Below, one piece after another: positions 1-64,000 of a stretch of DNA of 64,000 nucleotides (position 1 is its first letter; each line of letters begins with the position of its first letter). Both the position numbers and the translations under genes were made by a program. The stretch is taken from assembly GCF_002289565.1 (NCBI RefSeq), contig NZ_NTFY01000065.1, forward strand, positions 1-64,000, written 5' to 3'. The DNA comes from Rhodopirellula sp. SM50. GTDB taxonomy: Bacteria > Planctomycetota > Planctomycetia > Pirellulales > Pirellulaceae. Under the pieces are notes generated by a model that made no database searches, was not told the origin of the DNA, and saw nothing but the letters and a program-made list of their open reading frames with translations.

Positions 1-625
1 TATCGTGTTTGTCCCCGTCGATCACCGGCCATTGTCGGCCGTGAATGCGGACCGATTCGGGCAAATCGCCGACGCGGCCGGATTGCGGATGATAATCGAC
101 GTCGAACACTTGGGCCACATTCCCGCCGCGGCGCAAGTAACTCGCGATGGTGGCGGGATGGTGCTTTTCATGCCGGCTAAACGTCAACGCGTAGTTCGCG
201 GGGAGCTTCCCCGCCAAGTAATCGCGAAACCGGGAGCGTATCTTCGTGTAATCGTAGAATTGCACGGTCGGCCATCGCTCGATGAGGTCAAACCATTCTA
301 GATCACTCGCGACGTTCAACCGGACCGCCGGTTTGACGCGTTTACGCTCCGCCAATCGCACGAGATTGACGATATCGCGGTTCAATTGGTCGATGAAAGA
401 TCGACGATGGCCGAACAACCATTGCGTGTCGCGCAGCGCCGCATGACGCGACGTCGACGAGACGCGCAACCCGGCAAACCAGAGGACGCATGACGCGGCG
501 CAACCGTTCGACGCGCCGGCGCAAACGTTGTGCCCGGACAGAGTGTGCGGCGCGAGTGTGAGCCCGGCTGACAAGTAGGGCAAACCGGTTAGCTTTTCAA
601 GCTTGGCATTGGTGCGTAACAACAT
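1..625 (-). CDS. GP88-like protein, 3' end beyond window (partial)
   Basis: An open frame runs from an ATG at 625 to the left edge with no stop, so at least 208 residues are present and the C-terminus is missing. It starts MLLRTNAKLEKLTGLPYLSA and has a cysteine cluster near residues 37-47 (N-V-C-A-G-A-S-N-G-C-A-A-S-C). This resembles the GP88 family of phage and plasmid proteins, whose members have a similar Cys-rich N-terminal patch and a central D-L-E-W-F type motif. The function of that family is not established; a replication role is sometimes assumed. The ATG overlaps the stop of the RadC-like gene (TAATG), so the two are probably translated together. This pairing is typical of mobile elements. 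Family assignment is from memory of motifs. Confidence 0.6.
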   Translation of the reverse strand, partial: MLLRTNAKLEKLTGLPYLSAGLTLAPHTLSGHNVCAGASNGCAASCVLWFAGLRVSSTSRHAALRDTQWLFGHRRSFIDQLNRDIVNLVRLAERKRVKPAVRLNVASDLEWFDLIERWPTVQFYDYTKIRSRFRDYLAGKLPANYALTFSRHEKHHPATIASYLRRGGNVAQVFDVDYHPQSGRVGDLPESVRIHGRQWPVIDGDKHD

Positions 626-1413
626 TAGGCCGCCTCCCGAATGCTGGTTGCGCTTTCGCCACCGATCACAATGTGATCGAGAACGTTGATACCCAACATT
701 TTGCCGCATTCGGTCAAACGGTCCGTCACGGCCCGATCTTCCCGGCTAGGCGTGGTATCGCCGGAGGGGTGATTGTGAACCAGGATGATGGCCGAAGCGC
801 TCGCAGCGATGGCCGCGCGGAACACTTCCCGCGGGTGCACCAACGACGCGTCAAGAGTGCCACGCGTCACGCGTACCAATCCGGTCGGCCGGTGTTTCGT
901 GTCGAGAGTGACAATCGCGAATTCTTCGCAATCGCAACGGTCCGCAAAATAGTCGCGCAGCAATGCCGGCAGGGTATCGCATGCGATGCGGGTTGACGTG
1001 ATCGGCGTTTCATAGCGGCCGGATCCCTCCTGAATTTTGGCCAAACGCGTTTCAAACACGGGCAGGGCACCGGTTTGCTTGTCGCGTCGTTTGCGTAGTT
1101 CGACGTTCAATAGGACGTTGCGCCGATTCCATGCGGCATAGCCGCGGATCCGTGACGCGTTGTTTGCCGGGGGCGCTTCGGTGATTGTGGGGAGCTCCCC
1201 CGTTGCATTCTGGTACGCGATGCGAAATAGCGTCGCGTCGTTGTCCTCTTCCAGATACGCAATCGAATCACGCGTGTAACTGAATTGGGTGATCGAGTCT
1301 TCCAATCGCAGCGCCACAATGTCAGCCATCGGGACGCGTAGCCACGCGTGGGAAGGGTCAGAAAAGAATCGGTAGCGGCGCTTCAAAAGGCGCTTTCGGG
1401 TATCATCGTTCAC
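625..1413 (-). CDS. RadC-like JAB-domain protein with extra N-terminal domain
   Basis: A 262-aa protein. The last ~125 residues carry the JAMM metal-binding motif of RadC/JAB proteins (VHNHPSGDTTPSRED: H-x-H, then D), preceded by a V-H-P-R-E-V-F segment typical of the family. RadC-family proteins are widespread on plasmids, phages and islands; their biochemical role is uncertain. The N-terminal ~70 residues (SDPSHAWLRVP ... SYTRDSIAYLEEDNDA) match a small domain usually found as a free-standing protein on mobile elements, so this is a fusion. I chose the GTG at 1413 because TAGGAG lies 8-12 bases upstream; a frame extension to 1488 exists but has no ribosome binding site. The stop overlaps the next gene by one base. 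Confidence 0.75.
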   Translation of the reverse strand: MNDDTRKRLLKRRYRFFSDPSHAWLRVPMADIVALRLEDSITQFSYTRDSIAYLEEDNDATLFRIAYQNATGELPTITEAPPANNASRIRGYAAWNRRNVLLNVELRKRRDKQTGALPVFETRLAKIQEGSGRYETPITSTRIACDTLPALLRDYFADRCDCEEFAIVTLDTKHRPTGLVRVTRGTLDASLVHPREVFRAAIAASASAIILVHNHPSGDTTPSREDRAVTDRLTECGKMLGINVLDHIVIGGESATSIREAA

Positions 1414-1974
1414 GGTCTGGACTCCTACGAAGTCTAGGCAAGTCACCCGGCTAGCGTTCGCGCGCTGCCGGGTGGCGTTTCTTGACACGCCGCGCGGCGT
1501 GTTTCCGCGGGCATCATCGGCCGAATCTGGCCCCCGTCAACAACGTCCCACGCCCCAAAAAACGCGGCAAATCCCACGCAATGCCGGCCATTCCCACCAA
1601 GCAAACGACGGGTCCTTCTGAGGGGGCGGGGGTGGCCATCGCGGGTTCCGCCTCGAACCGCTTTCGCCGGCATGCGCGAGAAAAATCATCACCACCACCA
1701 CCACCACCCTTTAGGATCCGGGAGGTTGTGAGCGTTCGTGTCACGAGACACGTGGCCACAGACGCTGTAGTGTGCCTCACACGCGTCAATTGGGTGAACA
1801 TCCATATCGATTGGTCCGTCTTCGCAATACCCCAGGGAACCGTCAACGCGACGTTTCATTCAAGTTGCGTGCAGCTGAGATGTTCGCGGATGTTAGAATT
1901 TGCGAGCGGAATGCCTTCGCAATGAGTTTCCGCACTAGGCTAAATGGCAATTCAAATGGTGAACGTCAAATTCC
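1414..1974. other. Intergenic region without a supported gene
   Basis: Both strands have overlapping short frames but none with a recognisable protein. It contains a CAC trinucleotide run around 1690-1709 and an inverted repeat CGTGTC-ACGA-GACACG at 1737-1752. It probably holds the promoter of the leftward RadC/GP88 pair and of the rightward gene at 1975. Confidence 0.4.
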
Positions 1975-2784
1975 ATGGGATACGCTACAACCTTATTCGC
2001 TGTTCCGATTGATGAATTGCGGTCTGCGATGGGATCCCAGGACCAGCGACTAATCGACCGATTGCGATCAAAAATGGCAGATGAAGGCCCAATCGCTCCG
2101 GATGCGGGTCCGCGAGTGAAACTCTGTAAGAACGGCGACATCTATTTCAACGGAGTCTTGGTGACCTGGGACGAATTCATTCGCCAACTCGGAGACCCGA
2201 TGTGGGATGGCACGGAGCTGCACGAATACACCGAGTCATTCGAGATGGACGGTGATTGGTCCAATTCGGGAGAGTTCTGGATTGCAGTTCGATCTGCGAT
2301 GGCATCTTGGGCGGGTAAGGGGCCTCGCTATGCTGCCTGGAATTTGTGCAGTTCCGAAGAGAAATGGATGCAATCAGGCAAGGACGAGTTGACGGACTTC
2401 CAAGCAGCGATGGAGCTCGTCCAAGGAACGATATCGAGACTCGGCAAGTCGTTCGCGCCGTATTACGGTTACGGGCTGGAGTACCTGTGCGGCACCCTGG
2501 GAAGCAAGCTCGAGACCATTGAGGGCAAAAACAGACTGAAATCGCTTAGGTTAGAAACACCCCTTACGGAATTTCGGTGCCCAGTTTCGCTGCCATTCTA
2601 TGAAGACTTTCCCTACATCAGTTACATCGAAGCCGACGAGGTGCGTTTGGAGTGGCAACGCCTGTCGGCCGCGGACCTGAGCTACCGAAAGAGTCGTTTG
2701 ATCGAGGAAGATCGAAGAAGTGTCGCGGCATGCCTGCAGCGGGCTGACAGGAAAGGTTGCGGAATCGTCTCGTTTTATTACTAG
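1975..2784 (+). CDS. Hypothetical protein (DUF7691-like?)
   Basis: A 269-aa protein starting MGYATTLFAVPIDELRSAMG. This opening is similar to a family of bacterial proteins I recall as DUF7691, found scattered in planctomycetes and actinomycetes, often as lone genes. No catalytic motif, membrane segment or signal peptide is visible. The middle is rich in Trp and Tyr (residues ~95-150) and contains a conserved-looking C-G-T-L-G motif near 175. It lies alone on the plus strand between the RadC region and an oxidoreductase gene. No convincing Shine-Dalgarno precedes the ATG. The protein reads as genuine because its composition and codon use look normal, but no function can be given. Confidence 0.6.
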   Translation: MGYATTLFAVPIDELRSAMGSQDQRLIDRLRSKMADEGPIAPDAGPRVKLCKNGDIYFNGVLVTWDEFIRQLGDPMWDGTELHEYTESFEMDGDWSNSGEFWIAVRSAMASWAGKGPRYAAWNLCSSEEKWMQSGKDELTDFQAAMELVQGTISRLGKSFAPYYGYGLEYLCGTLGSKLETIEGKNRLKSLRLETPLTEFRCPVSLPFYEDFPYISYIEADEVRLEWQRLSAADLSYRKSRLIEEDRRSVAACLQRADRKGCGIVSFYY

Positions 2785-2973
2785 CGGCGTGAGCCGCGAA
2801 GCAAACGGTGACGCTTGTGTTACGTCGTTCCAAGGAATCCAACACCCTGGACGCGATGGAATCATCTTCGCACGGCGGCGTGCATCTTGGCGGCGTGCTC
2901 CTTACGCTTGGGCTTGCGTAGCAGCGTGCGAACAACCAATTTTGAATTCGGGAACAACTAAGTGGATGGGACG

Positions 2974-3705
2974 ATGACCGTTCTCGTGCTTGGTGCAACT
3001 GGAGCGACAGGGCGGCTGCTCGTGCAGCAATTGCTTGACCGCGGCCTGAAGGTCAAAGCGATCGTGCGTTCATGCGATACCCTTCCTGACTCCCTTCGGC
3101 AGCACGAGGGGCTATCCATCATCACTGCGAGCGTACTGGATCTCAGCGATATCGAGATGGCGGAGCAGGTGACCGGATGTGAGGCGGTGGCATCTTGCTT
3201 GGGCCACAACCTGACCTTCCAGGGCATCTTTGGCCAGCCGCGCCGACTCGTGACTGATGGTGCTAAGCGATTTTGCCAGGCCATTAGGGCTAGGGGCTCG
3301 GGCAAGCCAACCAAGTTCGTACTGATGAACACGGCCGGAAACAGCAACCGAAATCTAAAGGAGCCGATTTCGCTCGCTCAGAGCTGCGTGATCGGACTAC
3401 TTCGTCTGCTTGTGCCGCCTCATCGGGACAACGAGGAAGCCGCGGACTACCTGCGAACGGAGGTTGGCCAAAACGACACCGAGATCCAGTGGGTGGCCGT
3501 TCGCCCAGACAGTCTGTTCGACGAAGATGACGTGAGCGCCTACGAGTTACATCCGTCGCCGACCAGAAGCGCGATTTTCAATCCAGGGCGAACCAGTCGC
3601 GTCAATGTCGCACATTTCATGGCCGACCTGATCACGAACCATGATGCCTGGGAGAAATGGAAAGGTCAGATGCCAGTGATCTACAACAAGAACGAGGAAT
3701 CTTGA
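2974..3705 (+). CDS. NAD(P)-binding Rossmann protein, NmrA/SDR-like
   Basis: A 243-aa protein with an N-terminal dinucleotide-binding motif TVLVLGATGATGR (residues 2-14), typical of atypical short-chain dehydrogenase and NmrA-like proteins. The later VRPDSLFD segment corresponds to the family's conserved V-R-P motif. Proteins of this class bind NAD(P)(H) and act as isomerases, reductases or redox sensors; the substrate cannot be deduced. The ATG at 2974 is preferred over the in-frame GTG at 2962 because it has GGATGGG a few bases upstream. It has no functional link with the neighbouring island genes and may be a passenger or backbone gene. Confidence 0.75.
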   Translation: MTVLVLGATGATGRLLVQQLLDRGLKVKAIVRSCDTLPDSLRQHEGLSIITASVLDLSDIEMAEQVTGCEAVASCLGHNLTFQGIFGQPRRLVTDGAKRFCQAIRARGSGKPTKFVLMNTAGNSNRNLKEPISLAQSCVIGLLRLLVPPHRDNEEAADYLRTEVGQNDTEIQWVAVRPDSLFDEDDVSAYELHPSPTRSAIFNPGRTSRVNVAHFMADLITNHDAWEKWKGQMPVIYNKNEES

Positions 3706-3916
3706 GCATAGCTGGCTGGTTCTGGAGTGAGAAATTCATTCCGCTCCTGCAAACTCGACCAGAATGGTTACAAGCAGCGTGGATGGCGTCGGATTCTCAA
3801 GCTTGAGATCCGTGACATTCAGACAGACAAATGTCGACAAGACATTGTCCAGCAGCCACTTCATGCTCCATTGACGTTGGGTTCTGTGTCGATCCTTCAC
3901 AGTAGCGAGGCAAACC

Positions 3917-5218
3917 ATGAGCGATTCACCGATTCTCATCTCCCGGAAAGAACTCTACGACTTGGTGTGGTCAGAACCGATGACAAAGCTTGCGACCAGG
4001 TACGGCATGTCGGATGTGGGAATAAAAAATCTCTGCCGAAAGCACTCAGTCCCGACACCGCCCGATGGACACTGGGCCAGCATCGCTCACGGAAAGAAAT
4101 CACCCAAGGCTGATCTGCCGAAATTGGATGATGACGATGTGAATGAAATTCAAATCCTTCGAAAGCTATTCGATGCAGCGCAGGAAGCTCTTGCAACCCC
4201 GGTCGCAAGTATCGTCGTTTCGGATCGCCTTTCCAAACCACATCGCCTGATCGAGCAAGCTCGCTCAAGACTGCGGGGCGGGGATCCGGTCGACAGTGGA
4301 ATTGTCAATCCGCCACGAAATCTATGTTGCCTCGATATTTCGGTCTCGAAGAAATCGCTGACGAGGGCACTGCGGATTCTTGACGCGTTGATGAAGCATT
4401 GGGAATCGACTGGTGGTTCCGTGAGCGCAGGCAATCCGGGCACTGAGTTTTCGCGCGAGGGCGATGCCGTTTCCATATCGCTTACGGAACAAGTTGCTCG
4501 TCATGAAAAGCCAAATCGGCAACAGTCCTGGAAGGAATATTCGTACAAGCCGACCGGCCGGCTTTCATTCAGCATTGATGGATGGGGTGACGGGATGAGA
4601 AAAACATGGGCCGACGGCAAGGTCCAGAGGCTAGAAGACATTTTAGCGAAAGTCACGACCGGTATCGAGTCTTGGGTAAGACTAAATCGCGATCGCCGAT
4701 TAGACAAGGAATGCGTAACGCGTCAAGAAGCGTTGGCGGCAGAGGCCCGACGGGTCCGTGAAGAAAATGCCAATGCGGAGTCTCATCGTCGTCAAGAGTT
4801 GGAGACTAGCGTTGAAGCGTGGGAGAAAGCTGAACGGATTCGGCGTTTCTTGTCTACGTTTGACGAGAAGCTCAAGTCTGAGAAAATCCAGCTGCAGAAT
4901 CCAACAGCATTTGAACGTTGGCGGGAATGGGCGCATTGGTACGCCGGGCAAATTTGTCCGATGACACCAAACTCTGAATCGCCCGAGATGGACAGTCCAA
5001 TTACCCATGTGAATAAGCCATTACTTGAACTTGACCTGACGTCAGAGGCAAGGAAGGCATTGGAAGCTGGGCAGATCTCCGACTCCGACGAGTTGGCCGC
5101 ACTGAGCAGCAAAGAACTGCAGAGTCGGTGCGGTGACCGACCGTTCAACTTGTACCGTGAAGTGACGAGAGTTTTAGAGGGGATCCGATACGACGTTTCA
5201 AATCGCTCTCGTTGGTAG
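3917..5218 (+). CDS. HTH-like N-terminal protein, left copy of flanking pair
   Basis: A 433-aa protein. Residues ~8-55 form a pattern ELYDLVWSEPMTKLATRYGM ... NLCRKHSVPTPPDGHWA, which looks like a helix-turn-helix: 'make-a-choice' helices followed by a P-P-x-G-x-W loop. I know this N-terminus from many uncharacterised proteobacterial and planctomycete proteins. A middle region has KPHRLIEQAR and a segment LDISVSKKSLTRALRILDAL. A charged coiled-coil-like stretch lies at ~270-330. The same architecture, in the same order, occurs in the protein at 42657-43919, so the two are homologues. GCGAGG lies ahead of the ATG. Possible DNA-binding regulator; function unknown. Confidence 0.65.
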   Translation: MSDSPILISRKELYDLVWSEPMTKLATRYGMSDVGIKNLCRKHSVPTPPDGHWASIAHGKKSPKADLPKLDDDDVNEIQILRKLFDAAQEALATPVASIVVSDRLSKPHRLIEQARSRLRGGDPVDSGIVNPPRNLCCLDISVSKKSLTRALRILDALMKHWESTGGSVSAGNPGTEFSREGDAVSISLTEQVARHEKPNRQQSWKEYSYKPTGRLSFSIDGWGDGMRKTWADGKVQRLEDILAKVTTGIESWVRLNRDRRLDKECVTRQEALAAEARRVREENANAESHRRQELETSVEAWEKAERIRRFLSTFDEKLKSEKIQLQNPTAFERWREWAHWYAGQICPMTPNSESPEMDSPITHVNKPLLELDLTSEARKALEAGQISDSDELAALSSKELQSRCGDRPFNLYREVTRVLEGIRYDVSNRSRW

Positions 5219-5372
5219 TAGAGTTTCCAGATCACGCAAGCCAATTCAAAAGACGGCTCACTCACAAGACAACTCCAGTCGTTCGGGACATGATGCGAGC
5301 AAGTGACACAGCATCGAAAGCTGGATCATGGGCGGACGTGCATACGGACACGGTCGCCAAGGTTCGGCGGGT

Positions 5373-5600
5373 GTGATGTCCGAGTGGAACGTGTTGATCA
5401 AGAAAACACGCCGCCACGGTATCGCCGATCCAAAGCTGGTCTGCATCGACATCGCCCCCTACGGCAACACGCAAGCCCCCGACTGCCAGGACATCCTGAA
5501 CGTCGGAGGCTTCAGCGACGCCGTCTTCCGCGTCGTCGCATCGTTCCTGGAAAACGACGCATCCCGCTTCGTCCGTGAAGTGGAATCCGTCGAGTTGTAA
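5373..5600 (+). pseudogene. C-terminal remnant of a TROVE/Ro60-type protein
   Basis: The plus-strand frame encodes [15 protein letters not shown], then a segment containing [15 protein letters not shown] and [12 protein letters not shown], and ends V-E-S-V-E-L-stop. This is the characteristic end of the vWA part of bacterial Ro60 (Rsr/TROVE) RNA-binding proteins. Full-length members are about 500 residues, so roughly 85% of the gene, including the whole RNA-binding HEAT-repeat ring, is missing. The open frame extends back only to about 5328 and upstream sequence does not resemble the family. It is a decayed or truncated gene, followed directly by a palindromic element and a terminator. Confidence 0.75.
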
Positions 5601-5658
5601 CGTAAGGCAAGCATCCTGCTTGCCGTGGAACGCAAGCTAGCAGCTTGCGCCACTTACG
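5601..5658. repeat. Nested palindromic (REP-like) element, three-way junction
   Basis: Two adjacent hairpins are enclosed by an outer stem. Hairpin 1 is GGCAAGCA-TCC-TGCTTGCC (5606-5624), hairpin 2 is CGCAAGCT-AGC-AGCTTGCG (5631-5649), and CGTAAG (5601-5606) pairs with CTTACG (5653-5658). It begins directly after the TROVE remnant's stop codon. Such GCAAGC palindromes recur in planctomycete genomes and resemble REP elements. Confidence 0.65.
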
Positions 5659-5661
5659 ATA

Positions 5662-5700
5662 CGCCCGCGACGGAGATATCCGTCGCGGGCGTTTTCGTTT
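5662..5700 (+). terminator. Rho-independent terminator of the former TROVE gene
   Basis: A perfect 13-bp stem (5662-5674 with 5679-5691, loop GATA) is followed by TTTTCGTTT. It serves the plus strand and lies 61 bases after the stop of the TROVE remnant, so it is probably the original terminator of that gene. Confidence 0.8.
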
Positions 5701-5828
5701 GTATTTAGCGTCGCAGAGGGCCAATCTGTCGGCCACAACTATGACCGCTGCTTTTTGTCAAACTTCCGGCGTCCGCGCCAACCCACTGGGACTTCAGCGA
5801 AAAACGTGTGACACGATGCGCTGGGCGC

Positions 5829-5851
5829 GCTCCGGCGTTGGCCGCCGGAGC
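5829..5851 (-). terminator. Inverted repeat after the 1221-aa gene, possible terminator
   Basis: GCTCCGGCG-TTGGC-CGCCGGAGC forms a 9-bp GC-rich stem 11 bases beyond the stop codon of the leftward giant gene. There is no immediate T-tract on the minus strand (a T5 run occurs ~20 bases later), so terminator function is only suggested by position. Confidence 0.4.
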
Positions 5852-5862
5852 ATGCTAGCCAG

Positions 5863-8800
5863 CTAGTCGCGCGAAATAAGAAACTGGACGAATTCACCTT
5901 CAGTCATGACAGCGAAGGGCGGGTCGGTGAGGTATCGAGATAGTAGGTCACCATCGAGCACAAGGATCGGTTCGACCGTCCAACTATCGGCTTCGTTGGA
6001 ATCGACACCAAACTCGGAGAGTACATCGCCAAGGTTGCTTCGCACCCACTCGACGCGTTCAAGATGATGGCTAACCGCGCACATCGCGTCGTTGGTATCT
6101 GTAAACAACTCATCGAACTGATTCTTCACTTCGCTCGGAGTCTTGGCCAGCGTGAACGATTTCGCTTCGATAGGGAAGAATGTTCGAGTCGACTTGTGTA
6201 GAACCGCAACATCAATATCTCCGATTCCCTCCCCCGGAGAACGTTCCATTGTGTGGCCGTTGAACTCCGTCATTGATGGCCGAGCCGCATATCCGCAGAG
6301 TGCTGATAGTTTGCCCGCCAGTTCCCGGTCGTACTGTTTTCCACGCCGATTCGCAAGCGTTCCGCGAAGCGTCTTCATCGCTTGATTCGTCGGCGATTTG
6401 ATTCGGCCTGATGTAACGAGATCGCACAAGTATCTAATTGACTGAACCAGAGACCGTCGTCCCCACGTCAGCGTGTCTCCACGCCTTATCAAAGGCTTTC
6501 GCAGATACGACAAGGCACGATTGAATTTCCAGGGCCATAACTCGCCCGTAGCGTATGGCTCCGGTGGCTTGAGGAACTTCTTTCGCGGAGACGCGACAAA
6601 CTGTTCCAATAGCTGCTCAATCAAGTCTCGACTGATATCTGTTGCTTCCTCTAGGAAGTCTATCAGCTCCACTTCGGTTGCCGAGCCTAGACCGTCTGAA
6701 CTGGTAAACTGCGAGTGGCCGATCCCGCCGATTACTGTTCCTACCTCCTCAAGAAGCATGCCAAACTCCGCGATAGACGCGTCGTCGACCAGTTTTTCAA
6801 TCTTGTCCTCATCTTCACGTAGCCTTCGCGCTTCACCTTCATTCTCCTTGGTTTCGCAATTCAGGATCGCATCCGCCTTTGACTCGTAGAAGTCGTTGCG
6901 AATTTTCTCAGCAGCCTTGGCGTAGACAGAATTGCCGAACTTCAGTCGTTGTGATTCAGTCAAATTGACCTCGATCTCAGACAGATTGTTATTCAACCCA
7001 TCGCTCAAAAAGCCACACTCGACAATCTCATTCGCAATTGCAAGCACGCGGTCATATGCGGAAGTGGAGAACGCATCGGAACCCGATGGCGGGATGGCTG
7101 AAACGTATTCCAGTAAGAAGCGACTCGCCAAGCTGGCCTTGTTGAATTCTTCAAGATCGTTTTGCAAAGACTGTCGATTGTCTTCCGTGTCCCCCATCGC
7201 AGAAAGATGCGAACCGACGATACTCTCCGTTCGCCGTAATTCCGCTATAAGAGATTCGTGTCGCGAGATCAGGTTGGGAAGCAACTTATTGTCGTCGAAT
7301 CTCGCGATTTCGGATTCCAACTTTTTGAACATCTCACCCACGATGTCATTGTGGATTGCGTGCGAATCGCATGCGCTAAGTTGCTGGTCGTTAGTCGCCC
7401 GCGCCTTTGCTATCTCTCCGGATTCATCCCGAATCCGCTCCATCTCGAATGACTGAATGCGACGAACTTGAGGGAGCCCACTGCTGTCAAGAATCAACGC
7501 ATCCGATTCACTGAGCGTTTTCATTCGGCGTTTCAATCCAAGTGGTGCATGGATTGCGATCGCCTCGTCAATTTCTTCTGCGTTCATAGGAATGGCGAGG
7601 CAAGCCGAGAGGTCAACGAGCAGGCTCCGCACTAGATCTCGCTCCACGCGATTGTTTGCTTCGGAAGCACCAAGGGCGAACGCCGAATCGAACTGAATCG
7701 AAATACGATTCTGCTCGACGGTTGAATCAAACCCGGTCGAGCCAACGGCAGAATCGGTGTCAAAGAATGCGTCCGGACTCTCAACGTGAACGCTGATCAC
7801 AATTTCATCCGGCAGAGTATCGGTCTCCTCACACCATCTAGTGATCGTTGGAGAAACCTGCCAAATCCAGAAAGCGATCACGTCGGCCAAGTGGAAGCAC
7901 ACGCTTGAGTTTTCGTCCGTTACATCTGCTCCATCTCCTGGCGACACCACCCAAATTGGCAATGGAAGCTCTTCGACCAACAAGCGAACTGGACCGGCTA
8001 GTAGAGGATCGGTCATAAAAATCGGATAGTCCGAAATGCTCTGTGCTCGATAGACTCGCGCAAAAGTGTTTTGGTTTGGCATCCGAACCACGTGCGGATC
8101 GAGCTTTGCCTGAGCATCAAGGCGCACGTTGACACCTGGGCCAAACAGCATAACCATGTCAGGTATGCCATCATCCCCGAAGTAGAATGAATCGCGCTGG
8201 CGGTACTGTGCATACTGATCGAGGAATCCTCCCCCTAGCATGCTAACCATACCGTGTTTTGACTGTTTGCTTTTCCCAAACTGCCAGAGCGACAGCGGGT
8301 CGCCAGAATTCAGTTGCGATACAACTCGCAACTCATCGAGAGTCAAACATATCGTGGGGCAACCGGAAGAAGACAGTTCGGGCGGTGAGTAGCTGTGAAA
8401 ACGCCCGGTTCCCTGTATCACAACAATGTGCATGACCTCGTTGACGCCATCCGTTTGCGCTCGTAAGTCATTGTCTACGTCTGCGGCAGACGCCTGCAAT
8501 TGTTCAAGTTGACTTGACAAGTCCCAGTGGCTTTCACCAACCACACGACTTCCTTTGGTGAGATCGTCGACAACGAGATGCACGACCGCAAGCTTGTCGT
8601 CATCGAACTGGAAAATCCCAACGTCAAGTCCGTTGTTTGAATGAGAGTTTAGCTGCCCGACCATCACCCATTTTTGAATTTCCAAGAAACGCATGATTCG
8701 CACCCATCCCTGCGCCTCGATGGATTTTGTTAACTCCGAAAGAACGCCTTGCTCTTCAGCCAATCTAAAAACAGCGTCTCGAATGGCAGGTAGAAAGTTT

Positions 8801-9528
8801 GTCGGTGCGACAACGATCAGCTCTTCTTCCGTCACCGCAACTGGTCGCGTGAGGGTCGGGTTCGCTAGTGGATTGGCGTATTTCGATGAAATGCCCCCGA
8901 GTTCAAACGTCAAACGACCAAGTCCGCGTGGACCGATATTCCGATGTCCCAGGTCGGCGATAACTTCTGCCTTGTTGAACGTGACAGCTTCTTGAAGTCG
9001 CATCGCCAGCTTCGTGCCTGGCCAACGAATGTCATCGTTATCTGATCGTCCTGGCGTCGTCGTTCGCGTAAGTCCCGCGCGGATCATGCACTGATGGCTT
9101 AGATATAGACCAAAATACACAATTTCGACGGCTTCCTTCCTAAAACTCGCGTCGCGAATGAGCGTTGGGTCAACTGATGCTTTCGCCAATACCTCCAATA
9201 CGAACGGGTCTTCTGGATTTGCACTTGGAATCGTGTAGTACCCACCACCGTAAAAAGGCACTTCGGCGACAAACAGTCCCTCATGTGGATCGCCTGGCAT
9301 CTCAGGGCCACCGCACATTGCCTCACCGGAATTGATCCACGATCGCCATGCGTTCCCATCCATTTTGTACAAAGCCGAGTCGTGGTTCTGAGAGCCAATG
9401 ACTGCGGCGGCACGCGTTAGCTCGACGTAGTAGTCTGCGTTTTCGGGAAGCAGTTGCGCACCACCAACCTTTTGGGCGAGATCGCGAAGGTTAAACTCGG
9501 TCAAATCAGTTGTGATCTTGGCAGCCAT
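5863..9528 (-). CDS. Giant protein B with C-terminal PD-(D/E)XK nuclease domain
   Basis: A 1221-aa protein of no named family that I recognise. The C-terminus has a restriction-endonuclease-like core: NRRGKQ near residue 1060, GDIDVAVL (D1104, D1106) and FFPIEAKSF (E1121, K1123), followed by a helix with K-N-Q-F-D-E-L. The same elements with identical D-to-E spacing occur in the upstream 1304-aa protein. The central parts also align (here SIQFDSAFALGASEANNRVE). Residues ~760-960 are rich in Glu/Asp/Arg/Leu and probably helical. No ATPase, helicase or methylase motif is visible. The start ATG lies 23 bases inside the preceding gene, in a different frame, indicating translational coupling. Nuclease function is inferred from motifs. 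Confidence 0.8.
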   Translation of the reverse strand: MAAKITTDLTEFNLRDLAQKVGGAQLLPENADYYVELTRAAAVIGSQNHDSALYKMDGNAWRSWINSGEAMCGGPEMPGDPHEGLFVAEVPFYGGGYYTIPSANPEDPFVLEVLAKASVDPTLIRDASFRKEAVEIVYFGLYLSHQCMIRAGLTRTTTPGRSDNDDIRWPGTKLAMRLQEAVTFNKAEVIADLGHRNIGPRGLGRLTFELGGISSKYANPLANPTLTRPVAVTEEELIVVAPTNFLPAIRDAVFRLAEEQGVLSELTKSIEAQGWVRIMRFLEIQKWVMVGQLNSHSNNGLDVGIFQFDDDKLAVVHLVVDDLTKGSRVVGESHWDLSSQLEQLQASAADVDNDLRAQTDGVNEVMHIVVIQGTGRFHSYSPPELSSSGCPTICLTLDELRVVSQLNSGDPLSLWQFGKSKQSKHGMVSMLGGGFLDQYAQYRQRDSFYFGDDGIPDMVMLFGPGVNVRLDAQAKLDPHVVRMPNQNTFARVYRAQSISDYPIFMTDPLLAGPVRLLVEELPLPIWVVSPGDGADVTDENSSVCFHLADVIAFWIWQVSPTITRWCEETDTLPDEIVISVHVESPDAFFDTDSAVGSTGFDSTVEQNRISIQFDSAFALGASEANNRVERDLVRSLLVDLSACLAIPMNAEEIDEAIAIHAPLGLKRRMKTLSESDALILDSSGLPQVRRIQSFEMERIRDESGEIAKARATNDQQLSACDSHAIHNDIVGEMFKKLESEIARFDDNKLLPNLISRHESLIAELRRTESIVGSHLSAMGDTEDNRQSLQNDLEEFNKASLASRFLLEYVSAIPPSGSDAFSTSAYDRVLAIANEIVECGFLSDGLNNNLSEIEVNLTESQRLKFGNSVYAKAAEKIRNDFYESKADAILNCETKENEGEARRLREDEDKIEKLVDDASIAEFGMLLEEVGTVIGGIGHSQFTSSDGLGSATEVELIDFLEEATDISRDLIEQLLEQFVASPRKKFLKPPEPYATGELWPWKFNRALSYLRKPLIRRGDTLTWGRRSLVQSIRYLCDLVTSGRIKSPTNQAMKTLRGTLANRRGKQYDRELAGKLSALCGYAARPSMTEFNGHTMERSPGEGIGDIDVAVLHKSTRTFFPIEAKSFTLAKTPSEVKNQFDELFTDTNDAMCAVSHHLERVEWVRSNLGDVLSEFGVDSNEADSWTVEPILVLDGDLLSRYLTDPPFAVMTEGEFVQFLISRD

Positions 9529-12500
9529 TAAGTTTGGTGTTTTCTTCTGATATGTCGTAGCGGTCCGCCAGCAGCGAAAAAGTCGCGATTTCGTTCTGCT
9601 TCATTTGGTCTTTCCACGCGAAGAGCATCGGCACCGGATTCTCAAAGACCAGAAGCGGCTCCATCACTATGTCGGATTTCGACCGCACGAATTTCGCGAG
9701 CTTTTCGGTATTTTCGCGTAGTAGCTCAATTCGGTTCAGGTGTTTCAGCAGATCGTCCGGCTTGCCTTTGCTGTTCAATTCTCCACGGTAGTCGCTAAGT
9801 TGCTCTGCAACTTCACCATGAGTCTTGTGGAAATGAAGTGCCTTACACTCAATGCAAAGGACGCGCCCCGAAGACGGGTCAAAAGCGATGACGTCGACGT
9901 CCCCGAACTTCTTTCCCGCCTTTTCAATAAGGATTTCAGTCATCTGGACCTCAATCCACCTTTTCTTTCGACATGAGGTTACCCAGCCCAACTCGGTGAG
10001 TTTCTCGGCAACGCGTTCGGCGAATTGCTTTCCCCGTCGATTGTTAGTTGTAGACCACCAATCACACATTGGTTTGGACAGGAGATCACGCTGTCGGTAA
10101 GTTCCCTCGTAATACGCTCGAAGCACGTAGAAGACAGCCGAGTTCACCATATCAGGGGATACAAGCAGGTTGCCGGTCGTCACTTCAATGATCGGTCGAC
10201 GTAATACCGACAGAGTTCGTCGGATTCGCCAAAGCTGGATATTTCGTTCGTCTTGATCTTCTGTCAGGTTGCGCCATCCATCGCGTAGTGGAAACGCAAA
10301 AGCTTCGACTAGCATCTTCGCGATTTCAGGCGACCGTTCTGCAGCAAGCGCTTTTTCAAAGTCAGGCCGAGAAATCTCAAACATCAGCTCATTGCACTGA
10401 AGTCCTAGTTCGTAGGCTTTGTCGGCCAGATACGCTATATCTTCGATCTCCAGTCCAAGTTCACTGCGGATCGCCTTCCGAAAGTCCGGCTCAAATTCCG
10501 GCGCGTCAGGTCTTTCCTCAGTGGGTGCAGACGCATAAATCTTCTCGCGGTTTTTCACCGAGTGATCGACACGGTCTCCCGTCGCCCTCCCGTGGAAGGG
10601 ACTAAGGATGTCCCGTTCAAACTTTGTATCGGCCAGAATGTCGCCCAGAGGTGTGATTTCCAACTCCGGAGGCATCGCGTTCATGTGGATCGCGTCTGAC
10701 CAACCACCGAGGATGCATATTGCGTTCACGATCGTAAGAAGGCGAGACAGATCGCCTCTTCCAATTTTCATCCCGCCTGCGTCTGGACACTCACAAACCG
10801 CAACCTCTACCAGCAGACGAGACGGTTGGATGACGCCATCGAGCAACCCAACATGCTCGATTATTGTGCTCATCGCGGCATCTTTGTCTCTATGGAGAGC
10901 AATGTTTGCGTGCGCCGTACGCTCCCATCTTTCCCGCTGAAACAACGCGGCTTCATAGTTTGTTAACGTCGTACGGACCACATTCTGGCGATCAAACTGC
11001 CGAAGCTGTCGGCACAGTTCGTCCTCAAGATAGACAACCGTCCTATTGAGCAGCTGGGTACAAGTCCGTTTCGCTCTTAGCTTCTTCCGGCCTTCCGATT
11101 TGCTCTCGACTTTGAAAGCGAGTCCCAGACGCAGATTGCAATTGTCAATCGGATTTGGTTTGACGACTTTCCCACGAATCGAAGTGCCAAAGCGATCTCG
11201 ATACGATTGCTCGACGATGCCGTGAAGATGGCGTCCATCCGGACCGCCCGTGATTGTATCGACTAAGTCGTTTATTCCATCTTCCGGGATATCAATACCT
11301 GGCAACTCCCTGATCCCATGTAACACCTGCCGCAACAACGCGACTTCTGAATCGTTGGTTGAAGAGGCGGTGCCGATCTCAAATTTCGGTCCGATTTCAA
11401 TCACCACGACTCGGGTTGCTGGATCGGCTGAAAAGCTGATATCGCGCTGTATCTCGTCTACCGTCGGAATTGTTTTTGGTGGCCTGAATCCATCCAACCG
11501 AGATTGGTCGCTGAACCGAAAATTCACCTCGGTCGCTCCCGCGTCTTTGAAGCTGCACCGGTCTCCAATTGATTCTACAATTCGTCCGATCCACGTACGG
11601 AGCATCTCAAGTCGTTCATAGTTCAGTGGACTCAGATCACAATCGGGCAAAGTAAACCACCAAGAGTGGTCGCCGTCAACGAAAATGACACTTGGCTGCG
11701 AAACGTCAAGGTCGACTGGAGCATACGTTTCCCGCAACGCGTCTTCTGCAAAATGATGCTTTGCGAAAACTCGTACCAGCCGAGTTGAACGATCGACGTG
11801 ATTCGCGTCGCGGATGTCGCAGCTACGCAACGATTCGGCACGAATTTGTTGAACGAATCCAGGTGCAATGCCCAAAGTGAAATTCTTGTTTCGGAATTCG
11901 CTTGGCAAATCCTGCGAACGCACAACATGTCCCTCGTTTGCGCGTACCCAGGCTACTAAAGTCGCAATCCCATCGTGATTGTCAAATGTGACTCCAAGCT
12001 CTTCTGCTTTTCGCTTCCCTTGCAAGATTCTCACAAGGTCGAAGGTCTCGAAACTATCAAGACGATTCAAGTGAATCAGATCTTCAAGAGAGCAGTGTTC
12101 AACGCACCAGTCCTGCTGGTCAAACTCAATCGGCGGAAGATCAATCGTTCTGCCAACACCGCAATCTACGATAAGGGTCAGACCAAGATCAAGTCTCGCG
12201 CGCTTCCGGAACTGTGACGCACATCTGCTGATTCGATCCCTGATTTCACTCGATGCAGTTGCTCCCCGTGGACGTCGGCCAACAGTTCGCGTCTCGGCAA
12301 TGTCGTCCAGATCGTCCCCAACGAAAAGAAGCTGGATGACTTCGCCTGAATCCGAGATTGATGCGCATTCGGCGATTGGGCCTGCCCCAGAGTCCCGAAA
12401 CGCCAACGGATAATTGGGTGGAATGCCAAATACGCGCTCTGTCTGAATGAGGTCTATCGTTGAGGCATTTAGCCGATCAGCAAACTCCGCAACAAAGCCG

Positions 12501-13420
12501 TTTCCGACTGCAGCTTCTACAAGGAACTCGCGAATCGCAATGGGAACTGAAGCGGGCATCGCCATTACCCACGAATCGGCTTCTCGGATCAAGGGAAATC
12601 GGTGGAGCAAACTGTTTGAAGTTGGCAAATTTTCTTGTGTTGACCGCCATTTGTCACGGATCGTGAAAGGCCGAAGCAAATGTTCCTGGATATCTAAATC
12701 GTCAAGGTCTTCAAGCGTAAACACGACGCCTCGTGGACTGGGGAGGTCGCTCACATTTACCGAATCCAGCGGGGTTGGGCTCCCTACCTCATATCGCCCA
12801 ACACTATTCCGTCGACAAGACTCATCGACCAATGCAATGAGCGATCGAATACAGCTCTTCAGCGTGTCGAATCCATCCTCGTCCGGCGTCGCTTCCATCA
12901 CCGCGAGGCACCGCTGCAAGATAGAAATGTTGCTTTCCCAGATTCCGTTCAACAGCAGATACGAACGATTCTGGAAAACAACCGGAGCCGTCATCACATT
13001 TTCTGCCGGATCTTCAAGGCGAATGAGACGTGTTCTCTGCAACGCATTAAACACCTCGGCAACGCACGTATCCGATGCACCTTCACCATTGGCGATTGCC
13101 ATGACGGTGTGCGCCATGGCCTCAATTCTCAGCGTATTAGACTGCAATTGAGGGTCAAAGAACAAGGAAGAAACTCTAGCTGTCAGATCGAAACATGAGC
13201 ACCTTTGAATGTTCTTTCCCTGCAGACCGAGGTCAGCGAGTAGCTCCAACGGAGTTGGCTCAGTCAAACAAAATTCCTTTGGGAGATCAACGGTTTCTTC
13301 CATGGTGAGGTTTCCCAAAGACTCCGGTGTCAGATTAGCCACTAAGTCTGCTAATCTGCAAGTTCGACGACACAACCAATGACACAGCTCCGAAGATGGA
13401 GTTCGCATGGCTTGCTTCAT
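9506..13420 (-). CDS. Giant protein A with C-terminal PD-(D/E)XK nuclease domain
   Basis: A 1304-aa protein, first gene of a two-gene minus-strand unit. The C-terminal domain has NNRRGKQFAERVAEKL, then FGDVDVIAF (D1174, D1176) and VLCIECKAL (E1191, K1193), then H-G-E-V-A-E-Q-L: a canonical PD-(D/E)XK fold with predicted DNA cleavage activity. It is homologous to the downstream 1221-aa protein in this domain and in a central stretch (VVVIEIGPKFEIGTASSTND), so the pair arose by duplication. The N-terminal ~1000 residues show no recognisable ATPase or binding domain. The start is uncertain: the ATG at 13420 and another at 13408 both lack a clear ribosome site. The neighbourhood suggests defence; the biochemical role is not known. 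Confidence 0.8.
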   Translation of the reverse strand: MKQAMRTPSSELCHWLCRRTCRLADLVANLTPESLGNLTMEETVDLPKEFCLTEPTPLELLADLGLQGKNIQRCSCFDLTARVSSLFFDPQLQSNTLRIEAMAHTVMAIANGEGASDTCVAEVFNALQRTRLIRLEDPAENVMTAPVVFQNRSYLLLNGIWESNISILQRCLAVMEATPDEDGFDTLKSCIRSLIALVDESCRRNSVGRYEVGSPTPLDSVNVSDLPSPRGVVFTLEDLDDLDIQEHLLRPFTIRDKWRSTQENLPTSNSLLHRFPLIREADSWVMAMPASVPIAIREFLVEAAVGNGFVAEFADRLNASTIDLIQTERVFGIPPNYPLAFRDSGAGPIAECASISDSGEVIQLLFVGDDLDDIAETRTVGRRPRGATASSEIRDRISRCASQFRKRARLDLGLTLIVDCGVGRTIDLPPIEFDQQDWCVEHCSLEDLIHLNRLDSFETFDLVRILQGKRKAEELGVTFDNHDGIATLVAWVRANEGHVVRSQDLPSEFRNKNFTLGIAPGFVQQIRAESLRSCDIRDANHVDRSTRLVRVFAKHHFAEDALRETYAPVDLDVSQPSVIFVDGDHSWWFTLPDCDLSPLNYERLEMLRTWIGRIVESIGDRCSFKDAGATEVNFRFSDQSRLDGFRPPKTIPTVDEIQRDISFSADPATRVVVIEIGPKFEIGTASSTNDSEVALLRQVLHGIRELPGIDIPEDGINDLVDTITGGPDGRHLHGIVEQSYRDRFGTSIRGKVVKPNPIDNCNLRLGLAFKVESKSEGRKKLRAKRTCTQLLNRTVVYLEDELCRQLRQFDRQNVVRTTLTNYEAALFQRERWERTAHANIALHRDKDAAMSTIIEHVGLLDGVIQPSRLLVEVAVCECPDAGGMKIGRGDLSRLLTIVNAICILGGWSDAIHMNAMPPELEITPLGDILADTKFERDILSPFHGRATGDRVDHSVKNREKIYASAPTEERPDAPEFEPDFRKAIRSELGLEIEDIAYLADKAYELGLQCNELMFEISRPDFEKALAAERSPEIAKMLVEAFAFPLRDGWRNLTEDQDERNIQLWRIRRTLSVLRRPIIEVTTGNLLVSPDMVNSAVFYVLRAYYEGTYRQRDLLSKPMCDWWSTTNNRRGKQFAERVAEKLTELGWVTSCRKKRWIEVQMTEILIEKAGKKFGDVDVIAFDPSSGRVLCIECKALHFHKTHGEVAEQLSDYRGELNSKGKPDDLLKHLNRIELLRENTEKLAKFVRSKSDIVMEPLLVFENPVPMLFAWKDQMKQNEIATFSLLADRYDISEENTKLNGCQDHN

Positions 13421-14591
13421 TCAAGACCACAATTTAGTCGATTCTCTTTACTTCGCGGAGTACCCAAACGAACCGCTGGCCGAAGAATCCGTCGCTGCCG
13501 ATCAACTCACCGCAGGTCAAGTCGGTTGGGCAAACCGAGGGGGCGAACCCACTCGTCGAATTGCATTCGGTGTCTCAGACCGATGCAAGATATAGACGTG
13601 CGTAAGCTGCACTGGTGGCCGACGCCGGATAGTCGTGGGAAATGCAGTCGCTGACGCCGGTTCTATCGACAGGGGCGAACTTCGCACCTGCGCCCTGACG
13701 CGTTGAGCTGCGGTCAGCGAGCCGTCCAAAAGCGTGATCACTGGTTTAAAGAACGCCAGTCACCCGCACTCTGGCAATCGCTGCGGTTCCGGAATGGGGG
13801 GGGCATTGGCGGTTGCCAATGCCAGCATCCCGCGTGTTTGATATCATCCTGCCGTGGTTGATCTTGCCATGCAGCAATGAGCGGCTGATCGATTGGATTC
13901 TTGTGACGTGCGGTAACACTGCCAAGGGCAGCGTTCACCTACTATTAGACAAGGCGTTGTTTCTGGATTCGACTGCGAAGCTTGGTTCCGTGCCCGACTG
14001 CCTGATGTCGAGGGGCGCTGAAAAGGGGCCAGTGATGGGCGCTTGAAAGCCCTCTACCCTGAGAGGCTATTCGTCTACGACAACAAGTGTAAATCCAAAG
14101 CGCATGCGGCCGCTGCGCAATTGCTTGAGCATGTCCGCAAAAGAGAAGAAGCCAATTCTGAAGCCGAAGCTGGTTGAATCTTTTTTCACTTGGGCTTTCT
14201 TTGAGTTGCGAAAAACATGTCACTAGCCTTGCGAGCAAGCACTGGTGCCCGGCTCGAGCTTCCTGTGATTGCAACTGCCTTGTCCGCCTCGGCAACGGTT
14301 AGCAAATCCTGTCCTGTCAGCTTGAAGGATCTTTTCACCAGACAACCGGTCCACTTGGGAAAAAAATGGTTCAGCCACTCGGCTTACCGCCCAATATTTT
14401 ACTGCATTGAGCAGAGTCGCACACAGATCACTCGGAACTAGGAGCATATTATGAGTCTGCGACTTTGAATTCTAGCGGCGCTTCCGTGTGCCGCGTGAAA
14501 CAATTCAGCATTAGCCGTTCTGTTCACGCAGTGCGTTGAAACCGGCGGTAGGTCCTACTATACCATCGCCAAATTCAACGACTAAATCCGA
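13421..14591. other. 1.2-kb spacer with no supported intact gene
   Basis: This separates the twin giant genes from the STAND gene. No frame has a recognisable product. A 49-residue plus-strand stretch ending at 14177 (contains LKALYPERLFVYDNKCKSK) has protein-like composition but is preceded by stops, and may be the tail of a decayed gene. The region must contain the promoter for the leftward twin pair. Confidence 0.4.
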
Positions 14592-17500
14592 TTATCCGAA
14601 AGCCGGGATGTCCAAAACAATTGACCTTACGACAAAACCATCACCAGTCAATTCGTTGGCTTGCTGCCTGAAGTATTCGCGGGCGTCGGTAGTGCTACGC
14701 TTTCGCGTGTCCTTGTAGCGATTGTCAGCCGGGTCCCATTGACCGCAAAGAAACCAGCCGACAACGTAGGTGCCAAAAAAGCAGCTGTTGTTCTTCATGT
14801 AGCGGTCCAGAAGTTGCGTCTGCATCGCTGTCTCAACCTCGCGGTTCCAGCATCCCTTGACCTCAACGATTGTCTTGATCTGTCGCTCCTCGCCACGTGA
14901 CAGTTGAATGCGTACTGTCACGTAGAGATCCGTGAACTCCCCGCCTTCCTCGCCTCTTTGACGGACCTGTACTTCACGAAGCGAGACGATCCCAAGGGCG
15001 TCAAGATCACGCCGGAGGTGTCGGGCAATGTAGTCTGACAGATCATTTTCATTTACTGGACGCCACGTCTTGTCGCGTTTGTCGTAATCCCAGAGATCCC
15101 TCGCAGCAGGGATCTCTCCAGAAAGCTCTGACTGCAATCGGCTTAGCGACTCTGCAATGACGTCATGAAGCTCAGACTCACTGCGCACCAATCGACTGTT
15201 CTTAGATCCTAGCAATGTCTTTAACGCGTCAATATCCATCGGTTCCCAAGACGAGTTGAGGTGAGCCCGACGAGCACGGCGTACACTTCCCCAAAGAAAC
15301 TCGTACTGAGGAAAGTCCTGTGCAAGCTGCGTAACTTGCTGACAAGATTCGGATGAACCGAGCTCGCAGAGTCGATTCAGCAGGCGGTCTCTAAATTGTT
15401 GAACTTCATACTCGTCCGATAAATTTCTTGCGCCGGAGCTTTCGTCGTTATCCTCGTAGGGGTATTCACGCACAATGATTCGAAACAAAGCGGCGATAGT
15501 CTCCTCGGACAGCGAGTCGACAGACCCACGAGGCTCTCTGAAAGTGCTTGCGATGGTTGGAACGATTCGGCGTCTCGCAACCTTGTTAACCTTCAAACTT
15601 GGTAATAGGGATCCAACGCCTCTATCGTTGGAGCAGAACCACAATGCGACGCTTGCAGCACACGCTTGGCCGAGATTTGACCAATGCAGACCGGAAATGC
15701 GATGTGCAACCTCAACGGCTCTGTCTCTGCCCGCTGAGATCAGAAACTCAAGGATCTGACCGACCAACCAAGGGCGTAGTGGTCGGTTGCGCGGCCTCCG
15801 CCAGTTTATGGCACTGCTGACGAGTTTTGTACTGCCGTATCTCTGTCTTGGTCGATCGCTGTTTCTTGCGTGCCATGACTTGCGTTTGCAACGGTCAGCC
15901 AATAGCTGGGGTTCCTGGCTCGCACAGGGCACTCGTCGGGACCGACGCATTCCTTGTTTCTGCGCGATTGCTGATAGGCGACGACCGGCGTGAAGGCCCT
16001 TGCTCCCAAAAAGAAATTGCCTTGGCAACATATCGATGAGCGTCTGCTCAAGCCTTTCATCCAGGATGTTACGGATACGCCCCAACGCCGTCAAACTCAA
16101 ACGTGAGTCGGATCGATTCCTATAATCGATGATCGATTTGATTGTTTCGACAACGGCGTTCGGGGCAACCTCGTACAACCGAGCTGTCAGCCTGATTGCC
16201 CTGGAGTGCGTTTCACTCCCTGGGACTTCCGGAATGTCGAAGCACAAGATTACTGGGGCCAGCTCGGCCCATACCCTGTCCGACAGGGTTCTAAAATCAG
16301 CATCCGCTTCTTTGGTCACTAACACCAAGGCTAGGTACGCGAAATTCTCAGGAAAGTAGCTCAACGAACCTGAAACCCAGCGGTATCTGGCCGTTTCCCA
16401 GGCTTCAAGAAACGAAACGGCCGCTTGCACGATACGTTCCCGTTGCGTTTCACTCAGCACGCTCCATCCAGGGAAGGTTGTCGGATCATCTGGGAATATA
16501 CCGTCATCGGCGAGCATTTCCCTTCCTAGCCGAAGATCTTTCAGGATCTGCAAAAAGCGATTTGAGTTTCCACCTTCGCAAAGCGCAAGATTCTCCTCTA
16601 TGCGGTCAACGCGGTTAGAACCTGTGCTGCGTGATGCTCTCACCGTGGTTTCTCCCTCTTTAGCACGAAATCGAAGTTCGGCTTGGTGTTCCGCTCTCAT
16701 CTGGTCGGCCTCTACCGATTTAATCGCGACGAATCCGAAGTCTCCGCGGAAGACGTCCGCCACGGCCGCGTTGACAGCAGACAGCTCTGCAAGTTTGTCT
16801 CGATTCGTTTCGTCACTCTGGCGATAGACCCGATAAAGAATTGCGGCCCAGCGATGTTCGTCATCCGGAGCAGTTGCCAACGTGACCTTGTTGATAAGCC
16901 AATCGGTATCGTCTTGCCGCAACAGATGAAGGCAGAGCTGTTGGACGATGTACTTTTCTTCTCGCGTGAACGGATCGAGTGGGACAAGTGCTGCTTCCGC
17001 GAGTGCACGGCGCGCATCAGCACTGATTGTTTCAAGCTGGTCGCCCGAGAGGATCTGGCGATGAAACTTCGTTACAGCGATCCGCGCAAGACCCGCGATT
17101 CCGACACGAACTTCCTCATCATCCAGTGCTGTTACGCACTTTGCTACGATGTCCCTAATCACGTAACGGAAAGGGTGCGTGTCGAACATCTGGTCGACAT
17201 GGTTGATCACCCATTCAATTGCGCCGGGTAGATCGCACTTTTCGAGGTGCTTGATCAGTGTCCCATGAAGAAAGTTTGCGTATTGTCCACCATACGCATC
17301 GCGTTTTGGTTCTGTCAGGAATTCCGTGAAGAGTGCGTCGGCGCTGATGACGCGAGATGGCCAAAGTGCGTTCAGAGCGATGCCACGAAGATCGTCATCA
17401 AGATCAGCCGTCACGTGTGATGACGATTTCAACAATAGGAGAAGCTGGTTTGGACGGGGGGCAATCTCCACAAAGGCTTCCGCAGCGGCCTTTCGCACGT

Positions 17501-19097
17501 CTATAGGCTCAGACGTATCAAGCGCTGAATTAAGCATTGCGTGCGATAGCTGCTCGACCTTGCATTGCTCAACGATTTCACAGACAAGAGTTCGCGCTTG
17601 CTCGGGCTCAGACCGATCCAGGAAAATTGGCAATATCTGCCCGCCGAGGCTCGGATGGTTAAGCTTCTTAAACGCAAAGCGGTAGGCCCAGCTGGGATCG
17701 TCGAATTCGCTTACTCGATATCCTTCGATTAGCCTTTGTACCAGCGTTTCTCTGACGTCGGTATCGAAATCTGATGAGTCTCCGCCTAGCATCACGAGAG
17801 GGTCGCCCTTGACGATTTCACTTCGAATCGAGTCTGAAGTCGTTGCCAGCCATGCTGCAACCTCTCGGAGCTGCGGCACAACCCTGCTAGACCGCAGAGG
17901 ATGAAATATCAGGCTCTTTCGTTGCGAGTCGTCGAGTGGCTGGCGTGAGATGTGACGCGCTGCCAGATACTCACGATAGGTTTCGTGTCGAAACGCGAAT
18001 TGATCTTGACCCCGCCCACAAAACAGTCCTGTATCGAGAGCCTCGCGAACTGCATCCTCAGTTACAAAGAGACCATCTGCGGCCTCTGGCTCGATTTCCC
18101 CCGCGAGGTCAGCCAACGACAAGTACGGGCCACCGGTGCGAGGAACTGCCGATGTGTCGACAATCGACTTGCCGCAAAAGGCCATGTAGGAGGCGATTCG
18201 TGCGGCAACAGAAAGTCGTTGACTTGGCGTGTGCACCCCGAAACGATGAGCCTCGCGGCGCGAAGTGCTTAGCTCCGTTACGAGGTGCTTGCACCCTTCC
18301 TCATAAAGGTCCCGCTTTGATATGGGAAGCGTTGCTTCCCTGCCATACAGAGTAAGTAAGAACCCAAGTGTGATCGGTGCCATGGCGAAAGCTTCAAGAT
18401 CTCGCTCACGGATTTGATCTAGAAAGTCCTCACCGTCCAAACCATGAAATTCTGCTGCAGTAACCACATCCTTCCGACGCAACGGCGCTAAATCCAGAAC
18501 GCGAATCTTCTCATCGTCATCCCAGATATCTTTGGCACTCTGCTCAAGGCTTTGCCCCCAATCCCGTGTGCGACACGCGATCCTGATCCTAAAGCGACCT
18601 GACAATGCTTGCCATTCTCGGATTTCTCGTGCCAGGATGGTGGTCAGCTGCGGAACATCGAGAATGCCCTCGTCCAAGCTATCGAGAAAAAGTGTATAGA
18701 TCCCCGTTCCTGCTTCCCAAGCTTGGACCTTTTCGCTACGAAAGACTTGCTCAATCAGAGCGGTTCCCGAATCGCAACCATTCAAATCAAAGAAAACGAC
18801 AAGATCTTCATCGCTCGCCCCCAATCTTGCTGCTTCCAAGGCCAAGCGAAATTCATGAGACTTTCCAATCCCGGGTTCACCCAACATGGCGATGAAATGA
18901 GCGTCGGCACAAACGTCGAGTGTGAGAACGTCAGGATTCAGGACGTTTCCATATTCAGTATCTGGATCACTCAGGAAACCGCGGTCACCGAGGTGGACTT
19001 TGCTGTTCGATGGATGCCAGAAACGCTTCCAATCGTAGGATGGCTTCTTCACTTTTTGCCTAGACCCGGTTTTTATGTGGGCTACTAACTCGTCCAT
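14592..19097 (-). CDS. STAND/NACHT-like ATPase with C-terminal PD-(D/E)XK nuclease
   Basis: A 1501-aa protein. Residues 73-80 are a Walker A motif (GEPGIGKS), 136-144 a Walker B LFLDSLDEG as in NACHT/STAND NTPases, and R-I-A-C-R-T-R-D-W near 176 fits sensor 1. A winged-helix-like region with FRHETYREYLAARH follows at ~365. The centre (~400-1300) reads as helical repeats of HEAT/TPR type. The C-terminus has FTDLYVTV (D1390) and TIVEVKG (E1412, K1414), a nuclease signature. The design matches antiviral STAND sensors, which recognise a phage component through their repeats and then unleash an effector nuclease. Residues ~1021-1110 are abnormally Arg/Ser-rich and may be out of frame. It lies 55 bp downstream of the NERD-helicase, probably in the same operon. 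Confidence 0.75.
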   Translation of the reverse strand: MDELVAHIKTGSRQKVKKPSYDWKRFWHPSNSKVHLGDRGFLSDPDTEYGNVLNPDVLTLDVCADAHFIAMLGEPGIGKSHEFRLALEAARLGASDEDLVVFFDLNGCDSGTALIEQVFRSEKVQAWEAGTGIYTLFLDSLDEGILDVPQLTTILAREIREWQALSGRFRIRIACRTRDWGQSLEQSAKDIWDDDEKIRVLDLAPLRRKDVVTAAEFHGLDGEDFLDQIRERDLEAFAMAPITLGFLLTLYGREATLPISKRDLYEEGCKHLVTELSTSRREAHRFGVHTPSQRLSVAARIASYMAFCGKSIVDTSAVPRTGGPYLSLADLAGEIEPEAADGLFVTEDAVREALDTGLFCGRGQDQFAFRHETYREYLAARHISRQPLDDSQRKSLIFHPLRSSRVVPQLREVAAWLATTSDSIRSEIVKGDPLVMLGGDSSDFDTDVRETLVQRLIEGYRVSEFDDPSWAYRFAFKKLNHPSLGGQILPIFLDRSEPEQARTLVCEIVEQCKVEQLSHAMLNSALDTSEPIDVRKAAAEAFVEIAPRPNQLLLLLKSSSHVTADLDDDLRGIALNALWPSRVISADALFTEFLTEPKRDAYGGQYANFLHGTLIKHLEKCDLPGAIEWVINHVDQMFDTHPFRYVIRDIVAKCVTALDDEEVRVGIAGLARIAVTKFHRQILSGDQLETISADARRALAEAALVPLDPFTREEKYIVQQLCLHLLRQDDTDWLINKVTLATAPDDEHRWAAILYRVYRQSDETNRDKLAELSAVNAAVADVFRGDFGFVAIKSVEADQMRAEHQAELRFRAKEGETTVRASRSTGSNRVDRIEENLALCEGGNSNRFLQILKDLRLGREMLADDGIFPDDPTTFPGWSVLSETQRERIVQAAVSFLEAWETARYRWVSGSLSYFPENFAYLALVLVTKEADADFRTLSDRVWAELAPVILCFDIPEVPGSETHSRAIRLTARLYEVAPNAVVETIKSIIDYRNRSDSRLSLTALGRIRNILDERLEQTLIDMLPRQFLFGSKGLHAGRRLSAIAQKQGMRRSRRVPCASQEPQLLADRCKRKSWHARNSDRPRQRYGSTKLVSSAINWRRPRNRPLRPWLVGQILEFLISAGRDRAVEVAHRISGLHWSNLGQACAASVALWFCSNDRGVGSLLPSLKVNKVARRRIVPTIASTFREPRGSVDSLSEETIAALFRIIVREYPYEDNDESSGARNLSDEYEVQQFRDRLLNRLCELGSSESCQQVTQLAQDFPQYEFLWGSVRRARRAHLNSSWEPMDIDALKTLLGSKNSRLVRSESELHDVIAESLSRLQSELSGEIPAARDLWDYDKRDKTWRPVNENDLSDYIARHLRRDLDALGIVSLREVQVRQRGEEGGEFTDLYVTVRIQLSRGEERQIKTIVEVKGCWNREVETAMQTQLLDRYMKNNSCFFGTYVVGWFLCGQWDPADNRYKDTRKRSTTDAREYFRQQANELTGDGFVVRSIVLDIPAFG

Positions 19098-19152
19098 GCA
19101 GTCGACAAACCGTTTCGCCCGTCATTGTTTTTCTTCGCCGTATTTCACTCGC

Positions 19153-20862
19153 TTACAGCACGTCTGGTTCAGCAGCCAGTATCACTAGTAGATGCTTTGC
19201 TCGTGAACAGCCGACATAGAAATCAGAAATTGAGAAGTACGGTGTTGATTCGGGGTTGGGCACGTCTGTCATGATGATGGCATCGGCCTCGAGCCCTTTG
19301 AATCGCCGGATGGTTGACAGCAAAACGCCCTTGTCGGCTCGCCATTCATTTGGATTTGTGCAGATCGGCGTCCTACCGATCTTGTCGATGTTCGCCAAGC
19401 AAGTCTTGCTCTTCTCAAATGGCGAGAGGATGGCAATCTGCGATGGCTTAAGCTTTCCCTTACCAAGCCAATCGGAAACGATCTTCTTGATCTCCTGAGA
19501 GCGGGACTCAGCTTTCGGAAGCCTTTTAATGACGCTCTCGACGCCTTCAGGAGCATCGGACCTGACCGCAATTTCGACGCCTCGAATTTTTCCACACGTC
19601 AATGCGATGTTGCGAGTGTTTCGGCAATTGGTTGGCAGGTCGAAAGGCTTGCCAAGATCCGGGATCGCCAGATCTTCATCGACATACAGATTCTGCGCCG
19701 GATCGAAAAATACGTAGAACGGGCCGTTTTCTCCCTCGCTGTTGATCATCTCCATGGCGATCCACCAGTCGGGATAGAAATCCTGACCCTCGTCAACAAC
19801 CACCGCATCAAATTTCTGCGGCACAATGTCTATCGCATTGAGGAATAGGTCCGGCGCAGTCGCCTTCCAGAACTCACCATTATCGTCCCATTTTGGGGCG
19901 AACGAGATCCTCGCTTTACGGCACCACTCCGCACAGAGCCCGTGGAACGTGTCCACCTTGATCAACCCTGCCAACTCAGTTGGTAGACTGCTCTCCAAGT
20001 ATTCGGCCAGCGGCTTGTTGTAGCAGACAAGCAACGTTTTCCTTCCTTGGCGAGCAAACTTCTGCGCCTGCGCACTCGCTAGCATCGTCTTGCCGGAACC
20101 TGCCACACCCTGAATCGCCGCTCGCTGATGAGCATCTAAGAAGTCCAGCAATCGGAGTTGATCTTCGGTTAGGCGATGAAGCCGATCTTCCTGCTCCTGT
20201 ACCTGTCGAAACAATACTGGCAACAACTGGAAAGCGGGTGAAAGTGCCAACTGAATCCCCGACATCTCCTGTTTGCTTAAGCTGACCGGTGCACTGCCTC
20301 GCTTCCATAGGCCCAAGAGCTTTGTGACACGTTGGCCAAGGTGTTCAAGATCGGGTGCCGAGAAAATCACGCTCGTGTCGGCACCGGGAGGGGCACTGCC
20401 GGTGTAGTCGCAATGGGGAAAAACAACTGCGTACCCATACGGACAAGGAATGTTACTCTGGCCTCGAAACGACTCTTTGCGGATTGCCTGTTCGAGTGCA
20501 TGAGTGTTCCGACGAGCTTGCTCGAAAGGATCTTTGATCTCGACGACCCGATGAGATTCCTGTCGAAACCAGCCGCGATTCCCGCTGTCATAGCGAATCT
20601 CACCACCTTTGACTTCGAGAATCAGAATACCGCCTTTCGGATGCACGATAACGAAATCGGCTTCGCCCTCACGCAAGGCAAGCTTGCCCTTCTTGATTGT
20701 GCCGTCAGCACGAACGATGTCATTCCTAGTTGCTTTCAGCCACGGGTAGCTGTGATAAATGATGCAGTCGTCCGGCAACTGAGCGACGAGGGCCATCGCC
20801 ACATCTCGTTCACCCACGTTCGAGATGTCTTTGGGATCGATTTTCGGAATCAGTCTCGCCAC
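19153..20862 (-). CDS. NERD-domain nuclease fused to UvrD/PIF1-like helicase
   Basis: A 569-aa protein. The N-terminus is a NERD domain: G-E-R-D at 17-20, E-A-D-F at 67-70 and ILEVKGGEI with E83/K85, a PD-(D/E)XK-type nuclease core. The second half is a superfamily 1 helicase/ATPase with Walker A GVAGSGKT (252-259), motif II DEGQDF (357-362), L-P-T-N-C-R-N-T-R (motif IV/V area) and a C-terminal YVGCSRAKH motif VI. NERD-helicases are common next to restriction and DISARM genes. The start is GTG at 20862, with GAGGGG seven bases upstream, 10 bp after the drmB stop. It stands where drmC would be expected after drmB. Confidence 0.85.
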   Translation of the reverse strand: MARLIPKIDPKDISNVGERDVAMALVAQLPDDCIIYHSYPWLKATRNDIVRADGTIKKGKLALREGEADFVIVHPKGGILILEVKGGEIRYDSGNRGWFRQESHRVVEIKDPFEQARRNTHALEQAIRKESFRGQSNIPCPYGYAVVFPHCDYTGSAPPGADTSVIFSAPDLEHLGQRVTKLLGLWKRGSAPVSLSKQEMSGIQLALSPAFQLLPVLFRQVQEQEDRLHRLTEDQLRLLDFLDAHQRAAIQGVAGSGKTMLASAQAQKFARQGRKTLLVCYNKPLAEYLESSLPTELAGLIKVDTFHGLCAEWCRKARISFAPKWDDNGEFWKATAPDLFLNAIDIVPQKFDAVVVDEGQDFYPDWWIAMEMINSEGENGPFYVFFDPAQNLYVDEDLAIPDLGKPFDLPTNCRNTRNIALTCGKIRGVEIAVRSDAPEGVESVIKRLPKAESRSQEIKKIVSDWLGKGKLKPSQIAILSPFEKSKTCLANIDKIGRTPICTNPNEWRADKGVLLSTIRRFKGLEADAIIMTDVPNPESTPYFSISDFYVGCSRAKHLLVILAAEPDVL

Positions 20863-20872
20863 GTCGTGCCCC

Positions 20873-23200
20873 TCATTGTTTTAGCACTGCCAGCGGTCGG
20901 AATTGCTCCCACTCGTCGGCCGACAACTTGAATTTCACCGGTGTTCCTTTTGCTCGAATGGTGACAAGCACACTGGCTTCGCCACTTGCCACATCAACCT
21001 GTCGCTGCCAAAGCAGCTTTCCGCAGGCCAGCTTCACGTTTTCATTGCCGTGGGCCATGGCATCATGCTTGACGATGACAACCGAGTTCTTCTTCGGTTG
21101 ATCATCATCGGCAGAAAGAAAACGAAACTCCGCCACCGGCGACGGCAAGCGAAACGCTTTCGCCAATTCCTTAGACAACTTGACCCTCGCTGTCGGCTCC
21201 TCCACCTTCGTGCTCAACAGGTCGAAGAACTCGATGTAATTGCCTTCGGGTTCTGTGTCGTCTGATGTTGCTTCTTCTTCAAGAGTTGGATCGTCGTGAC
21301 CACCGTCGTCCGAGTCGGACAACTCAAAGAATGCCAGTCCCGAAACATCCACCGTCTCCATCAGAACGCTTCGGTCCAGATACTTGTTGCCTCGCTCACA
21401 GGAAGTCTCTGGGGCAAACAGGCACGCATGGCAACTTGCTCCGTGCAGACTCGTGCCTTCCTTGCCTGCTTGATGTTCGGCGCAAAGCGGATCACTGGAA
21501 CACAGCCGCATCGAATCCAATGCTTGATTTAGATGACGTTCCAACACGACGGGCTCACCAAGTGACACGAGTCCGCCGAGTGTTCCCTCGCTGTCCGGTG
21601 CTGCCGTGTAAATCAGTACGCCTGCCATCTCCGGTTTACTGCTACCTGGATTCCGTGAGTAAATGCGTTCTCGAAGCGATGCAGCCGTGTATCCGCACTC
21701 CAACGACAGTTGCCGAATCAATGCGTGCGCAAACGAATGCAGCAGCACGAACCGGATTTGTGGATAAAACTCTTCATGTGGACCGGGTAGGCCACGAGCG
21801 TTTCGCCAGTCAATGTGAGCGGCCAGAAATTGCTCGTTTAACGCCGAAACCCGATCCGTCCAATCCAGCACTTTGTCTTCGTTGAACTGAAAGAAGATTC
21901 CCTCTCCACGAATTTCGTTCGCTGGCACCCATTTTGCTTTTCCACGAGAGATCGCCATGCGTTGTTCTTCAGGAAAGTCAGCCGGATTCTCGTAATCGCC
22001 GGGTGATTCAATCCGGGTAAACCCAATCAGGGATCGCACCTCTCGCAGTCTCTCGGCAAGGACGATCCGCTCAAAATATTTTGCGTATCGCTTGGGCGGT
22101 TTGACTTCACGAAGACGAAAGTCCTTCGTCCGTTGAGCATTCGCCGGATCAATGAAGACATTCCACTCTGGCGTCTTCAAATCTCGAACCTCTTCTTCAG
22201 CCTCCTCGGACTCCTCGGCCTCATCCTCATCACGCTTGTCTTGGATCGCTGCCCACAACTCTTGATCCGAGTACTCAATGAATTCACGAAGCAAATTCCG
22301 TCGTCGGTCCCTTACGATGTCACGTATTCCTTCAACATCATTAAGCTCGCTCCAATGATCGATGACCAACTGCTTCAGCAGATCAGCACTTTCTGGCACA
22401 GACAGTGCAGACAAAATCAACGGAAACCAAGAGTTTGACGCCCCCTGCAACATCGCGCGAACTTGAATCGGTTGCTGGTTCTCATCTTTGCACCCTCGTT
22501 CCTCGAAGTCGCGAAGGTGCGGCCTGCGCCCACGACAATCCGGCAGATCGTTTGTTTGCAGCCGGAACGCATCCGACATTGGGCGTGATATCTCGCACGT
22601 TTCACATCGGACATAGATATCCGCAGCCTCGCCGGACGGCCCCATCTCCAGCAGTTGCAGCTTATAAGAGCACTTTGTCGAACCACGGTGAACGAAATCG
22701 ACCCACGGAAAATCATCAAGATGCCCGTTCTTACAAGCCGTAATGAATCGGGCCGGAATGACGGTCGGTAGTCGCCCCGGTACCCGACAGTTCTCGTGAA
22801 CGTATCGAGTTCGGTCTGGACGGAACGGATCAGTCTTCAGGATGAACTGGTTACTCGCCAGCGGAGCCAAACGGCGGCACCGAGGACACACCATCCAGCG
22901 TGGAAACGGAGCAACCGGCACGCCAACAATGGACTGCTGCTCAAACGGATTCGACCGATCCGTGTCAGGAACCACTGGCGGCGAACGAAGCGACATCACC
23001 TGACCGCCCATTGCATCACGTACCGATGCCAACAGCCGTTCTTCATTGATCTCTTGATAGTCAGTCGATGGCCAGTCTTCGAGCCCCATGACCATCACCG
23101 ACAAGTGAGGCAAATCCACAATCGATCCAATGCCGAACGTGGTCAGGATTTGACTGGGACGAAGCTCGCCAACTCTAGGTCTTTCTCGACTTGTGTTCAT
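20873..23200 (-). CDS. drmB: DISARM protein DrmB (DUF1998)
   Basis: A 775-aa DUF1998 protein. Features seen: the N-terminal LRPSQILTTFGIGSIVDLP signature, a C-P-R-C zinc-ribbon half at 105-108 with a partner H-E-N-C at ~136, FITACKNGHLDDFPW at ~152, and the terminal cysteine cluster CHACLFAPETSCERGNKYL near 620. These are hallmark DrmB segments. In described DISARM systems DrmB forms a complex with the helicase DrmA and stimulates its DNA-dependent activity. An acidic insertion at ~325-345 and another at ~655-690 look like linkers. The start ATG overlaps the drmA stop (ATGA), so the two are translationally coupled, consistent with an equimolar complex. Confidence 0.93.
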   Translation of the reverse strand: MNTSRERPRVGELRPSQILTTFGIGSIVDLPHLSVMVMGLEDWPSTDYQEINEERLLASVRDAMGGQVMSLRSPPVVPDTDRSNPFEQQSIVGVPVAPFPRWMVCPRCRRLAPLASNQFILKTDPFRPDRTRYVHENCRVPGRLPTVIPARFITACKNGHLDDFPWVDFVHRGSTKCSYKLQLLEMGPSGEAADIYVRCETCEISRPMSDAFRLQTNDLPDCRGRRPHLRDFEERGCKDENQQPIQVRAMLQGASNSWFPLILSALSVPESADLLKQLVIDHWSELNDVEGIRDIVRDRRRNLLREFIEYSDQELWAAIQDKRDEDEAEESEEAEEEVRDLKTPEWNVFIDPANAQRTKDFRLREVKPPKRYAKYFERIVLAERLREVRSLIGFTRIESPGDYENPADFPEEQRMAISRGKAKWVPANEIRGEGIFFQFNEDKVLDWTDRVSALNEQFLAAHIDWRNARGLPGPHEEFYPQIRFVLLHSFAHALIRQLSLECGYTAASLRERIYSRNPGSSKPEMAGVLIYTAAPDSEGTLGGLVSLGEPVVLERHLNQALDSMRLCSSDPLCAEHQAGKEGTSLHGASCHACLFAPETSCERGNKYLDRSVLMETVDVSGLAFFELSDSDDGGHDDPTLEEEATSDDTEPEGNYIEFFDLLSTKVEEPTARVKLSKELAKAFRLPSPVAEFRFLSADDDQPKKNSVVIVKHDAMAHGNENVKLACGKLLWQRQVDVASGEASVLVTIRAKGTPVKFKLSADEWEQFRPLAVLKQ

Positions 23201-26200
23201 TCGTCATCGCTTCCTTCGCCATCGGACTCGTTACCCGAGTCTTCGTCCGACGCTTCGGCGTTGAACTCAACATCGTCGAGGTTGTGATCATTCATGACGA
23301 GAAACGAAGTCGGTTCAACGTCCCGCAGTGAATTGAGACACGTGAATTCGTCCCAAGTTTCAATTCCGGGCTTCTGAAGCAATCCAATCGTTTCGCTGTC
23401 CTTCTTGCTCTCGTAGCCCAGCCGACTGCCGCCTGTCAGGTTCAATGCTCGATTCTTCCAGTATTTCACCTTCTCGTTCAGGTCTGCTTCGACCCGATCT
23501 GCGGTAGCATCGTCTCCGACAATTCTTGCTCTTTCGATGATCCACTTCACCGCCTCCTGCACAATCGGATCACCGGACTCAGTTGCCATTCGCATTGCCG
23601 TTTCATTCTTGTTGAAGTCAAAGCCTTGAAGCCGAAGCAACGAAACGAGCAAAGCCGACAACCCACGGTAGGTTGATCCCTCTGAAAATGGAGTGACCGA
23701 TAACGCCTCGACGTGCTGATAGAACGTGGCGTGATACTGCTCGAAAGTTTCGTAGTGGCTCAGGTCACGGGGCCGAGCCCAATTGAACACCGTCACCACG
23801 AGACCAGGATGCCGACGACCGATGCGACTGGTTGCCTGAATATATTCAGAGGTCGTTTTGGGCTGGCCACTACATACCATCAGTCCAAGGCGAGGGACAT
23901 CGACCCCAACGGAGATCATATTGGTCGCTAACAACACATCCAGTGGTCGAGGTTTGAGATCGTTTGGTCGCCTGCCGGTCCTACCTGCTTCCTTGCGTTT
24001 CTCTTCCATTACCGGGTCGAAAACATTTTCCAGTCGGTCGAGCGTTTCTGGAATTGCGGTCGACCCCAGCCGAGAAGTCAACTCCTTTACCGAGTCAGGA
24101 GAATAAATGATTCGCTTAGCCAGTCCACGATCCGCCATCTTGCCCAACCGTGTCCGCACGTCGTCATCGACCAATCGTCGCATCCCACCAAGTTCGCGCA
24201 GGCTGTTGAAGTAACCGACGAGGGTCATCCATGGATCTGCGGCTTCACCGTGATTGACGAAGTGAACCTGAGCGCTCGCGAGAAAGGCAACGTAAGTTCG
24301 GATTAACGCCAGTTTTAAACGCCTGCCGGGAGCACAGATGCCGATGTATTTTCGCCCCGGCGTTTTCTCTGTCGAAGGACGTTGCAAAGAAAAGAAATTG
24401 TCCTTCACATCAAGGCCGTTGGGCGGAAACACATTGGTATCCCGCATAAACAATGCGTGAACCTGTTCCTTCGCTTGCCGGATCGTCGCCGTCGAAGCGA
24501 TCAGCTTTGGGCGAACCACCTTCCCATTCACATTCCATGAGCACAGTCGGTCGATGGCCGTCTCATACAGACCGACCAGTGTTCCCAGTGGCCCGCTGAT
24601 CAAATGCAATTCGTCTTGAATGATCAGGTCTGGTGGTCGCAGAGAATTGGCAGGGATTGACTTTGCCGGTCCAAATCTGCCATCACGTGTCGCCGGATGT
24701 CGACTCGCATCTTCGATCTCCGGGCTACGGTACCCATGTCGTTCGCAAATTCCATCGACCTGGCCGAACAGCATCTGCGTTTCACCCTTCCACGGCATCT
24801 GGGCAAACTTATCGACCGTGGCGATCAGCAGCGAGGGCAGCTTGCGGTAGATCTCCTCATCGACAACGAGGATTGGAATGCCCTCGTCATCATGTTTCTG
24901 TGATTGCCTGCGGCTGAAGACACATTGTCCAAATTTGTCGCCGCAGTACACAAAGGTGCGCCCACGGCCTCTCTTTTCAGTTTCGATCTGATAGAACCGA
25001 GTCGTGAAGTCAATCTTGGATCCGCACCAAGGGCAATTTGTCAATTGGTGTGGAGAACCACTGCCTCCAATGCCCCCTTGCCGTCGTCCGCCACCGGATC
25101 CGACTGCGAGCTTCAGCACTTCCTCTGCATGAGTCGTTCGATTGGGGGTTGAGGAAGCACCTACCCAGAGTCCAACCCGAAACGGCGTCTTGCCCCATCG
25201 TAGATCGTTCTTCGATTCTGCCTCACGCCGAATGATCTCGCAGGCGCAGATCAAGGCCGTCGCACGTTGAAACTGTTGCAGCGTCAGCAGCCGAAGCGTA
25301 TATCGCATCAGAACGGCAACACCGTTTTCGCCACATCGCCCTTCGACCGTCCCCTGCAAACGGCGAATACCAAGCGTGAATGCAGTCAGGCCAAGGTAGG
25401 CTTCCGTCTTTCCACCACCGGTGGGAAACCAAAGCAGATCAGCAAGTGCTTCTTCGCTGTCGCTGCGATCCGAGTGATTCAGTTGAGCTACGCCGGAAAG
25501 ATTCAGCAGAATGAAAGCTAACTGAAACGGATACCACGAGCGATTCACCGGGATATCGACATCGTTGTAGTCGATGTCTTTGCCACGCCGGACGCTCTCA
25601 GAGAAGATCGACCGAGTGCGTTGCAACCACATGGCATGGTTCATGAATTGAAAGGCTTCACAGACTTGCGAGTCTGATTCGACCAGATCGATACCTTCTC
25701 TGATCCGCTGGAGCGTTCGTTCGCACGACGCAATTGACTCCTTGGCAACGTCTTGGTATTCCGACAATCCCTCAGCCGGATCGCTGATTTTCTGTTTTTC
25801 GAGCTTGATCCATTCCTCGTAAGCCACCACCAACGGCTTTAGCATCTTGCGGAGCCCGGTTTGATTCGCCTCGAACAACTCCTTCATGTCCAACACAAGT
25901 CCATCCAACTTGGCGAAAGCCGGGTTCTGGTTGGCGTCATCTACGGTTGGCGGTGTGGTCTTGGGAACTTCGTAGCTGGGAACGGCCCGAGATGAAATGC
26001 GGATCGCTCGATTGGTGTCGTGCGGATCAACATCGGCGTGCACGGCCACTCCATGACCAACAGCAAACTCCACGTGCCGACGATACAACATCGACAACAT
26101 GTCGTTTTCACGTTTGAACGCCTCGTCGGTGCCGGGCAAGTCGATTCGGCTGAGCCGCTTGTGGAATTTCGCCGATCCATCCGGCGATTGAACTTCCATT

Positions 26201-26955
26201 TCGCATTGGAACATCCAGAAGCGTTCACGGCTCGGAGTCTTGGGCGGCGGATCAGTTCCTCCGTTTACGAAGAAGACGGTGACACTCCAGTGATCTGTAC
26301 GACGGCGAATCAGACCTCGGACTTCTGCATCCTGAAACGCAGCATCCACCGTGATCGGCCCGAACGAACCTTCCTTCAGTTCAATTTCATGGGGTTCGCC
26401 GCCACCGGGAAACCGCTTCCAGATTCTCTTCGGCTTACCAGTTTTGGTCTGCGCTCCCTGCTCGCTCGGTGCCCGGTCGTACCATCCAAACTTTGGAGTC
26501 ACCTGAAACGATTTCGCTTCCAGTTCGACGCAGAACGACATTCCAATCGATGATGGAAAGATCGCCTTCGATTGCGGAGCCGACCGTTCCGTTGGTCCGT
26601 CATCACCACTGGCACTGCCTCGACCAACACCTTCGATTCCTAGCTCGTCACCGGGAGGGAAGTCGCCGGGTTCGGTGGCAAGCTCTTCGTCATCTTCGTC
26701 GTAACCTTCTCGTTCTTCGTTGACGACACTCCATTCGCCGCTGCCCATCTTCCATTCTTCGGACTTCTTACCCGGTGCAAGGATGCCCACGAGGTAGCGA
26801 TCACGAATGCGCTCATCGACCTCTTCGTCGGGTCCACCGACAGGTCCAAGCAATTCCTTGATCGCCATTTCTTCAAGCAAATCACGCAGCTTGAGCGGGG
26901 GTGGAATCTCTTCTCTCAGTTTCTCGCTCAATGCGTGTTCTTTGTTGTCCGTCAC
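23197..26955 (-). CDS. drmA: DISARM helicase DrmA
   Basis: A 1252-aa superfamily 2 helicase. Opening residues EMAIKELLGPVGGPDEEVDE and RDRYLVGILAPG are typical of DrmA. Walker A is PTGGGKTE at 511-518, motif II is DELH at 781-784, the zinc pair is C-P-W-C (641-644) with C-G-D-K-F-G-Q-C (671-678), and the C-terminal helicase motif QATSRIGRRHPG lies near 1080. In DISARM, DrmA with DrmB loads on DNA with 5' ends and is thought to be held inactive by a trigger loop until foreign DNA binds. The start is GTG at 26955, overlapping the stop of the HEPN-like gene (GTGA). The acidic tail (last ~20 residues) is unusual but common in planctomycetes. Confidence 0.95.
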   Translation of the reverse strand: MTDNKEHALSEKLREEIPPPLKLRDLLEEMAIKELLGPVGGPDEEVDERIRDRYLVGILAPGKKSEEWKMGSGEWSVVNEEREGYDEDDEELATEPGDFPPGDELGIEGVGRGSASGDDGPTERSAPQSKAIFPSSIGMSFCVELEAKSFQVTPKFGWYDRAPSEQGAQTKTGKPKRIWKRFPGGGEPHEIELKEGSFGPITVDAAFQDAEVRGLIRRRTDHWSVTVFFVNGGTDPPPKTPSRERFWMFQCEMEVQSPDGSAKFHKRLSRIDLPGTDEAFKRENDMLSMLYRRHVEFAVGHGVAVHADVDPHDTNRAIRISSRAVPSYEVPKTTPPTVDDANQNPAFAKLDGLVLDMKELFEANQTGLRKMLKPLVVAYEEWIKLEKQKISDPAEGLSEYQDVAKESIASCERTLQRIREGIDLVESDSQVCEAFQFMNHAMWLQRTRSIFSESVRRGKDIDYNDVDIPVNRSWYPFQLAFILLNLSGVAQLNHSDRSDSEEALADLLWFPTGGGKTEAYLGLTAFTLGIRRLQGTVEGRCGENGVAVLMRYTLRLLTLQQFQRATALICACEIIRREAESKNDLRWGKTPFRVGLWVGASSTPNRTTHAEEVLKLAVGSGGGRRQGGIGGSGSPHQLTNCPWCGSKIDFTTRFYQIETEKRGRGRTFVYCGDKFGQCVFSRRQSQKHDDEGIPILVVDEEIYRKLPSLLIATVDKFAQMPWKGETQMLFGQVDGICERHGYRSPEIEDASRHPATRDGRFGPAKSIPANSLRPPDLIIQDELHLISGPLGTLVGLYETAIDRLCSWNVNGKVVRPKLIASTATIRQAKEQVHALFMRDTNVFPPNGLDVKDNFFSLQRPSTEKTPGRKYIGICAPGRRLKLALIRTYVAFLASAQVHFVNHGEAADPWMTLVGYFNSLRELGGMRRLVDDDVRTRLGKMADRGLAKRIIYSPDSVKELTSRLGSTAIPETLDRLENVFDPVMEEKRKEAGRTGRRPNDLKPRPLDVLLATNMISVGVDVPRLGLMVCSGQPKTTSEYIQATSRIGRRHPGLVVTVFNWARPRDLSHYETFEQYHATFYQHVEALSVTPFSEGSTYRGLSALLVSLLRLQGFDFNKNETAMRMATESGDPIVQEAVKWIIERARIVGDDATADRVEADLNEKVKYWKNRALNLTGGSRLGYESKKDSETIGLLQKPGIETWDEFTCLNSLRDVEPTSFLVMNDHNLDDVEFNAEASDEDSGNESDGEGSDDE

Positions 26956-28124
26956 GGTGCGTTCCCTGTGGTTAACTTCTCAATCACGAAACTGCCGACA
27001 AAGATGACCTGCAACAACTGGGTGAGGTAAGCGTGGTCGGTATGGAACGCAAGCGTGTCCTCGATTTGGTGGGCAGTGCTGTTCCGAACGATATAAAGCA
27101 CCCGAAGAATTCGCCAATGTTTGTCGGCATCCGTTGTTGCAGTCGCAGCGTCAGACATCAGTGCCTTTAACTCATTGTCAGTGTCACTGGCAGTGTTAGG
27201 GTTATTTCCTGAGAACTGCTGTGCGCTTCCAGCAGCAGACACGAGAGAACTGAAGCCCGGTTCGTGCTCAAGTTTTTTCGACAGTGTTTTGCCACGAATT
27301 GTGCCTGCGGGATGACTCTTTTGATAATCAGTGAGCCTGCTTTCGATCCACTGCGCTAAATGTGCGAGGGCTTTGACCAGCCGAAGCATCACGTAGGGGT
27401 TGTCTTTAACGGCGTTGTAAGCAGGCATTCCCGTGCCAAGGAAGACATTCGCTTCGTTGAGCACTCGAAACAATTCTGCATGGTGGAACGGGTCAAGATT
27501 CGTTCGCCACGTATCCAACTTGCTCGTTGTGACCTTGTGTCCAATTACCAACTCATAATCAACGGTCGATGTTGAGTGGTTTCCATTGAGCAGCTTGGCG
27601 GCAAATTGAACGGCGTCTTCAATCGTTTGCTTGCTCAGCGGGCCGGTTTTCAGGCTGTGAAGTCCCCGATTCTGCGGTTTACCTTCGACACCATTAGTCG
27701 TGAAATCCTCCTCACTCGCCATAGCAAGGGAATACTCGAACTTCGGTTCGTTACCAATCGCAAGAAACGCCAACGCAGTGTCGTAGAACAAGGCACCCTT
27801 GTGAAATTCATTCCCAGTTGATTTTTCAAGTGCCAAGACTTCGGGGACTAGCGTGTTTGCGCCGAAGTCTGCGGCACGAGACACTAATCCACTTTCGGCA
27901 TAGGGATATAGGATATTGCCTGTAAAGGAACCAAACACCTTATCGCAGAATTCACGATCTCGAGGACTGGGCATGTCAGGAAGTGTTTCGGTGACATATC
28001 GCAACACTTCGTCCTCAAGGCTCCTTAAATAGTGTCCGCACTGAGATACCACATGATCGGCATCGCTTGGACCTTGGTCGTGCGGAGTTGCGCTGCTCCT
28101 GCCGATTTCAATCTCTCTAGTCAC
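26952..28124 (-). CDS. HEPN-like protein embedded in DISARM operon
   Basis: A 390-aa protein (400 if a TTG at 28154 is used). I prefer GTG at 28124 because AAAGGG precedes it by six bases. Near the C-terminus (R347-H352 from this start) is IVRNSTAHQ, matching the R-N-x-x-x-H signature of HEPN RNases, in a helical context followed by a hydrophobic helix (LTQLLQVIFVGSFVIEKL), as in HEPN or ApeA-like folds. HEPN proteins commonly cleave RNA and cause abortive infection. The rest is alpha-helical and not recognised. It overlaps drmA by four bases and follows the Mrr-like gene by ~36, so it belongs to the operon. The HEPN call rests on one motif and its position. Confidence 0.55.
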   Translation of the reverse strand: MTREIEIGRSSATPHDQGPSDADHVVSQCGHYLRSLEDEVLRYVTETLPDMPSPRDREFCDKVFGSFTGNILYPYAESGLVSRAADFGANTLVPEVLALEKSTGNEFHKGALFYDTALAFLAIGNEPKFEYSLAMASEEDFTTNGVEGKPQNRGLHSLKTGPLSKQTIEDAVQFAAKLLNGNHSTSTVDYELVIGHKVTTSKLDTWRTNLDPFHHAELFRVLNEANVFLGTGMPAYNAVKDNPYVMLRLVKALAHLAQWIESRLTDYQKSHPAGTIRGKTLSKKLEHEPGFSSLVSAAGSAQQFSGNNPNTASDTDNELKALMSDAATATTDADKHWRILRVLYIVRNSTAHQIEDTLAFHTDHAYLTQLLQVIFVGSFVIEKLTTGNAP

Positions 28125-28160
28125 GCTATACCCTTTATCGAATTGCGGTCGCAATCGTTT

Positions 28161-28871
28161 TCAATCAGTTTCAAATAGGTCCTGCCAAGCGTCCAAATTT
28201 CGATACTTGCGAACAGGCTCCAGAGACCTTGCCGCATAGTCCTCACTAACTTGATCAATCTTGTAACGGCAACGTGTACAGTCCCATAGGACAAGCCAAA
28301 ACTTTCCGTCAGTTGACTTGCCAATGTGCTCGGACACAGGTGGAGCCGTCGTCAAGTCGAGACTAACCAGAGACTTACTGATATCGGCAGGCAGCTTACC
28401 CAACCAGTCTTCAGCAACTGAGTTTTCCCGAGATTCGCTTGAACCCCAAAGCTGCTGTGCAAGCTCAGGACGCTGATCAAGATTCGCACAGATGTCTTCC
28501 CAAAATTGAACTTCGATCTTGAAACGATACGACTTCTTGTTCAGGTCTAGGACGGTGTCTTGTGCATTCCTGCTTCTCTTTGCAGTTGTGGCAATGATTA
28601 CGTGATCTATTTCATGAGCGGAACCTCCGATCTTTGCAACTTCGTCCTTGATTTCTTTCGGCGGAATACTTTTTTGAGGTTCATGGTGTTTGCACTGAAC
28701 TGCAAACAGTGGTTTTTGATTTGTCACATCAATAATGTCGATACCGTCTTGCTGCTCTCCCCTCTTTCCATAGCGAGTTAGTGCCGGTCGCTCGAGGACC
28801 ACTTTGAAGTAACGAACACAAAACTCCTCGAACTCATCTTCATTTCCGGGCATTTGATATCGATGACGCAT
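28161..28871 (-). CDS. Mrr-like PD-(D/E)XK restriction endonuclease
   Basis: A 236-aa protein from ATG at 28871. A longer open frame to 29153 exists, but its extra 94 residues are Ser/Pro/Thr-rich and overlap the real upstream gene in another frame, so it is rejected. The N-terminal half has FEEFCVRYFKVV, then GIDIIDV (D45) and FAVQCKHH (Q59-C-K61), the D...QxK variant of Mrr-type nucleases that often cut modified or foreign DNA. K-E-I-K-D-E-V-A-K-I-G and HVIIATTAKRSRNAQD follow, as in the Mrr fold. The C-terminal ~80 residues (contain C-T-R-C) are unassigned. It sits between the small winged-helix-like gene (29 bp away) and the HEPN-like gene. Confidence 0.8.
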   Translation of the reverse strand: MRHRYQMPGNEDEFEEFCVRYFKVVLERPALTRYGKRGEQQDGIDIIDVTNQKPLFAVQCKHHEPQKSIPPKEIKDEVAKIGGSAHEIDHVIIATTAKRSRNAQDTVLDLNKKSYRFKIEVQFWEDICANLDQRPELAQQLWGSSESRENSVAEDWLGKLPADISKSLVSLDLTTAPPVSEHIGKSTDGKFWLVLWDCTRCRYKIDQVSEDYAARSLEPVRKYRNLDAWQDLFETD

Positions 28872-28899
28872 GACGGTGGATACTGCGAAGTTTTTAGCT

Positions 28900-29319
28900 T
28901 CAAGCAATCCTCCAGATCTCTTGGCCGTCGTAGTCGAGGATGTCTTGGCGAATGGCGCTGGTGATGGCGGACTTGAAGGCTTTGCGGACAGATTCCGTGA
29001 CTCGGCGGAAGCCGAGGTAGTGGGTGGCGGTGGTGATGACCTCCTGCCGGTCGTAGACAGTGCCTTTGCGCATGACGCTACTGAGAACGTCACGCAGTTC
29101 GTCACGTTCGTATTCGGTGATCGAGCCGGTGAGGGCTCGGATTTCGTTGCCATCTGCTTCGATGATCTGTCGCCGGATTGCTGCTCGCATGTGTCCTTTC
29201 AATGTCTTATTGATGTTTGATCCCAGTCGTTTGTAACCGATCTCTTCGGCTACTTGTTTCATCATGCCGTCCCGCTCGATCCAGCTCTGACCACGAGATG
29301 CTTGTCGAAACGCCGCCAT
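28900..29319 (-). CDS. Small protein with duplicated winged-helix-like unit
   Basis: A 139-aa protein formed by two similar ~50-residue halves: QSWIERDGMMKQVAEEIGYK ... AAIRRQIIEADGNEIR and GTVYDRQEVITTATHYLGFR ... SAIRQDILDYDGQEIW. Each half resembles the winged-helix module (I-x-R-x-x-L...G-x-x-R-x-G) found at the end of large defence helicases (DUF3320-like). A DNA-binding adaptor is a reasonable guess. The start is unclear: the ATG at 29319 is the first ATG, but the frame is open upstream through a Lys-rich stretch (KKKQKRKAKKKQTPRTPID) to the end of drmMI, where only CTG or ATT codons could start. It therefore may be longer by ~38 residues. Confidence 0.6.
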   Translation of the reverse strand: MAAFRQASRGQSWIERDGMMKQVAEEIGYKRLGSNINKTLKGHMRAAIRRQIIEADGNEIRALTGSITEYERDELRDVLSSVMRKGTVYDRQEVITTATHYLGFRRVTESVRKAFKSAITSAIRQDILDYDGQEIWRIA

Positions 29320-29429
29320 GACAACGGACGTTTCGAGTTGGTCGATGGGAGTCCTTGGTGTTTGTTTCTTTTTGGCTTTCCGTTTCTGTTTCTTCTTTGC
29401 TTCCTTCTTGGTGTCGGCCTTCTTGAATT

Positions 29430-32400
29430 TCAGTCCTCGTCGGGGAACAGCGTGGCCGCTTGAGCCGCTGCTTTTTTTTTGCGTTTGGGGGTTACCTTCG
29501 ACTTCTTCTTTTTGCCTCTCTTGTTGTGAAGGCCTTGTTTAACTTCTTCCTCGTATCGCTCGTGGTTTAGCTTGAGTAAGCGTTGGAGGATTTCATGGCG
29601 AGCGGCATCACTGATCGTGTAGCGGAACCCGTGCTTGGTCTTGTGAAAGTCGTGGCCCAAATCGAGATCATCCCAGCCATAGGCAGCAGCAACGGACTGA
29701 TCCATGTTGACCTGTCGTTCTCGGAGCACCCGTATCTCTTCCGACGATTCGTCGGGATCGAACATTCGATTGTACGTTTTGGTAAGCCCCTGTTGATTGT
29801 CGGCCATGATCGACTGCCTTGCCGCATAGTAAGTCGAGCCAGTCTCAACCAGTTGAGTAGGGTCGTTCGGAAATGGGAACGGCGAAAAACAAGATTTGGG
29901 CGTGTACCTGACATCAGTTCTCATGCTCGACGCATAGCGTTCAAGCCATGCAGCATGAACGCAGGACTGGAGAACGGAAAAACTCCCGTAGTCATCAAAA
30001 ATGAATACCTTCGTTGCGTGCGAGAAGACGAAGCTGGTTGGTGCAAATGCAAACGAGTTGATATTGCTCACAGCGCTTCTTACAAGCACTCGGTCGAGTC
30101 CACGAGTTGCCTCGAGCAACGCTGGTCTTGGTAGTCCATACTGCCACCATTTATCTCGAATTGATCGATTCCAAGAACTATCGGGCGGGTAAGCCAGTCG
30201 CTCTGGCTTAACTTTCTCCTCAACGACATCAAGACAATCTGGGTAATCTTCAGCAACTGGCCCACCGTAGTTAGATGGTGCTGTCGCATGAGAAAGCGGC
30301 CAGTCAGCGAAGAACACAGTCCAACGTCGAGCGTGTTGGGTCGGAGAGGTATTCAGGTCTTGCCCTGTAAGAAATGGGAAAAGTGCATCTCTATTCCGCT
30401 CGTCTTTCTCGATTAAAGCTTCAGCCTCGCTTGGATCGAGTATGAATCCCATCCCCAGCGCTTTTGCCCCTTCGATGCACTTTCCCTCGTTTGCTGCTAA
30501 TGCATACGGCTTGCCGGTGACTGTTCCGGGAACGTCTAAGAAAGGCGTGATGCCATCAACGACCTGATCGCCAAGCACGAATCCGCCTTGCCAAGATCCG
30601 TTTCTAAGCCAAACCGATGAGATTTCAAGATTGGCTGTACCGGGCCACTTTCGACTCTTCTCCGCTCGGATTATCGAACGCCCTTGTTGCGAAAGCGCTT
30701 GCAGCCCGACCTCACGTGAATCGCCTTCTGCGATAGTGTTTGTTGTCAGCATTCCAGTGTGGCCGTTTGCGACGGTGAGTTGCGCCGAGCGACGAAGGAA
30801 GTAGCAGCATAAGTCCGCTGTTCCTCTCACCCCACGAATTCCACCCGCAATCGAGCCAACGAGGTACTCCCGATAGGTACGTCCAAATGCTGGCTCAAGT
30901 TTCGTTCCACCCATAAAGGGTGGATTGCATACGAAAGCGTGAATACCGCCTTCATCAAACACCTCCGGGAACTCAATTGCCCAGTGGAATGGGTCCGGAC
31001 AGTTGACTGATCGCAGTTGCGTAGACGCTTCTTTTTCTAGCTGCCTAACGGGCAGATCTTTAAATCTAAACTCCACGTCCATCAGCGTATCTTGCAGTAC
31101 CGCTGATCGTTCAGTGTCAGGTAATGATCGCCAATACACTGAGAACATCATGTCGGCAGCGTAGCGCAGTCTTCCGGCTTGCTCCTCAGCACGATTCAGC
31201 ATCTCCGCCTTGCGGCTAATATCCGCAACATTGTTTGTCGGCATTCGCTCCAACTGCTGACGCAAGAGTTTGGCCGCCTCAATGCGGCGCTTTATCTGCT
31301 CTTGAGCAAAGCTTCTTTGTGACCCATCGCCGTTGAGTGAAAAGCATTCAAGCTGGTCAATACTGCTTATGCCAACCAGAGAGTCTCCGCAGCGAATCGA
31401 ATGATCGAGAAAAGTGAACGGTTTGTCTTTTGCGAGCGTCAATAGCCATAAACTTAACTTGGCCATGTCCGTTGCTAACGGGTTCACATCAACCCCGTAC
31501 AGACATCGTTGAGCAACAATGCGACGGGCATAAATCACTCGTTCGTGGGAATCATCAGGAATGAGTTGCTCGTCTGCGTTTCCAGTTGATGGCTCACCGA
31601 ACGGGGTTATCTTTGATTCACCGGTCGACTCCTTCACAACGGCTTCCCATGATTCCAGCAATCGCTCGGCCATGTAACGAGCGGCTTGAACCAAGAAGGC
31701 TCCTGACCCACAGGCCATGTCGCATATTTTCAGATCGAGTAACTCCTCCGGGCTCTTGAGCTTCCATTCTTCACGTGGTTTGCCTTCGGCTGGGCCTTCG
31801 TAAACCAATGGTTCCAGCGTGTGCTTGACGATAGGCTCGGTAAGACTGCGTGGCGTGTAGTGCGTGCCACTGCTGCGGCGATCTGTTCCCGCTGTGACAT
31901 AGAAACTGTTCTTCCGAATGACGACAGGGCGATCAAAGGTATCGTTGCGAACAAGCTTGGCATACGGTAGGACTCGCTCGAACAGATCTTCATCGTTGCC
32001 GCAGGCGGATCGCAGGCGATTGGATGCCTCGGTGTCCAACTCTTGGTCGATGTAGTTTTCCCACTTGCGACCGCTACCCGTTTCTTTTTTCAGAAAGTCG
32101 AAGAAGTCATCGTTGCCTTTGGCTCGCTGCTCTTCCAACTGAGCCAAAGGCGTTTCCGGCTCATGCTTTCCGACCAACCCCAACACCGGTTCGGTTGACC
32201 GCTTGGCGGTATGGTCGAGCAGACCTTCGTAGACGTGACCGATCTGCTCGATGTCCAACGCTCGAAAGCTGAGTCGCTGGGCTTCGTCGTGCATCTCCAG
32301 ATATTGCAGCGAACGCAGCAGGTGCAGCACCGTGCGATTGTTGATCGGCAGCGGATTGGCTTCGGTGTCTTTCCACGACGTGTCGGACTTGCGGCCTTCG

Positions 32401-33512
32401 AGAAACGGAAAGCGATCAGGGTCGAACAGGTTGCCCGAGTAGGCGGGCAGGTGCATTCGGTCGTGATTCACGCCACCATAAACGGCTCGAAAGGTGGACA
32501 GCAGCCGACACCACGCATCGAGTCGTCGCTCCAGAATCTCTTCGCCATGCTGGTCGGCGGTGTTCTGTAACTGGGCCACCAAGGTCGAGACCGCATAGTG
32601 CTGGTCAAACAACTGATCGCCCAACAGCAACAGTTCTCGTTCTTCCGCACAGAACAGGAAAACCAGCCGCATCATTACCGTGAGCGCCGCTTCGTACAGG
32701 ACCTCTTCCGGCACGTCGGCTAGTAGCTCACGACCGTAGTCCTGATCGGCTCGATCAAGCGACTGAATCAGAATCTCGACCGCACTGCGAACCTGTGATC
32801 CCAGTTGATCGGTGACTTCCTGCTGAGTCGATGCACTCTCAGCCAACATCGGCACGAGCGTTTCGTCATCCGGCACGCCAAAAAATCGATGCAGACTCAA
32901 AAGCGTGCGAAATGCCGCCAGTGTCTTTTGCTCTTCCAGCCACAACGTCGAATACCACGAGGCGTAACCCGATGTTTCGCCCTGCGGTGCATAGACCACC
33001 ATCCACTGGTCGCCATTGGTGATCAGGCCCAACGGCACACCGCTGTCACGCAACAACTGCGTCATGCGAGTATCGGGCGAAGCCTTCCACGGTTTGCCTT
33101 CGACCGTGCGGCCCAACTTCTGATTGAGCGGATACATCTGGATCAGCATCCGAGCTTTGTTGTCCGGCCCCATCACCACCATGTCAGGCCGCAATGTCTC
33201 CCGGTGTTGAGGCTCCTCGATTTCCGTCTTCAGCGTTTGCGGAATCTCCTGTCCCTCAACCAGCACCTCCTCCAGTTCCAGCGTGTTCCGCAGTACCCAT
33301 TTGATCCACTGAGTATGAGTGGCCGGATCGGGCTTCAAGCCCTGTTGATTGTCATCCCATTCCTCATGCACCTGCCGCAGCACCCGAAAGTGATCAGAGT
33401 CATGCGCATCAAGCCCCTGCGGAAACATCTTCTTGAGCACCGGCAAACTCAAGAACGGCCCCGAGATCTCAATCAGAGAAAGCCACTCAGCATGAAATTT
33501 GGCTATGGACAT
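29430..33512 (-). CDS. drmMI: DISARM adenine methyltransferase DrmMI
   Basis: A 1360-aa Eco57I/BREX-PglX-like methyltransferase. The SAM-binding motif CDMACGSGAFLVQAARYMAE is near residue 600 and the catalytic NPPF (N6-adenine) near 862, inside VCNPPFMGG. A target-recognition region follows (I-D-P-S-E-A-E-A-L, FPFLTGQDLN). The N-terminus has R-P-D-M-V-V-M-G...M-L-I-Q, a nuclease-like fold position lacking the E-x-K, so it is likely not catalytic. In class 1 DISARM this enzyme marks host DNA so that the DrmAB machinery ignores it. Length agrees with the family. It starts at ATG 33512 in a TAATG overlap with the KNQYFGD gene. Confidence 0.93.
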   Translation of the reverse strand: MSIAKFHAEWLSLIEISGPFLSLPVLKKMFPQGLDAHDSDHFRVLRQVHEEWDDNQQGLKPDPATHTQWIKWVLRNTLELEEVLVEGQEIPQTLKTEIEEPQHRETLRPDMVVMGPDNKARMLIQMYPLNQKLGRTVEGKPWKASPDTRMTQLLRDSGVPLGLITNGDQWMVVYAPQGETSGYASWYSTLWLEEQKTLAAFRTLLSLHRFFGVPDDETLVPMLAESASTQQEVTDQLGSQVRSAVEILIQSLDRADQDYGRELLADVPEEVLYEAALTVMMRLVFLFCAEERELLLLGDQLFDQHYAVSTLVAQLQNTADQHGEEILERRLDAWCRLLSTFRAVYGGVNHDRMHLPAYSGNLFDPDRFPFLEGRKSDTSWKDTEANPLPINNRTVLHLLRSLQYLEMHDEAQRLSFRALDIEQIGHVYEGLLDHTAKRSTEPVLGLVGKHEPETPLAQLEEQRAKGNDDFFDFLKKETGSGRKWENYIDQELDTEASNRLRSACGNDEDLFERVLPYAKLVRNDTFDRPVVIRKNSFYVTAGTDRRSSGTHYTPRSLTEPIVKHTLEPLVYEGPAEGKPREEWKLKSPEELLDLKICDMACGSGAFLVQAARYMAERLLESWEAVVKESTGESKITPFGEPSTGNADEQLIPDDSHERVIYARRIVAQRCLYGVDVNPLATDMAKLSLWLLTLAKDKPFTFLDHSIRCGDSLVGISSIDQLECFSLNGDGSQRSFAQEQIKRRIEAAKLLRQQLERMPTNNVADISRKAEMLNRAEEQAGRLRYAADMMFSVYWRSLPDTERSAVLQDTLMDVEFRFKDLPVRQLEKEASTQLRSVNCPDPFHWAIEFPEVFDEGGIHAFVCNPPFMGGTKLEPAFGRTYREYLVGSIAGGIRGVRGTADLCCYFLRRSAQLTVANGHTGMLTTNTIAEGDSREVGLQALSQQGRSIIRAEKSRKWPGTANLEISSVWLRNGSWQGGFVLGDQVVDGITPFLDVPGTVTGKPYALAANEGKCIEGAKALGMGFILDPSEAEALIEKDERNRDALFPFLTGQDLNTSPTQHARRWTVFFADWPLSHATAPSNYGGPVAEDYPDCLDVVEEKVKPERLAYPPDSSWNRSIRDKWWQYGLPRPALLEATRGLDRVLVRSAVSNINSFAFAPTSFVFSHATKVFIFDDYGSFSVLQSCVHAAWLERYASSMRTDVRYTPKSCFSPFPFPNDPTQLVETGSTYYAARQSIMADNQQGLTKTYNRMFDPDESSEEIRVLRERQVNMDQSVAAAYGWDDLDLGHDFHKTKHGFRYTISDAARHEILQRLLKLNHERYEEEVKQGLHNKRGKKKKSKVTPKRKKKAAAQAATLFPDED

Positions 33513-34261
33513 TAGGCTTGGGCCTCCGCTGCTTCAGCGACGACTTCCGGGAATAGATGGTATCGCAACTCGTGCGTCTGGGCGTACTCGGGAATGGTGC
33601 CACTGACATGCGTCATGGCAGCGTCCGATTTCGTCGCAATCAGGAACGCAATGTCACCATCGTCCACACAGGCGACAGATGGACGACCGAGGTGTTCGGC
33701 CAGTGCCGTGGATTTGTCTCGCATGTTTTGAACAACAAGATCAGCATTCCGTTGAAGGTGCTGGTAAATAATCAGCACAGAGTTCGCATTCATGCGATTG
33801 AACACGGTGACAATGTTGTTCCAGAACAGGTAGCGGTCGATGCCCTTTCCCCGCATATATGTGTTCGCACCGGTCTCAATCCCAGTATCCGGGTCAATAA
33901 ACACAACGGCGTCTTGCAGCACCTTTGCCGGGATAGAATCGAAATACTCCTGTCGAGTTCCATCCTCATAGTGAACGTCATCTCGGTACCCGTAGTAGGC
34001 GAAGCGCCTGTTCGCAAAATACGTTCTGAGATTGCGAATGTTTCGATCACCCCGAGCCAAGCAATATCGCATGAAGTGGTAAAGATCAGACCGGCGATTG
34101 CCTTCGACGAACGCTGTTACGTTCCCTTCGCCAGTTTGATCGTTCGGCGTCAGCATCGGGATGTTGGTCAAGCGGGAAATTCCCGGCGTCGTTTCAACAA
34201 CCTCCATGAGCACGTCGTACTTCATGAAGTCACGTTGATCGCCAAAGTATTGATTCTTCAT
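33512..34261 (-). CDS. Unknown protein with KNQYFGD and FIDPDTG motifs
   Basis: A 249-aa protein. It begins MKNQYFGDQRDFMKYDVLME and contains VVFIDPDTGIE (~127) and SVLIIYQHLQR (~166). I recognise this combination from uncharacterised proteins in bacterial defence or mobile regions; the D-P-D-x-G strand end resembles the active-site strand of Rossmann-type methyltransferase or TcmP-like proteins, but no complete SAM motif is present. ATG at 34261 is chosen because it makes the ATGA overlap with the upstream protease gene; the frame extends ten residues further but has no signal. It is tightly packed between the protease and drmMI, so it is co-expressed with DISARM. No function is claimed. Confidence 0.65.
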   Translation of the reverse strand: MKNQYFGDQRDFMKYDVLMEVVETTPGISRLTNIPMLTPNDQTGEGNVTAFVEGNRRSDLYHFMRYCLARGDRNIRNLRTYFANRRFAYYGYRDDVHYEDGTRQEYFDSIPAKVLQDAVVFIDPDTGIETGANTYMRGKGIDRYLFWNNIVTVFNRMNANSVLIIYQHLQRNADLVVQNMRDKSTALAEHLGRPSVACVDDGDIAFLIATKSDAAMTHVSGTIPEYAQTHELRYHLFPEVVAEAAEAQA

Positions 34262-35229
34262 GACGACTGCCCCTCCCGCTTTTTGTCCCACTTGGAGATT
34301 CGGTCGATGTAGTAATTCACCTCATCCCGAGGGTCTCCCTGCATGTGGATTGCATCCTGCTCAGGATCGAAGTCGAACCCGGCGCTCCACATGTGGATGA
34401 ACAACATTTGCGCCACGAAATACCAAACCATCTTGTACTCATCGCTTTCAGGCACATCGAGAATCTGATCGAGCACCTGAAACAGTCGGTCGTAGCCTTC
34501 TGGATGCGTTTTTGATTCACGCTTTCCAAAATAGAAGTTGAAAACCGTCAGCCACAGCAGTGCGACGGCGATCCCGTAAATGGCAGCAAGTCTGTCGAAC
34601 TCTTCATTGCCCGATTCGGAGGCTGCGTCAGACATCCACTCGGCGGCAAACCGGTCAGCGACTTTTTCGTTCTCGTGCGTCGATTGGGTGTGCCCGTGCT
34701 TGAGGTGGCCGAGTTCGTGTAGCAGGATGAACGCCGAGGCGTACAGAAAAAAGCTGCGCCCAAAGAGTCGCTGGTTATCTGTAAGTGCTCCAATGATCTC
34801 GGTAGGCATTTCGCTCAACCCACCGGGCAAAACATCTTCGGGATTCAGATCATGCCCCATTTGGCCAAGCCAACGCTGAAGATCGAGCCCAACCGCCCAC
34901 GTCAGAATCTTGTCTGCCGGTGAAAGCAACTTGTTTCTCTCGTCCCGGTCCATCGTCTGAAATCCGGGAGTGCCGAAAGCGGTGAACAACACACCGGCAG
35001 CATGAGCATGGGCCTCCAGTCGCACCGTACATTGCAGACCGATGCGAATGATGTTTGGCTTGCCCAAGACCGCCTGAAACAAATTGCGTTCGGCCCCACG
35101 ATCCAACTCACAAGCCGGATCGATCTCGTCAAACAAAGCATCAAGATCTTTTGCCCTGTTCAGCGAGACGGATCGGAGCAGTTTGCGTATCGGCTCAGCG
35201 TCCACTCGTTCTAGCTGTGTGCTTCCCAT
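34258..35229 (-). CDS. Zinc metalloprotease, Lit/peptidase U49-like
   Basis: A 323-aa protein with the zinc-protease motif LLHELGHLKHGH (H-E-x-x-H, ~residue 165) followed 16 residues later by E-K-V-A-D-R-F-A-A-E-W-M, giving the third metal ligand pattern ExxxD. The arrangement and size resemble peptidase family U49, whose founder is the phage-exclusion protease Lit of E. coli, which cleaves EF-Tu on phage infection. I am not sure of the subfamily; a generic 'ImmA/IrrE or M48-like' gluzincin is the alternative. It starts in a TGATG overlap with drmD and ends in ATGA with the next gene, so it is in the middle of the operon. Confidence 0.6.
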   Translation of the reverse strand: MGSTQLERVDAEPIRKLLRSVSLNRAKDLDALFDEIDPACELDRGAERNLFQAVLGKPNIIRIGLQCTVRLEAHAHAAGVLFTAFGTPGFQTMDRDERNKLLSPADKILTWAVGLDLQRWLGQMGHDLNPEDVLPGGLSEMPTEIIGALTDNQRLFGRSFFLYASAFILLHELGHLKHGHTQSTHENEKVADRFAAEWMSDAASESGNEEFDRLAAIYGIAVALLWLTVFNFYFGKRESKTHPEGYDRLFQVLDQILDVPESDEYKMVWYFVAQMLFIHMWSAGFDFDPEQDAIHMQGDPRDEVNYYIDRISKWDKKREGQSS

Positions 35230-38200
35230 CAGCGTGCCATCTTCCTTGGTACGAGGAACGTCACTGCAACCGGAAACATACGTGACTGGGGCTCAGCAAA
35301 CCGAGCCTTGATCGCTTCCGTTTCCTGAACGATTTCATCCGGGATCTGTTGAACACGGGCACGCAGGAAATCCTTGTTCCGCTCCAGTTGTTCCTTCTCT
35401 GGATCGCTAAACAACTCCAACTGCTTATATTCAGGATCGTTGAGTTCTTTTTCAATCGCTGTCTTTAGTTCGGTCAGTACCGATTCGATGTCCGCCGCTT
35501 CCTTGACGGCTCGCTCCTGCAATCGCTTCTCCAGACCTGATGTTCGGTCTTTGGTTCTCGCCACCAGCGATTGTTGAAGTGGCGTAGCCAGCGAGTCCCA
35601 TAGCTTCAGGAGTTGCTTCTTTACCTTCTCCGTGGGCTCGTCACCGGTGGCGACTCCTAGAGCCTCCGATACTTGACCGACGTTCATTCGGCTGAAACGT
35701 CCCTCCTTGATGATGCCGCCTGCTGTGATGATCTCTTCGTGTAGACGATGACTGTCACCACCGATCACCACCAACCGGCCATGTGCAATGATGGCGGGAG
35801 TGGCCAATGCTGTATCGGGAACGACACGAGCTTCTATGCGGTGCATCTTCTTGCGACCTTCGACCGACCAGACTTCGGCTCGCAACAAACGAAGGCACAT
35901 CTGCACCAAACGATGATTCAGGTGTACGAGCACCACATCGTCTCGCCCCTTCGATACGTCTGGATCGAATGTGATCGGCCTCACTTCCTGCGTGTGGGGA
36001 TGCACCAAGCCGTCAGCGCACGCCGTCCAGCTTCCTTTGAACGCCGGAATCTGAAAGACTTTTCCGTCGCTATCGTCCTCAGCAGCGATCAAGGGTGGCT
36101 GGTTGGCGATTTCGAGACCGACCTCGACAACCTCCTGAATGTTTGCCGGTAAAAGACGCATCTCCTTCTGCGTCTCTCGGTATTGCTCTAGCAACGATTC
36201 GATCTGCTTGACCAGATCTCGCTCGAACTTCAGCATCTTCCGCACTGGCTCGCTGCTGTTCTCCGCGGCAGTTGTCTTGCCAAGACTGTACCCCTGCCCG
36301 AGCATGGCGTGCTCGACATCATCGGCAAGCACTTGGCCAACGCTGCCCAAATCTTCCCGGATCGTCTCCACCTTCTGGGCGACTCGCATCAGGAATTCCA
36401 AGTCGGCGTCCAGATCGCTCGCCGCTCGATCACCGCTCCCTTGCCGGTCTTGGTATCCCTCAGCGACAAAGTGATAGATGCCAACCTGATCAGCCTTCTG
36501 CCCATGACGATCCACACGCCCGTTTCGCTGCTCCATGCGATTCGGGTTCCAAGGAATCTCGTAGTGAATCAGCTTCGAGCAGTAGTTTTGCAGGTCGAGA
36601 CCTTCTGAGGCGGCATCGGTTGCCAGCAGGATTCGCACATTGCTTTGATCCGGTGAGGCTTGGAAAGCCGCCTTCACCGATTCACGAAGCTTGGAGTCCA
36701 TGCCGCCGTACATCGTCAGCAGACGATCCTGTCCGGTGAATCCTTCCGAGGCCAAGACATCGGCCAACCACTTTTGTGTTGCCCGATACTCGGTGAAGAT
36801 GATGACACGTTCCTTGGACCACTTCTTCTTAGGCCGGATGTGTTCGTTCAACCATGCGATCAATTGCTTCGCTTTGGAATCGTTCTGCGAGCAGGCTCGG
36901 TCAGCCCACTTGCGCATCTGCTTGATCAGATCGAGTTCTTCGTCTGTCGGTTCTGAGAACAAACGGCTTGCCGTATCCACAGCGTCAATGGTGGCTTCGT
37001 CGTATTCGTCGTCGTCGCCGTAGTCTTCCTCGATGCGATCAAGCTCTCGTCGCAGGATACCGACCGATGGCTTCGTGGAACTCTTCCTTTTCTTGCTGTG
37101 ACGAATCGAATCTTCGTGTTTGTCCAACGTCGTCAGGAATGCGGCGGGACTGGAGAACAATCGTTTCTTCAATGTCTTCAGCACGAAGTCGGTTGCCATC
37201 GATTCCGTGTTGTCTCGTGATCGCTTGGAGCGCAGTTTGCCATACTTTTTCAGAGCCGCATGGATCTCCCGCTCTCCATCCGTGTAGGGAACTTCCAATG
37301 GCTCCAGAATTCGCTTTGGGAATCTTGGCGTGCCATCCCATTGCGGTGGAAGCTCAGACTTGAGCCGCCGCACCATCACGGTCTCTAGCTGCTTGCGGTC
37401 GGGTGGGGTACTACGTGCGAATCGTTGATTGTCCAGCAACTCAAGAAGTGCCGAGAAACTCTCGGGATAGCCGTTGTGAGGAGTCGCAGTTAAAAACAGC
37501 TTGTGTTCAAAGTGTGGTGCGAGTGTGCGAAGTGCTTTGGTTCTCAGGGAGTCGGTGGCGTATTTGCCACGACCTGATGGGGCACAGTTGTGCGACTCAT
37601 CCACGATCAGAAGGTCAAACTTCCGTGGATAGATCGGCTCGCCGGGACCGGGCAGGATCTCTCGCATCAACCGAAGCGGACGTTCACGCTTTAGGAAGTC
37701 GATGGATGTGATCAGCCGGGGGAAGTGGTTCCACGGGTTCACATGGATTCCACGCTGGCGACGAAGCTCCTTCATCAGTTGGCTGTTGACGATGCGGAAG
37801 TCGAGACCAAACTTGTCCCGCATCTGTTCCTGCCACTGAATCTGGAGCGACGATGGGCAGACGACGAGCATCTTTCTCGCGCGGTGACGAATCATCAGTT
37901 CTAGCGCCACCATTCCGGCTTCGATGGTTTTCCCAAGGCCGACATCATCAGCGATCAACAGATTGACCCGTGGCATCCGGATCGCACGAACCACCGGATC
38001 AAGCTGGTAGTCCTCGATGTCAATGCCGCTGCGAAACGGGGACTGAATGTTCTTCACATCCGCCGATGACGATGCTCCCCAGCGAACGGCATCCAGGAAT
38101 GCGTTCAGCCGTTCCGGCGAGTCGAATCCAGTCGGCTCTGGCAAGGCAACATTTTCGATGACCCTCGCACCAGGCTCGAGCTCCCAAACAACCTGAAGCT

Positions 38201-38378
38201 CTTCGCCGCGGCCGTCGTCTTCAATGGAAGAAAGGCTTAGAAGTGTTTGCCCTTTGTCGATTGCCTGCAGGCCACGCGTAGGCAGGCTGCTCGGAATTAC
38301 TTCGTTGACGATCCAGTTCCGTGAGCGTACCGCGACAAGTTGCCCCTGCTCGGGGAATCGCGAGAGTAAAGTTTCCAT
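35229..38378 (-). CDS. drmD: DISARM SNF2-family helicase DrmD
   Basis: A 1049-aa SNF2/RapA-like superfamily 2 ATPase. Walker A is DDVGLGKT (144-151), motif Ia CPSSLQIQW (~174), motif II VDESHNC (259-265), motif III FLTATPHNGYPE, and the C-terminal helicase lobe has IIFTEYRATQKWL, LLATDAASEGLDLQ and NRMEQRNGRVDRHGQ. Class 1 DISARM is defined by drmD plus drmMI. The C-terminal ~400 residues (coiled-coil-like E/K-rich, e.g. 990-1020) are typical of the family. It is the first gene of the operon: AAGGG lies ahead of the ATG, and a 14-bp perfect palindrome sits 58-71 bp upstream. It ends TGATG into the protease gene. Confidence 0.92.
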   Translation of the reverse strand: METLLSRFPEQGQLVAVRSRNWIVNEVIPSSLPTRGLQAIDKGQTLLSLSSIEDDGRGEELQVVWELEPGARVIENVALPEPTGFDSPERLNAFLDAVRWGASSSADVKNIQSPFRSGIDIEDYQLDPVVRAIRMPRVNLLIADDVGLGKTIEAGMVALELMIRHRARKMLVVCPSSLQIQWQEQMRDKFGLDFRIVNSQLMKELRRQRGIHVNPWNHFPRLITSIDFLKRERPLRLMREILPGPGEPIYPRKFDLLIVDESHNCAPSGRGKYATDSLRTKALRTLAPHFEHKLFLTATPHNGYPESFSALLELLDNQRFARSTPPDRKQLETVMVRRLKSELPPQWDGTPRFPKRILEPLEVPYTDGEREIHAALKKYGKLRSKRSRDNTESMATDFVLKTLKKRLFSSPAAFLTTLDKHEDSIRHSKKRKSSTKPSVGILRRELDRIEEDYGDDDEYDEATIDAVDTASRLFSEPTDEELDLIKQMRKWADRACSQNDSKAKQLIAWLNEHIRPKKKWSKERVIIFTEYRATQKWLADVLASEGFTGQDRLLTMYGGMDSKLRESVKAAFQASPDQSNVRILLATDAASEGLDLQNYCSKLIHYEIPWNPNRMEQRNGRVDRHGQKADQVGIYHFVAEGYQDRQGSGDRAASDLDADLEFLMRVAQKVETIREDLGSVGQVLADDVEHAMLGQGYSLGKTTAAENSSEPVRKMLKFERDLVKQIESLLEQYRETQKEMRLLPANIQEVVEVGLEIANQPPLIAAEDDSDGKVFQIPAFKGSWTACADGLVHPHTQEVRPITFDPDVSKGRDDVVLVHLNHRLVQMCLRLLRAEVWSVEGRKKMHRIEARVVPDTALATPAIIAHGRLVVIGGDSHRLHEEIITAGGIIKEGRFSRMNVGQVSEALGVATGDEPTEKVKKQLLKLWDSLATPLQQSLVARTKDRTSGLEKRLQERAVKEAADIESVLTELKTAIEKELNDPEYKQLELFSDPEKEQLERNKDFLRARVQQIPDEIVQETEAIKARFAEPQSRMFPVAVTFLVPRKMAR

Positions 38379-39371
38379 TCTGTATTGCCCTTATCGCCGT
38401 AACAGCCAACCGCGCACGTTGACCCAAAACCTCAAAAAGCTTAAGCTTTCAGTCGGACCAAAACAATCAGGTGGGCGATCCGCCAACTCTCAAGCTTTTC
38501 GATGAAGCATTGTGCTTGACTTCGAGAACATCACGCTGAACGGCGCTAGTACAGCAAACTATTGCTGGCCGGATGAGTGAAAGTGTTTCTCCAGATTTTC
38601 CGAAGCTGTGAAGTCGAAGAGGAGAAACTCCACTATGGCGGCTTCCGGTCAAAAACGGTGCACTCGCAAACTCGTCGACGGATAAGTTGCGGACGAGGAG
38701 GACTTACTGCTACGAGTTGGCAAAGTCGTCACCCCGGATCGAATTTCACTTCACCAAGGGCAATGCAAAAGCGAGAACTTGCAATCCTTGAGGACCAAAC
38801 GATTGACGTTCTGGCGTCGTCAATAATTGACGCAGCATGAGGTGAGGCAATTTTCTGTGCCAATCTTCGCCAGAGTCGTGAGGTAGGCCAGCGTTTCGCC
38901 TACAATGCACAAAATCTACGTTGTGGGTAGCGGGCTCGGCGTTGTACTCGACTCCCTGCCAAATCAATCTGTTGGTGAAGAACGCCTTTGTTCAGCTTCA
39001 CATGTGTTTTGGAATCACCTGCTCACAACGGCCAGGACACTATGATGGCAAAAAACCTGCGGCAAGGTTAGATGCCTGAGAATCCTGCAAAGTGGATTTA
39101 TGTGAAGCGAACGGAGAACTTGCCGTCAAGCAGCCTCTGGTGCACGCAGGATCGATCGTGAGAATGGCGGTCAATCCGCCCACCACTGATTGCTTCGCAG
39201 GCATCCCTGCCTGATGCCGATGGGCAGGTCAGTCAAGCAAAGCTTGACACTTGAATGGACGATCCGAGATGACATCAATCCACAGCTCAACGAGCATTGC
39301 TGTGAGAACCACCGAAGGGCCAGAGACCTCGTGGCAATCCCCTCAAAAGTTTTCATGATTTGCAGGACACG
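38379..39371. other. 1-kb divergent intergenic region upstream of drmD
   Basis: This lies between the leftward DISARM operon and the rightward nuclease gene at 39372, and must carry both promoters. No frame encodes a recognisable protein. A plus-strand frame at ~38700-38840 shows some protein-like residues but no family. Confidence 0.4.
38436..38449. promoter_or_regulatory. 14-bp perfect palindrome upstream of drmD, putative operator
   Basis: AAAGCTTAAGCTTT is fully self-complementary and lies 58-71 bp before the drmD start codon. A palindrome at this distance suits an operator or transcription-factor site controlling the operon; no cognate regulator is identified. Confidence 0.35.
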
Positions 39372-40331
39372 ATGAGCAGCATCTTTTCCACGTATTCGGC
39401 CGGCGAGAACCGGGTTACGGCCTCCTGCCTGGCTGTGCTTCGATCGCTTTCGCTCGATCGGATTGAGCGATTGTTGGGCGCATTGCTGGAACAGTCGGAG
39501 TTTCAACTCGTTCGATTTGAGAATCAGCCGTCCAAGGGCGGTACCGGGGTGCCTGATGCGATCATCCAGAGCAGTGTGCGTCTCTTGATCGAAACGAAAA
39601 CGCAACGCAACACGGTCCGGAGCGATCAAATTGAACGCCATTTGGCTCGTTTGGACGAGGCGGATGAATCGACATGCACTCTGTTGGTCCTGACCCCGGA
39701 TGACGTTCGGCCAGCTACGCTCGATCAATTCGACGATAGCCGGATTGCATGGGCATCGTTCACCGCATTGGATCAGGCGATCAACGAACTACTCGAAGAT
39801 CCCAAAGAAGTCGTCTCGGAGCGAGAAGCATTCTTGCTGCGTGAACTGCAATCGATGCTTGAAGCGGAAGAGCTGACAGCTAGCTTTAACGACACGGTGA
39901 TTGTGGCAGCCCGAAACGCGTGGAAGGAATATCAGGACCTTCATGCATATGTTTGCCAAGTAAACCGTTCATTTCAAATTGTCTCGCGACTTGGATTCTA
40001 TTCCAAAGGAGTGATCTATCCGCTGGTCCCGAAGATCCTGGCGTCTCATGACAACATCGAAATGACAAAAGACGCCTATTCGGGTGATTTGGGAAAACTC
40101 GTCAATCGGCTGGTTGAGGAGGACCGTCGTCCAAAGGGCGAACAGTTCAAGATTCTTTTGCTGTCAGCTCCAGACTCAACCAACACCATCGTGCTCGAAA
40201 ATGCGATTCCGAACGACAAACGCTCCAAGTCGGGCAAACCGACAGCGTTTACGATGGGGCAGCGATACGTAGCCAGCGACGCGCTACGCATCGCGAAGCT
40301 GACGTCGGATCTGGATGACACTTCGAAATAG
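39372..40331 (+). CDS. PD-(D/E)XK nuclease-family protein
   Basis: A 319-aa protein. The N-terminal part contains FSTYSAGENRVTASCLAVLR, then GVPDAIIQ (D62) and LLIETKTQ (E74, K76), the PD-(D/E)XK catalytic pattern. This 'YSAGENRVTAS' family is a known group of nuclease-like proteins near defence genes. The C-terminal half, with GFYSKGVIYPLVPKIL and Y-V-A-S-D-A-L, may be a binding domain. The ATG at 39372 is preferred to the TTG at 39360 because GCAGGA precedes it. It is divergent from the DISARM operon. Confidence 0.75.
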   Translation: MSSIFSTYSAGENRVTASCLAVLRSLSLDRIERLLGALLEQSEFQLVRFENQPSKGGTGVPDAIIQSSVRLLIETKTQRNTVRSDQIERHLARLDEADESTCTLLVLTPDDVRPATLDQFDDSRIAWASFTALDQAINELLEDPKEVVSEREAFLLRELQSMLEAEELTASFNDTVIVAARNAWKEYQDLHAYVCQVNRSFQIVSRLGFYSKGVIYPLVPKILASHDNIEMTKDAYSGDLGKLVNRLVEEDRRPKGEQFKILLLSAPDSTNTIVLENAIPNDKRSKSGKPTAFTMGQRYVASDALRIAKLTSDLDDTSK

Positions 40332-40498
40332 ACTCTTGTCAAGCAAAGTTGCTGAGTCCATGGCTGAAGGGAATCGATATATTGGCCGAGTCCCTTCGTT
40401 CGGTGGGTGCTGCCGATGTGAAGATGACGTTGACGTTTTACGCGATCAAAAGCTCGCACAGACTAGAATTGACACGGACTACATTGCCGAGATTCAAC

Positions 40499-41425
40499 AT
40501 GCCCGCCTACGACATCATCGGCGATATCCACGGTCACGCGGAAGAACTGAAATCTCTGCTGGAGTATCTCGGTTATCGCCGCCATGGGGCTGGCTATCGC
40601 CGCTCAGATCGGCAGCTGGTTTTTGTCGGTGACTTCATCGATCGGGGACCGGCGATTGCCGAGGTGATCGCGATTGCTCGGGCAACGGTGGACGCCGGGG
40701 ACGGATTCGCTGCCATGGGAAACCATGAATACAACGCGATCGCGTACCACACAGAAAGAATGCCGGGCAATGAAGACTGGTTTCGTCCTCGCATACCGAA
40801 GAACAAGGCGCAGCATCAGGCCTCACTCGATCAACTCAAATCGGGGACGCAAATGGCTGATGCGATTACTTGGTTCAAGACTTTGCCTGTGTCAATCGAA
40901 CGCGATGGAATGCGCGTCGTCCATGCGGCATGGTTTGGCGATCAGATCAACAGAATCGGTGAGGCCAGGAAATCGCTGGGCAACTTTAATGAGAGTTTTT
41001 TTGCTGAAGCTCAATCAAGCGACACCGAGCTGTTCCTCGCCATCGAAAACGTGCTGAAGGGCCCAGAGTTAAAGCTACCATTCGGTCACGAATTCTCGGG
41101 GAAAGGCGGTGAGCCACGAAGAGCAATGCGATACAAGTGGTACGAGGCCCCAGCCGGCCGGACGTCCCGAGGTTTTCACTTCGGGTCGGATGACGTTCCC
41201 GATGTTGCGATCGAAGCCGAACTATTGGAGGGCATGACTGGCTATCCCGAGGACGCGCCGCCGGTCTTCGTGGGACACTACTGGCTGACCGGCCAGCCAG
41301 CTCCGTTGGCGTCGAATGTTGCCTGCACCGATTACAGCGTGGCAAAAGGCGGGAAACTGGTCGCCTATCGCTGGGACGGCGAGCAAGTATTGCAAACGGA
41401 AAAATTTCATTGGGTCGAGGAGTAA
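40499..41425 (+). CDS. Metallophosphoesterase (PrpE/ApaH-like)
   Basis: A 308-aa calcineurin-like phosphoesterase with all metal-site motifs: GDIHGHAEE (8-16), VFVGDFIDRGP (~39-49), AAMGNHEYN (~72-80), R-V-V-H-A-A-W, and the C-terminal FVGHYWLTG histidine. The arrangement is that of bis(5'-nucleosyl)-tetraphosphatases and PrpE-like serine/threonine phosphatases. The ATG at 40499 is used because the motif begins at residue 5; the frame extends 50 residues upstream but that part is unlike the family. It lies 167 bp after the nuclease gene. It could be a defence-associated phosphatase or a passenger. Confidence 0.85.
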   Translation: MPAYDIIGDIHGHAEELKSLLEYLGYRRHGAGYRRSDRQLVFVGDFIDRGPAIAEVIAIARATVDAGDGFAAMGNHEYNAIAYHTERMPGNEDWFRPRIPKNKAQHQASLDQLKSGTQMADAITWFKTLPVSIERDGMRVVHAAWFGDQINRIGEARKSLGNFNESFFAEAQSSDTELFLAIENVLKGPELKLPFGHEFSGKGGEPRRAMRYKWYEAPAGRTSRGFHFGSDDVPDVAIEAELLEGMTGYPEDAPPVFVGHYWLTGQPAPLASNVACTDYSVAKGGKLVAYRWDGEQVLQTEKFHWVEE

Positions 41426-41681
41426 TCAAAGGCCTGAGTTATGATCGAATGGAAGTCATCCGTATTGTCTGCCAACTCAAACGCTGGTCGATCATCACCG
41501 ATTAGGCATCCCGACCGAGAGAACTGAAAATCTCAAGACCGAGTGTGGTGAATGTCAAACCTGAATCGGACAAGAAACAATGCCCCGTTGCGAAACAACG
41601 AAACAATCTTCAGTGTGCACCGGCCCAAACCCGATAGAGCGAGTTCAGCCGTTTCCTACGTCGGGCCCGTTGCTGAAGAAT

Positions 41682-42344
41682 ATGAACATGCCGCTGCCTA
41701 AGCTTGCCAGCAAGCTTGATGGCGTTCACGGGTCAGCAAATTCGTACGTGGTCGGGTCGGTGAGCTACCACGGCAAAAGCAATCAATTCAAACAACGGGG
41801 TTCTGCACCGAACTTCCAGGGTGATGTGCTGACTCTTTGCACTTGCAAACATCAAATGCGATCAAGGAAGTCGGCAGATGAATGGGAAAGTAATGTCTGG
41901 ATCGCCGGATTTACGAGCCGCACCATTCACAAAAACCGTCATTGGCTTGTCTATTTGGCCAAGGTGCAATGGGCTTACGATTCGCACTGCGAACTGTGGA
42001 TTGACATGAATGACAAATCACGGACGGCTAAGGCTGCACATCTCCACTATCTGGGTGACATGTTTAAACCGAAAACTCCGTACCCAAAGGGAAAAGCTCG
42101 ACATTCGGCTGGCAGATACTATACGCCGCCTTGCCATTCGCATCGCAGCAGCCCGAACGTTAATGCCTGGCGCAAAGACATCCAGTACCGCCACGCGGTT
42201 AGTTCCCGCCGAGCCGCATTGCTCCGCGCAGACCCAAAGCGGACATTCCTTTGGAGCGAACCTTTGGTTTACCTGACTCAAAAGCACTGTCGTGACTACG
42301 CGGCGTGGCCGACGATTAGGGACCTGGTTGATGCGTTGGAGTAG
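41682..42344 (+). CDS. Hypothetical protein with CTCKHQMR motif
   Basis: A 220-aa protein from ATG 41682 (or 41688). Recognisable text: SYVVGSVSYHGKSNQFKQRG, LTLCTCKHQMRS and VWIAGFTSRT. The C-T-C-K motif with a following W-I-A-G resembles proteins with nucleotide-modification-associated (Nmad-type) domains, but I cannot place it in one. The C-terminal half is basic and His/Arg-rich (RYYTPPCHSHRSS). No signal peptide. It is the third plus-strand gene of this cluster. Function unknown. Confidence 0.55.
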   Translation: MNMPLPKLASKLDGVHGSANSYVVGSVSYHGKSNQFKQRGSAPNFQGDVLTLCTCKHQMRSRKSADEWESNVWIAGFTSRTIHKNRHWLVYLAKVQWAYDSHCELWIDMNDKSRTAKAAHLHYLGDMFKPKTPYPKGKARHSAGRYYTPPCHSHRSSPNVNAWRKDIQYRHAVSSRRAALLRADPKRTFLWSEPLVYLTQKHCRDYAAWPTIRDLVDALE

Positions 42345-42433
42345 GTCTCAAAGGAAGATTGTGGTTGTTGCTTTCATACGTGATCTGTACTGAATTTGTT
42401 TCAATCCTGTTCGACAAGCTGACGTTTTCAGAA

Positions 42434-42583
42434 ATGCACAGCGAGGACCAGCATCTGGCCGTGTTGCATCAGATCAGGAACAAGATCTGGGAGATCTTGC
42501 CGGCATTCAATGAATATCTGACAGCCATTGAAATCGAGCCAATCGCCGCGAAACTCGATGCGACAGAATCGACTGACGTTTAG
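42434..42583 (+). CDS. Possible small protein (49 aa)
   Basis: A short frame, MHSEDQHLAVLHQIRNKIWE onward to a stop, with an amphipathic helical look and plausible composition. It has no family and no clear ribosome site, so it may be chance. It fills the ~310-bp gap between the CTCKHQMR gene and the convergent HTH-like gene, in which nothing else is visible. Confidence 0.3.
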   Translation: MHSEDQHLAVLHQIRNKIWEILPAFNEYLTAIEIEPIAAKLDATESTDV

Positions 42584-42656
42584 CGCGGCAGGCGTGTTGT
42601 CGCTGGGGGCCATCGCCCGCGTCGGCGTTTTGAATCAATCTTGGATGCGACCTGAT

Positions 42657-43919
42657 TCATCGTGGACGATTCGGTCCGGCAGATGGGGCATCGATCGTTT
42701 CGTCGAGTACGGAAGGTGGCGTTGGGCACAGAGGATCCAGCCGATCGGCTTGTTGATGAGCCCAACGCAAGTAGTCCGCCGTCGGGCCTTCGATTGGTAG
42801 CGAGCAATCTTCATCAGCCAAGTGATATGCCAAGTCGGATAGGTATTCCCGAATCAGTTTGCTTCGCGAACGCGAATTGGCGTGAAGCCACAGTTCGTCA
42901 ACCTTCGCTTGCTCCTGGGCCTGTCGCTCCTGCAACTCATCCTGCCGTCGTTTGAGTTCAGCTTGCCGCTCGTGCTCGATTCGCGCCGCTTCTTCCCGGC
43001 GAGCACGCTCCTCTTCCTGCTTTCGCCGGCGAACACGCTTTTCTCCAGCTTGCTTCACGAGTGAAATGATGAAGTCGTTGAGCCCGTCGTCGAGCTTCTT
43101 CTTTTCTGTGTCCTTGAGATACACCTGTTCAAAACTCGTAGCGCCTCGATCGATCAAAAGCAGTCCGGTTGGCAAAAGATCTGTACGACTGCGTTCCCAC
43201 GAGTACGTGGCGTCTTCATTCGTAACTTTGACTTGTTTGCGTTTCTCGCGGATCCGAACCGTCGTGACGTCCTCGCCCGCGATGACAACAACCGTTTCCC
43301 ACGAACGCCCGTCGTATCCGCTCTTGCGGACTTCGACCTTTCCGCCGAGTTTCTCGATCCGCTTGATGAGCACGTCGTAAACGCGCAGCGCTCTGGACGT
43401 CAAATCCTCGCTGACATCGATCGACAGCGTTGACCCTCCCCTGGAAACATTGAAGCGGGATCGCTGCCCCCATGGCACTCCCTTCACCGTCTGATCCGCA
43501 GTGATTTGATCACGCGCGGAAGCGACCAGCTTGTGCGGCCGTCGAAGCGTTTTCGGCACCTTCACCGGGTCAAGCCGCCGAGCCAATGCCAGAATCTTCA
43601 AGATGTCGTCGCCATATTGAAGTTCGCGCGGAGGCTCACCGACCCTGGTTCCAAATTCCGGATGTTTGAAAAACGTCAACGATTGCTTTGCAGGATCATC
43701 GTTTTCTGGCAGCGGCGTTTGCTCGGGACTCTTCCGATGCGCCAGCTTTGACCAATAGCCGGAATAGGGTTTCGGAATATCGAGCGTCGTGCAAACCTGG
43801 CTGATCTCGACAGCTCGACAGCCAAGCTCTCTGGCAACCTGCGTCACAGGCTTTGACCAGACCTTGTCGTAGAATTCGCGGCGAGTGAACGTAATCGCTT
43901 CGCATGCTGCAGTCGGCAT
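42657..43919 (-). CDS. HTH-like N-terminal protein, right copy of flanking pair
   Basis: A 420-aa homologue of the protein at 3917-5218. It shares REFYDKVWSKPVTQVARELG, L-D-I-P-K-P-Y-S-G-Y-W, R-R-P-H-K-L-V-A-S-A-R and LSIDVSEDLTSRALRVYDVL in the same order. A highly charged coiled coil (~295-345; EERARREEAARIEHERQAEL) precedes the conserved C-terminal helical part. GGAGG lies ten bases before the ATG. The two genes sit on either side of the defence island, pointing inward. Function unknown; DNA binding is an inference from the HTH-like N-terminus. Confidence 0.65.
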   Translation of the reverse strand: MPTAACEAITFTRREFYDKVWSKPVTQVARELGCRAVEISQVCTTLDIPKPYSGYWSKLAHRKSPEQTPLPENDDPAKQSLTFFKHPEFGTRVGEPPRELQYGDDILKILALARRLDPVKVPKTLRRPHKLVASARDQITADQTVKGVPWGQRSRFNVSRGGSTLSIDVSEDLTSRALRVYDVLIKRIEKLGGKVEVRKSGYDGRSWETVVVIAGEDVTTVRIREKRKQVKVTNEDATYSWERSRTDLLPTGLLLIDRGATSFEQVYLKDTEKKKLDDGLNDFIISLVKQAGEKRVRRRKQEEERARREEAARIEHERQAELKRRQDELQERQAQEQAKVDELWLHANSRSRSKLIREYLSDLAYHLADEDCSLPIEGPTADYLRWAHQQADRLDPLCPTPPSVLDETIDAPSAGPNRPR

Positions 43920-43985
43920 TTTGAAGTGGCCTCCACCCTGTGCATGACCTCACTTCGACGCGGGAGAATACGAGAAGCGGCACAC

Positions 43986-44465
43986 TACACCCGCCACCCC
44001 GCAGAGTCGCATTCAGACCGTGAATCCGTCTCGCAGTGTACCCGAGTATCGACCGCTTGATAGGAAGTTGTCTTAGAGCAGGGAGCGCCACGCATTTTTG
44101 CCGCTGAAGGAGCTCGAACAGGGAATTCAAGGGGGCGTTCAGCCGGCAAATAACGTGCTATTTCGGAGTTACACCCGCTACACCCGCGGGGCTTCGCAGA
44201 GGTTGGATTCAGACCGAGCATCAGTCCCACTGGACCCAAGATCGCGCGTTTTAATCGCGAATTTCGTAGGGCAGAGAATGCCTGCGCTCTTTTTTCAGTG
44301 GTGAGCGGTCGAAGCGGGTGTAAACCCTGCAAATTCCGGGCTTTTTCTGAATTTACACCCGCTACACCCGTGGGAGGCGGTTTACGTCATTTACACCCGC
44401 TTGTGAGCACTGGCCTAATGGATTAACTCACGTGTCCCAGGCGTTTTTTGAAACCCCTACACCCG
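43986..44465. repeat. Iterated TACACCCG sites (iteron-like cluster)
   Basis: The octamer TACACCCG occurs on the plus strand at 43986, 44170, 44179, 44354, 44363, 44392 and 44458, and reversed at 44315. Two sets are direct doublets nine bases apart. The last copy lies immediately beside the tRNA fragment. The pattern fits integrase arm-type sites, a replication origin, or decayed tRNA-derived repeats. The 43920-44465 interval holds no gene. Confidence 0.6.
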
Positions 44466-44504
44466 TTATGAGTTCCCTGCTCTAACCGACTGAGCTACAC
44501 CCCC
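44466..44504 (-). tRNA. tRNA(CAT) 5' half, truncated after anticodon loop
   Basis: The minus strand reads GGGGGTGTAGCTCAGTCGG, then TTAGAGC (complete D-arm), GGGAA, and the loop CTCATAA with anticodon CAT (Met or Ile2). The sequence stops matching a tRNA exactly at the end of the anticodon loop and continues as CGGGTGTAGGGG, so the 3' half is absent. This is a non-functional fragment of the kind left at tRNA integration sites. Confidence 0.75.
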
Positions 44505-44950
44505 GGTGTCGAGGGCAGATTCTAGCCCAAATCCGCACCCGTTCGAAGCCGTGCAGCGCCGTAACGCGCGGGGAATCCCTGACCACCGTTTGAGTCAAAA
44601 ACAGGCCTCCACCGGCCCAATGCCCCATTTTTTGACCACCAAATGTTTTGACCAGCATCTCCTCCGCAACCATCCCCATCGGGGACAGAGCACGCGTGCG
44701 ACCAGTGAATCGAGTTCCGGAAGTGTGGACCGGAAGAGGTAACCCACCGATAGCAGCGCGAACCCACGGATCATCTTGACGGCGGTCGCTGGCACCAGCA
44801 TCCCGGCTCTTCCCAATCATTCTGCCCCGGATCATTCTGCCACCCCGATTACATGAACGATCTGTTCCCAAGCGATCTCGATCATCCAACCGCATTCGAT
44901 AGCCCCAGCATTCCAGCCTGCGACAGCATCGTTGATGTCCAAACCCGCCC
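44505..44950. other. Intergenic region with a TTTTTTGACC repeat pair
   Basis: No gene is supported. ATTTTTTGACC (44627-44637) and ATGTTTTGACC (44643-44653) are 16 bases apart, and a reversed degenerate copy (AGTCAAAAAC, from 44593) lies upstream. The same element occurs at 50966-51070. Confidence 0.5.
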
Positions 44951-45802
44951 CTACTGATCCGGCCCGTGGTTGGACTCAAGGATCTCGGGGCGTTCGACTT
45001 TGATCCCCCAGGCTTTGAGCGTTTGGTAGGCTTGGTCGCGGACGCCGTAGTACTTCGTGCGGGTTCGATCGTCGGCCCTCTGTTCGCTGTACCCTGTGTC
45101 CTTCAGCAGCGCACGGAGTCGGTCGATGTTGGCTTCGGACTTGAAGTACCGCAGCACCTCGGCGGCCTTCGATCGCTTGGAATAGCTTTCGGAGTTCAGC
45201 AATCCGATCGCCAGCGTCTCCAGTTGCTCGTCAACGGGCACGATCAGTTGGCCGTGCGGCCCCAGTTTGGAATCGAAGGACACGTCCGCTGGAATCGTCA
45301 AACAAACGGTATGCAGTTGCCGCACGTTGGGTGGCACGCGGCCGATGATTTCCCTGGCCGCCTGGACGACCGCCTCAGGCGTGCGCAAGATCGTGAAATC
45401 AGCCCGAAGGCCTTCGACCTTGCCCGGCGTCAACTCGATCAACTTCGGCGCGAACTGGTGCTGATCGCTGTGCGCGATCAGCAGACGACTGGAATGCTTC
45501 TCAAAGTCTTTGAACTGTGCCGTCGGGTGTTCGACGAACAATCCCATTTTCTCATGACGCTGCTCGAAGATCGGGTACTTGAGCGTTTCCTCTACTGCGA
45601 TCGTGATGCCCGGCATCTCCGAGCCACCTGGGATCGGCTCGTCACGGACCCTGACAATTCTTGCAATCCAAACGCGGTCCGCGTTGATGACCCAACTTTC
45701 CAGGCTCTCTGCGGTGTAGACCAAGGGTTGAGCCATGGCATGATCGATCGCGAAGAGTGCGAACCCCGAGACGACAATTGCAATTCGGCAAATGCGACGC
45801 AT
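44951..45802 (-). CDS. Secreted hypothetical protein
   Basis: A 283-aa protein with a Sec signal peptide (MRRICRIAIVVSGFALFAI then AMAQP, cleavage likely after AMA ~ residue 24). The ATG at 45802 has AGGAG nine bases upstream; ten extra residues in frame are ignored. The mature part is unremarkable; the region ~200-260 (RSKAAEVLRYFKS ... IDRLRALL ... RDQAYQTLKAWG) reads like one or two HEAT-type repeats. Similar secreted proteins are common in planctomycetes without assigned function. It lies on the host side of the tRNA fragment. Confidence 0.7.
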   Translation of the reverse strand: MRRICRIAIVVSGFALFAIDHAMAQPLVYTAESLESWVINADRVWIARIVRVRDEPIPGGSEMPGITIAVEETLKYPIFEQRHEKMGLFVEHPTAQFKDFEKHSSRLLIAHSDQHQFAPKLIELTPGKVEGLRADFTILRTPEAVVQAAREIIGRVPPNVRQLHTVCLTIPADVSFDSKLGPHGQLIVPVDEQLETLAIGLLNSESYSKRSKAAEVLRYFKSEANIDRLRALLKDTGYSEQRADDRTRTKYYGVRDQAYQTLKAWGIKVERPEILESNHGPDQ

Positions 45803-46063
45803 GCGTACCGGCTCCTGACAGGGGCGAACCACTCGAGATCCTCTGTTGGAGTATAGCCGACACGGACTGGCTGTCGGTCCCGAACGGACACTGGTTGCGA
45901 ACGCGACCTACAGGAGCGACGCTCGCTTTGATTCCTTCCGAGGGATTGATCGCCCCGTTCCTTGCCGCAGTTGACGGCGGCCAGGCCAACATACTAGCCA
46001 TCACTTTTTGACCCGATCTCCTTCGAAATGCGCCGCGACGAGGCCGGCGGCAACATCCCGCCG

Positions 46064-47242
46064 TCAGGGTCGTCGGGTCTTCTGGATGAAACGCGCCAGT
46101 TCTTTCAGATCGATCGCCGCGTCGCCGTCTTGGTCGATCAGACTGAGCTTTTGCGGGAACAGCGGGCTGTCGCGGTCCGCCCCGCTGGCGGTCAATTCTG
46201 ATTGAGACAATTTGCGATCTCCGTTGGAATCATTTCTCGCGATCAAGATCGATGCCCGGTTGGCAGATTCGTCGTCGAACCCCAGAAGCTTTCGCTGCTT
46301 CGCCAAATAGGATTCGATTTCCAACAGGGATAGGAGTCCGTCGCCGTTTTCGTCGGGGCGACCGAGGTCTGGGTCGGTGTCGGCTTGGCGAAACAGGTTC
46401 GCCGGCACTAATCCGTCGCCGTCCGGATTGCCGCGTCGGATCACATTGCGGGCGAGCAACTGATCCGAGGGCGTCATGCCCATCCGCATGCGGCGATCGG
46501 CCAAGTATTCGGCCAGCTCCGAGACCGATAACGATTCGTTGTCGTTTCGATCGAACTTCATCGTTGCTGAATCCAAACCGACGGCGTCGAGTTCATCGCC
46601 GCCCAACTGACGATCGCCATTGAGATCACCTTGATTGATCAGCGCCATCGCACCGCCTTGGTCACAACCCTTGACACCCAACTCGTCGCGAAACTTGCGT
46701 TCAAACGCTAATCCACGAATCAATTCATCGGCAGAGAGTTCGTCATCGGAATTTCGATCGTAGCTTTCGATCTGATCTGAAAATGTATTGTTCTCCAGTT
46801 CCTTCAACTGCAACTTTCCGTCTCGGTTGCTGTCATATCGCTTGGTGTAACGGTCGGCCAGAATCGAATCCATCTGCACGATCCCCGCCCGTTCACGTTC
46901 GGCCGCCAGTTTGAGCGTGACTTCGACAGACTGCAGGTCACCGCTGCGATTGAGATCAAAGGAACGGATCTCGTCGCTAGCCCACTTCAGCCGCTGGTAC
47001 TCGGATTTGCTCAGCGCCCCATCGTCATCCAAGTCATGCCGGGCGAACAGTTTGGCGGTCGCCGTCAAATCCATTTCCAGTAGCTTGATCGAGAGCGGGT
47101 CGACCGGCTCGGATGGCGTGCCATCGTCCTGTGCAACGAGCGATGGCATGGCATACAACCCGGCAACGCAGGCAAGTAGAACGAGCAACCATGCCGAAGA
47201 ACGATTGGATCGACAGCAGTGGGAGAGCATCAGGGTCGGCAT
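46064..47242 (-). CDS. Secreted EF-hand protein with about nine calcium-binding loops
   Basis: A 392-aa protein with a signal sequence (LLVLLACVAGLYAMPSLVA) followed by serial EF-hand loops: DLDDDGALSKSEY, DLNRSGDLQSVEV, DSNRDGKLQLKEL, DRNSDDELSADEL, DLNGDRQLGGDEL, DRNDNESLSVSEL, DENGDGLLSLLEI, DSNGDRKLSQSEL and DQDGDAAIDLKEL. Planctomycetes encode many such exported proteins, thought to bind Ca2+ at the cell surface; the partner is unknown. The start ATG at 47242 could be shifted to the second Met (47230). Confidence 0.85.
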   Translation of the reverse strand: MPTLMLSHCCRSNRSSAWLLVLLACVAGLYAMPSLVAQDDGTPSEPVDPLSIKLLEMDLTATAKLFARHDLDDDGALSKSEYQRLKWASDEIRSFDLNRSGDLQSVEVTLKLAAERERAGIVQMDSILADRYTKRYDSNRDGKLQLKELENNTFSDQIESYDRNSDDELSADELIRGLAFERKFRDELGVKGCDQGGAMALINQGDLNGDRQLGGDELDAVGLDSATMKFDRNDNESLSVSELAEYLADRRMRMGMTPSDQLLARNVIRRGNPDGDGLVPANLFRQADTDPDLGRPDENGDGLLSLLEIESYLAKQRKLLGFDDESANRASILIARNDSNGDRKLSQSELTASGADRDSPLFPQKLSLIDQDGDAAIDLKELARFIQKTRRP

Positions 47243-47643
47243 GTCAGAAGGGCTCCGCGTGGTCGACTGAAGAGTTCTGGAAAGAACGAAGCAACGAACG
47301 GAAAATGAGTGGGATAGGCTTCCAGCCTGTCGATGCTGTAATGACAGGCTGGAAGCCTATCCCACTTGAAGAGATCGGATACTTCTATTCCGCTCGTTGC
47401 CAAGTATAACCGCCATGGCCGATCGAGCCTTCGACCTCCTCTCGCTGCGCTCGACCCTTCTGCCACGAGGGTGACACAGAAAACTGCACCATTTTTCTCG
47501 CGAAGGCGGCGACCGTTGGTCCGTCACACGCCTTCATTTGACGCTTCTTCGATGGTCCATTAGTGTGAATTCGGAGCAGCTGCTTGCAACCGACCGCCAC
47601 GCCGGTGCAGCTGCACCTTCAGATTCGAAATGGAACTCAACTT
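47243..47643. other. Intergenic region with long inverted repeat
   Basis: No gene is supported between the EF-hand gene and the SIMPL gene, which are divergent, so both promoters should be here. It is dominated by the 24-bp inverted repeat listed separately. Confidence 0.5.
47308..47366. repeat. 24-bp perfect inverted repeat, REP-like
   Basis: Arms 47308-47331 and 47343-47366 are exact reverse complements (first arm starts AGTGGGATAGGCTTCCAG), loop 11 bases. This GGCTTCCAGCC palindrome is a type I recall as recurrent in Rhodopirellula-like genomes. There is no T-tract, so it is a repeat rather than a terminator. Confidence 0.8.
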
Positions 47644-48360
47644 ATGAACACGCGTTTAACATTTGTCGCAGCCCTGTTGCTCTTTCCTTTGGGGATCGCT
47701 GCTCAGGAGCCTGGTTCTGAAACCGGCACCGCCAACCGGGTGATCGTCGTCAGCGGCACGGGAGAAGTGAACGGCGTGCCCGATGTGGCCGAAATCAATG
47801 TCGGCGTTGTGGTCGAGGCAGACAGCGCCAAAGCGGCGCTGGTCGCGAACAACGATCGGATGGAGCGACTGCTGGACAAACTGAAACAGCTTGGCATTGC
47901 CGAAAAAGACATCCAGACCAGCAGTTTCAACGTCGCGCCACGCTACCAACGCACGCGCAATCCCGACGGCCAGCCACCCAAGATCGATGGCTATCGGGTG
48001 TCGAACCAGGTTCATATCCGCGTGCGTAAAATTGAATCGCTGGGCGTCGTGCTCGATCAAGTCGTCACGGCCGGCGCGAACCAAATCAATGGCATCAGCT
48101 TTTCGATCGCAGATTCAGAAGCGTTGATGGACGAAGCCCGCAACAAAGCCATCCGTGACGGCAAGCGCAAAGCCGGCTTGATGGCCAAGGAAGCCGGGGT
48201 CAAGCTCGGCCAACTCGTGGAAATCCGCGACCATAGCGGCGGCGGCCAGCCCGCACCGATGCGTTTCATGGCGATGGCCGAATCCCGTTCGTCAGTTCCC
48301 ATTCAAACCGGCGAACAAACGCTCTCGGCACAGGTTCAACTGACGTTCAAGTTCGAATGA
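47644..48360 (+). CDS. SIMPL-domain (DUF541) periplasmic protein
   Basis: A 238-aa protein with a signal peptide (LTFVAALLLFPLGIAAQ) and the SIMPL/DUF541 fold: IVVSGTGEVNGVPDVAEI, then ALVANNDRMERLLDKL and EKDIQTSSFNVAPRY, all hallmark segments. The family (for example YggE) is exported and associated with oxidative stress tolerance and channel-like oligomers, though mechanism is unclear. The ATG at 47644 is used; a 20-residue in-frame extension lacks the signal peptide position. Confidence 0.88.
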   Translation: MNTRLTFVAALLLFPLGIAAQEPGSETGTANRVIVVSGTGEVNGVPDVAEINVGVVVEADSAKAALVANNDRMERLLDKLKQLGIAEKDIQTSSFNVAPRYQRTRNPDGQPPKIDGYRVSNQVHIRVRKIESLGVVLDQVVTAGANQINGISFSIADSEALMDEARNKAIRDGKRKAGLMAKEAGVKLGQLVEIRDHSGGGQPAPMRFMAMAESRSSVPIQTGEQTLSAQVQLTFKFE

Positions 48361-48388
48361 ACCAGCCTCTGGCTGGTGTCAGATCGAT

Positions 48389-48490
48389 CCAGTTTCACCA
48401 CCGGCCAGTTTCACCACCGGCCAGTTTCACCACCGGCCAGTTTCACCACCGGCCAGTTTCACCACCGGCCAGTTTCACCACCGGCCAGTT
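48389..48490. repeat. 16-bp tandem repeat, six copies
   Basis: CCAGTTTCACCACCGG is repeated six times perfectly (48389-48484), plus six bases of a seventh. It follows directly after the SIMPL gene, downstream of a small hairpin ACCAGCC-TCT-GGCTGGT (48361-48377) that may be its terminator. The array is slippage-prone and has no spacers, so it is not a CRISPR. Confidence 0.9.
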
Positions 48491-48854
48491 CATCAACGTT
48501 GCCGGGGGGAATCTGACGCCGATTCAGGCCCCCCACGCTAAGGGACGTTGATCTAACACCTGAGCCGCTGGCCGTAAGGCCACGGGCCCATCGCGAGAAA
48601 AGGCCCGGACGCTGGCGCGAACCGGCTGATGTCAAACGAGTATCAGCCGTTTGGCGCGAGCCTACGGGCCCACGACGGGGAATGCCCCGGAAGCCAGCGC
48701 GTCACGGCTCACCACGTTTGTGGAGCCCAATGCACTTGCGAGGTTTTCGAGCGATCGCCGGCGGCAGGCGTCTTGCTAGCAGTCGCGCGGGCTTTCTGAG
48801 GGCGTTTCGGTTTCGCCGGTTGGTCGATTGGGCTTGGAGGGGTAAATTGCGGGC
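48491..48854. other. Intergenic region with REP-like palindromes upstream of mutL
   Basis: No gene is supported. It contains CGGCTGAT-11 nt-ATCAGCCG (48623-48649), flanked by direct copies of TGGCGCGA and two ACGGGCCCA copies, typical of planctomycete repeat elements. The mutL promoter is presumably at the right end. Confidence 0.5.
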
Positions 48855-50876
48855 ATGGATGCCACCGCTAAAACATTGCCGACGATTCGCCAATTGCCCC
48901 CCAATCTGATCAACCAGATCGCCGCCGGGGAGGTGATCGAGCGGCCCGCGTCGGTGGTCAAGGAATTGTTGGAAAACAGCGTCGACGCCGGGGCGACTCG
49001 GATCGAGGTTTCGATCGTCGGCGGCGGGACCGAGATGATCCGCATCAGCGACAACGGTTGCGGGATGACGGCCGAACAATTGCCGCTGGCGTTGGCCAGT
49101 CACGCGACCAGCAAGCTGCCGACCGACGAGGACTTGTTTCACGTTTCCACGCTCGGGTTCCGCGGTGAAGCGTTGGCATCGATCGGCAGCGTGTCTCAAT
49201 TGACCATCCGCAGTCGCACCGACGGTGAGACCGCGGGCAGCGAAATTCGAGTCCGCGGCGGCGTGATCGATCCACCGCAGCCTTGTGGTTGCCCGGTCGG
49301 AACGGTGATGGAAGTCCGCAATCTGTTTTTCAACACGCCGGTACGGCATCGGTTTCTGAAAACCGCGCAAACCGAAAAAGGGCACATCGTCGAGGCTTTC
49401 ACGCGGATCGCGCTGGCCAATTCGCACATCCACTTTGTGCTCAACAATAACGACAAACCGCTGTATGACTTGCCGGTGACCGAACGGTGGAACGAGCGGA
49501 TTGCGGCGTTCTTCGGCGGCGAAATCGCCGACGCCTTGATCCCGATCAACAGTGACGACTCGCAAATCCATGTGCAGGGATATGTCTGCGATCCGTCGGT
49601 CAGCCGCGGCAATTCGCGGATGCAGTATCTGTTCCTCAACAGCCGCCACATCCGCGACCGTTCACTGCAGCATGCCTTGGGCGAGGCCTATCGTGGGCTG
49701 TTGATGGTCGGACGGCATCCGGTTTGTTTCTTGCGGATGTCGATGCCGCCGGAATTGATCGACGTCAACGTGCACCCGACCAAGTTAGAAGTCCGTTTCA
49801 CCGACGGCGGCCGAGTGTACAGCCGGTTGTTGCAGACGCTCAGGCACCATTTCTTGACCACCGACATGACGCAGCGGGTCGGCCCCGCGCCGGTTGCCGA
49901 AGACGCGGACCTGACGCCGGCGCCCCGCAGTGAATTGGGGATGCCGGTCCGAGCCGAGCAGGCGCATCGGCAATCGGTGATCGAATGGGCGCGCACTGGA
50001 AACAGCCCGTCCGACGTGTTCGTCTCGCCCGCCCGCGGTGACGATTCCAGCGGCGGTTCCGCGATGGCGCCCGCCCCTGACGCCGCGACTCGTTCGATTC
50101 CCTCGTTCGGTTCGGTCCCCAGCTTTCAACCGTTCCCCGGCGGCGGCCCACCCTCGCTGCCTCACCAGACGGCTCCGACGCCGTCGAGCGACTCATCGAG
50201 CGACGAAAACGTGGCACCCTGGGACGGCCCGCAAGCCGCATCGCCGGAACAATCCGGTGTCGACCATCCCGCCGTTTGCCATCTCGGATTTCAAGTCCAC
50301 AACCGCTACCTGGTCACGCAAGACGAAAAAGGCATGGTGGTGATCGACCAGCACGCCCTGCACGAACGCGTCTTGTACGAGCGGGTCAAAACCAAAGTCT
50401 TGGAGAGCGGTCAATCACTCGAATCGCAAGGGTTGCTGGTCCCCGAGCCGGTTTCGATGACGCCAGCGGAACGAACGGCGGTGTTGGACCACCAGGAAAC
50501 CTTGGCGCAGATCGGGATGGAAATCGCCGAGTTCGGCGGGGATACGATTGTGATTCGATCGTACCCGGCGATGCTCAAGAACAAGCCGCCGGCGGACATG
50601 CTGCGGACGCTGATGGAATCGGTGCTCGGGGGCGGCGAAAAACCCGAGCCGATCGAATTGCTCAATCATTTGCTTTCGACGATCGCGTGCAAGGCGGCCG
50701 TGAAAGCCGGCGACCCGCTGCGGCCTGAAGAAATCCAAGCCCTGTTGGAACAACGTGACCTGTACAACGACACCCATCACTGCCCGCACGGCCGGCCGAC
50801 GGCGTTGTTTTTCAGCCGTGACGAGCTCGATCGCATGTTCGGGCGTCTGGGACCGCGTGCCAGATCGTCAAAGTGA
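48855..50876 (+). CDS. mutL: DNA mismatch repair protein MutL, endonuclease-type
   Basis: A 673-aa MutL. The N-terminal GHKL ATPase has LLENSVDAGA, ISDNGCGM and GFRGEAL. A Pro/Ser-rich linker occupies ~350-460. The C-terminal domain keeps the endonuclease motifs: DQHALHERVLYE (DQHA-x2-E-x4-E, ~497), A-C-K-A-A-V-K (~613) and CPHGRPT (~640). So this is a nicking MutL as in bacteria lacking MutH. In mismatch repair it is recruited by MutS and nicks the new strand. The gene stands on the backbone side of the tRNA fragment, 300 bp before a kinase gene. Confidence 0.97.
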   Translation: MDATAKTLPTIRQLPPNLINQIAAGEVIERPASVVKELLENSVDAGATRIEVSIVGGGTEMIRISDNGCGMTAEQLPLALASHATSKLPTDEDLFHVSTLGFRGEALASIGSVSQLTIRSRTDGETAGSEIRVRGGVIDPPQPCGCPVGTVMEVRNLFFNTPVRHRFLKTAQTEKGHIVEAFTRIALANSHIHFVLNNNDKPLYDLPVTERWNERIAAFFGGEIADALIPINSDDSQIHVQGYVCDPSVSRGNSRMQYLFLNSRHIRDRSLQHALGEAYRGLLMVGRHPVCFLRMSMPPELIDVNVHPTKLEVRFTDGGRVYSRLLQTLRHHFLTTDMTQRVGPAPVAEDADLTPAPRSELGMPVRAEQAHRQSVIEWARTGNSPSDVFVSPARGDDSSGGSAMAPAPDAATRSIPSFGSVPSFQPFPGGGPPSLPHQTAPTPSSDSSSDENVAPWDGPQAASPEQSGVDHPAVCHLGFQVHNRYLVTQDEKGMVVIDQHALHERVLYERVKTKVLESGQSLESQGLLVPEPVSMTPAERTAVLDHQETLAQIGMEIAEFGGDTIVIRSYPAMLKNKPPADMLRTLMESVLGGGEKPEPIELLNHLLSTIACKAAVKAGDPLRPEEIQALLEQRDLYNDTHHCPHGRPTALFFSRDELDRMFGRLGPRARSSK

Positions 50877-51177
50877 CGGGGGGCTCGGGAGACTGCTGTT
50901 TGACGACACTGCTCGCTGAGCGCCACCACATTTGATTCAATCCCCCCGGTGGACGACGGGGAAGGGGTCAAAAAATTTGGTGGTCAAAAAATGAAGCGTT
51001 CCGCCGGGGGGAGGCAGATTTTATTCGTCGGGACTCATTTCTTATTTTTTGACCAACCGATTTTTTGACCAACCTTCTTGCCCATCCAGGCCAAACCGGC
51101 CGCATTTCTGCTGGGCTAACCGAGTCCCTGCCGGTGCGCTAGAATGGTGGCGTCCATTATCTTCATTGGCGAGCGTG
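50877..51177. other. Intergenic region with paired GGTCAAAAAAT repeats
   Basis: GGTCAAAAAAT occurs at 50966-50976 and 50982-50992, and its complement ATTTTTTGACC at 51044-51054 and 51060-51070: two inverted doublets with 16-base spacing. No gene is present. Confidence 0.7.
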
Positions 51178-52164
51178 ATGCAGAACGAACCGACCATCAT
51201 CCTGTCTGGAACCGACCCCGACCTTCCACGCAAATTGCCGTCCGGGATACGCCGTTACTCCGGGCTCCGTGAAATCGCCCGGGGCGGCAACGGCGTTCTC
51301 AGCGCGGCCTTCGACCCCGTCACCGGACGGACCGTGGCGATCAAGATGTTGCACAGCGACAACCGGAATGTCCCCAACGAAAAACGGCGGCTGCTCCGCG
51401 AAGCTCGCGTCACCGCCCAGCTGCAGCACCCCAACACGGTCCCGGTGTACGAAATCGGGAACGACTTGGTGCACGGCATCTATTTCACGATGAAACTGAT
51501 TTCCGGGATCAATCTGTTTGAAATCCTCAAGCAAATCGCCCGCGGCGACGAAGAGATCGCCAAACGTTACCCCCAAGCGCGGCGGATCTCGGCACTCTCG
51601 GACGCCTGCCTAGCCTTGGCTTATGCCCACGCACGCGGCGTGATTCACCGTGACGTCAAACCCGAAAATATCTGGCTGGGCAATTTCGGCGAAGTCTATC
51701 TGTTGGATTGGGGGACCGCCAAGGTTTGGGGGTCGATGGATGACCAAACGGTCACCCGCTACGACGCGTCCAAGTTGCAAAAAGAAGAAGACGAACAGCA
51801 GTTGCTGACGCTGACCGGCGGCGGGCAACGACCCGGCACACCGCTATACATGTCGCCGGAACAAATCCAGGGCACTCGGACGATCGACGAACGCAGCGAC
51901 ATTTTCAATGCCGGCGTCTGCATGTACGAATTGCTGGCGATCCGCGAACCGTTCCGGGGCGCCAACATCGATCAAACGTTTCGCAACATCATCTCCGGCG
52001 AAGTGCCTCCGCCGAGCGAAAAGTCACCGGAACGAAAGATCCCCAAGGCGGCCGACGAAATCGTCATGCGAGCGATTCAAAAGAAGCCGCAACTACGATT
52101 CCAGACCATGCGTGAGATGGTCGATGCCATTGAAGCAGTGCTGCCCCAGTTGGACCAAGGCTGA
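51178..52164 (+). CDS. Serine/threonine protein kinase, soluble
   Basis: A 328-aa Hanks-type kinase. GGNGVLSAAFD (glycine loop), V-A-I-K-M-L (ATP Lys), HRDVKPENI (catalytic loop), then LLDWGTAK with DWG replacing DFG, and GTPLYMSPEQIQG. The DWG form is frequent in planctomycete kinases. There is no transmembrane segment, so it is cytosolic. The ATG at 51178 is chosen over an in-frame start 43 residues earlier that lies in the repeat-rich intergenic stretch. It ends 9 bp before asnB, suggesting co-transcription. The substrate is unknown. Confidence 0.92.
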   Translation: MQNEPTIILSGTDPDLPRKLPSGIRRYSGLREIARGGNGVLSAAFDPVTGRTVAIKMLHSDNRNVPNEKRRLLREARVTAQLQHPNTVPVYEIGNDLVHGIYFTMKLISGINLFEILKQIARGDEEIAKRYPQARRISALSDACLALAYAHARGVIHRDVKPENIWLGNFGEVYLLDWGTAKVWGSMDDQTVTRYDASKLQKEEDEQQLLTLTGGGQRPGTPLYMSPEQIQGTRTIDERSDIFNAGVCMYELLAIREPFRGANIDQTFRNIISGEVPPPSEKSPERKIPKAADEIVMRAIQKKPQLRFQTMREMVDAIEAVLPQLDQG

Positions 52165-52173
52165 TCTGACTCA

Positions 52174-54087
52174 ATGTGCGGAATCACCGGAGCGGTATGG
52201 CAAAACGAGTCTCTTCGTGTCGATCGGTCGCTGCTCAAGCAGATGACCGACGCGATCGCCCATCGCGGTCCGGACGACGACCGCGTTTGGATTGACAACG
52301 ATCAGCGTGACGGCCAAGGACGTCGCTACGGCGTCGCACTCGGATTTCGTCGCCTGTCCATCATCGATGTCGAAGGTGCCCCACAGCCGATGTCCAACGA
52401 GGACGGCGGCGTGCGAATGGTTTTCAACGGCGAGATCTACAACTACAAAGCACTCCGCCATCGGCTCGAAGGTAGCGGCCATCAATTTGCCACGCATGGT
52501 GACGGCGAATCGGTGCTGCACCTGTACGAAGACATCGGTACGGATTGCTTTGCCGAACTCAACGGCATGTTCGCGATCGCGATTTGGGACACACGCCGCA
52601 GCCGGCTGGTGCTGGCGCGCGATCGGATCGGACAAAAACCCCTCTACTACGCCCTGGTCGGCGATCGACTGGTCTTCGGCAGCGAACTGAAAAGTCTGGC
52701 CGCCGTCCCCGGTGTCTGTAACGAAATCGACCCCGCGGCGATCGATGAATTTTTGACGTATCAATATGTCCCGCACCCGGGAACGATCTGGAAGGGCGTT
52801 CGCAAATTGCCGCCGGGCCATGTCGCGATCTTCGAAAAAGGCAAACTGGTCGTCCAGCCCTATTGGGATTTCGACCCGACCGTCGAAGTGCCCCGCAGCA
52901 AGGGCGAAGCGGTCGAGCGGCTGCGCGAGCTGCTGTCCGATTCGGTCCGCCTGCGTCTGCAAAGCGATGTGCCCTTGGGATCGTTCTTGTCCGGCGGCAT
53001 CGATTCGTCCTTGATCACCGCGATCGCTCAGCATCAACAAGGCGAGACGCCGATCCGCACCTTTAGCATCGGATTCCCGATCGCCGACTTCGACGAAACC
53101 GGCTACGCAGCCCAAGTTGCCGAGCACCTGGGGACCAACCACCAACGCTTCGAAGTCCAACCCAACGGCGTGGACATTATCGACAAACTGGTTTGGCATT
53201 ACGACGAACCGTTTGGCGACTCATCCGCGGTGCCGACCTGGTACCTTTCTGAACTGACGCGCCGCGAAGTCACGGTGGCGTTGTCCGGCGACGGGGGTGA
53301 CGAACTGTTCGCCGGCTACGATCGCTACCGCGCGCTGTGGCTGAGCGTCCGTCTGCGGAGGATGTTCCCGATTCACAAACTACCGGGCATCGGGCTGATC
53401 CAGCGTTTGCCCGACAACAACAAACAGTATTCGATCACCCGCCGTGCCAAACGTTTTTTGGAAGCGATCGACCAGCCGGAAGCACGACGCTATTTGAATT
53501 GGCTGCAGATCTTTCCCGAACGGATGCGGGCGGAGTTGTACACCGACGAGTTTGTCGAGCGATTGCCGGGCGAAGACCCGTTCGAGTTCCTTGACGCGAT
53601 TTGGAATCGCAGCGAGGGCCGCGACGTCGTCACGCGGGCTTCGATTACCGACATGTTGTCCTATCTGCCGTGCGACCTGTGCACGAAAGTCGACATCGCG
53701 TCGATGGCCCATTCGCTGGAGGTGCGACAACCGATGCTGGACCATCGCGTGGTCGAGTTCGCCGCCTCGCTGCCGGTGCATTTAAAATTCCGCGGCCGAC
53801 GCGGCAAGCTGCTGCTTCAGGACGCGTTCGGGTCGATGATCCCCAAGTCGATTTTCACGCGAAAGAAGATGGGATTCGGGATCCCGATCGCCGCCTGGTT
53901 CCGAAAGGAACTCAAGCCGATGGTCCACGACACGCTGTTGGCCGACGACGCGCGGATCGCACCGTACTTCCGTCGCGAAGTCGTCGAGCGACTGGTCGGA
54001 CAACACGAACGGATGGAAAACAACCACGGCTACCGATTGTGGAACCTATTGATCCTGGAGAAATGGCTCAGACAGTGGTCGGGGTGA
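52174..54087 (+). CDS. asnB: Asparagine synthase (glutamine-hydrolysing)
   Basis: A 637-aa AsnB. Cys2 after the start (MCGITGAVWQ) is the glutaminase nucleophile; A-H-R-G-P-D-D, V-F-N-G-E-I-Y-N and ATHGDGESVLHLYE complete the N-terminal domain. The synthetase domain has the PP-loop LSGGIDSSL and ALSGDGGDELFAGYDRYRA, then SMAHSLEVRQPMLDHRVVEF. It makes Asn from Asp and Gln, or in some operons amidates surface polysaccharides. Close relatives occur in exopolysaccharide clusters, so the exact substrate is open. Confidence 0.92.
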   Translation: MCGITGAVWQNESLRVDRSLLKQMTDAIAHRGPDDDRVWIDNDQRDGQGRRYGVALGFRRLSIIDVEGAPQPMSNEDGGVRMVFNGEIYNYKALRHRLEGSGHQFATHGDGESVLHLYEDIGTDCFAELNGMFAIAIWDTRRSRLVLARDRIGQKPLYYALVGDRLVFGSELKSLAAVPGVCNEIDPAAIDEFLTYQYVPHPGTIWKGVRKLPPGHVAIFEKGKLVVQPYWDFDPTVEVPRSKGEAVERLRELLSDSVRLRLQSDVPLGSFLSGGIDSSLITAIAQHQQGETPIRTFSIGFPIADFDETGYAAQVAEHLGTNHQRFEVQPNGVDIIDKLVWHYDEPFGDSSAVPTWYLSELTRREVTVALSGDGGDELFAGYDRYRALWLSVRLRRMFPIHKLPGIGLIQRLPDNNKQYSITRRAKRFLEAIDQPEARRYLNWLQIFPERMRAELYTDEFVERLPGEDPFEFLDAIWNRSEGRDVVTRASITDMLSYLPCDLCTKVDIASMAHSLEVRQPMLDHRVVEFAASLPVHLKFRGRRGKLLLQDAFGSMIPKSIFTRKKMGFGIPIAAWFRKELKPMVHDTLLADDARIAPYFRREVVERLVGQHERMENNHGYRLWNLLILEKWLRQWSG

Positions 54088-54497
54088 CCGGTAACGGACC
54101 GCGCCGAACTTGATACGCTTTGGGCCGGCGGTTTGTCCAGCCGCAGCGGCGAAGGGTGTCGCATTAGCTGGGACCAATAGGACATATGGGACCCATACGT
54201 CCTGTTGGTTTATTGGTCGCATTGCACGATCGTTGCTCGAGCGGGCAAGCTCCAAGCAACACCGTGGGGCCTCGGTTGCATCGGCCGACTGCCTGGAGTG
54301 AAATCTTTTTGTCCGCAGTTTTCGTGGAATCCGAGACCGAAACGCATGCAAACTTCGCTGAAAGCCGTAACCTGCGGAGGTGGCGGGACCGAAGCGGCTG
54401 GGCATGACATCGGCTGATGTGTCACCAACCCGGTTCGCCAGTTCCTCCATGACGCGTCATGATTGCGTGCATTCATCAAATCGCGTGACGAGTCGGG
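54088..54497. other. Intergenic region, nothing recognised
   Basis: This is 410 bp between convergent asnB and the giant surface gene. I see no credible gene, RNA or strong terminator. Confidence 0.4.
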
Positions 54498-57400
54498 CTA
54501 GATCGTTCGGAGGAATCGCAAACCGAATTGACCGTAGTCCTGTCCATCGACATCGCCGTCGCCGTCAAAATCCATGGCGGGATTGAAATCCGGATCGCCC
54601 TCCGATTTTAGAAAGGTCAAGCCGAATCGGCCGTAATCCTGACCGTCGACATCGCCGTCCCCATCGCTATCGCCGAAGAAGCGGAAAAAGCTGTCCGCTT
54701 CTGACGCGCCAAACACGTAGTTGTCGCCAACGCTACCGTCGGCGTTGCCGTCCAATGAGAAACTGCCCAATGACACTCGTTGAGCACTCACGATGAGTTC
54801 GTATCTCCCATCAGCGAGTGATCCGGCCGCATCGACTGAATCGCCCGGTAGGAAGGTGAGGTTGACCACGGTCTTGTTGTCCACGTTATTCACCGTGGCT
54901 ACGGTCTCGACCGTCTGGTTCGTGACGGTGTTGCGCAAATGAAACGCGTCGCCTTGGGAAAGATCGAGCTCCACGAGCTGATTGAATCGAACGGTCACCT
55001 CGTCGATGTTCGAACGAAACGCGTTTCCACCATTGATGAGAACGTCTTCCACTTCGGGTTCCATTCGGTTCAGGATTTGGACCTTCACCGTGGAAATGTC
55101 CGCCAAACCGCTGGCGTCTGCGACCTCGACCGTCAACTGTCGGAAACTGGCTGATTCGTAATCGAGTTGATGACCGGCGGTGACTGAAAGCTTCCCGTTC
55201 TGGTCGATGGCAAAACTGTTGTCGGCGTTTCCGGAGAGAATTCGGAACACGTGCGTGTCGGGAATCAGATCGGCCAAATCGGGATCACTGTACGGGATCG
55301 AAGCGATCTCTGACGCAACGATATTTTCGGGTATGCTCAGCAGCAAGTCATCCGCGTTCGGTGGATCCGGTACGGCTGCGACATCGACGGTGACGACTCC
55401 CGGCTGGCTCGTATTTCCCGCGTCAGGAACACTTCCATAGCCGTCAAACACCTGAACTTGGAACGAGACTGATCCGTTGAAATGTTCGTCGGGCCGAAAA
55501 TGGAGGACTGGCGATGTCAATGTGAGCGGAAGTTCCGTCGCCAGAATCGCGTTGCCCGTCTCCGAAATTGACAACTCGCCCCTCGCGGGAAGCGAAACCA
55601 GAATGAACGCAAGGTCCTGATCGACCAGTGCGTCGCCATCGTCTCCGGTCAGCGTCAAACGAACGGAGGTGTCTTCGTTCGTGGTAACCTGAATGTCGTC
55701 GGCGATCGGCTTGTTGTTCTGAAAGACCGAAAAATCGCGAACATAGTCAGTGCCCGCTTGGCCCGCTCCGGCCCCGTCGAGTCGATTGCCGGCCAAGTCA
55801 TGAACGGTCGCACTTCCAAGGACGCTCAGCCGATACTTTCCCGGTTGCAGTGTTTCTTCAAATGAAAGCGTCAACTCCGAGGCACCCGACACATAGTCCG
55901 GAATCACGAGGATCGCTTGGTCGTCCGCGGTGCCAAACGATCCATCGACCCCAAAGAAGACCAGCTCGTAAGCGGCCGTGGAGTTCGCATCAATCTCATT
56001 GATGGGTTCGCTGAGTTGCAGCGTCAGCGATCCCATCGGATCCACAACCAACGATTGCGAATCGACTTCCAGCGGGTTGGAACCGATGATTTGAGGCGCG
56101 GTCACATCGCGGCTGTCTCCACGAAATTCGTAGGCTCCGAGATCGACGAAGCCGGGCGACAATCCGAGTTCGATCGGCTCTGGAAGTTCGCCTCCGCCAA
56201 ATTCCGACGAGTCGAAGGTCTGATAGTTGCGACCGTCTCCAGCGGAGATTCCGACGAGTGAATTCAGGGAAGCGAGATCGCCGCTGAGATAGTCGAAGCG
56301 AACGTTTCCGGTTTCATGCAGCGTCACCGAGAACGAGACATCACCACCGGTTGCTCTCGACGTGGCGTCCCAGCGGATCGTGACCTTGCCGGATTGCGAT
56401 TCGTCCACATAGATGTCTTTGCCCTCGGTGGCCGTCGTGAAGTCGTCCCAGAGCACCGCGATGCGGCGATTTCGGTACAACACCCCTTCCGACGGTGCGC
56501 CGTACCGGGGATCGCTGCCGGCGAAATGAAGGAAACCATCGCTGGAAACCTGGACGGTCGTGTACGAAGTGCCGTAAAAAGGAAACACAAATGGCAGCGT
56601 CAATGTCCAGCTGGCGCGGTCGGACCTCCAGGTTTGAGGGTCTCCGGAAACGACGGGCGGATCCGCGACCAAATCAATTCGAGCGTAGTCGTTTGAGCCG
56701 GCGTTCGCCACACCGGGGTCGTTTGAGCGTGAGTTCCCGGTGATGTCTTCTCGTGGCGCCGCCCAGCTATCGCCCCGGTCGATCGCAAGTGACCCCGATA
56801 ATCGGAAGAAGTTGTCATCCACACCCCCGTCAACGCCGGCTTCAGATACGCCCAGAAGATTGTCGGCTCCGTCGATATCAACAAACTCCGGATCGCCGAT
56901 GATGGAGTTCCCCTCTTGCCCTGTCGCGGTTTGCCAATCGGCAAGCGTGCCGTGTGCGCCGTTGAATGCACCCAAGTTGGCGCCTGCTTGAACGTGGTAG
57001 AGGTTGTAGTCGATTGTGAAATTGGAAATGTCTGAGCTTAACGAAAGCCCCGTCCCGGCCTCGACGATGATGATGTTGTTGACGACCTCAAAATTGCTGG
57101 ATTCGCGGGCAAACGCAACCGCCGTTCCGACCGGATGGTAGACGGTATTGTTGACGAACCGAGAGTTGCGAGCGTTAAGGAAGTAAACGCCCGTGTTGGT
57201 GTTGGCGTAGACCAAGTTGTTGGTGACGTCTGCATCACCCGTATTCACGCTCAGCGATCCACGAACCCAAATGGCCGTCGAATTAGAATAGATCTGATTC
57301 GCGTTAATCTTCGTTTGATCAACCGTTCCGGAGACGGCATTGATCCCGACGTAATTGCTGAACACGCGATTGTGTTCGACTCGGCCACGCTCCAGATAGA

Positions 57401-60400
57401 TTCCGTAGTAATTGTCATAGACGACATTGTCGTAGGCCTCGCCTTGTTGCAACGAAATCCCCGACGACGAATCCGGGTGATCGAAGACTTCATTCGCGAT
57501 GATTTTATCAACGCCGATCGATTCGATTCCGTACTTTGTGTTCTGGTAGACGATATTTCGCTCGACAATGCCCGGTGACGCGGTTGTGCCATTGATTCGA
57601 ATCCCCGTGTCCAGATTGCCGTAAACGACGTTCTCTGCGATACGGCCCCCGTGTCCGAAATAGATTCCATTCGTATTGGCGTAGACTTCATTTTCGACAA
57701 CTTGATGCCCAAGGTGGGTACCGAAGATCCCGTAAGTTCCGGTGTCATGAATTCGATTTTCTTGAATCATGCTATTGGTGCTACGGTTACCCAGAAAGAC
57801 GCCAGCATGCTGGTTCGAAAAAATGTGATTGTTCATCAATCTTACTTGGTCACTGGATCGCCCATTCGGAATCAATACGCCATGGTAGGCTCCAGTAATG
57901 CCAAAGTTTTTGATCGTGACCCTATCCGCTCCCAGAAGTTCAAAAACGGCACTCGTCGAATCTGTGTTTGCCCGATCGAGTACCGCGACCTTGTCGGCGT
58001 CGGTGGGGCCTTGGATGGTCACGCCGGAATCGTTCCCACTGATCACGATATTGGTCGCCAGTTGGTAGCTGCCCGTGTCAACGTAGATCGTGTCACCGGG
58101 CTCCAGGTCATAGCGATCCAGTACCGCCTTGATGCTCGAAAGCGGTTGATCCGGCCGTTTACCGCTTGCACGGTTGTCGCCCGCGGCCGTCGTGTACTGG
58201 TTGTCCGTCAAGTCCGCGTCGTCGGCCAGATTCACATAGAAACTCGTCCCCCCGTTGCCGATCACGAACGATTGATCCGAAAGGTCACTCGCCTGGGCCC
58301 CAAGTTCGTTTGTCACACGCAAACGGTATTCCGTATCCGCAACGACCGTATCGGGGATCGTCCAGTCCAGACTCCGCCCCAGTTGACCTTCTCCAAGCGT
58401 CGCCACCGTCGCGCCGGTCGATTCTTCCACCAGCTCCACACGAACCGGTGACTTGCTGAGACCCGCGGCGTAATGCGCCGCGATCTCGTCGGCAGACAAA
58501 GCTCGGTCGTAAAACGCCACTTCGTCAACACCGTCGGTCCATCGCTCACTGCCACTCCGGTTGGCACCCACACGAAGCGGATAAGTACTGTCACGCAAGT
58601 CGCCATTGAGCGTGCGTCCGTGAACATACTCACCGTCGATGTACAACCGCAGCACCGAACCGTCGTAGGTCGCTGCCACGTGAATCCAGCCGCCTGAAGC
58701 AGGCAGAGTACGGTAGACATCCGAACTCGACCCGGTGTTCGACACGTAGGCGCGCAAGAGATCGCCTTGACGATAAATGCGGTGACCACCCTTGGAAAGA
58801 ATCGTATGATTCCCGGAATCCAGGTCGCCAATTTCCACCCAGGCTTCGAATGTCAGCTGATCCGAATCGAACGCCACGTTGTCGGGCACCTCGACGTAAC
58901 CGCTACCGTCCAGACCGATCGCTGCGTTGTCCTCGAAAACGTCCGGCTGCTGACGAGCGACACTGCCGACGTAGGTGCCCGGATGGTCGCCCATCACATC
59001 GGCCGCAACCGATGTATCCGATGCTTCGGACAGACGCCAGTAACCCACCGGACTGCTCGCAAGAATCGCAGCCGAGTAGTCATCCGAACGATTTCCAACG
59101 AAAGGAACGCCGTCATAACGCCAGCTCACTTCGACCGTGTTGCCGATCTCCAGTTTCTCCAGCCCGTTGGGAGAGAGGACTTGAACCACTTCCGACGGAC
59201 TTGGGGTCGCTTCAGGCGTATTGCCGTAAGCCCCTAGGTTCCGGCGACCGCCGTTGGGCAGCGGTTCCTGGCCGTAGAACGATTCCAAACGCCCCGAATC
59301 GATTGCCGGAGAACCCGGGAACACGTGGAAGTTGTCGTCCGCGCCACCGTCGCCAACCATGCGCTGGATCGTGATCGTATCGGCGATCGCATAGTACTCG
59401 GAATACTCCAGCGTCACCTCCAGCGTTCCACTGAACACTTCGACATTGGCCAGCCACTCGTCGGTGATCGTCTGGCGGCCACCAAAGCTTGAGTAGGCTA
59501 GGCTGTAGGAACCGGTGGCTGGATCACCGATCGTGTAAACGGACAACGGGCTATAACTTCCGTCGAGGTTGCGATAGTTCCGCAAAACCTTGTAGTAACC
59601 CGGTTCCAAATCGGTAAAGGTCCATGTCGCCGTGCCCGCTTCGCTGGTGCGTAATTGGTCGCCTCCGGTGTGAGCGTTGTAGACTTCCCAGGTGCCGGTC
59701 GTCGAAAAACCGACATCGCCGTCATCGATCGAGATTGCATCCCCCACATCACTCGCATCCCAACCGAGGATGCCGTCTTGACCGTCCGGGTCGACAAACC
59801 GTGGGTCTCCCTCGTTGCTGTTGCGGTCTTGACCGATCTCCAACGAGTAATCGACCAACGAATCGAAATAGCCATAACCTTGCCAGCCCGCGATCGGCCC
59901 GCCATCGATCCCATAGAACAGGTTGTAGTCGTGGTTCAAATCGACTTGGGCGTCAGAACGGAAGTAGATCCCCCGCGAACTCGCCAAAATGTTGTTCGTC
60001 AGCGTGATGTTTTGAGCCTGCCGTTGGTAAAAACCGAAGCCGTCCGGAGCATAAACCGTGTTGCCGTCGACCACACTATTGCTGGCTTGCAAAGCATAAA
60101 TACTCAGATAAGAGTCGTAGATCGTATTGCCGCTGACCGTCGACCAACCACGAGGATAGACGCCGATATAGCAATCGTACACGACGTTCGACCGCACCTG
60201 ACTTCCGTCGGAATAAATACCGATGTAGTCGTTGGAATAGATGCGGTTCTCCTCGACCAGACTGGAGCTGTGCGAGGCATGAATGCCGATCTCGTTGTCG
60301 AAGACCTCGTTGTTGCGGGCGGTCGCGCCGTCATCCAACTTGATCCCGGCAGATCCATTGGCCCTTTGGTGATGGCCGCTGATCGAGTTCCCGGTCACCA

Positions 60401-63400
60401 GCGTTCGATAAGACGCGACGATACCATCACCCAGATTCCCCGTGACCCGGTTTCCCTCCACCAAGTTCTCCACCCAAGTGGAACTGCCGCCGTAGCTGCC
60501 AATCGCCATCCCGGCGCTGTAATTCGCACCGACAACGTTGTCGCGGACCACCGCACCGTTGGTTACCAGGTAAATCCCGTATCGACCGTTCTTGGAAATC
60601 TGATTGCCGACCAGCGTGATGCTTCCGCCGGCCACATAGACACCGTCCCTACCATTGTCAGAAATCACACTCTGATGGATCTCGAAGGAGTTGTTTCGGT
60701 CGAAGTAAATCCCTTCGGAAGCGTTCCCATGGACAGACACCGACTCCAAGCGATTCGAATAGCTGCTCGACCATCCTGAATAGATTCCGCGACGCCCGCC
60801 GGTCAGCTCCAGGTTGCGCAACGTGATGTTGTCCCCGCCGGTAAACTCGATCGCATAATTCCCTGGATTGATGTTGTTTCGATCGAGTACCGCGACCTTG
60901 TCGGCGTCGGTGGGGCCTTGGATGGTCACGCCGGAATCGTTCCCACTGATCGCGATATTGGTCGCCAGTTGGTAGCTGCCCGTGTCAACATAGATCGTGT
61001 CACCGGGCTCCAGGTCATAGCGATCCAGTACCGCCTTGATGCTCGAAAGCGGTTGATCCGGCCGTTTACCGCTTGCACGGTTGTCGCCCGCGGCCGTCGT
61101 GTACTGGTTGTCCGTCAAGTCCGCGTCGTCGGCCAGATTCACATAGAAACTCGTCCCCCCGTTGCCGATCACGAACGATTGATCCGAAAGGTCACTCGCC
61201 TGGGCCCCAAGTTCGTTTGTCACACGCAAACGGTATTCCGTATCCGCAACGACCGTATCGGGGATCGTCCAGTCCAGACTCCGCCCCAGTTGACCTTCTC
61301 CAAGCGTCGCCACCGTCGCGCCGGTCGATTCTTCCACCAGCTCCACACGAACCGGTGACTTGCTGAGACCCGCGGCGTAATGCGCCGCGATCTCGTCGGC
61401 AGACAAAGCTCGGTCGTAAAACGCCACTTCGTCAACACCGTCGGTCCATCGCTCACTGCCACTCCGGTTGGCACCCACACGAAGCGGATAAGTACTGTCA
61501 CGCAAGTCGCCATTGAGCGTGCGTCCGTGAACATACTCACCGTCGATGTACAACCGCAGCACCGAACCGTCGTAGGTCGCTGCCACGTGAATCCAGCCGC
61601 CTGAAGCAGGCAGAGTACGGTAGACATCCGAACTCGACCCGGTGTTCGACACGTAGGCGCGCAAGAGATCGCCTTGACGATAAATGCGGTGACCACCCTT
61701 GGAAAGAATCGTATGATTCCCGGAATCCAGGTCGCCAATTTCCACCCAGGCTTCGAATGTCAGCTGATCCGAATCGAACGCCACGTTGTCGGGCACCTCG
61801 ACGTAACCGCTACCGTCCAGACCGATCGCTGCGTTGTCCTCGAAAACGTCCGGCTGCTGACGAGCGACACTGCCGACGTAGGTGCCCGGATGGTCGCCCA
61901 TCACATCGGCCGCAACCGATGTATCCGATGCTTCGGACAGACGCCAGTAACCCACCGGACTGCTCGCAAGAATCGCAGCCGAGTAGTCATCCGAACGATT
62001 TCCAACGAAAGGAACGCCGTCATAACGCCAGCTCACTTCGACCGTGTTGCCGATCTCCAGTTTCTCCAGCCCGTTGGGAGAGAGGACTTGAACCACTTCC
62101 GACGGACTTGGGGTCGCTTCAGGCGTATTGCCGTAAGCCCCTAGGTTCCGGCGACCGCCGTTGGGCAGCGGTTCCTGGCCGTAGAACGATTCCAAACGCC
62201 CCGAATCGATTGCCGGAGAACCCGGGAACACGTGGAAGTTGTCGTCCGCGCCACCGTCGCCAACCATGCGCTGGATCGTGATCGTATCGGCGATCGCATA
62301 GTACTCGGAATACTCCAGCGTCACCTCCAGCGTTCCACTGAACACTTCGACATTGGCCAGCCACTCGTCGGTGATCGTCTGGCGGCCACCAAAGCTTGAG
62401 TAGGCTAGGCTGTAGGAACCGGTGGCTGGATCACCGATCGTGTAAACGGACAACGGGCTATAACTTCCGTCGAGGTTGCGATAGTTCCGCAAAACCTTGT
62501 AGTAACCCGGTTCCAAATCGGTAAAGGTCCATGTCGCCGTGCCCGCTTCGCTGGTGCGTAATTGGTCGCCTCCGGTGTGAGCGTTGTAGACTTCCCAGGT
62601 GCCGGTCGTCGAAAAACCGACATCGCCGTCATCGATCGAGATTGCATCCCCCACATCACTCGCATCCCAACCGAGGATGCCGTCTTGACCGTCCGGGTCG
62701 ACAAACCGTGGGTCTCCCTCGTTGCTGTTGCGGTCTTGACCGATCTCCAACGAGTAATCGACCAACGAATCGAAATAGCCATAACCTTGCCAGCCCGCGA
62801 TCGGCCCGCCATCGATCCCATAGAACAGGTTGTAGTCGTGGTTCAAATCGACTTGGGCGTCAGAACGGAAGTAGATCCCCCGCGAACTCGCCAAAATGTT
62901 GTTCGTCAGCGTGATGTTTTGAGCCTGCCGTTGGTAAAAACCGAAGCCGTCCGGAGCATAAACCGTGTTGCCGTCGACCACACTATTGCTGGCTTGCAAA
63001 GCATAAATACTCAGATAAGAGTCGTAGATCGTATTGCCGCTGACCGTCGACCAACCACGAGGATAGACGCCGATATAGCAATCGTACACGACGTTCGACC
63101 GCACCTGACTTCCGTCGGAATAAATACCGATGTAGTCGTTGGAATAGATGCGGTTCTCCTCGACCAGACTGGAGCTGTGCGAGGCATGAATGCCGATCTC
63201 GTTGTCGAAGACCTCGTTGTTGCGGGCGGTCGCGCCGTCATCCAACTTGATCCCGGCAGATCCATTGGCCCTTTGGTGATGGCCGCTGATCGAGTTCCCG
63301 GTCACCAGCGTTCGATAAGACGCGACGATACCATCACCCAGATTCCCCGTGACCCGGTTTCCCTCCACCAAGTTCTCCACCCAAGTGGAACTGCCGCCGT

Positions 63401-64000
63401 AGCTGCCAATCGCCATCCCGGCGCTGTAATTCGCACCGACAACGTTGTCGCGGACCACCGCACCGTTGGTTACCAGGTAAATCCCGTATCGACCGTTCTT
63501 GGAAATCTGATTGCCGACCAGCGTGATGCTTCCGCCGGCCACATAGACACCGTCCCTACCATTGTCAGAAATCACACTCTGATGGATCTCGAAGGAGTTG
63601 TTTCGGTCGAAGTAAATCCCTTCGGAAGCGTTCCCATGGACAGACACCGACTCCAAGCGATTCGAATAGCTGCTCGACCATCCTGAATAGATTCCGCGAC
63701 GCCCGCCGGTCAGCTCCAGGTTGCGCAACGTGATGTTGTCCCCGCCGGTAAACTCGATCGCATAATTCCCTGGATTGATGTTGTTTCGATCGAGTACCGC
63801 GACCTTGTCGGCGTCGGTGGGGCCTTGGATGACAATTCCGGAGTCCACCGAAGAAAGTTTGAGATTGGTCGTCAACGTATACTCGCCGGAATCAACGAAA
63901 ATCGTGTCTCCGCTACCCAAGTCGTAGGTGTTTAATAACGCTTGGATGGTTGCCATCGGTGACGAGGGCGTCAGTCCATCGTTGGTGTCATCTCCCGCAG
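54498..64000 (-). CDS. Giant surface protein: beta-helix, LamG, cadherin-like, dockerin (N-terminus beyond window)
   Basis: At least 3166 residues; the frame stays open to 64000 (upstream ATG at 63956 is not the true start, since ...GDDTNDGLTPSS reads on). From N to C: two nearly identical 969-aa modules, each a right-handed beta-helix (e.g. GNRVTGNLGDGIVASY), a linker, and a LamG/concanavalin lectin domain (AFDSDQLTFEAWVEIGDL); a third, divergent beta-helix; a nidogen-like region (FVFPFYGTSYTTVQVSSDGF); Ig/cadherin-like domains (NNKPIADDIQVTTNEDTS, PPNADDLLLSIPEN); and two dockerin-type repeats (DSDGDGDVDGQDYG, DFDGDGDVDGQDYG). This is a typical planctomycete exported adhesin or polysaccharide-binding protein. 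The dockerin-like end probably mediates anchoring. Confidence 0.9.
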   Translation of the reverse strand, partial: AGDDTNDGLTPSSPMATIQALLNTYDLGSGDTIFVDSGEYTLTTNLKLSSVDSGIVIQGPTDADKVAVLDRNNINPGNYAIEFTGGDNITLRNLELTGGRRGIYSGWSSSYSNRLESVSVHGNASEGIYFDRNNSFEIHQSVISDNGRDGVYVAGGSITLVGNQISKNGRYGIYLVTNGAVVRDNVVGANYSAGMAIGSYGGSSTWVENLVEGNRVTGNLGDGIVASYRTLVTGNSISGHHQRANGSAGIKLDDGATARNNEVFDNEIGIHASHSSSLVEENRIYSNDYIGIYSDGSQVRSNVVYDCYIGVYPRGWSTVSGNTIYDSYLSIYALQASNSVVDGNTVYAPDGFGFYQRQAQNITLTNNILASSRGIYFRSDAQVDLNHDYNLFYGIDGGPIAGWQGYGYFDSLVDYSLEIGQDRNSNEGDPRFVDPDGQDGILGWDASDVGDAISIDDGDVGFSTTGTWEVYNAHTGGDQLRTSEAGTATWTFTDLEPGYYKVLRNYRNLDGSYSPLSVYTIGDPATGSYSLAYSSFGGRQTITDEWLANVEVFSGTLEVTLEYSEYYAIADTITIQRMVGDGGADDNFHVFPGSPAIDSGRLESFYGQEPLPNGGRRNLGAYGNTPEATPSPSEVVQVLSPNGLEKLEIGNTVEVSWRYDGVPFVGNRSDDYSAAILASSPVGYWRLSEASDTSVAADVMGDHPGTYVGSVARQQPDVFEDNAAIGLDGSGYVEVPDNVAFDSDQLTFEAWVEIGDLDSGNHTILSKGGHRIYRQGDLLRAYVSNTGSSSDVYRTLPASGGWIHVAATYDGSVLRLYIDGEYVHGRTLNGDLRDSTYPLRVGANRSGSERWTDGVDEVAFYDRALSADEIAAHYAAGLSKSPVRVELVEESTGATVATLGEGQLGRSLDWTIPDTVVADTEYRLRVTNELGAQASDLSDQSFVIGNGGTSFYVNLADDADLTDNQYTTAAGDNRASGKRPDQPLSSIKAVLDRYDLEPGDTIYVDTGSYQLATNIAISGNDSGVTIQGPTDADKVAVLDRNNINPGNYAIEFTGGDNITLRNLELTGGRRGIYSGWSSSYSNRLESVSVHGNASEGIYFDRNNSFEIHQSVISDNGRDGVYVAGGSITLVGNQISKNGRYGIYLVTNGAVVRDNVVGANYSAGMAIGSYGGSSTWVENLVEGNRVTGNLGDGIVASYRTLVTGNSISGHHQRANGSAGIKLDDGATARNNEVFDNEIGIHASHSSSLVEENRIYSNDYIGIYSDGSQVRSNVVYDCYIGVYPRGWSTVSGNTIYDSYLSIYALQASNSVVDGNTVYAPDGFGFYQRQAQNITLTNNILASSRGIYFRSDAQVDLNHDYNLFYGIDGGPIAGWQGYGYFDSLVDYSLEIGQDRNSNEGDPRFVDPDGQDGILGWDASDVGDAISIDDGDVGFSTTGTWEVYNAHTGGDQLRTSEAGTATWTFTDLEPGYYKVLRNYRNLDGSYSPLSVYTIGDPATGSYSLAYSSFGGRQTITDEWLANVEVFSGTLEVTLEYSEYYAIADTITIQRMVGDGGADDNFHVFPGSPAIDSGRLESFYGQEPLPNGGRRNLGAYGNTPEATPSPSEVVQVLSPNGLEKLEIGNTVEVSWRYDGVPFVGNRSDDYSAAILASSPVGYWRLSEASDTSVAADVMGDHPGTYVGSVARQQPDVFEDNAAIGLDGSGYVEVPDNVAFDSDQLTFEAWVEIGDLDSGNHTILSKGGHRIYRQGDLLRAYVSNTGSSSDVYRTLPASGGWIHVAATYDGSVLRLYIDGEYVHGRTLNGDLRDSTYPLRVGANRSGSERWTDGVDEVAFYDRALSADEIAAHYAAGLSKSPVRVELVEESTGATVATLGEGQLGRSLDWTIPDTVVADTEYRLRVTNELGAQASDLSDQSFVIGNGGTSFYVNLADDADLTDNQYTTAAGDNRASGKRPDQPLSSIKAVLDRYDLEPGDTIYVDTGSYQLATNIVISGNDSGVTIQGPTDADKVAVLDRANTDSTSAVFELLGADRVTIKNFGITGAYHGVLIPNGRSSDQVRLMNNHIFSNQHAGVFLGNRSTNSMIQENRIHDTGTYGIFGTHLGHQVVENEVYANTNGIYFGHGGRIAENVVYGNLDTGIRINGTTASPGIVERNIVYQNTKYGIESIGVDKIIANEVFDHPDSSSGISLQQGEAYDNVVYDNYYGIYLERGRVEHNRVFSNYVGINAVSGTVDQTKINANQIYSNSTAIWVRGSLSVNTGDADVTNNLVYANTNTGVYFLNARNSRFVNNTVYHPVGTAVAFARESSNFEVVNNIIIVEAGTGLSLSSDISNFTIDYNLYHVQAGANLGAFNGAHGTLADWQTATGQEGNSIIGDPEFVDIDGADNLLGVSEAGVDGGVDDNFFRLSGSLAIDRGDSWAAPREDITGNSRSNDPGVANAGSNDYARIDLVADPPVVSGDPQTWRSDRASWTLTLPFVFPFYGTSYTTVQVSSDGFLHFAGSDPRYGAPSEGVLYRNRRIAVLWDDFTTATEGKDIYVDESQSGKVTIRWDATSRATGGDVSFSVTLHETGNVRFDYLSGDLASLNSLVGISAGDGRNYQTFDSSEFGGGELPEPIELGLSPGFVDLGAYEFRGDSRDVTAPQIIGSNPLEVDSQSLVVDPMGSLTLQLSEPINEIDANSTAAYELVFFGVDGSFGTADDQAILVIPDYVSGASELTLSFEETLQPGKYRLSVLGSATVHDLAGNRLDGAGAGQAGTDYVRDFSVFQNNKPIADDIQVTTNEDTSVRLTLTGDDGDALVDQDLAFILVSLPARGELSISETGNAILATELPLTLTSPVLHFRPDEHFNGSVSFQVQVFDGYGSVPDAGNTSQPGVVTVDVAAVPDPPNADDLLLSIPENIVASEIASIPYSDPDLADLIPDTHVFRILSGNADNSFAIDQNGKLSVTAGHQLDYESASFRQLTVEVADASGLADISTVKVQILNRMEPEVEDVLINGGNAFRSNIDEVTVRFNQLVELDLSQGDAFHLRNTVTNQTVETVATVNNVDNKTVVNLTFLPGDSVDAAGSLADGRYELIVSAQRVSLGSFSLDGNADGSVGDNYVFGASEADSFFRFFGDSDGDGDVDGQDYGRFGLTFLKSEGDPDFNPAMDFDGDGDVDGQDYGQFGLRFLRTI
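57973..60879 (-). repeat. 2907-bp tandem repeat, copy A
   Basis: This is the C-terminal copy of an in-frame 969-codon module inside the giant surface gene. It differs from copy B at only two bases that I could spot (58045 A versus 60952 G, giving Val versus Ala; 58083 G versus 60990 A, silent). Confidence 0.9.
60880..63831 (-). repeat. 2907-bp tandem repeat, copy B plus 45-bp overlap
   Basis: This is the N-terminal copy. Identity with copy A runs from 60880 to 63786, and the first 45 bases of the unit recur once more at 63787-63831, as expected for unequal crossing over or gene conversion between beta-helix modules. Confidence 0.9.

Follow-up and report, generated by a model that had tools for sequence, protein, structure and literature searches.

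Upx is an anti-phage nuclease whose known form is a single-gene system, and its recognition as a known system reportedly goes back to Gao et al. in 2020. A parallel is provided by the restriction enzyme BbvCI, a two-subunit nuclease with one active site in each chain. Passages in papers among PMC12458937, PMC12629846, PMC10855318, and PMC12824646 name Upx in surveys of Pseudomonas and Vibrio and report it from Pseudomonadota. Among the literature matches listed, mostly from outside the subscription journals, no paper describes a two-gene Upx or the Upx mode of action.

Two adjacent genes, here called A and B, were analyzed in a 64,000-nt stretch of the genome of the planctomycete Rhodopirellula sp. 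SM50 (contig NZ_NTFY01000065.1, positions 1 to 64,000; referred to as the window). Both encode members of the Upx family. What looks new is the pairing of A, which belongs to the Upx clade, with B, which falls outside that clade among relatives that mostly occur singly. With moderate confidence, A and B are read here as a two-gene variant of Upx in which both proteins work jointly on phage DNA.

Gene pair and its relation to Upx

Both open reading frames were confirmed at the coordinates of the original prediction and lie on the minus strand, with gene A (9506..13420; 1304 aa as called) followed by gene B (5863..9528; 1221 aa). The end of A and the start of B overlap by 23 nt (9506..9528, minus strand), and this arrangement makes translational coupling of the two genes likely. 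The start of A is probably overcalled: in a genome of the same genus (G1580), the A protein is 1265 aa long, with its first codon opposite Met40 of the window A. The true start is therefore likely at position 13303, which gives the window A a length of 1265 aa as well. A scan for promoters and terminators found fewer sites than in shuffled sequences. The predicted mutual alignment of the two proteins was reproduced by BLASTP (480 columns, 22% identity, E = 1e-14, well above chance), and profile and structure evidence indicates that A and B are homologous across most of their length. Pfam searches up to an E value of 10 agreed with the earlier observation that neither protein carries an ATPase, helicase, or methylase motif, and they gave neither a match above the cut-off nor a usable domain for either protein.

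Each protein combines a significant Upx profile match with the overall fold of Upx. A matches the PADLOC Upx model (PDLC02221) at an E value of 1e-166 over model positions 54 to 1250 of 1271 and the NCBIfam Upx model (NF042954) at 5.9e-188 (626.6 bits); the corresponding matches of B have E values of 6.4e-37 (positions 251 to 1240) and 2.3e-46 (157.6 bits). Since both scores are far below the NF042954 equivalog cut-off of 1900 bits, A and B are family relatives of Upx rather than Upx equivalogs in the NCBI sense. A sequence search of the PDB up to an E value of 1 returned a sole match, entry 9WUF, for both A (1.1e-104) and B (2.3e-26); its title in the Foldseek listing is “Cryo-EM structure of Upx,” and it was released on 2026-02-11. 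AlphaFold models were obtained for residues 81 to 1280 of A (pLDDT 80.7, pTM 0.86) and residues 22 to 1221 of B (pLDDT 84.9, pTM 0.85). For each model, 9WUF was the only PDB match below an E value of 0.001 in Foldseek (A, E = 7.7e-59, TM 0.80/0.80, rmsd 5.5; B, E = 2.4e-48, TM 0.73/0.73, rmsd 7.3). Weak Foldseek matches to acyl-CoA carboxylases, with a TM of about 0.08 and E values no better than 0.009, were rejected as chance. The resemblance of A and B to Upx thus extends over most of their length in both sequence and fold. The original prediction had proposed an undescribed system without a named counterpart; because both proteins match Upx profiles and the 9WUF fold, the pair is not an undescribed nuclease family, and this part of the prediction is not supported.

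The C-terminal D-E-x-K residues of a PD-(D/E)XK nuclease are common to Upx, A, and B, with the spacing D-15-E-x-K in both A and B. From the secondary structure of the AlphaFold models, the PD-(D/E)XK core is placed at about residues 1116 to 1212 of A (9785..10075, minus strand) and about residues 1049 to 1142 of B (6103..6384, minus strand). The catalytic motifs, D1176, E1191, and K1193 in A (9842..9895, minus strand) and D1106, E1121, and K1123 in B (6160..6213, minus strand), were examined in an alignment of 42 family members, in which the catalytic D/E/K columns are intact in all 9 A rows and all 33 B rows; the residues named in the prediction are the right ones. Both partners keep them in each of the three A-B pairs described below. 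The alignment of 9WUF with A matches GDIDL...IECK, and the nuclease core of A reaches Pfam PDDEXK_11 only at an E value of 0.025, under the cut-off. The B model has a helix, a strand, a strand with the D, a strand with the E-x-K, and a helix around the motif, a predicted order that is compatible with a PD-(D/E)XK core. The A model has similar secondary structure near the motif, at lower confidence than the B model.

Distribution of A-type and B-type proteins

In phylogenetic trees, the window A and Upx-type proteins share one clade (100% support), and the window B falls outside it. The two genes had been described as duplicated partners. They are indeed homologous, but since A lies inside and B outside the Upx clade, a recent tandem duplication was rejected as the origin of the pair. 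“B-like” is used here for family members outside the A clade, and the trees do not show that these form a single clade; three Bacteroidota proteins (L023, L031, and L035) grouped with A in two trees and with the remainder in one. A comparison for pair-specific inserts of ≥8 residues in A or B found none.

A-type proteins were surveyed by searching whole genomes with the Upx profile in the window's phylum and order and in four other phyla, a set that does not include Pseudomonadota and whose group draws overlap, so that their sizes are not additive. Matches of ≥554 bits were found in seven genomes: the window's own (G000), G384, G554, G1122, G1546, G1423, and G1580; a weak partial match of 21 bits in G1071 was left out of the count. 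In three of the seven (G000, G1122, and G1580), B lies directly downstream of A on the same strand. The G1580 partners are 68% (A) and 78% (B) identical to those of the window and overlap by 26 nt, and those of G1122, from another family of the same order, are about 33% (A) and about 36% (B) identical and separated by a gap of 30 nt. All three known pairs therefore belong to one order. Apart from A and B, the three genomes have no gene in common next to the pair. In the 80 kb surrounding the G1122 pair, no further open reading frame matches any window open reading frame. In the 60 kb surrounding the G1580 pair, further matches to the window are distant: an open reading frame 25 kb off (21% identity) and, 20 and 39 to 43 kb off, the two flanks of the window's defense block. 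G1580 also has a gene with a helix-turn-helix motif 147 nt upstream of A; searches of the window and of stretches of G1122 gave no significant match to it. The A and B trees agree in the topology ((window,G1580),G1122), with support of 100/99 for B and 84/86 for A. An A tree in which the solo A of G1546 is nearer was not rejected (p-AU 0.112), and the clade of paired A proteins is only moderately supported.

A also occurs without B. With the Bosea locus L006 and the viral contig L068 included, eight A loci have readable downstream sequence (a count that omits a broken Sinorhizobium gene and Salmonella fragments); three are paired, and five (G384, G554, G1546, L006, and L068) lack B. No B was found beside A in G384, G554, and G1546 (3.9, 6.8, and 11 kb downstream, respectively), and searches of these genomes gave no second match. 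The contig of the seventh genome, G1423, stops 226 nt after A. The phage records searched with A contained no relative, and probing the Escherichia coli genomes with the DNA of an A-type fragment from Salmonella gave no match.

For B-like proteins, the search profile combined P0001 and one planctomycete protein with two proteins from Deinococcus plasmids, and a scan based on two short patterns gave at least 31 loci in 84,980 species genomes, plus 1 in viral contigs. The figure of 31 is a lower bound, since G1122 and G1580 are not among these loci, being missed by the patterns or outside the collection, and it includes some partial loci (L041 comprises about 100 residues). The loci span Acidobacteriota, Bacillota, Bacteroidota, Actinomycetota, Myxococcota, Planctomycetota, Zixiibacteriota, Chloroflexota, and a Thaumarchaeota bin, and the B profile outscores the A profile for the family open reading frames in all 32. 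No A-type protein was found near B in the stretches fetched at the 32 loci (31 genomic and 1 viral), several of which were ended by contig ends. Nor did the 16 B-bearing genomes searched whole (completeness unstated) contain an A-type match: the Upx models score their B-like proteins weakly, at 60 to 182 bits, versus 554 to 1711 bits for A types elsewhere. The IMG/VR viral contigs yielded one A without B (L068) with A queries and one B without A (L043) with B queries. A broad set of B-like relatives, poorly recognized by current Upx models, is thereby brought to light.

As solo A and solo B loci occur, each type is evidently able to exist without the other. The proposal that A and B are coupled partners is strengthened by the A-B cassette, found in three genomes with differing immediate neighbors, and weakened by the loci with A or B alone.

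Proposed joint action on phage DNA

Unlike Upx in its known single-gene form, the locus holds two diverged Upx-fold proteins in one cassette, and the two genes are kept together in three genomes. The conserved order of the cassette and the parallel divergence of its members argue for a partnership of A and B. Each is a full-length Upx-fold protein with a large N-terminal and middle part, in which no enzyme motif is recognized, and a C-terminal PD-(D/E)XK nuclease. The two proteins are probably cotranslated and would most likely act jointly on phage DNA, either assembled into a heteromer or as two single-site nucleases working in coordination. Because both active sites are intact and 9WUF is listed with one chain in the PDB table, the two nucleases may between them be able to cut both strands; the N-terminal part may be the sensing or DNA-binding part. 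The single chain of 9WUF also counts against joint action, although it is neither proof nor exclusion of a heteromeric pair. We infer that the pair has an anti-phage function and that A and B assemble physically, putatively as a heterodimer. As two homologous single-site chains, each of which could cut one strand, A and B would resemble two-subunit nucleases of the BbvCI type; the A-B pair differs in having no known specificity or partner methyltransferase. With both active sites intact, this naturally paired form offers a clean means of finding out if Upx-fold nucleases make nicks or cuts through both strands, and where in the protein phage is sensed.

The solo loci count against joint action and suit its main rival, in which two independent single-gene Upx-type systems are stacked in one operon, each senses and cuts alone, and pairing only widens the phage range. 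Intact active sites in both proteins are what independent enzymes would need, and a second tandem is known from Pyrinomonadaceae, where two B genes lie 5 nt apart and encode proteins that are 38% identical (L012). Stacking is possible but on balance doubtful, as it sits poorly with a gene order, a tight junction, and a parallel divergence that are kept down to 33 to 36% identity in three settings without another common adjoining gene.

Divergence and genomic setting of the pair

Between the window and G1580, dN/dS (NG86) is about 0.10 for A (dN 0.241; dS 2.388, which is saturated) and 0.16 for B (dN 0.132; dS 0.816). Both values are far below 1, and A and B are therefore under purifying selection. 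A has diverged more than B, chiefly in its N-terminal 700 residues. Homologous pairs in defense can specialize, and such uneven divergence might be expected if one partner were mainly regulatory (a sensor, inhibitor, or scaffold) and the other cut, with both keeping the nuclease residues. This division of labor is unlikely, given that the catalytic D/E/K residues are invariant and dN/dS is low in both proteins.

Third-position identity between the window and G1580 is 0.30 at the start of A, 0.62 to 0.77 at its end, 0.77 at the start of B, and 0.24 to 0.45 at the end of B. The peak fits an exchange of the A-B junction as one tract, and the 23-nt overlap is too short to be its cause. Joint action of A and B could tentatively be extended to an obligate two-subunit Upx, an elaboration worth keeping in view at well under even confidence: two anciently diverged Upx-fold chains would form a single sensor-nuclease whose two active sites differ and each cut one strand, the N-terminal part of A would vary so as to recognize different phages, and B and the A-B junction would pass between genomes as a stable core.

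Upstream of the pair and on the same strand, the window contains a class 1-like DISARM operon (20873-38378, minus strand; PADLOC and NCBIfam matches), a NERD-UvrD helicase gene, and a gene for an EruA-like NACHT protein. The operon encodes DrmD, a Lit-like peptidase, DrmMI, an Mrr-type nuclease, DrmA, and DrmB with a DrmC-like end. That the pair, directly downstream, is an accessory nuclease module of this operon together with the helicase and NACHT genes is very improbable and largely refuted by a 1171-bp gap without a sizeable open reading frame between the NACHT gene and A and by the G1580 and G1122 genomes, which hold the pair and have no DrmA match. DrmA is thus present in one of the three pair-bearing genomes, and A and B match no PADLOC DISARM model. 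Since the immediate neighbors also differ, the pair is independent of the DISARM operon.

The defense setting is clear at the window and likely at several B loci. Among 10 neighbors tested elsewhere, chosen by hand and mostly large genes near B, 7 had PADLOC matches, the strongest being BrxL (L029), GajA (L036), and a PifA-like gene (L018), and 3 had none. A defense setting was not shown for G1122, where none of five neighbors of the pair matched PADLOC and a Pfam scan of 10 neighbors gave mostly ordinary genes, plus a Tse2-like ADP-ribosyltransferase. Several A or B loci have defense genes nearby, which is indirect support for a role in phage protection.

The pair, the NACHT gene, and the DISARM operon are flanked by window positions 5316-5699 and 39381-40175, which match G1580 positions 37284-37719 and 56474-59999, respectively, in the same order and orientation. 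Between these flanks, G1580 carries a different block, which includes a type I restriction system about 28 to 37 kb from its A-B pair. As judged from this comparison, the spot is a hotspot at which defense genes are exchanged, and the pair is not bound to it. The G1580 pair (9842-17297) lies about 20 kb outside the matching spot, and the pair therefore has its own history.

Defense hotspot around the nuclease pair

The genes for the Upx-clade nuclease A and the Upx-fold nuclease B (window 5863-13420, reverse strand) lie between flanks (window 5316-5699 and 39381-40175) that match, with order and orientation kept, those in the same-genus genome G1580. The enclosed content in the window is A-B, NACHT, and DISARM genes, and that in G1580 is a different block, including a type I restriction system. 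Because both genomes share the flanks and differ in the blocks between them, comparison of the sequences indicates a defense hotspot whose content has been exchanged. G1580 has its own A-B pair elsewhere (locus L069), and synonymous identity between the two pairs is highest across the A-B junction, declining on either side; recombination is suspected at this peak.

NACHT, helicase, and DISARM genes

All of the following genes are on the reverse strand. An EruA-like NACHT/STAND protein of 1,501 amino acids (window 14592-19097; NCBIfam, 1.2e-78, below cutoff) has a C-terminal motif that looks nuclease-like by eye and an R/K/S-rich stretch of odd composition at residues ~1045 to 1110. The NERD-UvrD helicase (window 19153-20862) matches PADLOC RTasNERD-Hel (4e-64), a name given to partners of defense reverse transcriptases. 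Profile matches (PADLOC and NCBIfam) identify a class 1-like DISARM operon (window 20873-38378). It encodes a Lit-like peptidase (34258-35229) and an Mrr-type nuclease (28161-29153), as well as two proteins (26952-28154 and 33512-34291) that gave no match. Its DrmB protein ends in a DrmC-like part.

Giant ORF

ORFs that overlap a 3,152-amino-acid ORF (window 54498-63956, reverse strand) reappear exactly 2,907 bp apart (58767 and 61674; 59655 and 62562), suggesting that the large ORF contains a long internal repeat with nearly identical copies. The scan for tandem repeats covers periods up to 500.

Related loci

Paired Upx-fold nucleases occur in a further instance in Pyrinomonadaceae (L012, 10082-17460), where two tandem B-type proteins are 38% identical and their genes are 5 nucleotides apart. 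On a plasmid of Deinococcus sp. QL22 (L003, 13720-21666), an Avs2-like STAND gene (NCBIfam, 2.7e-67, below cutoff) is followed downstream by a B-type gene, and on Sinorhizobium plasmid pHRB800 (L005, 7138-13998), an IS66 element separates pieces of a broken A-type gene. In G1122, an A-B-bearing genome from another family of the window's order, a Tse2-like ADP-ribosyltransferase gene (L059, 18301-18867; Pfam, 2.4e-6) is oriented away from the pair.
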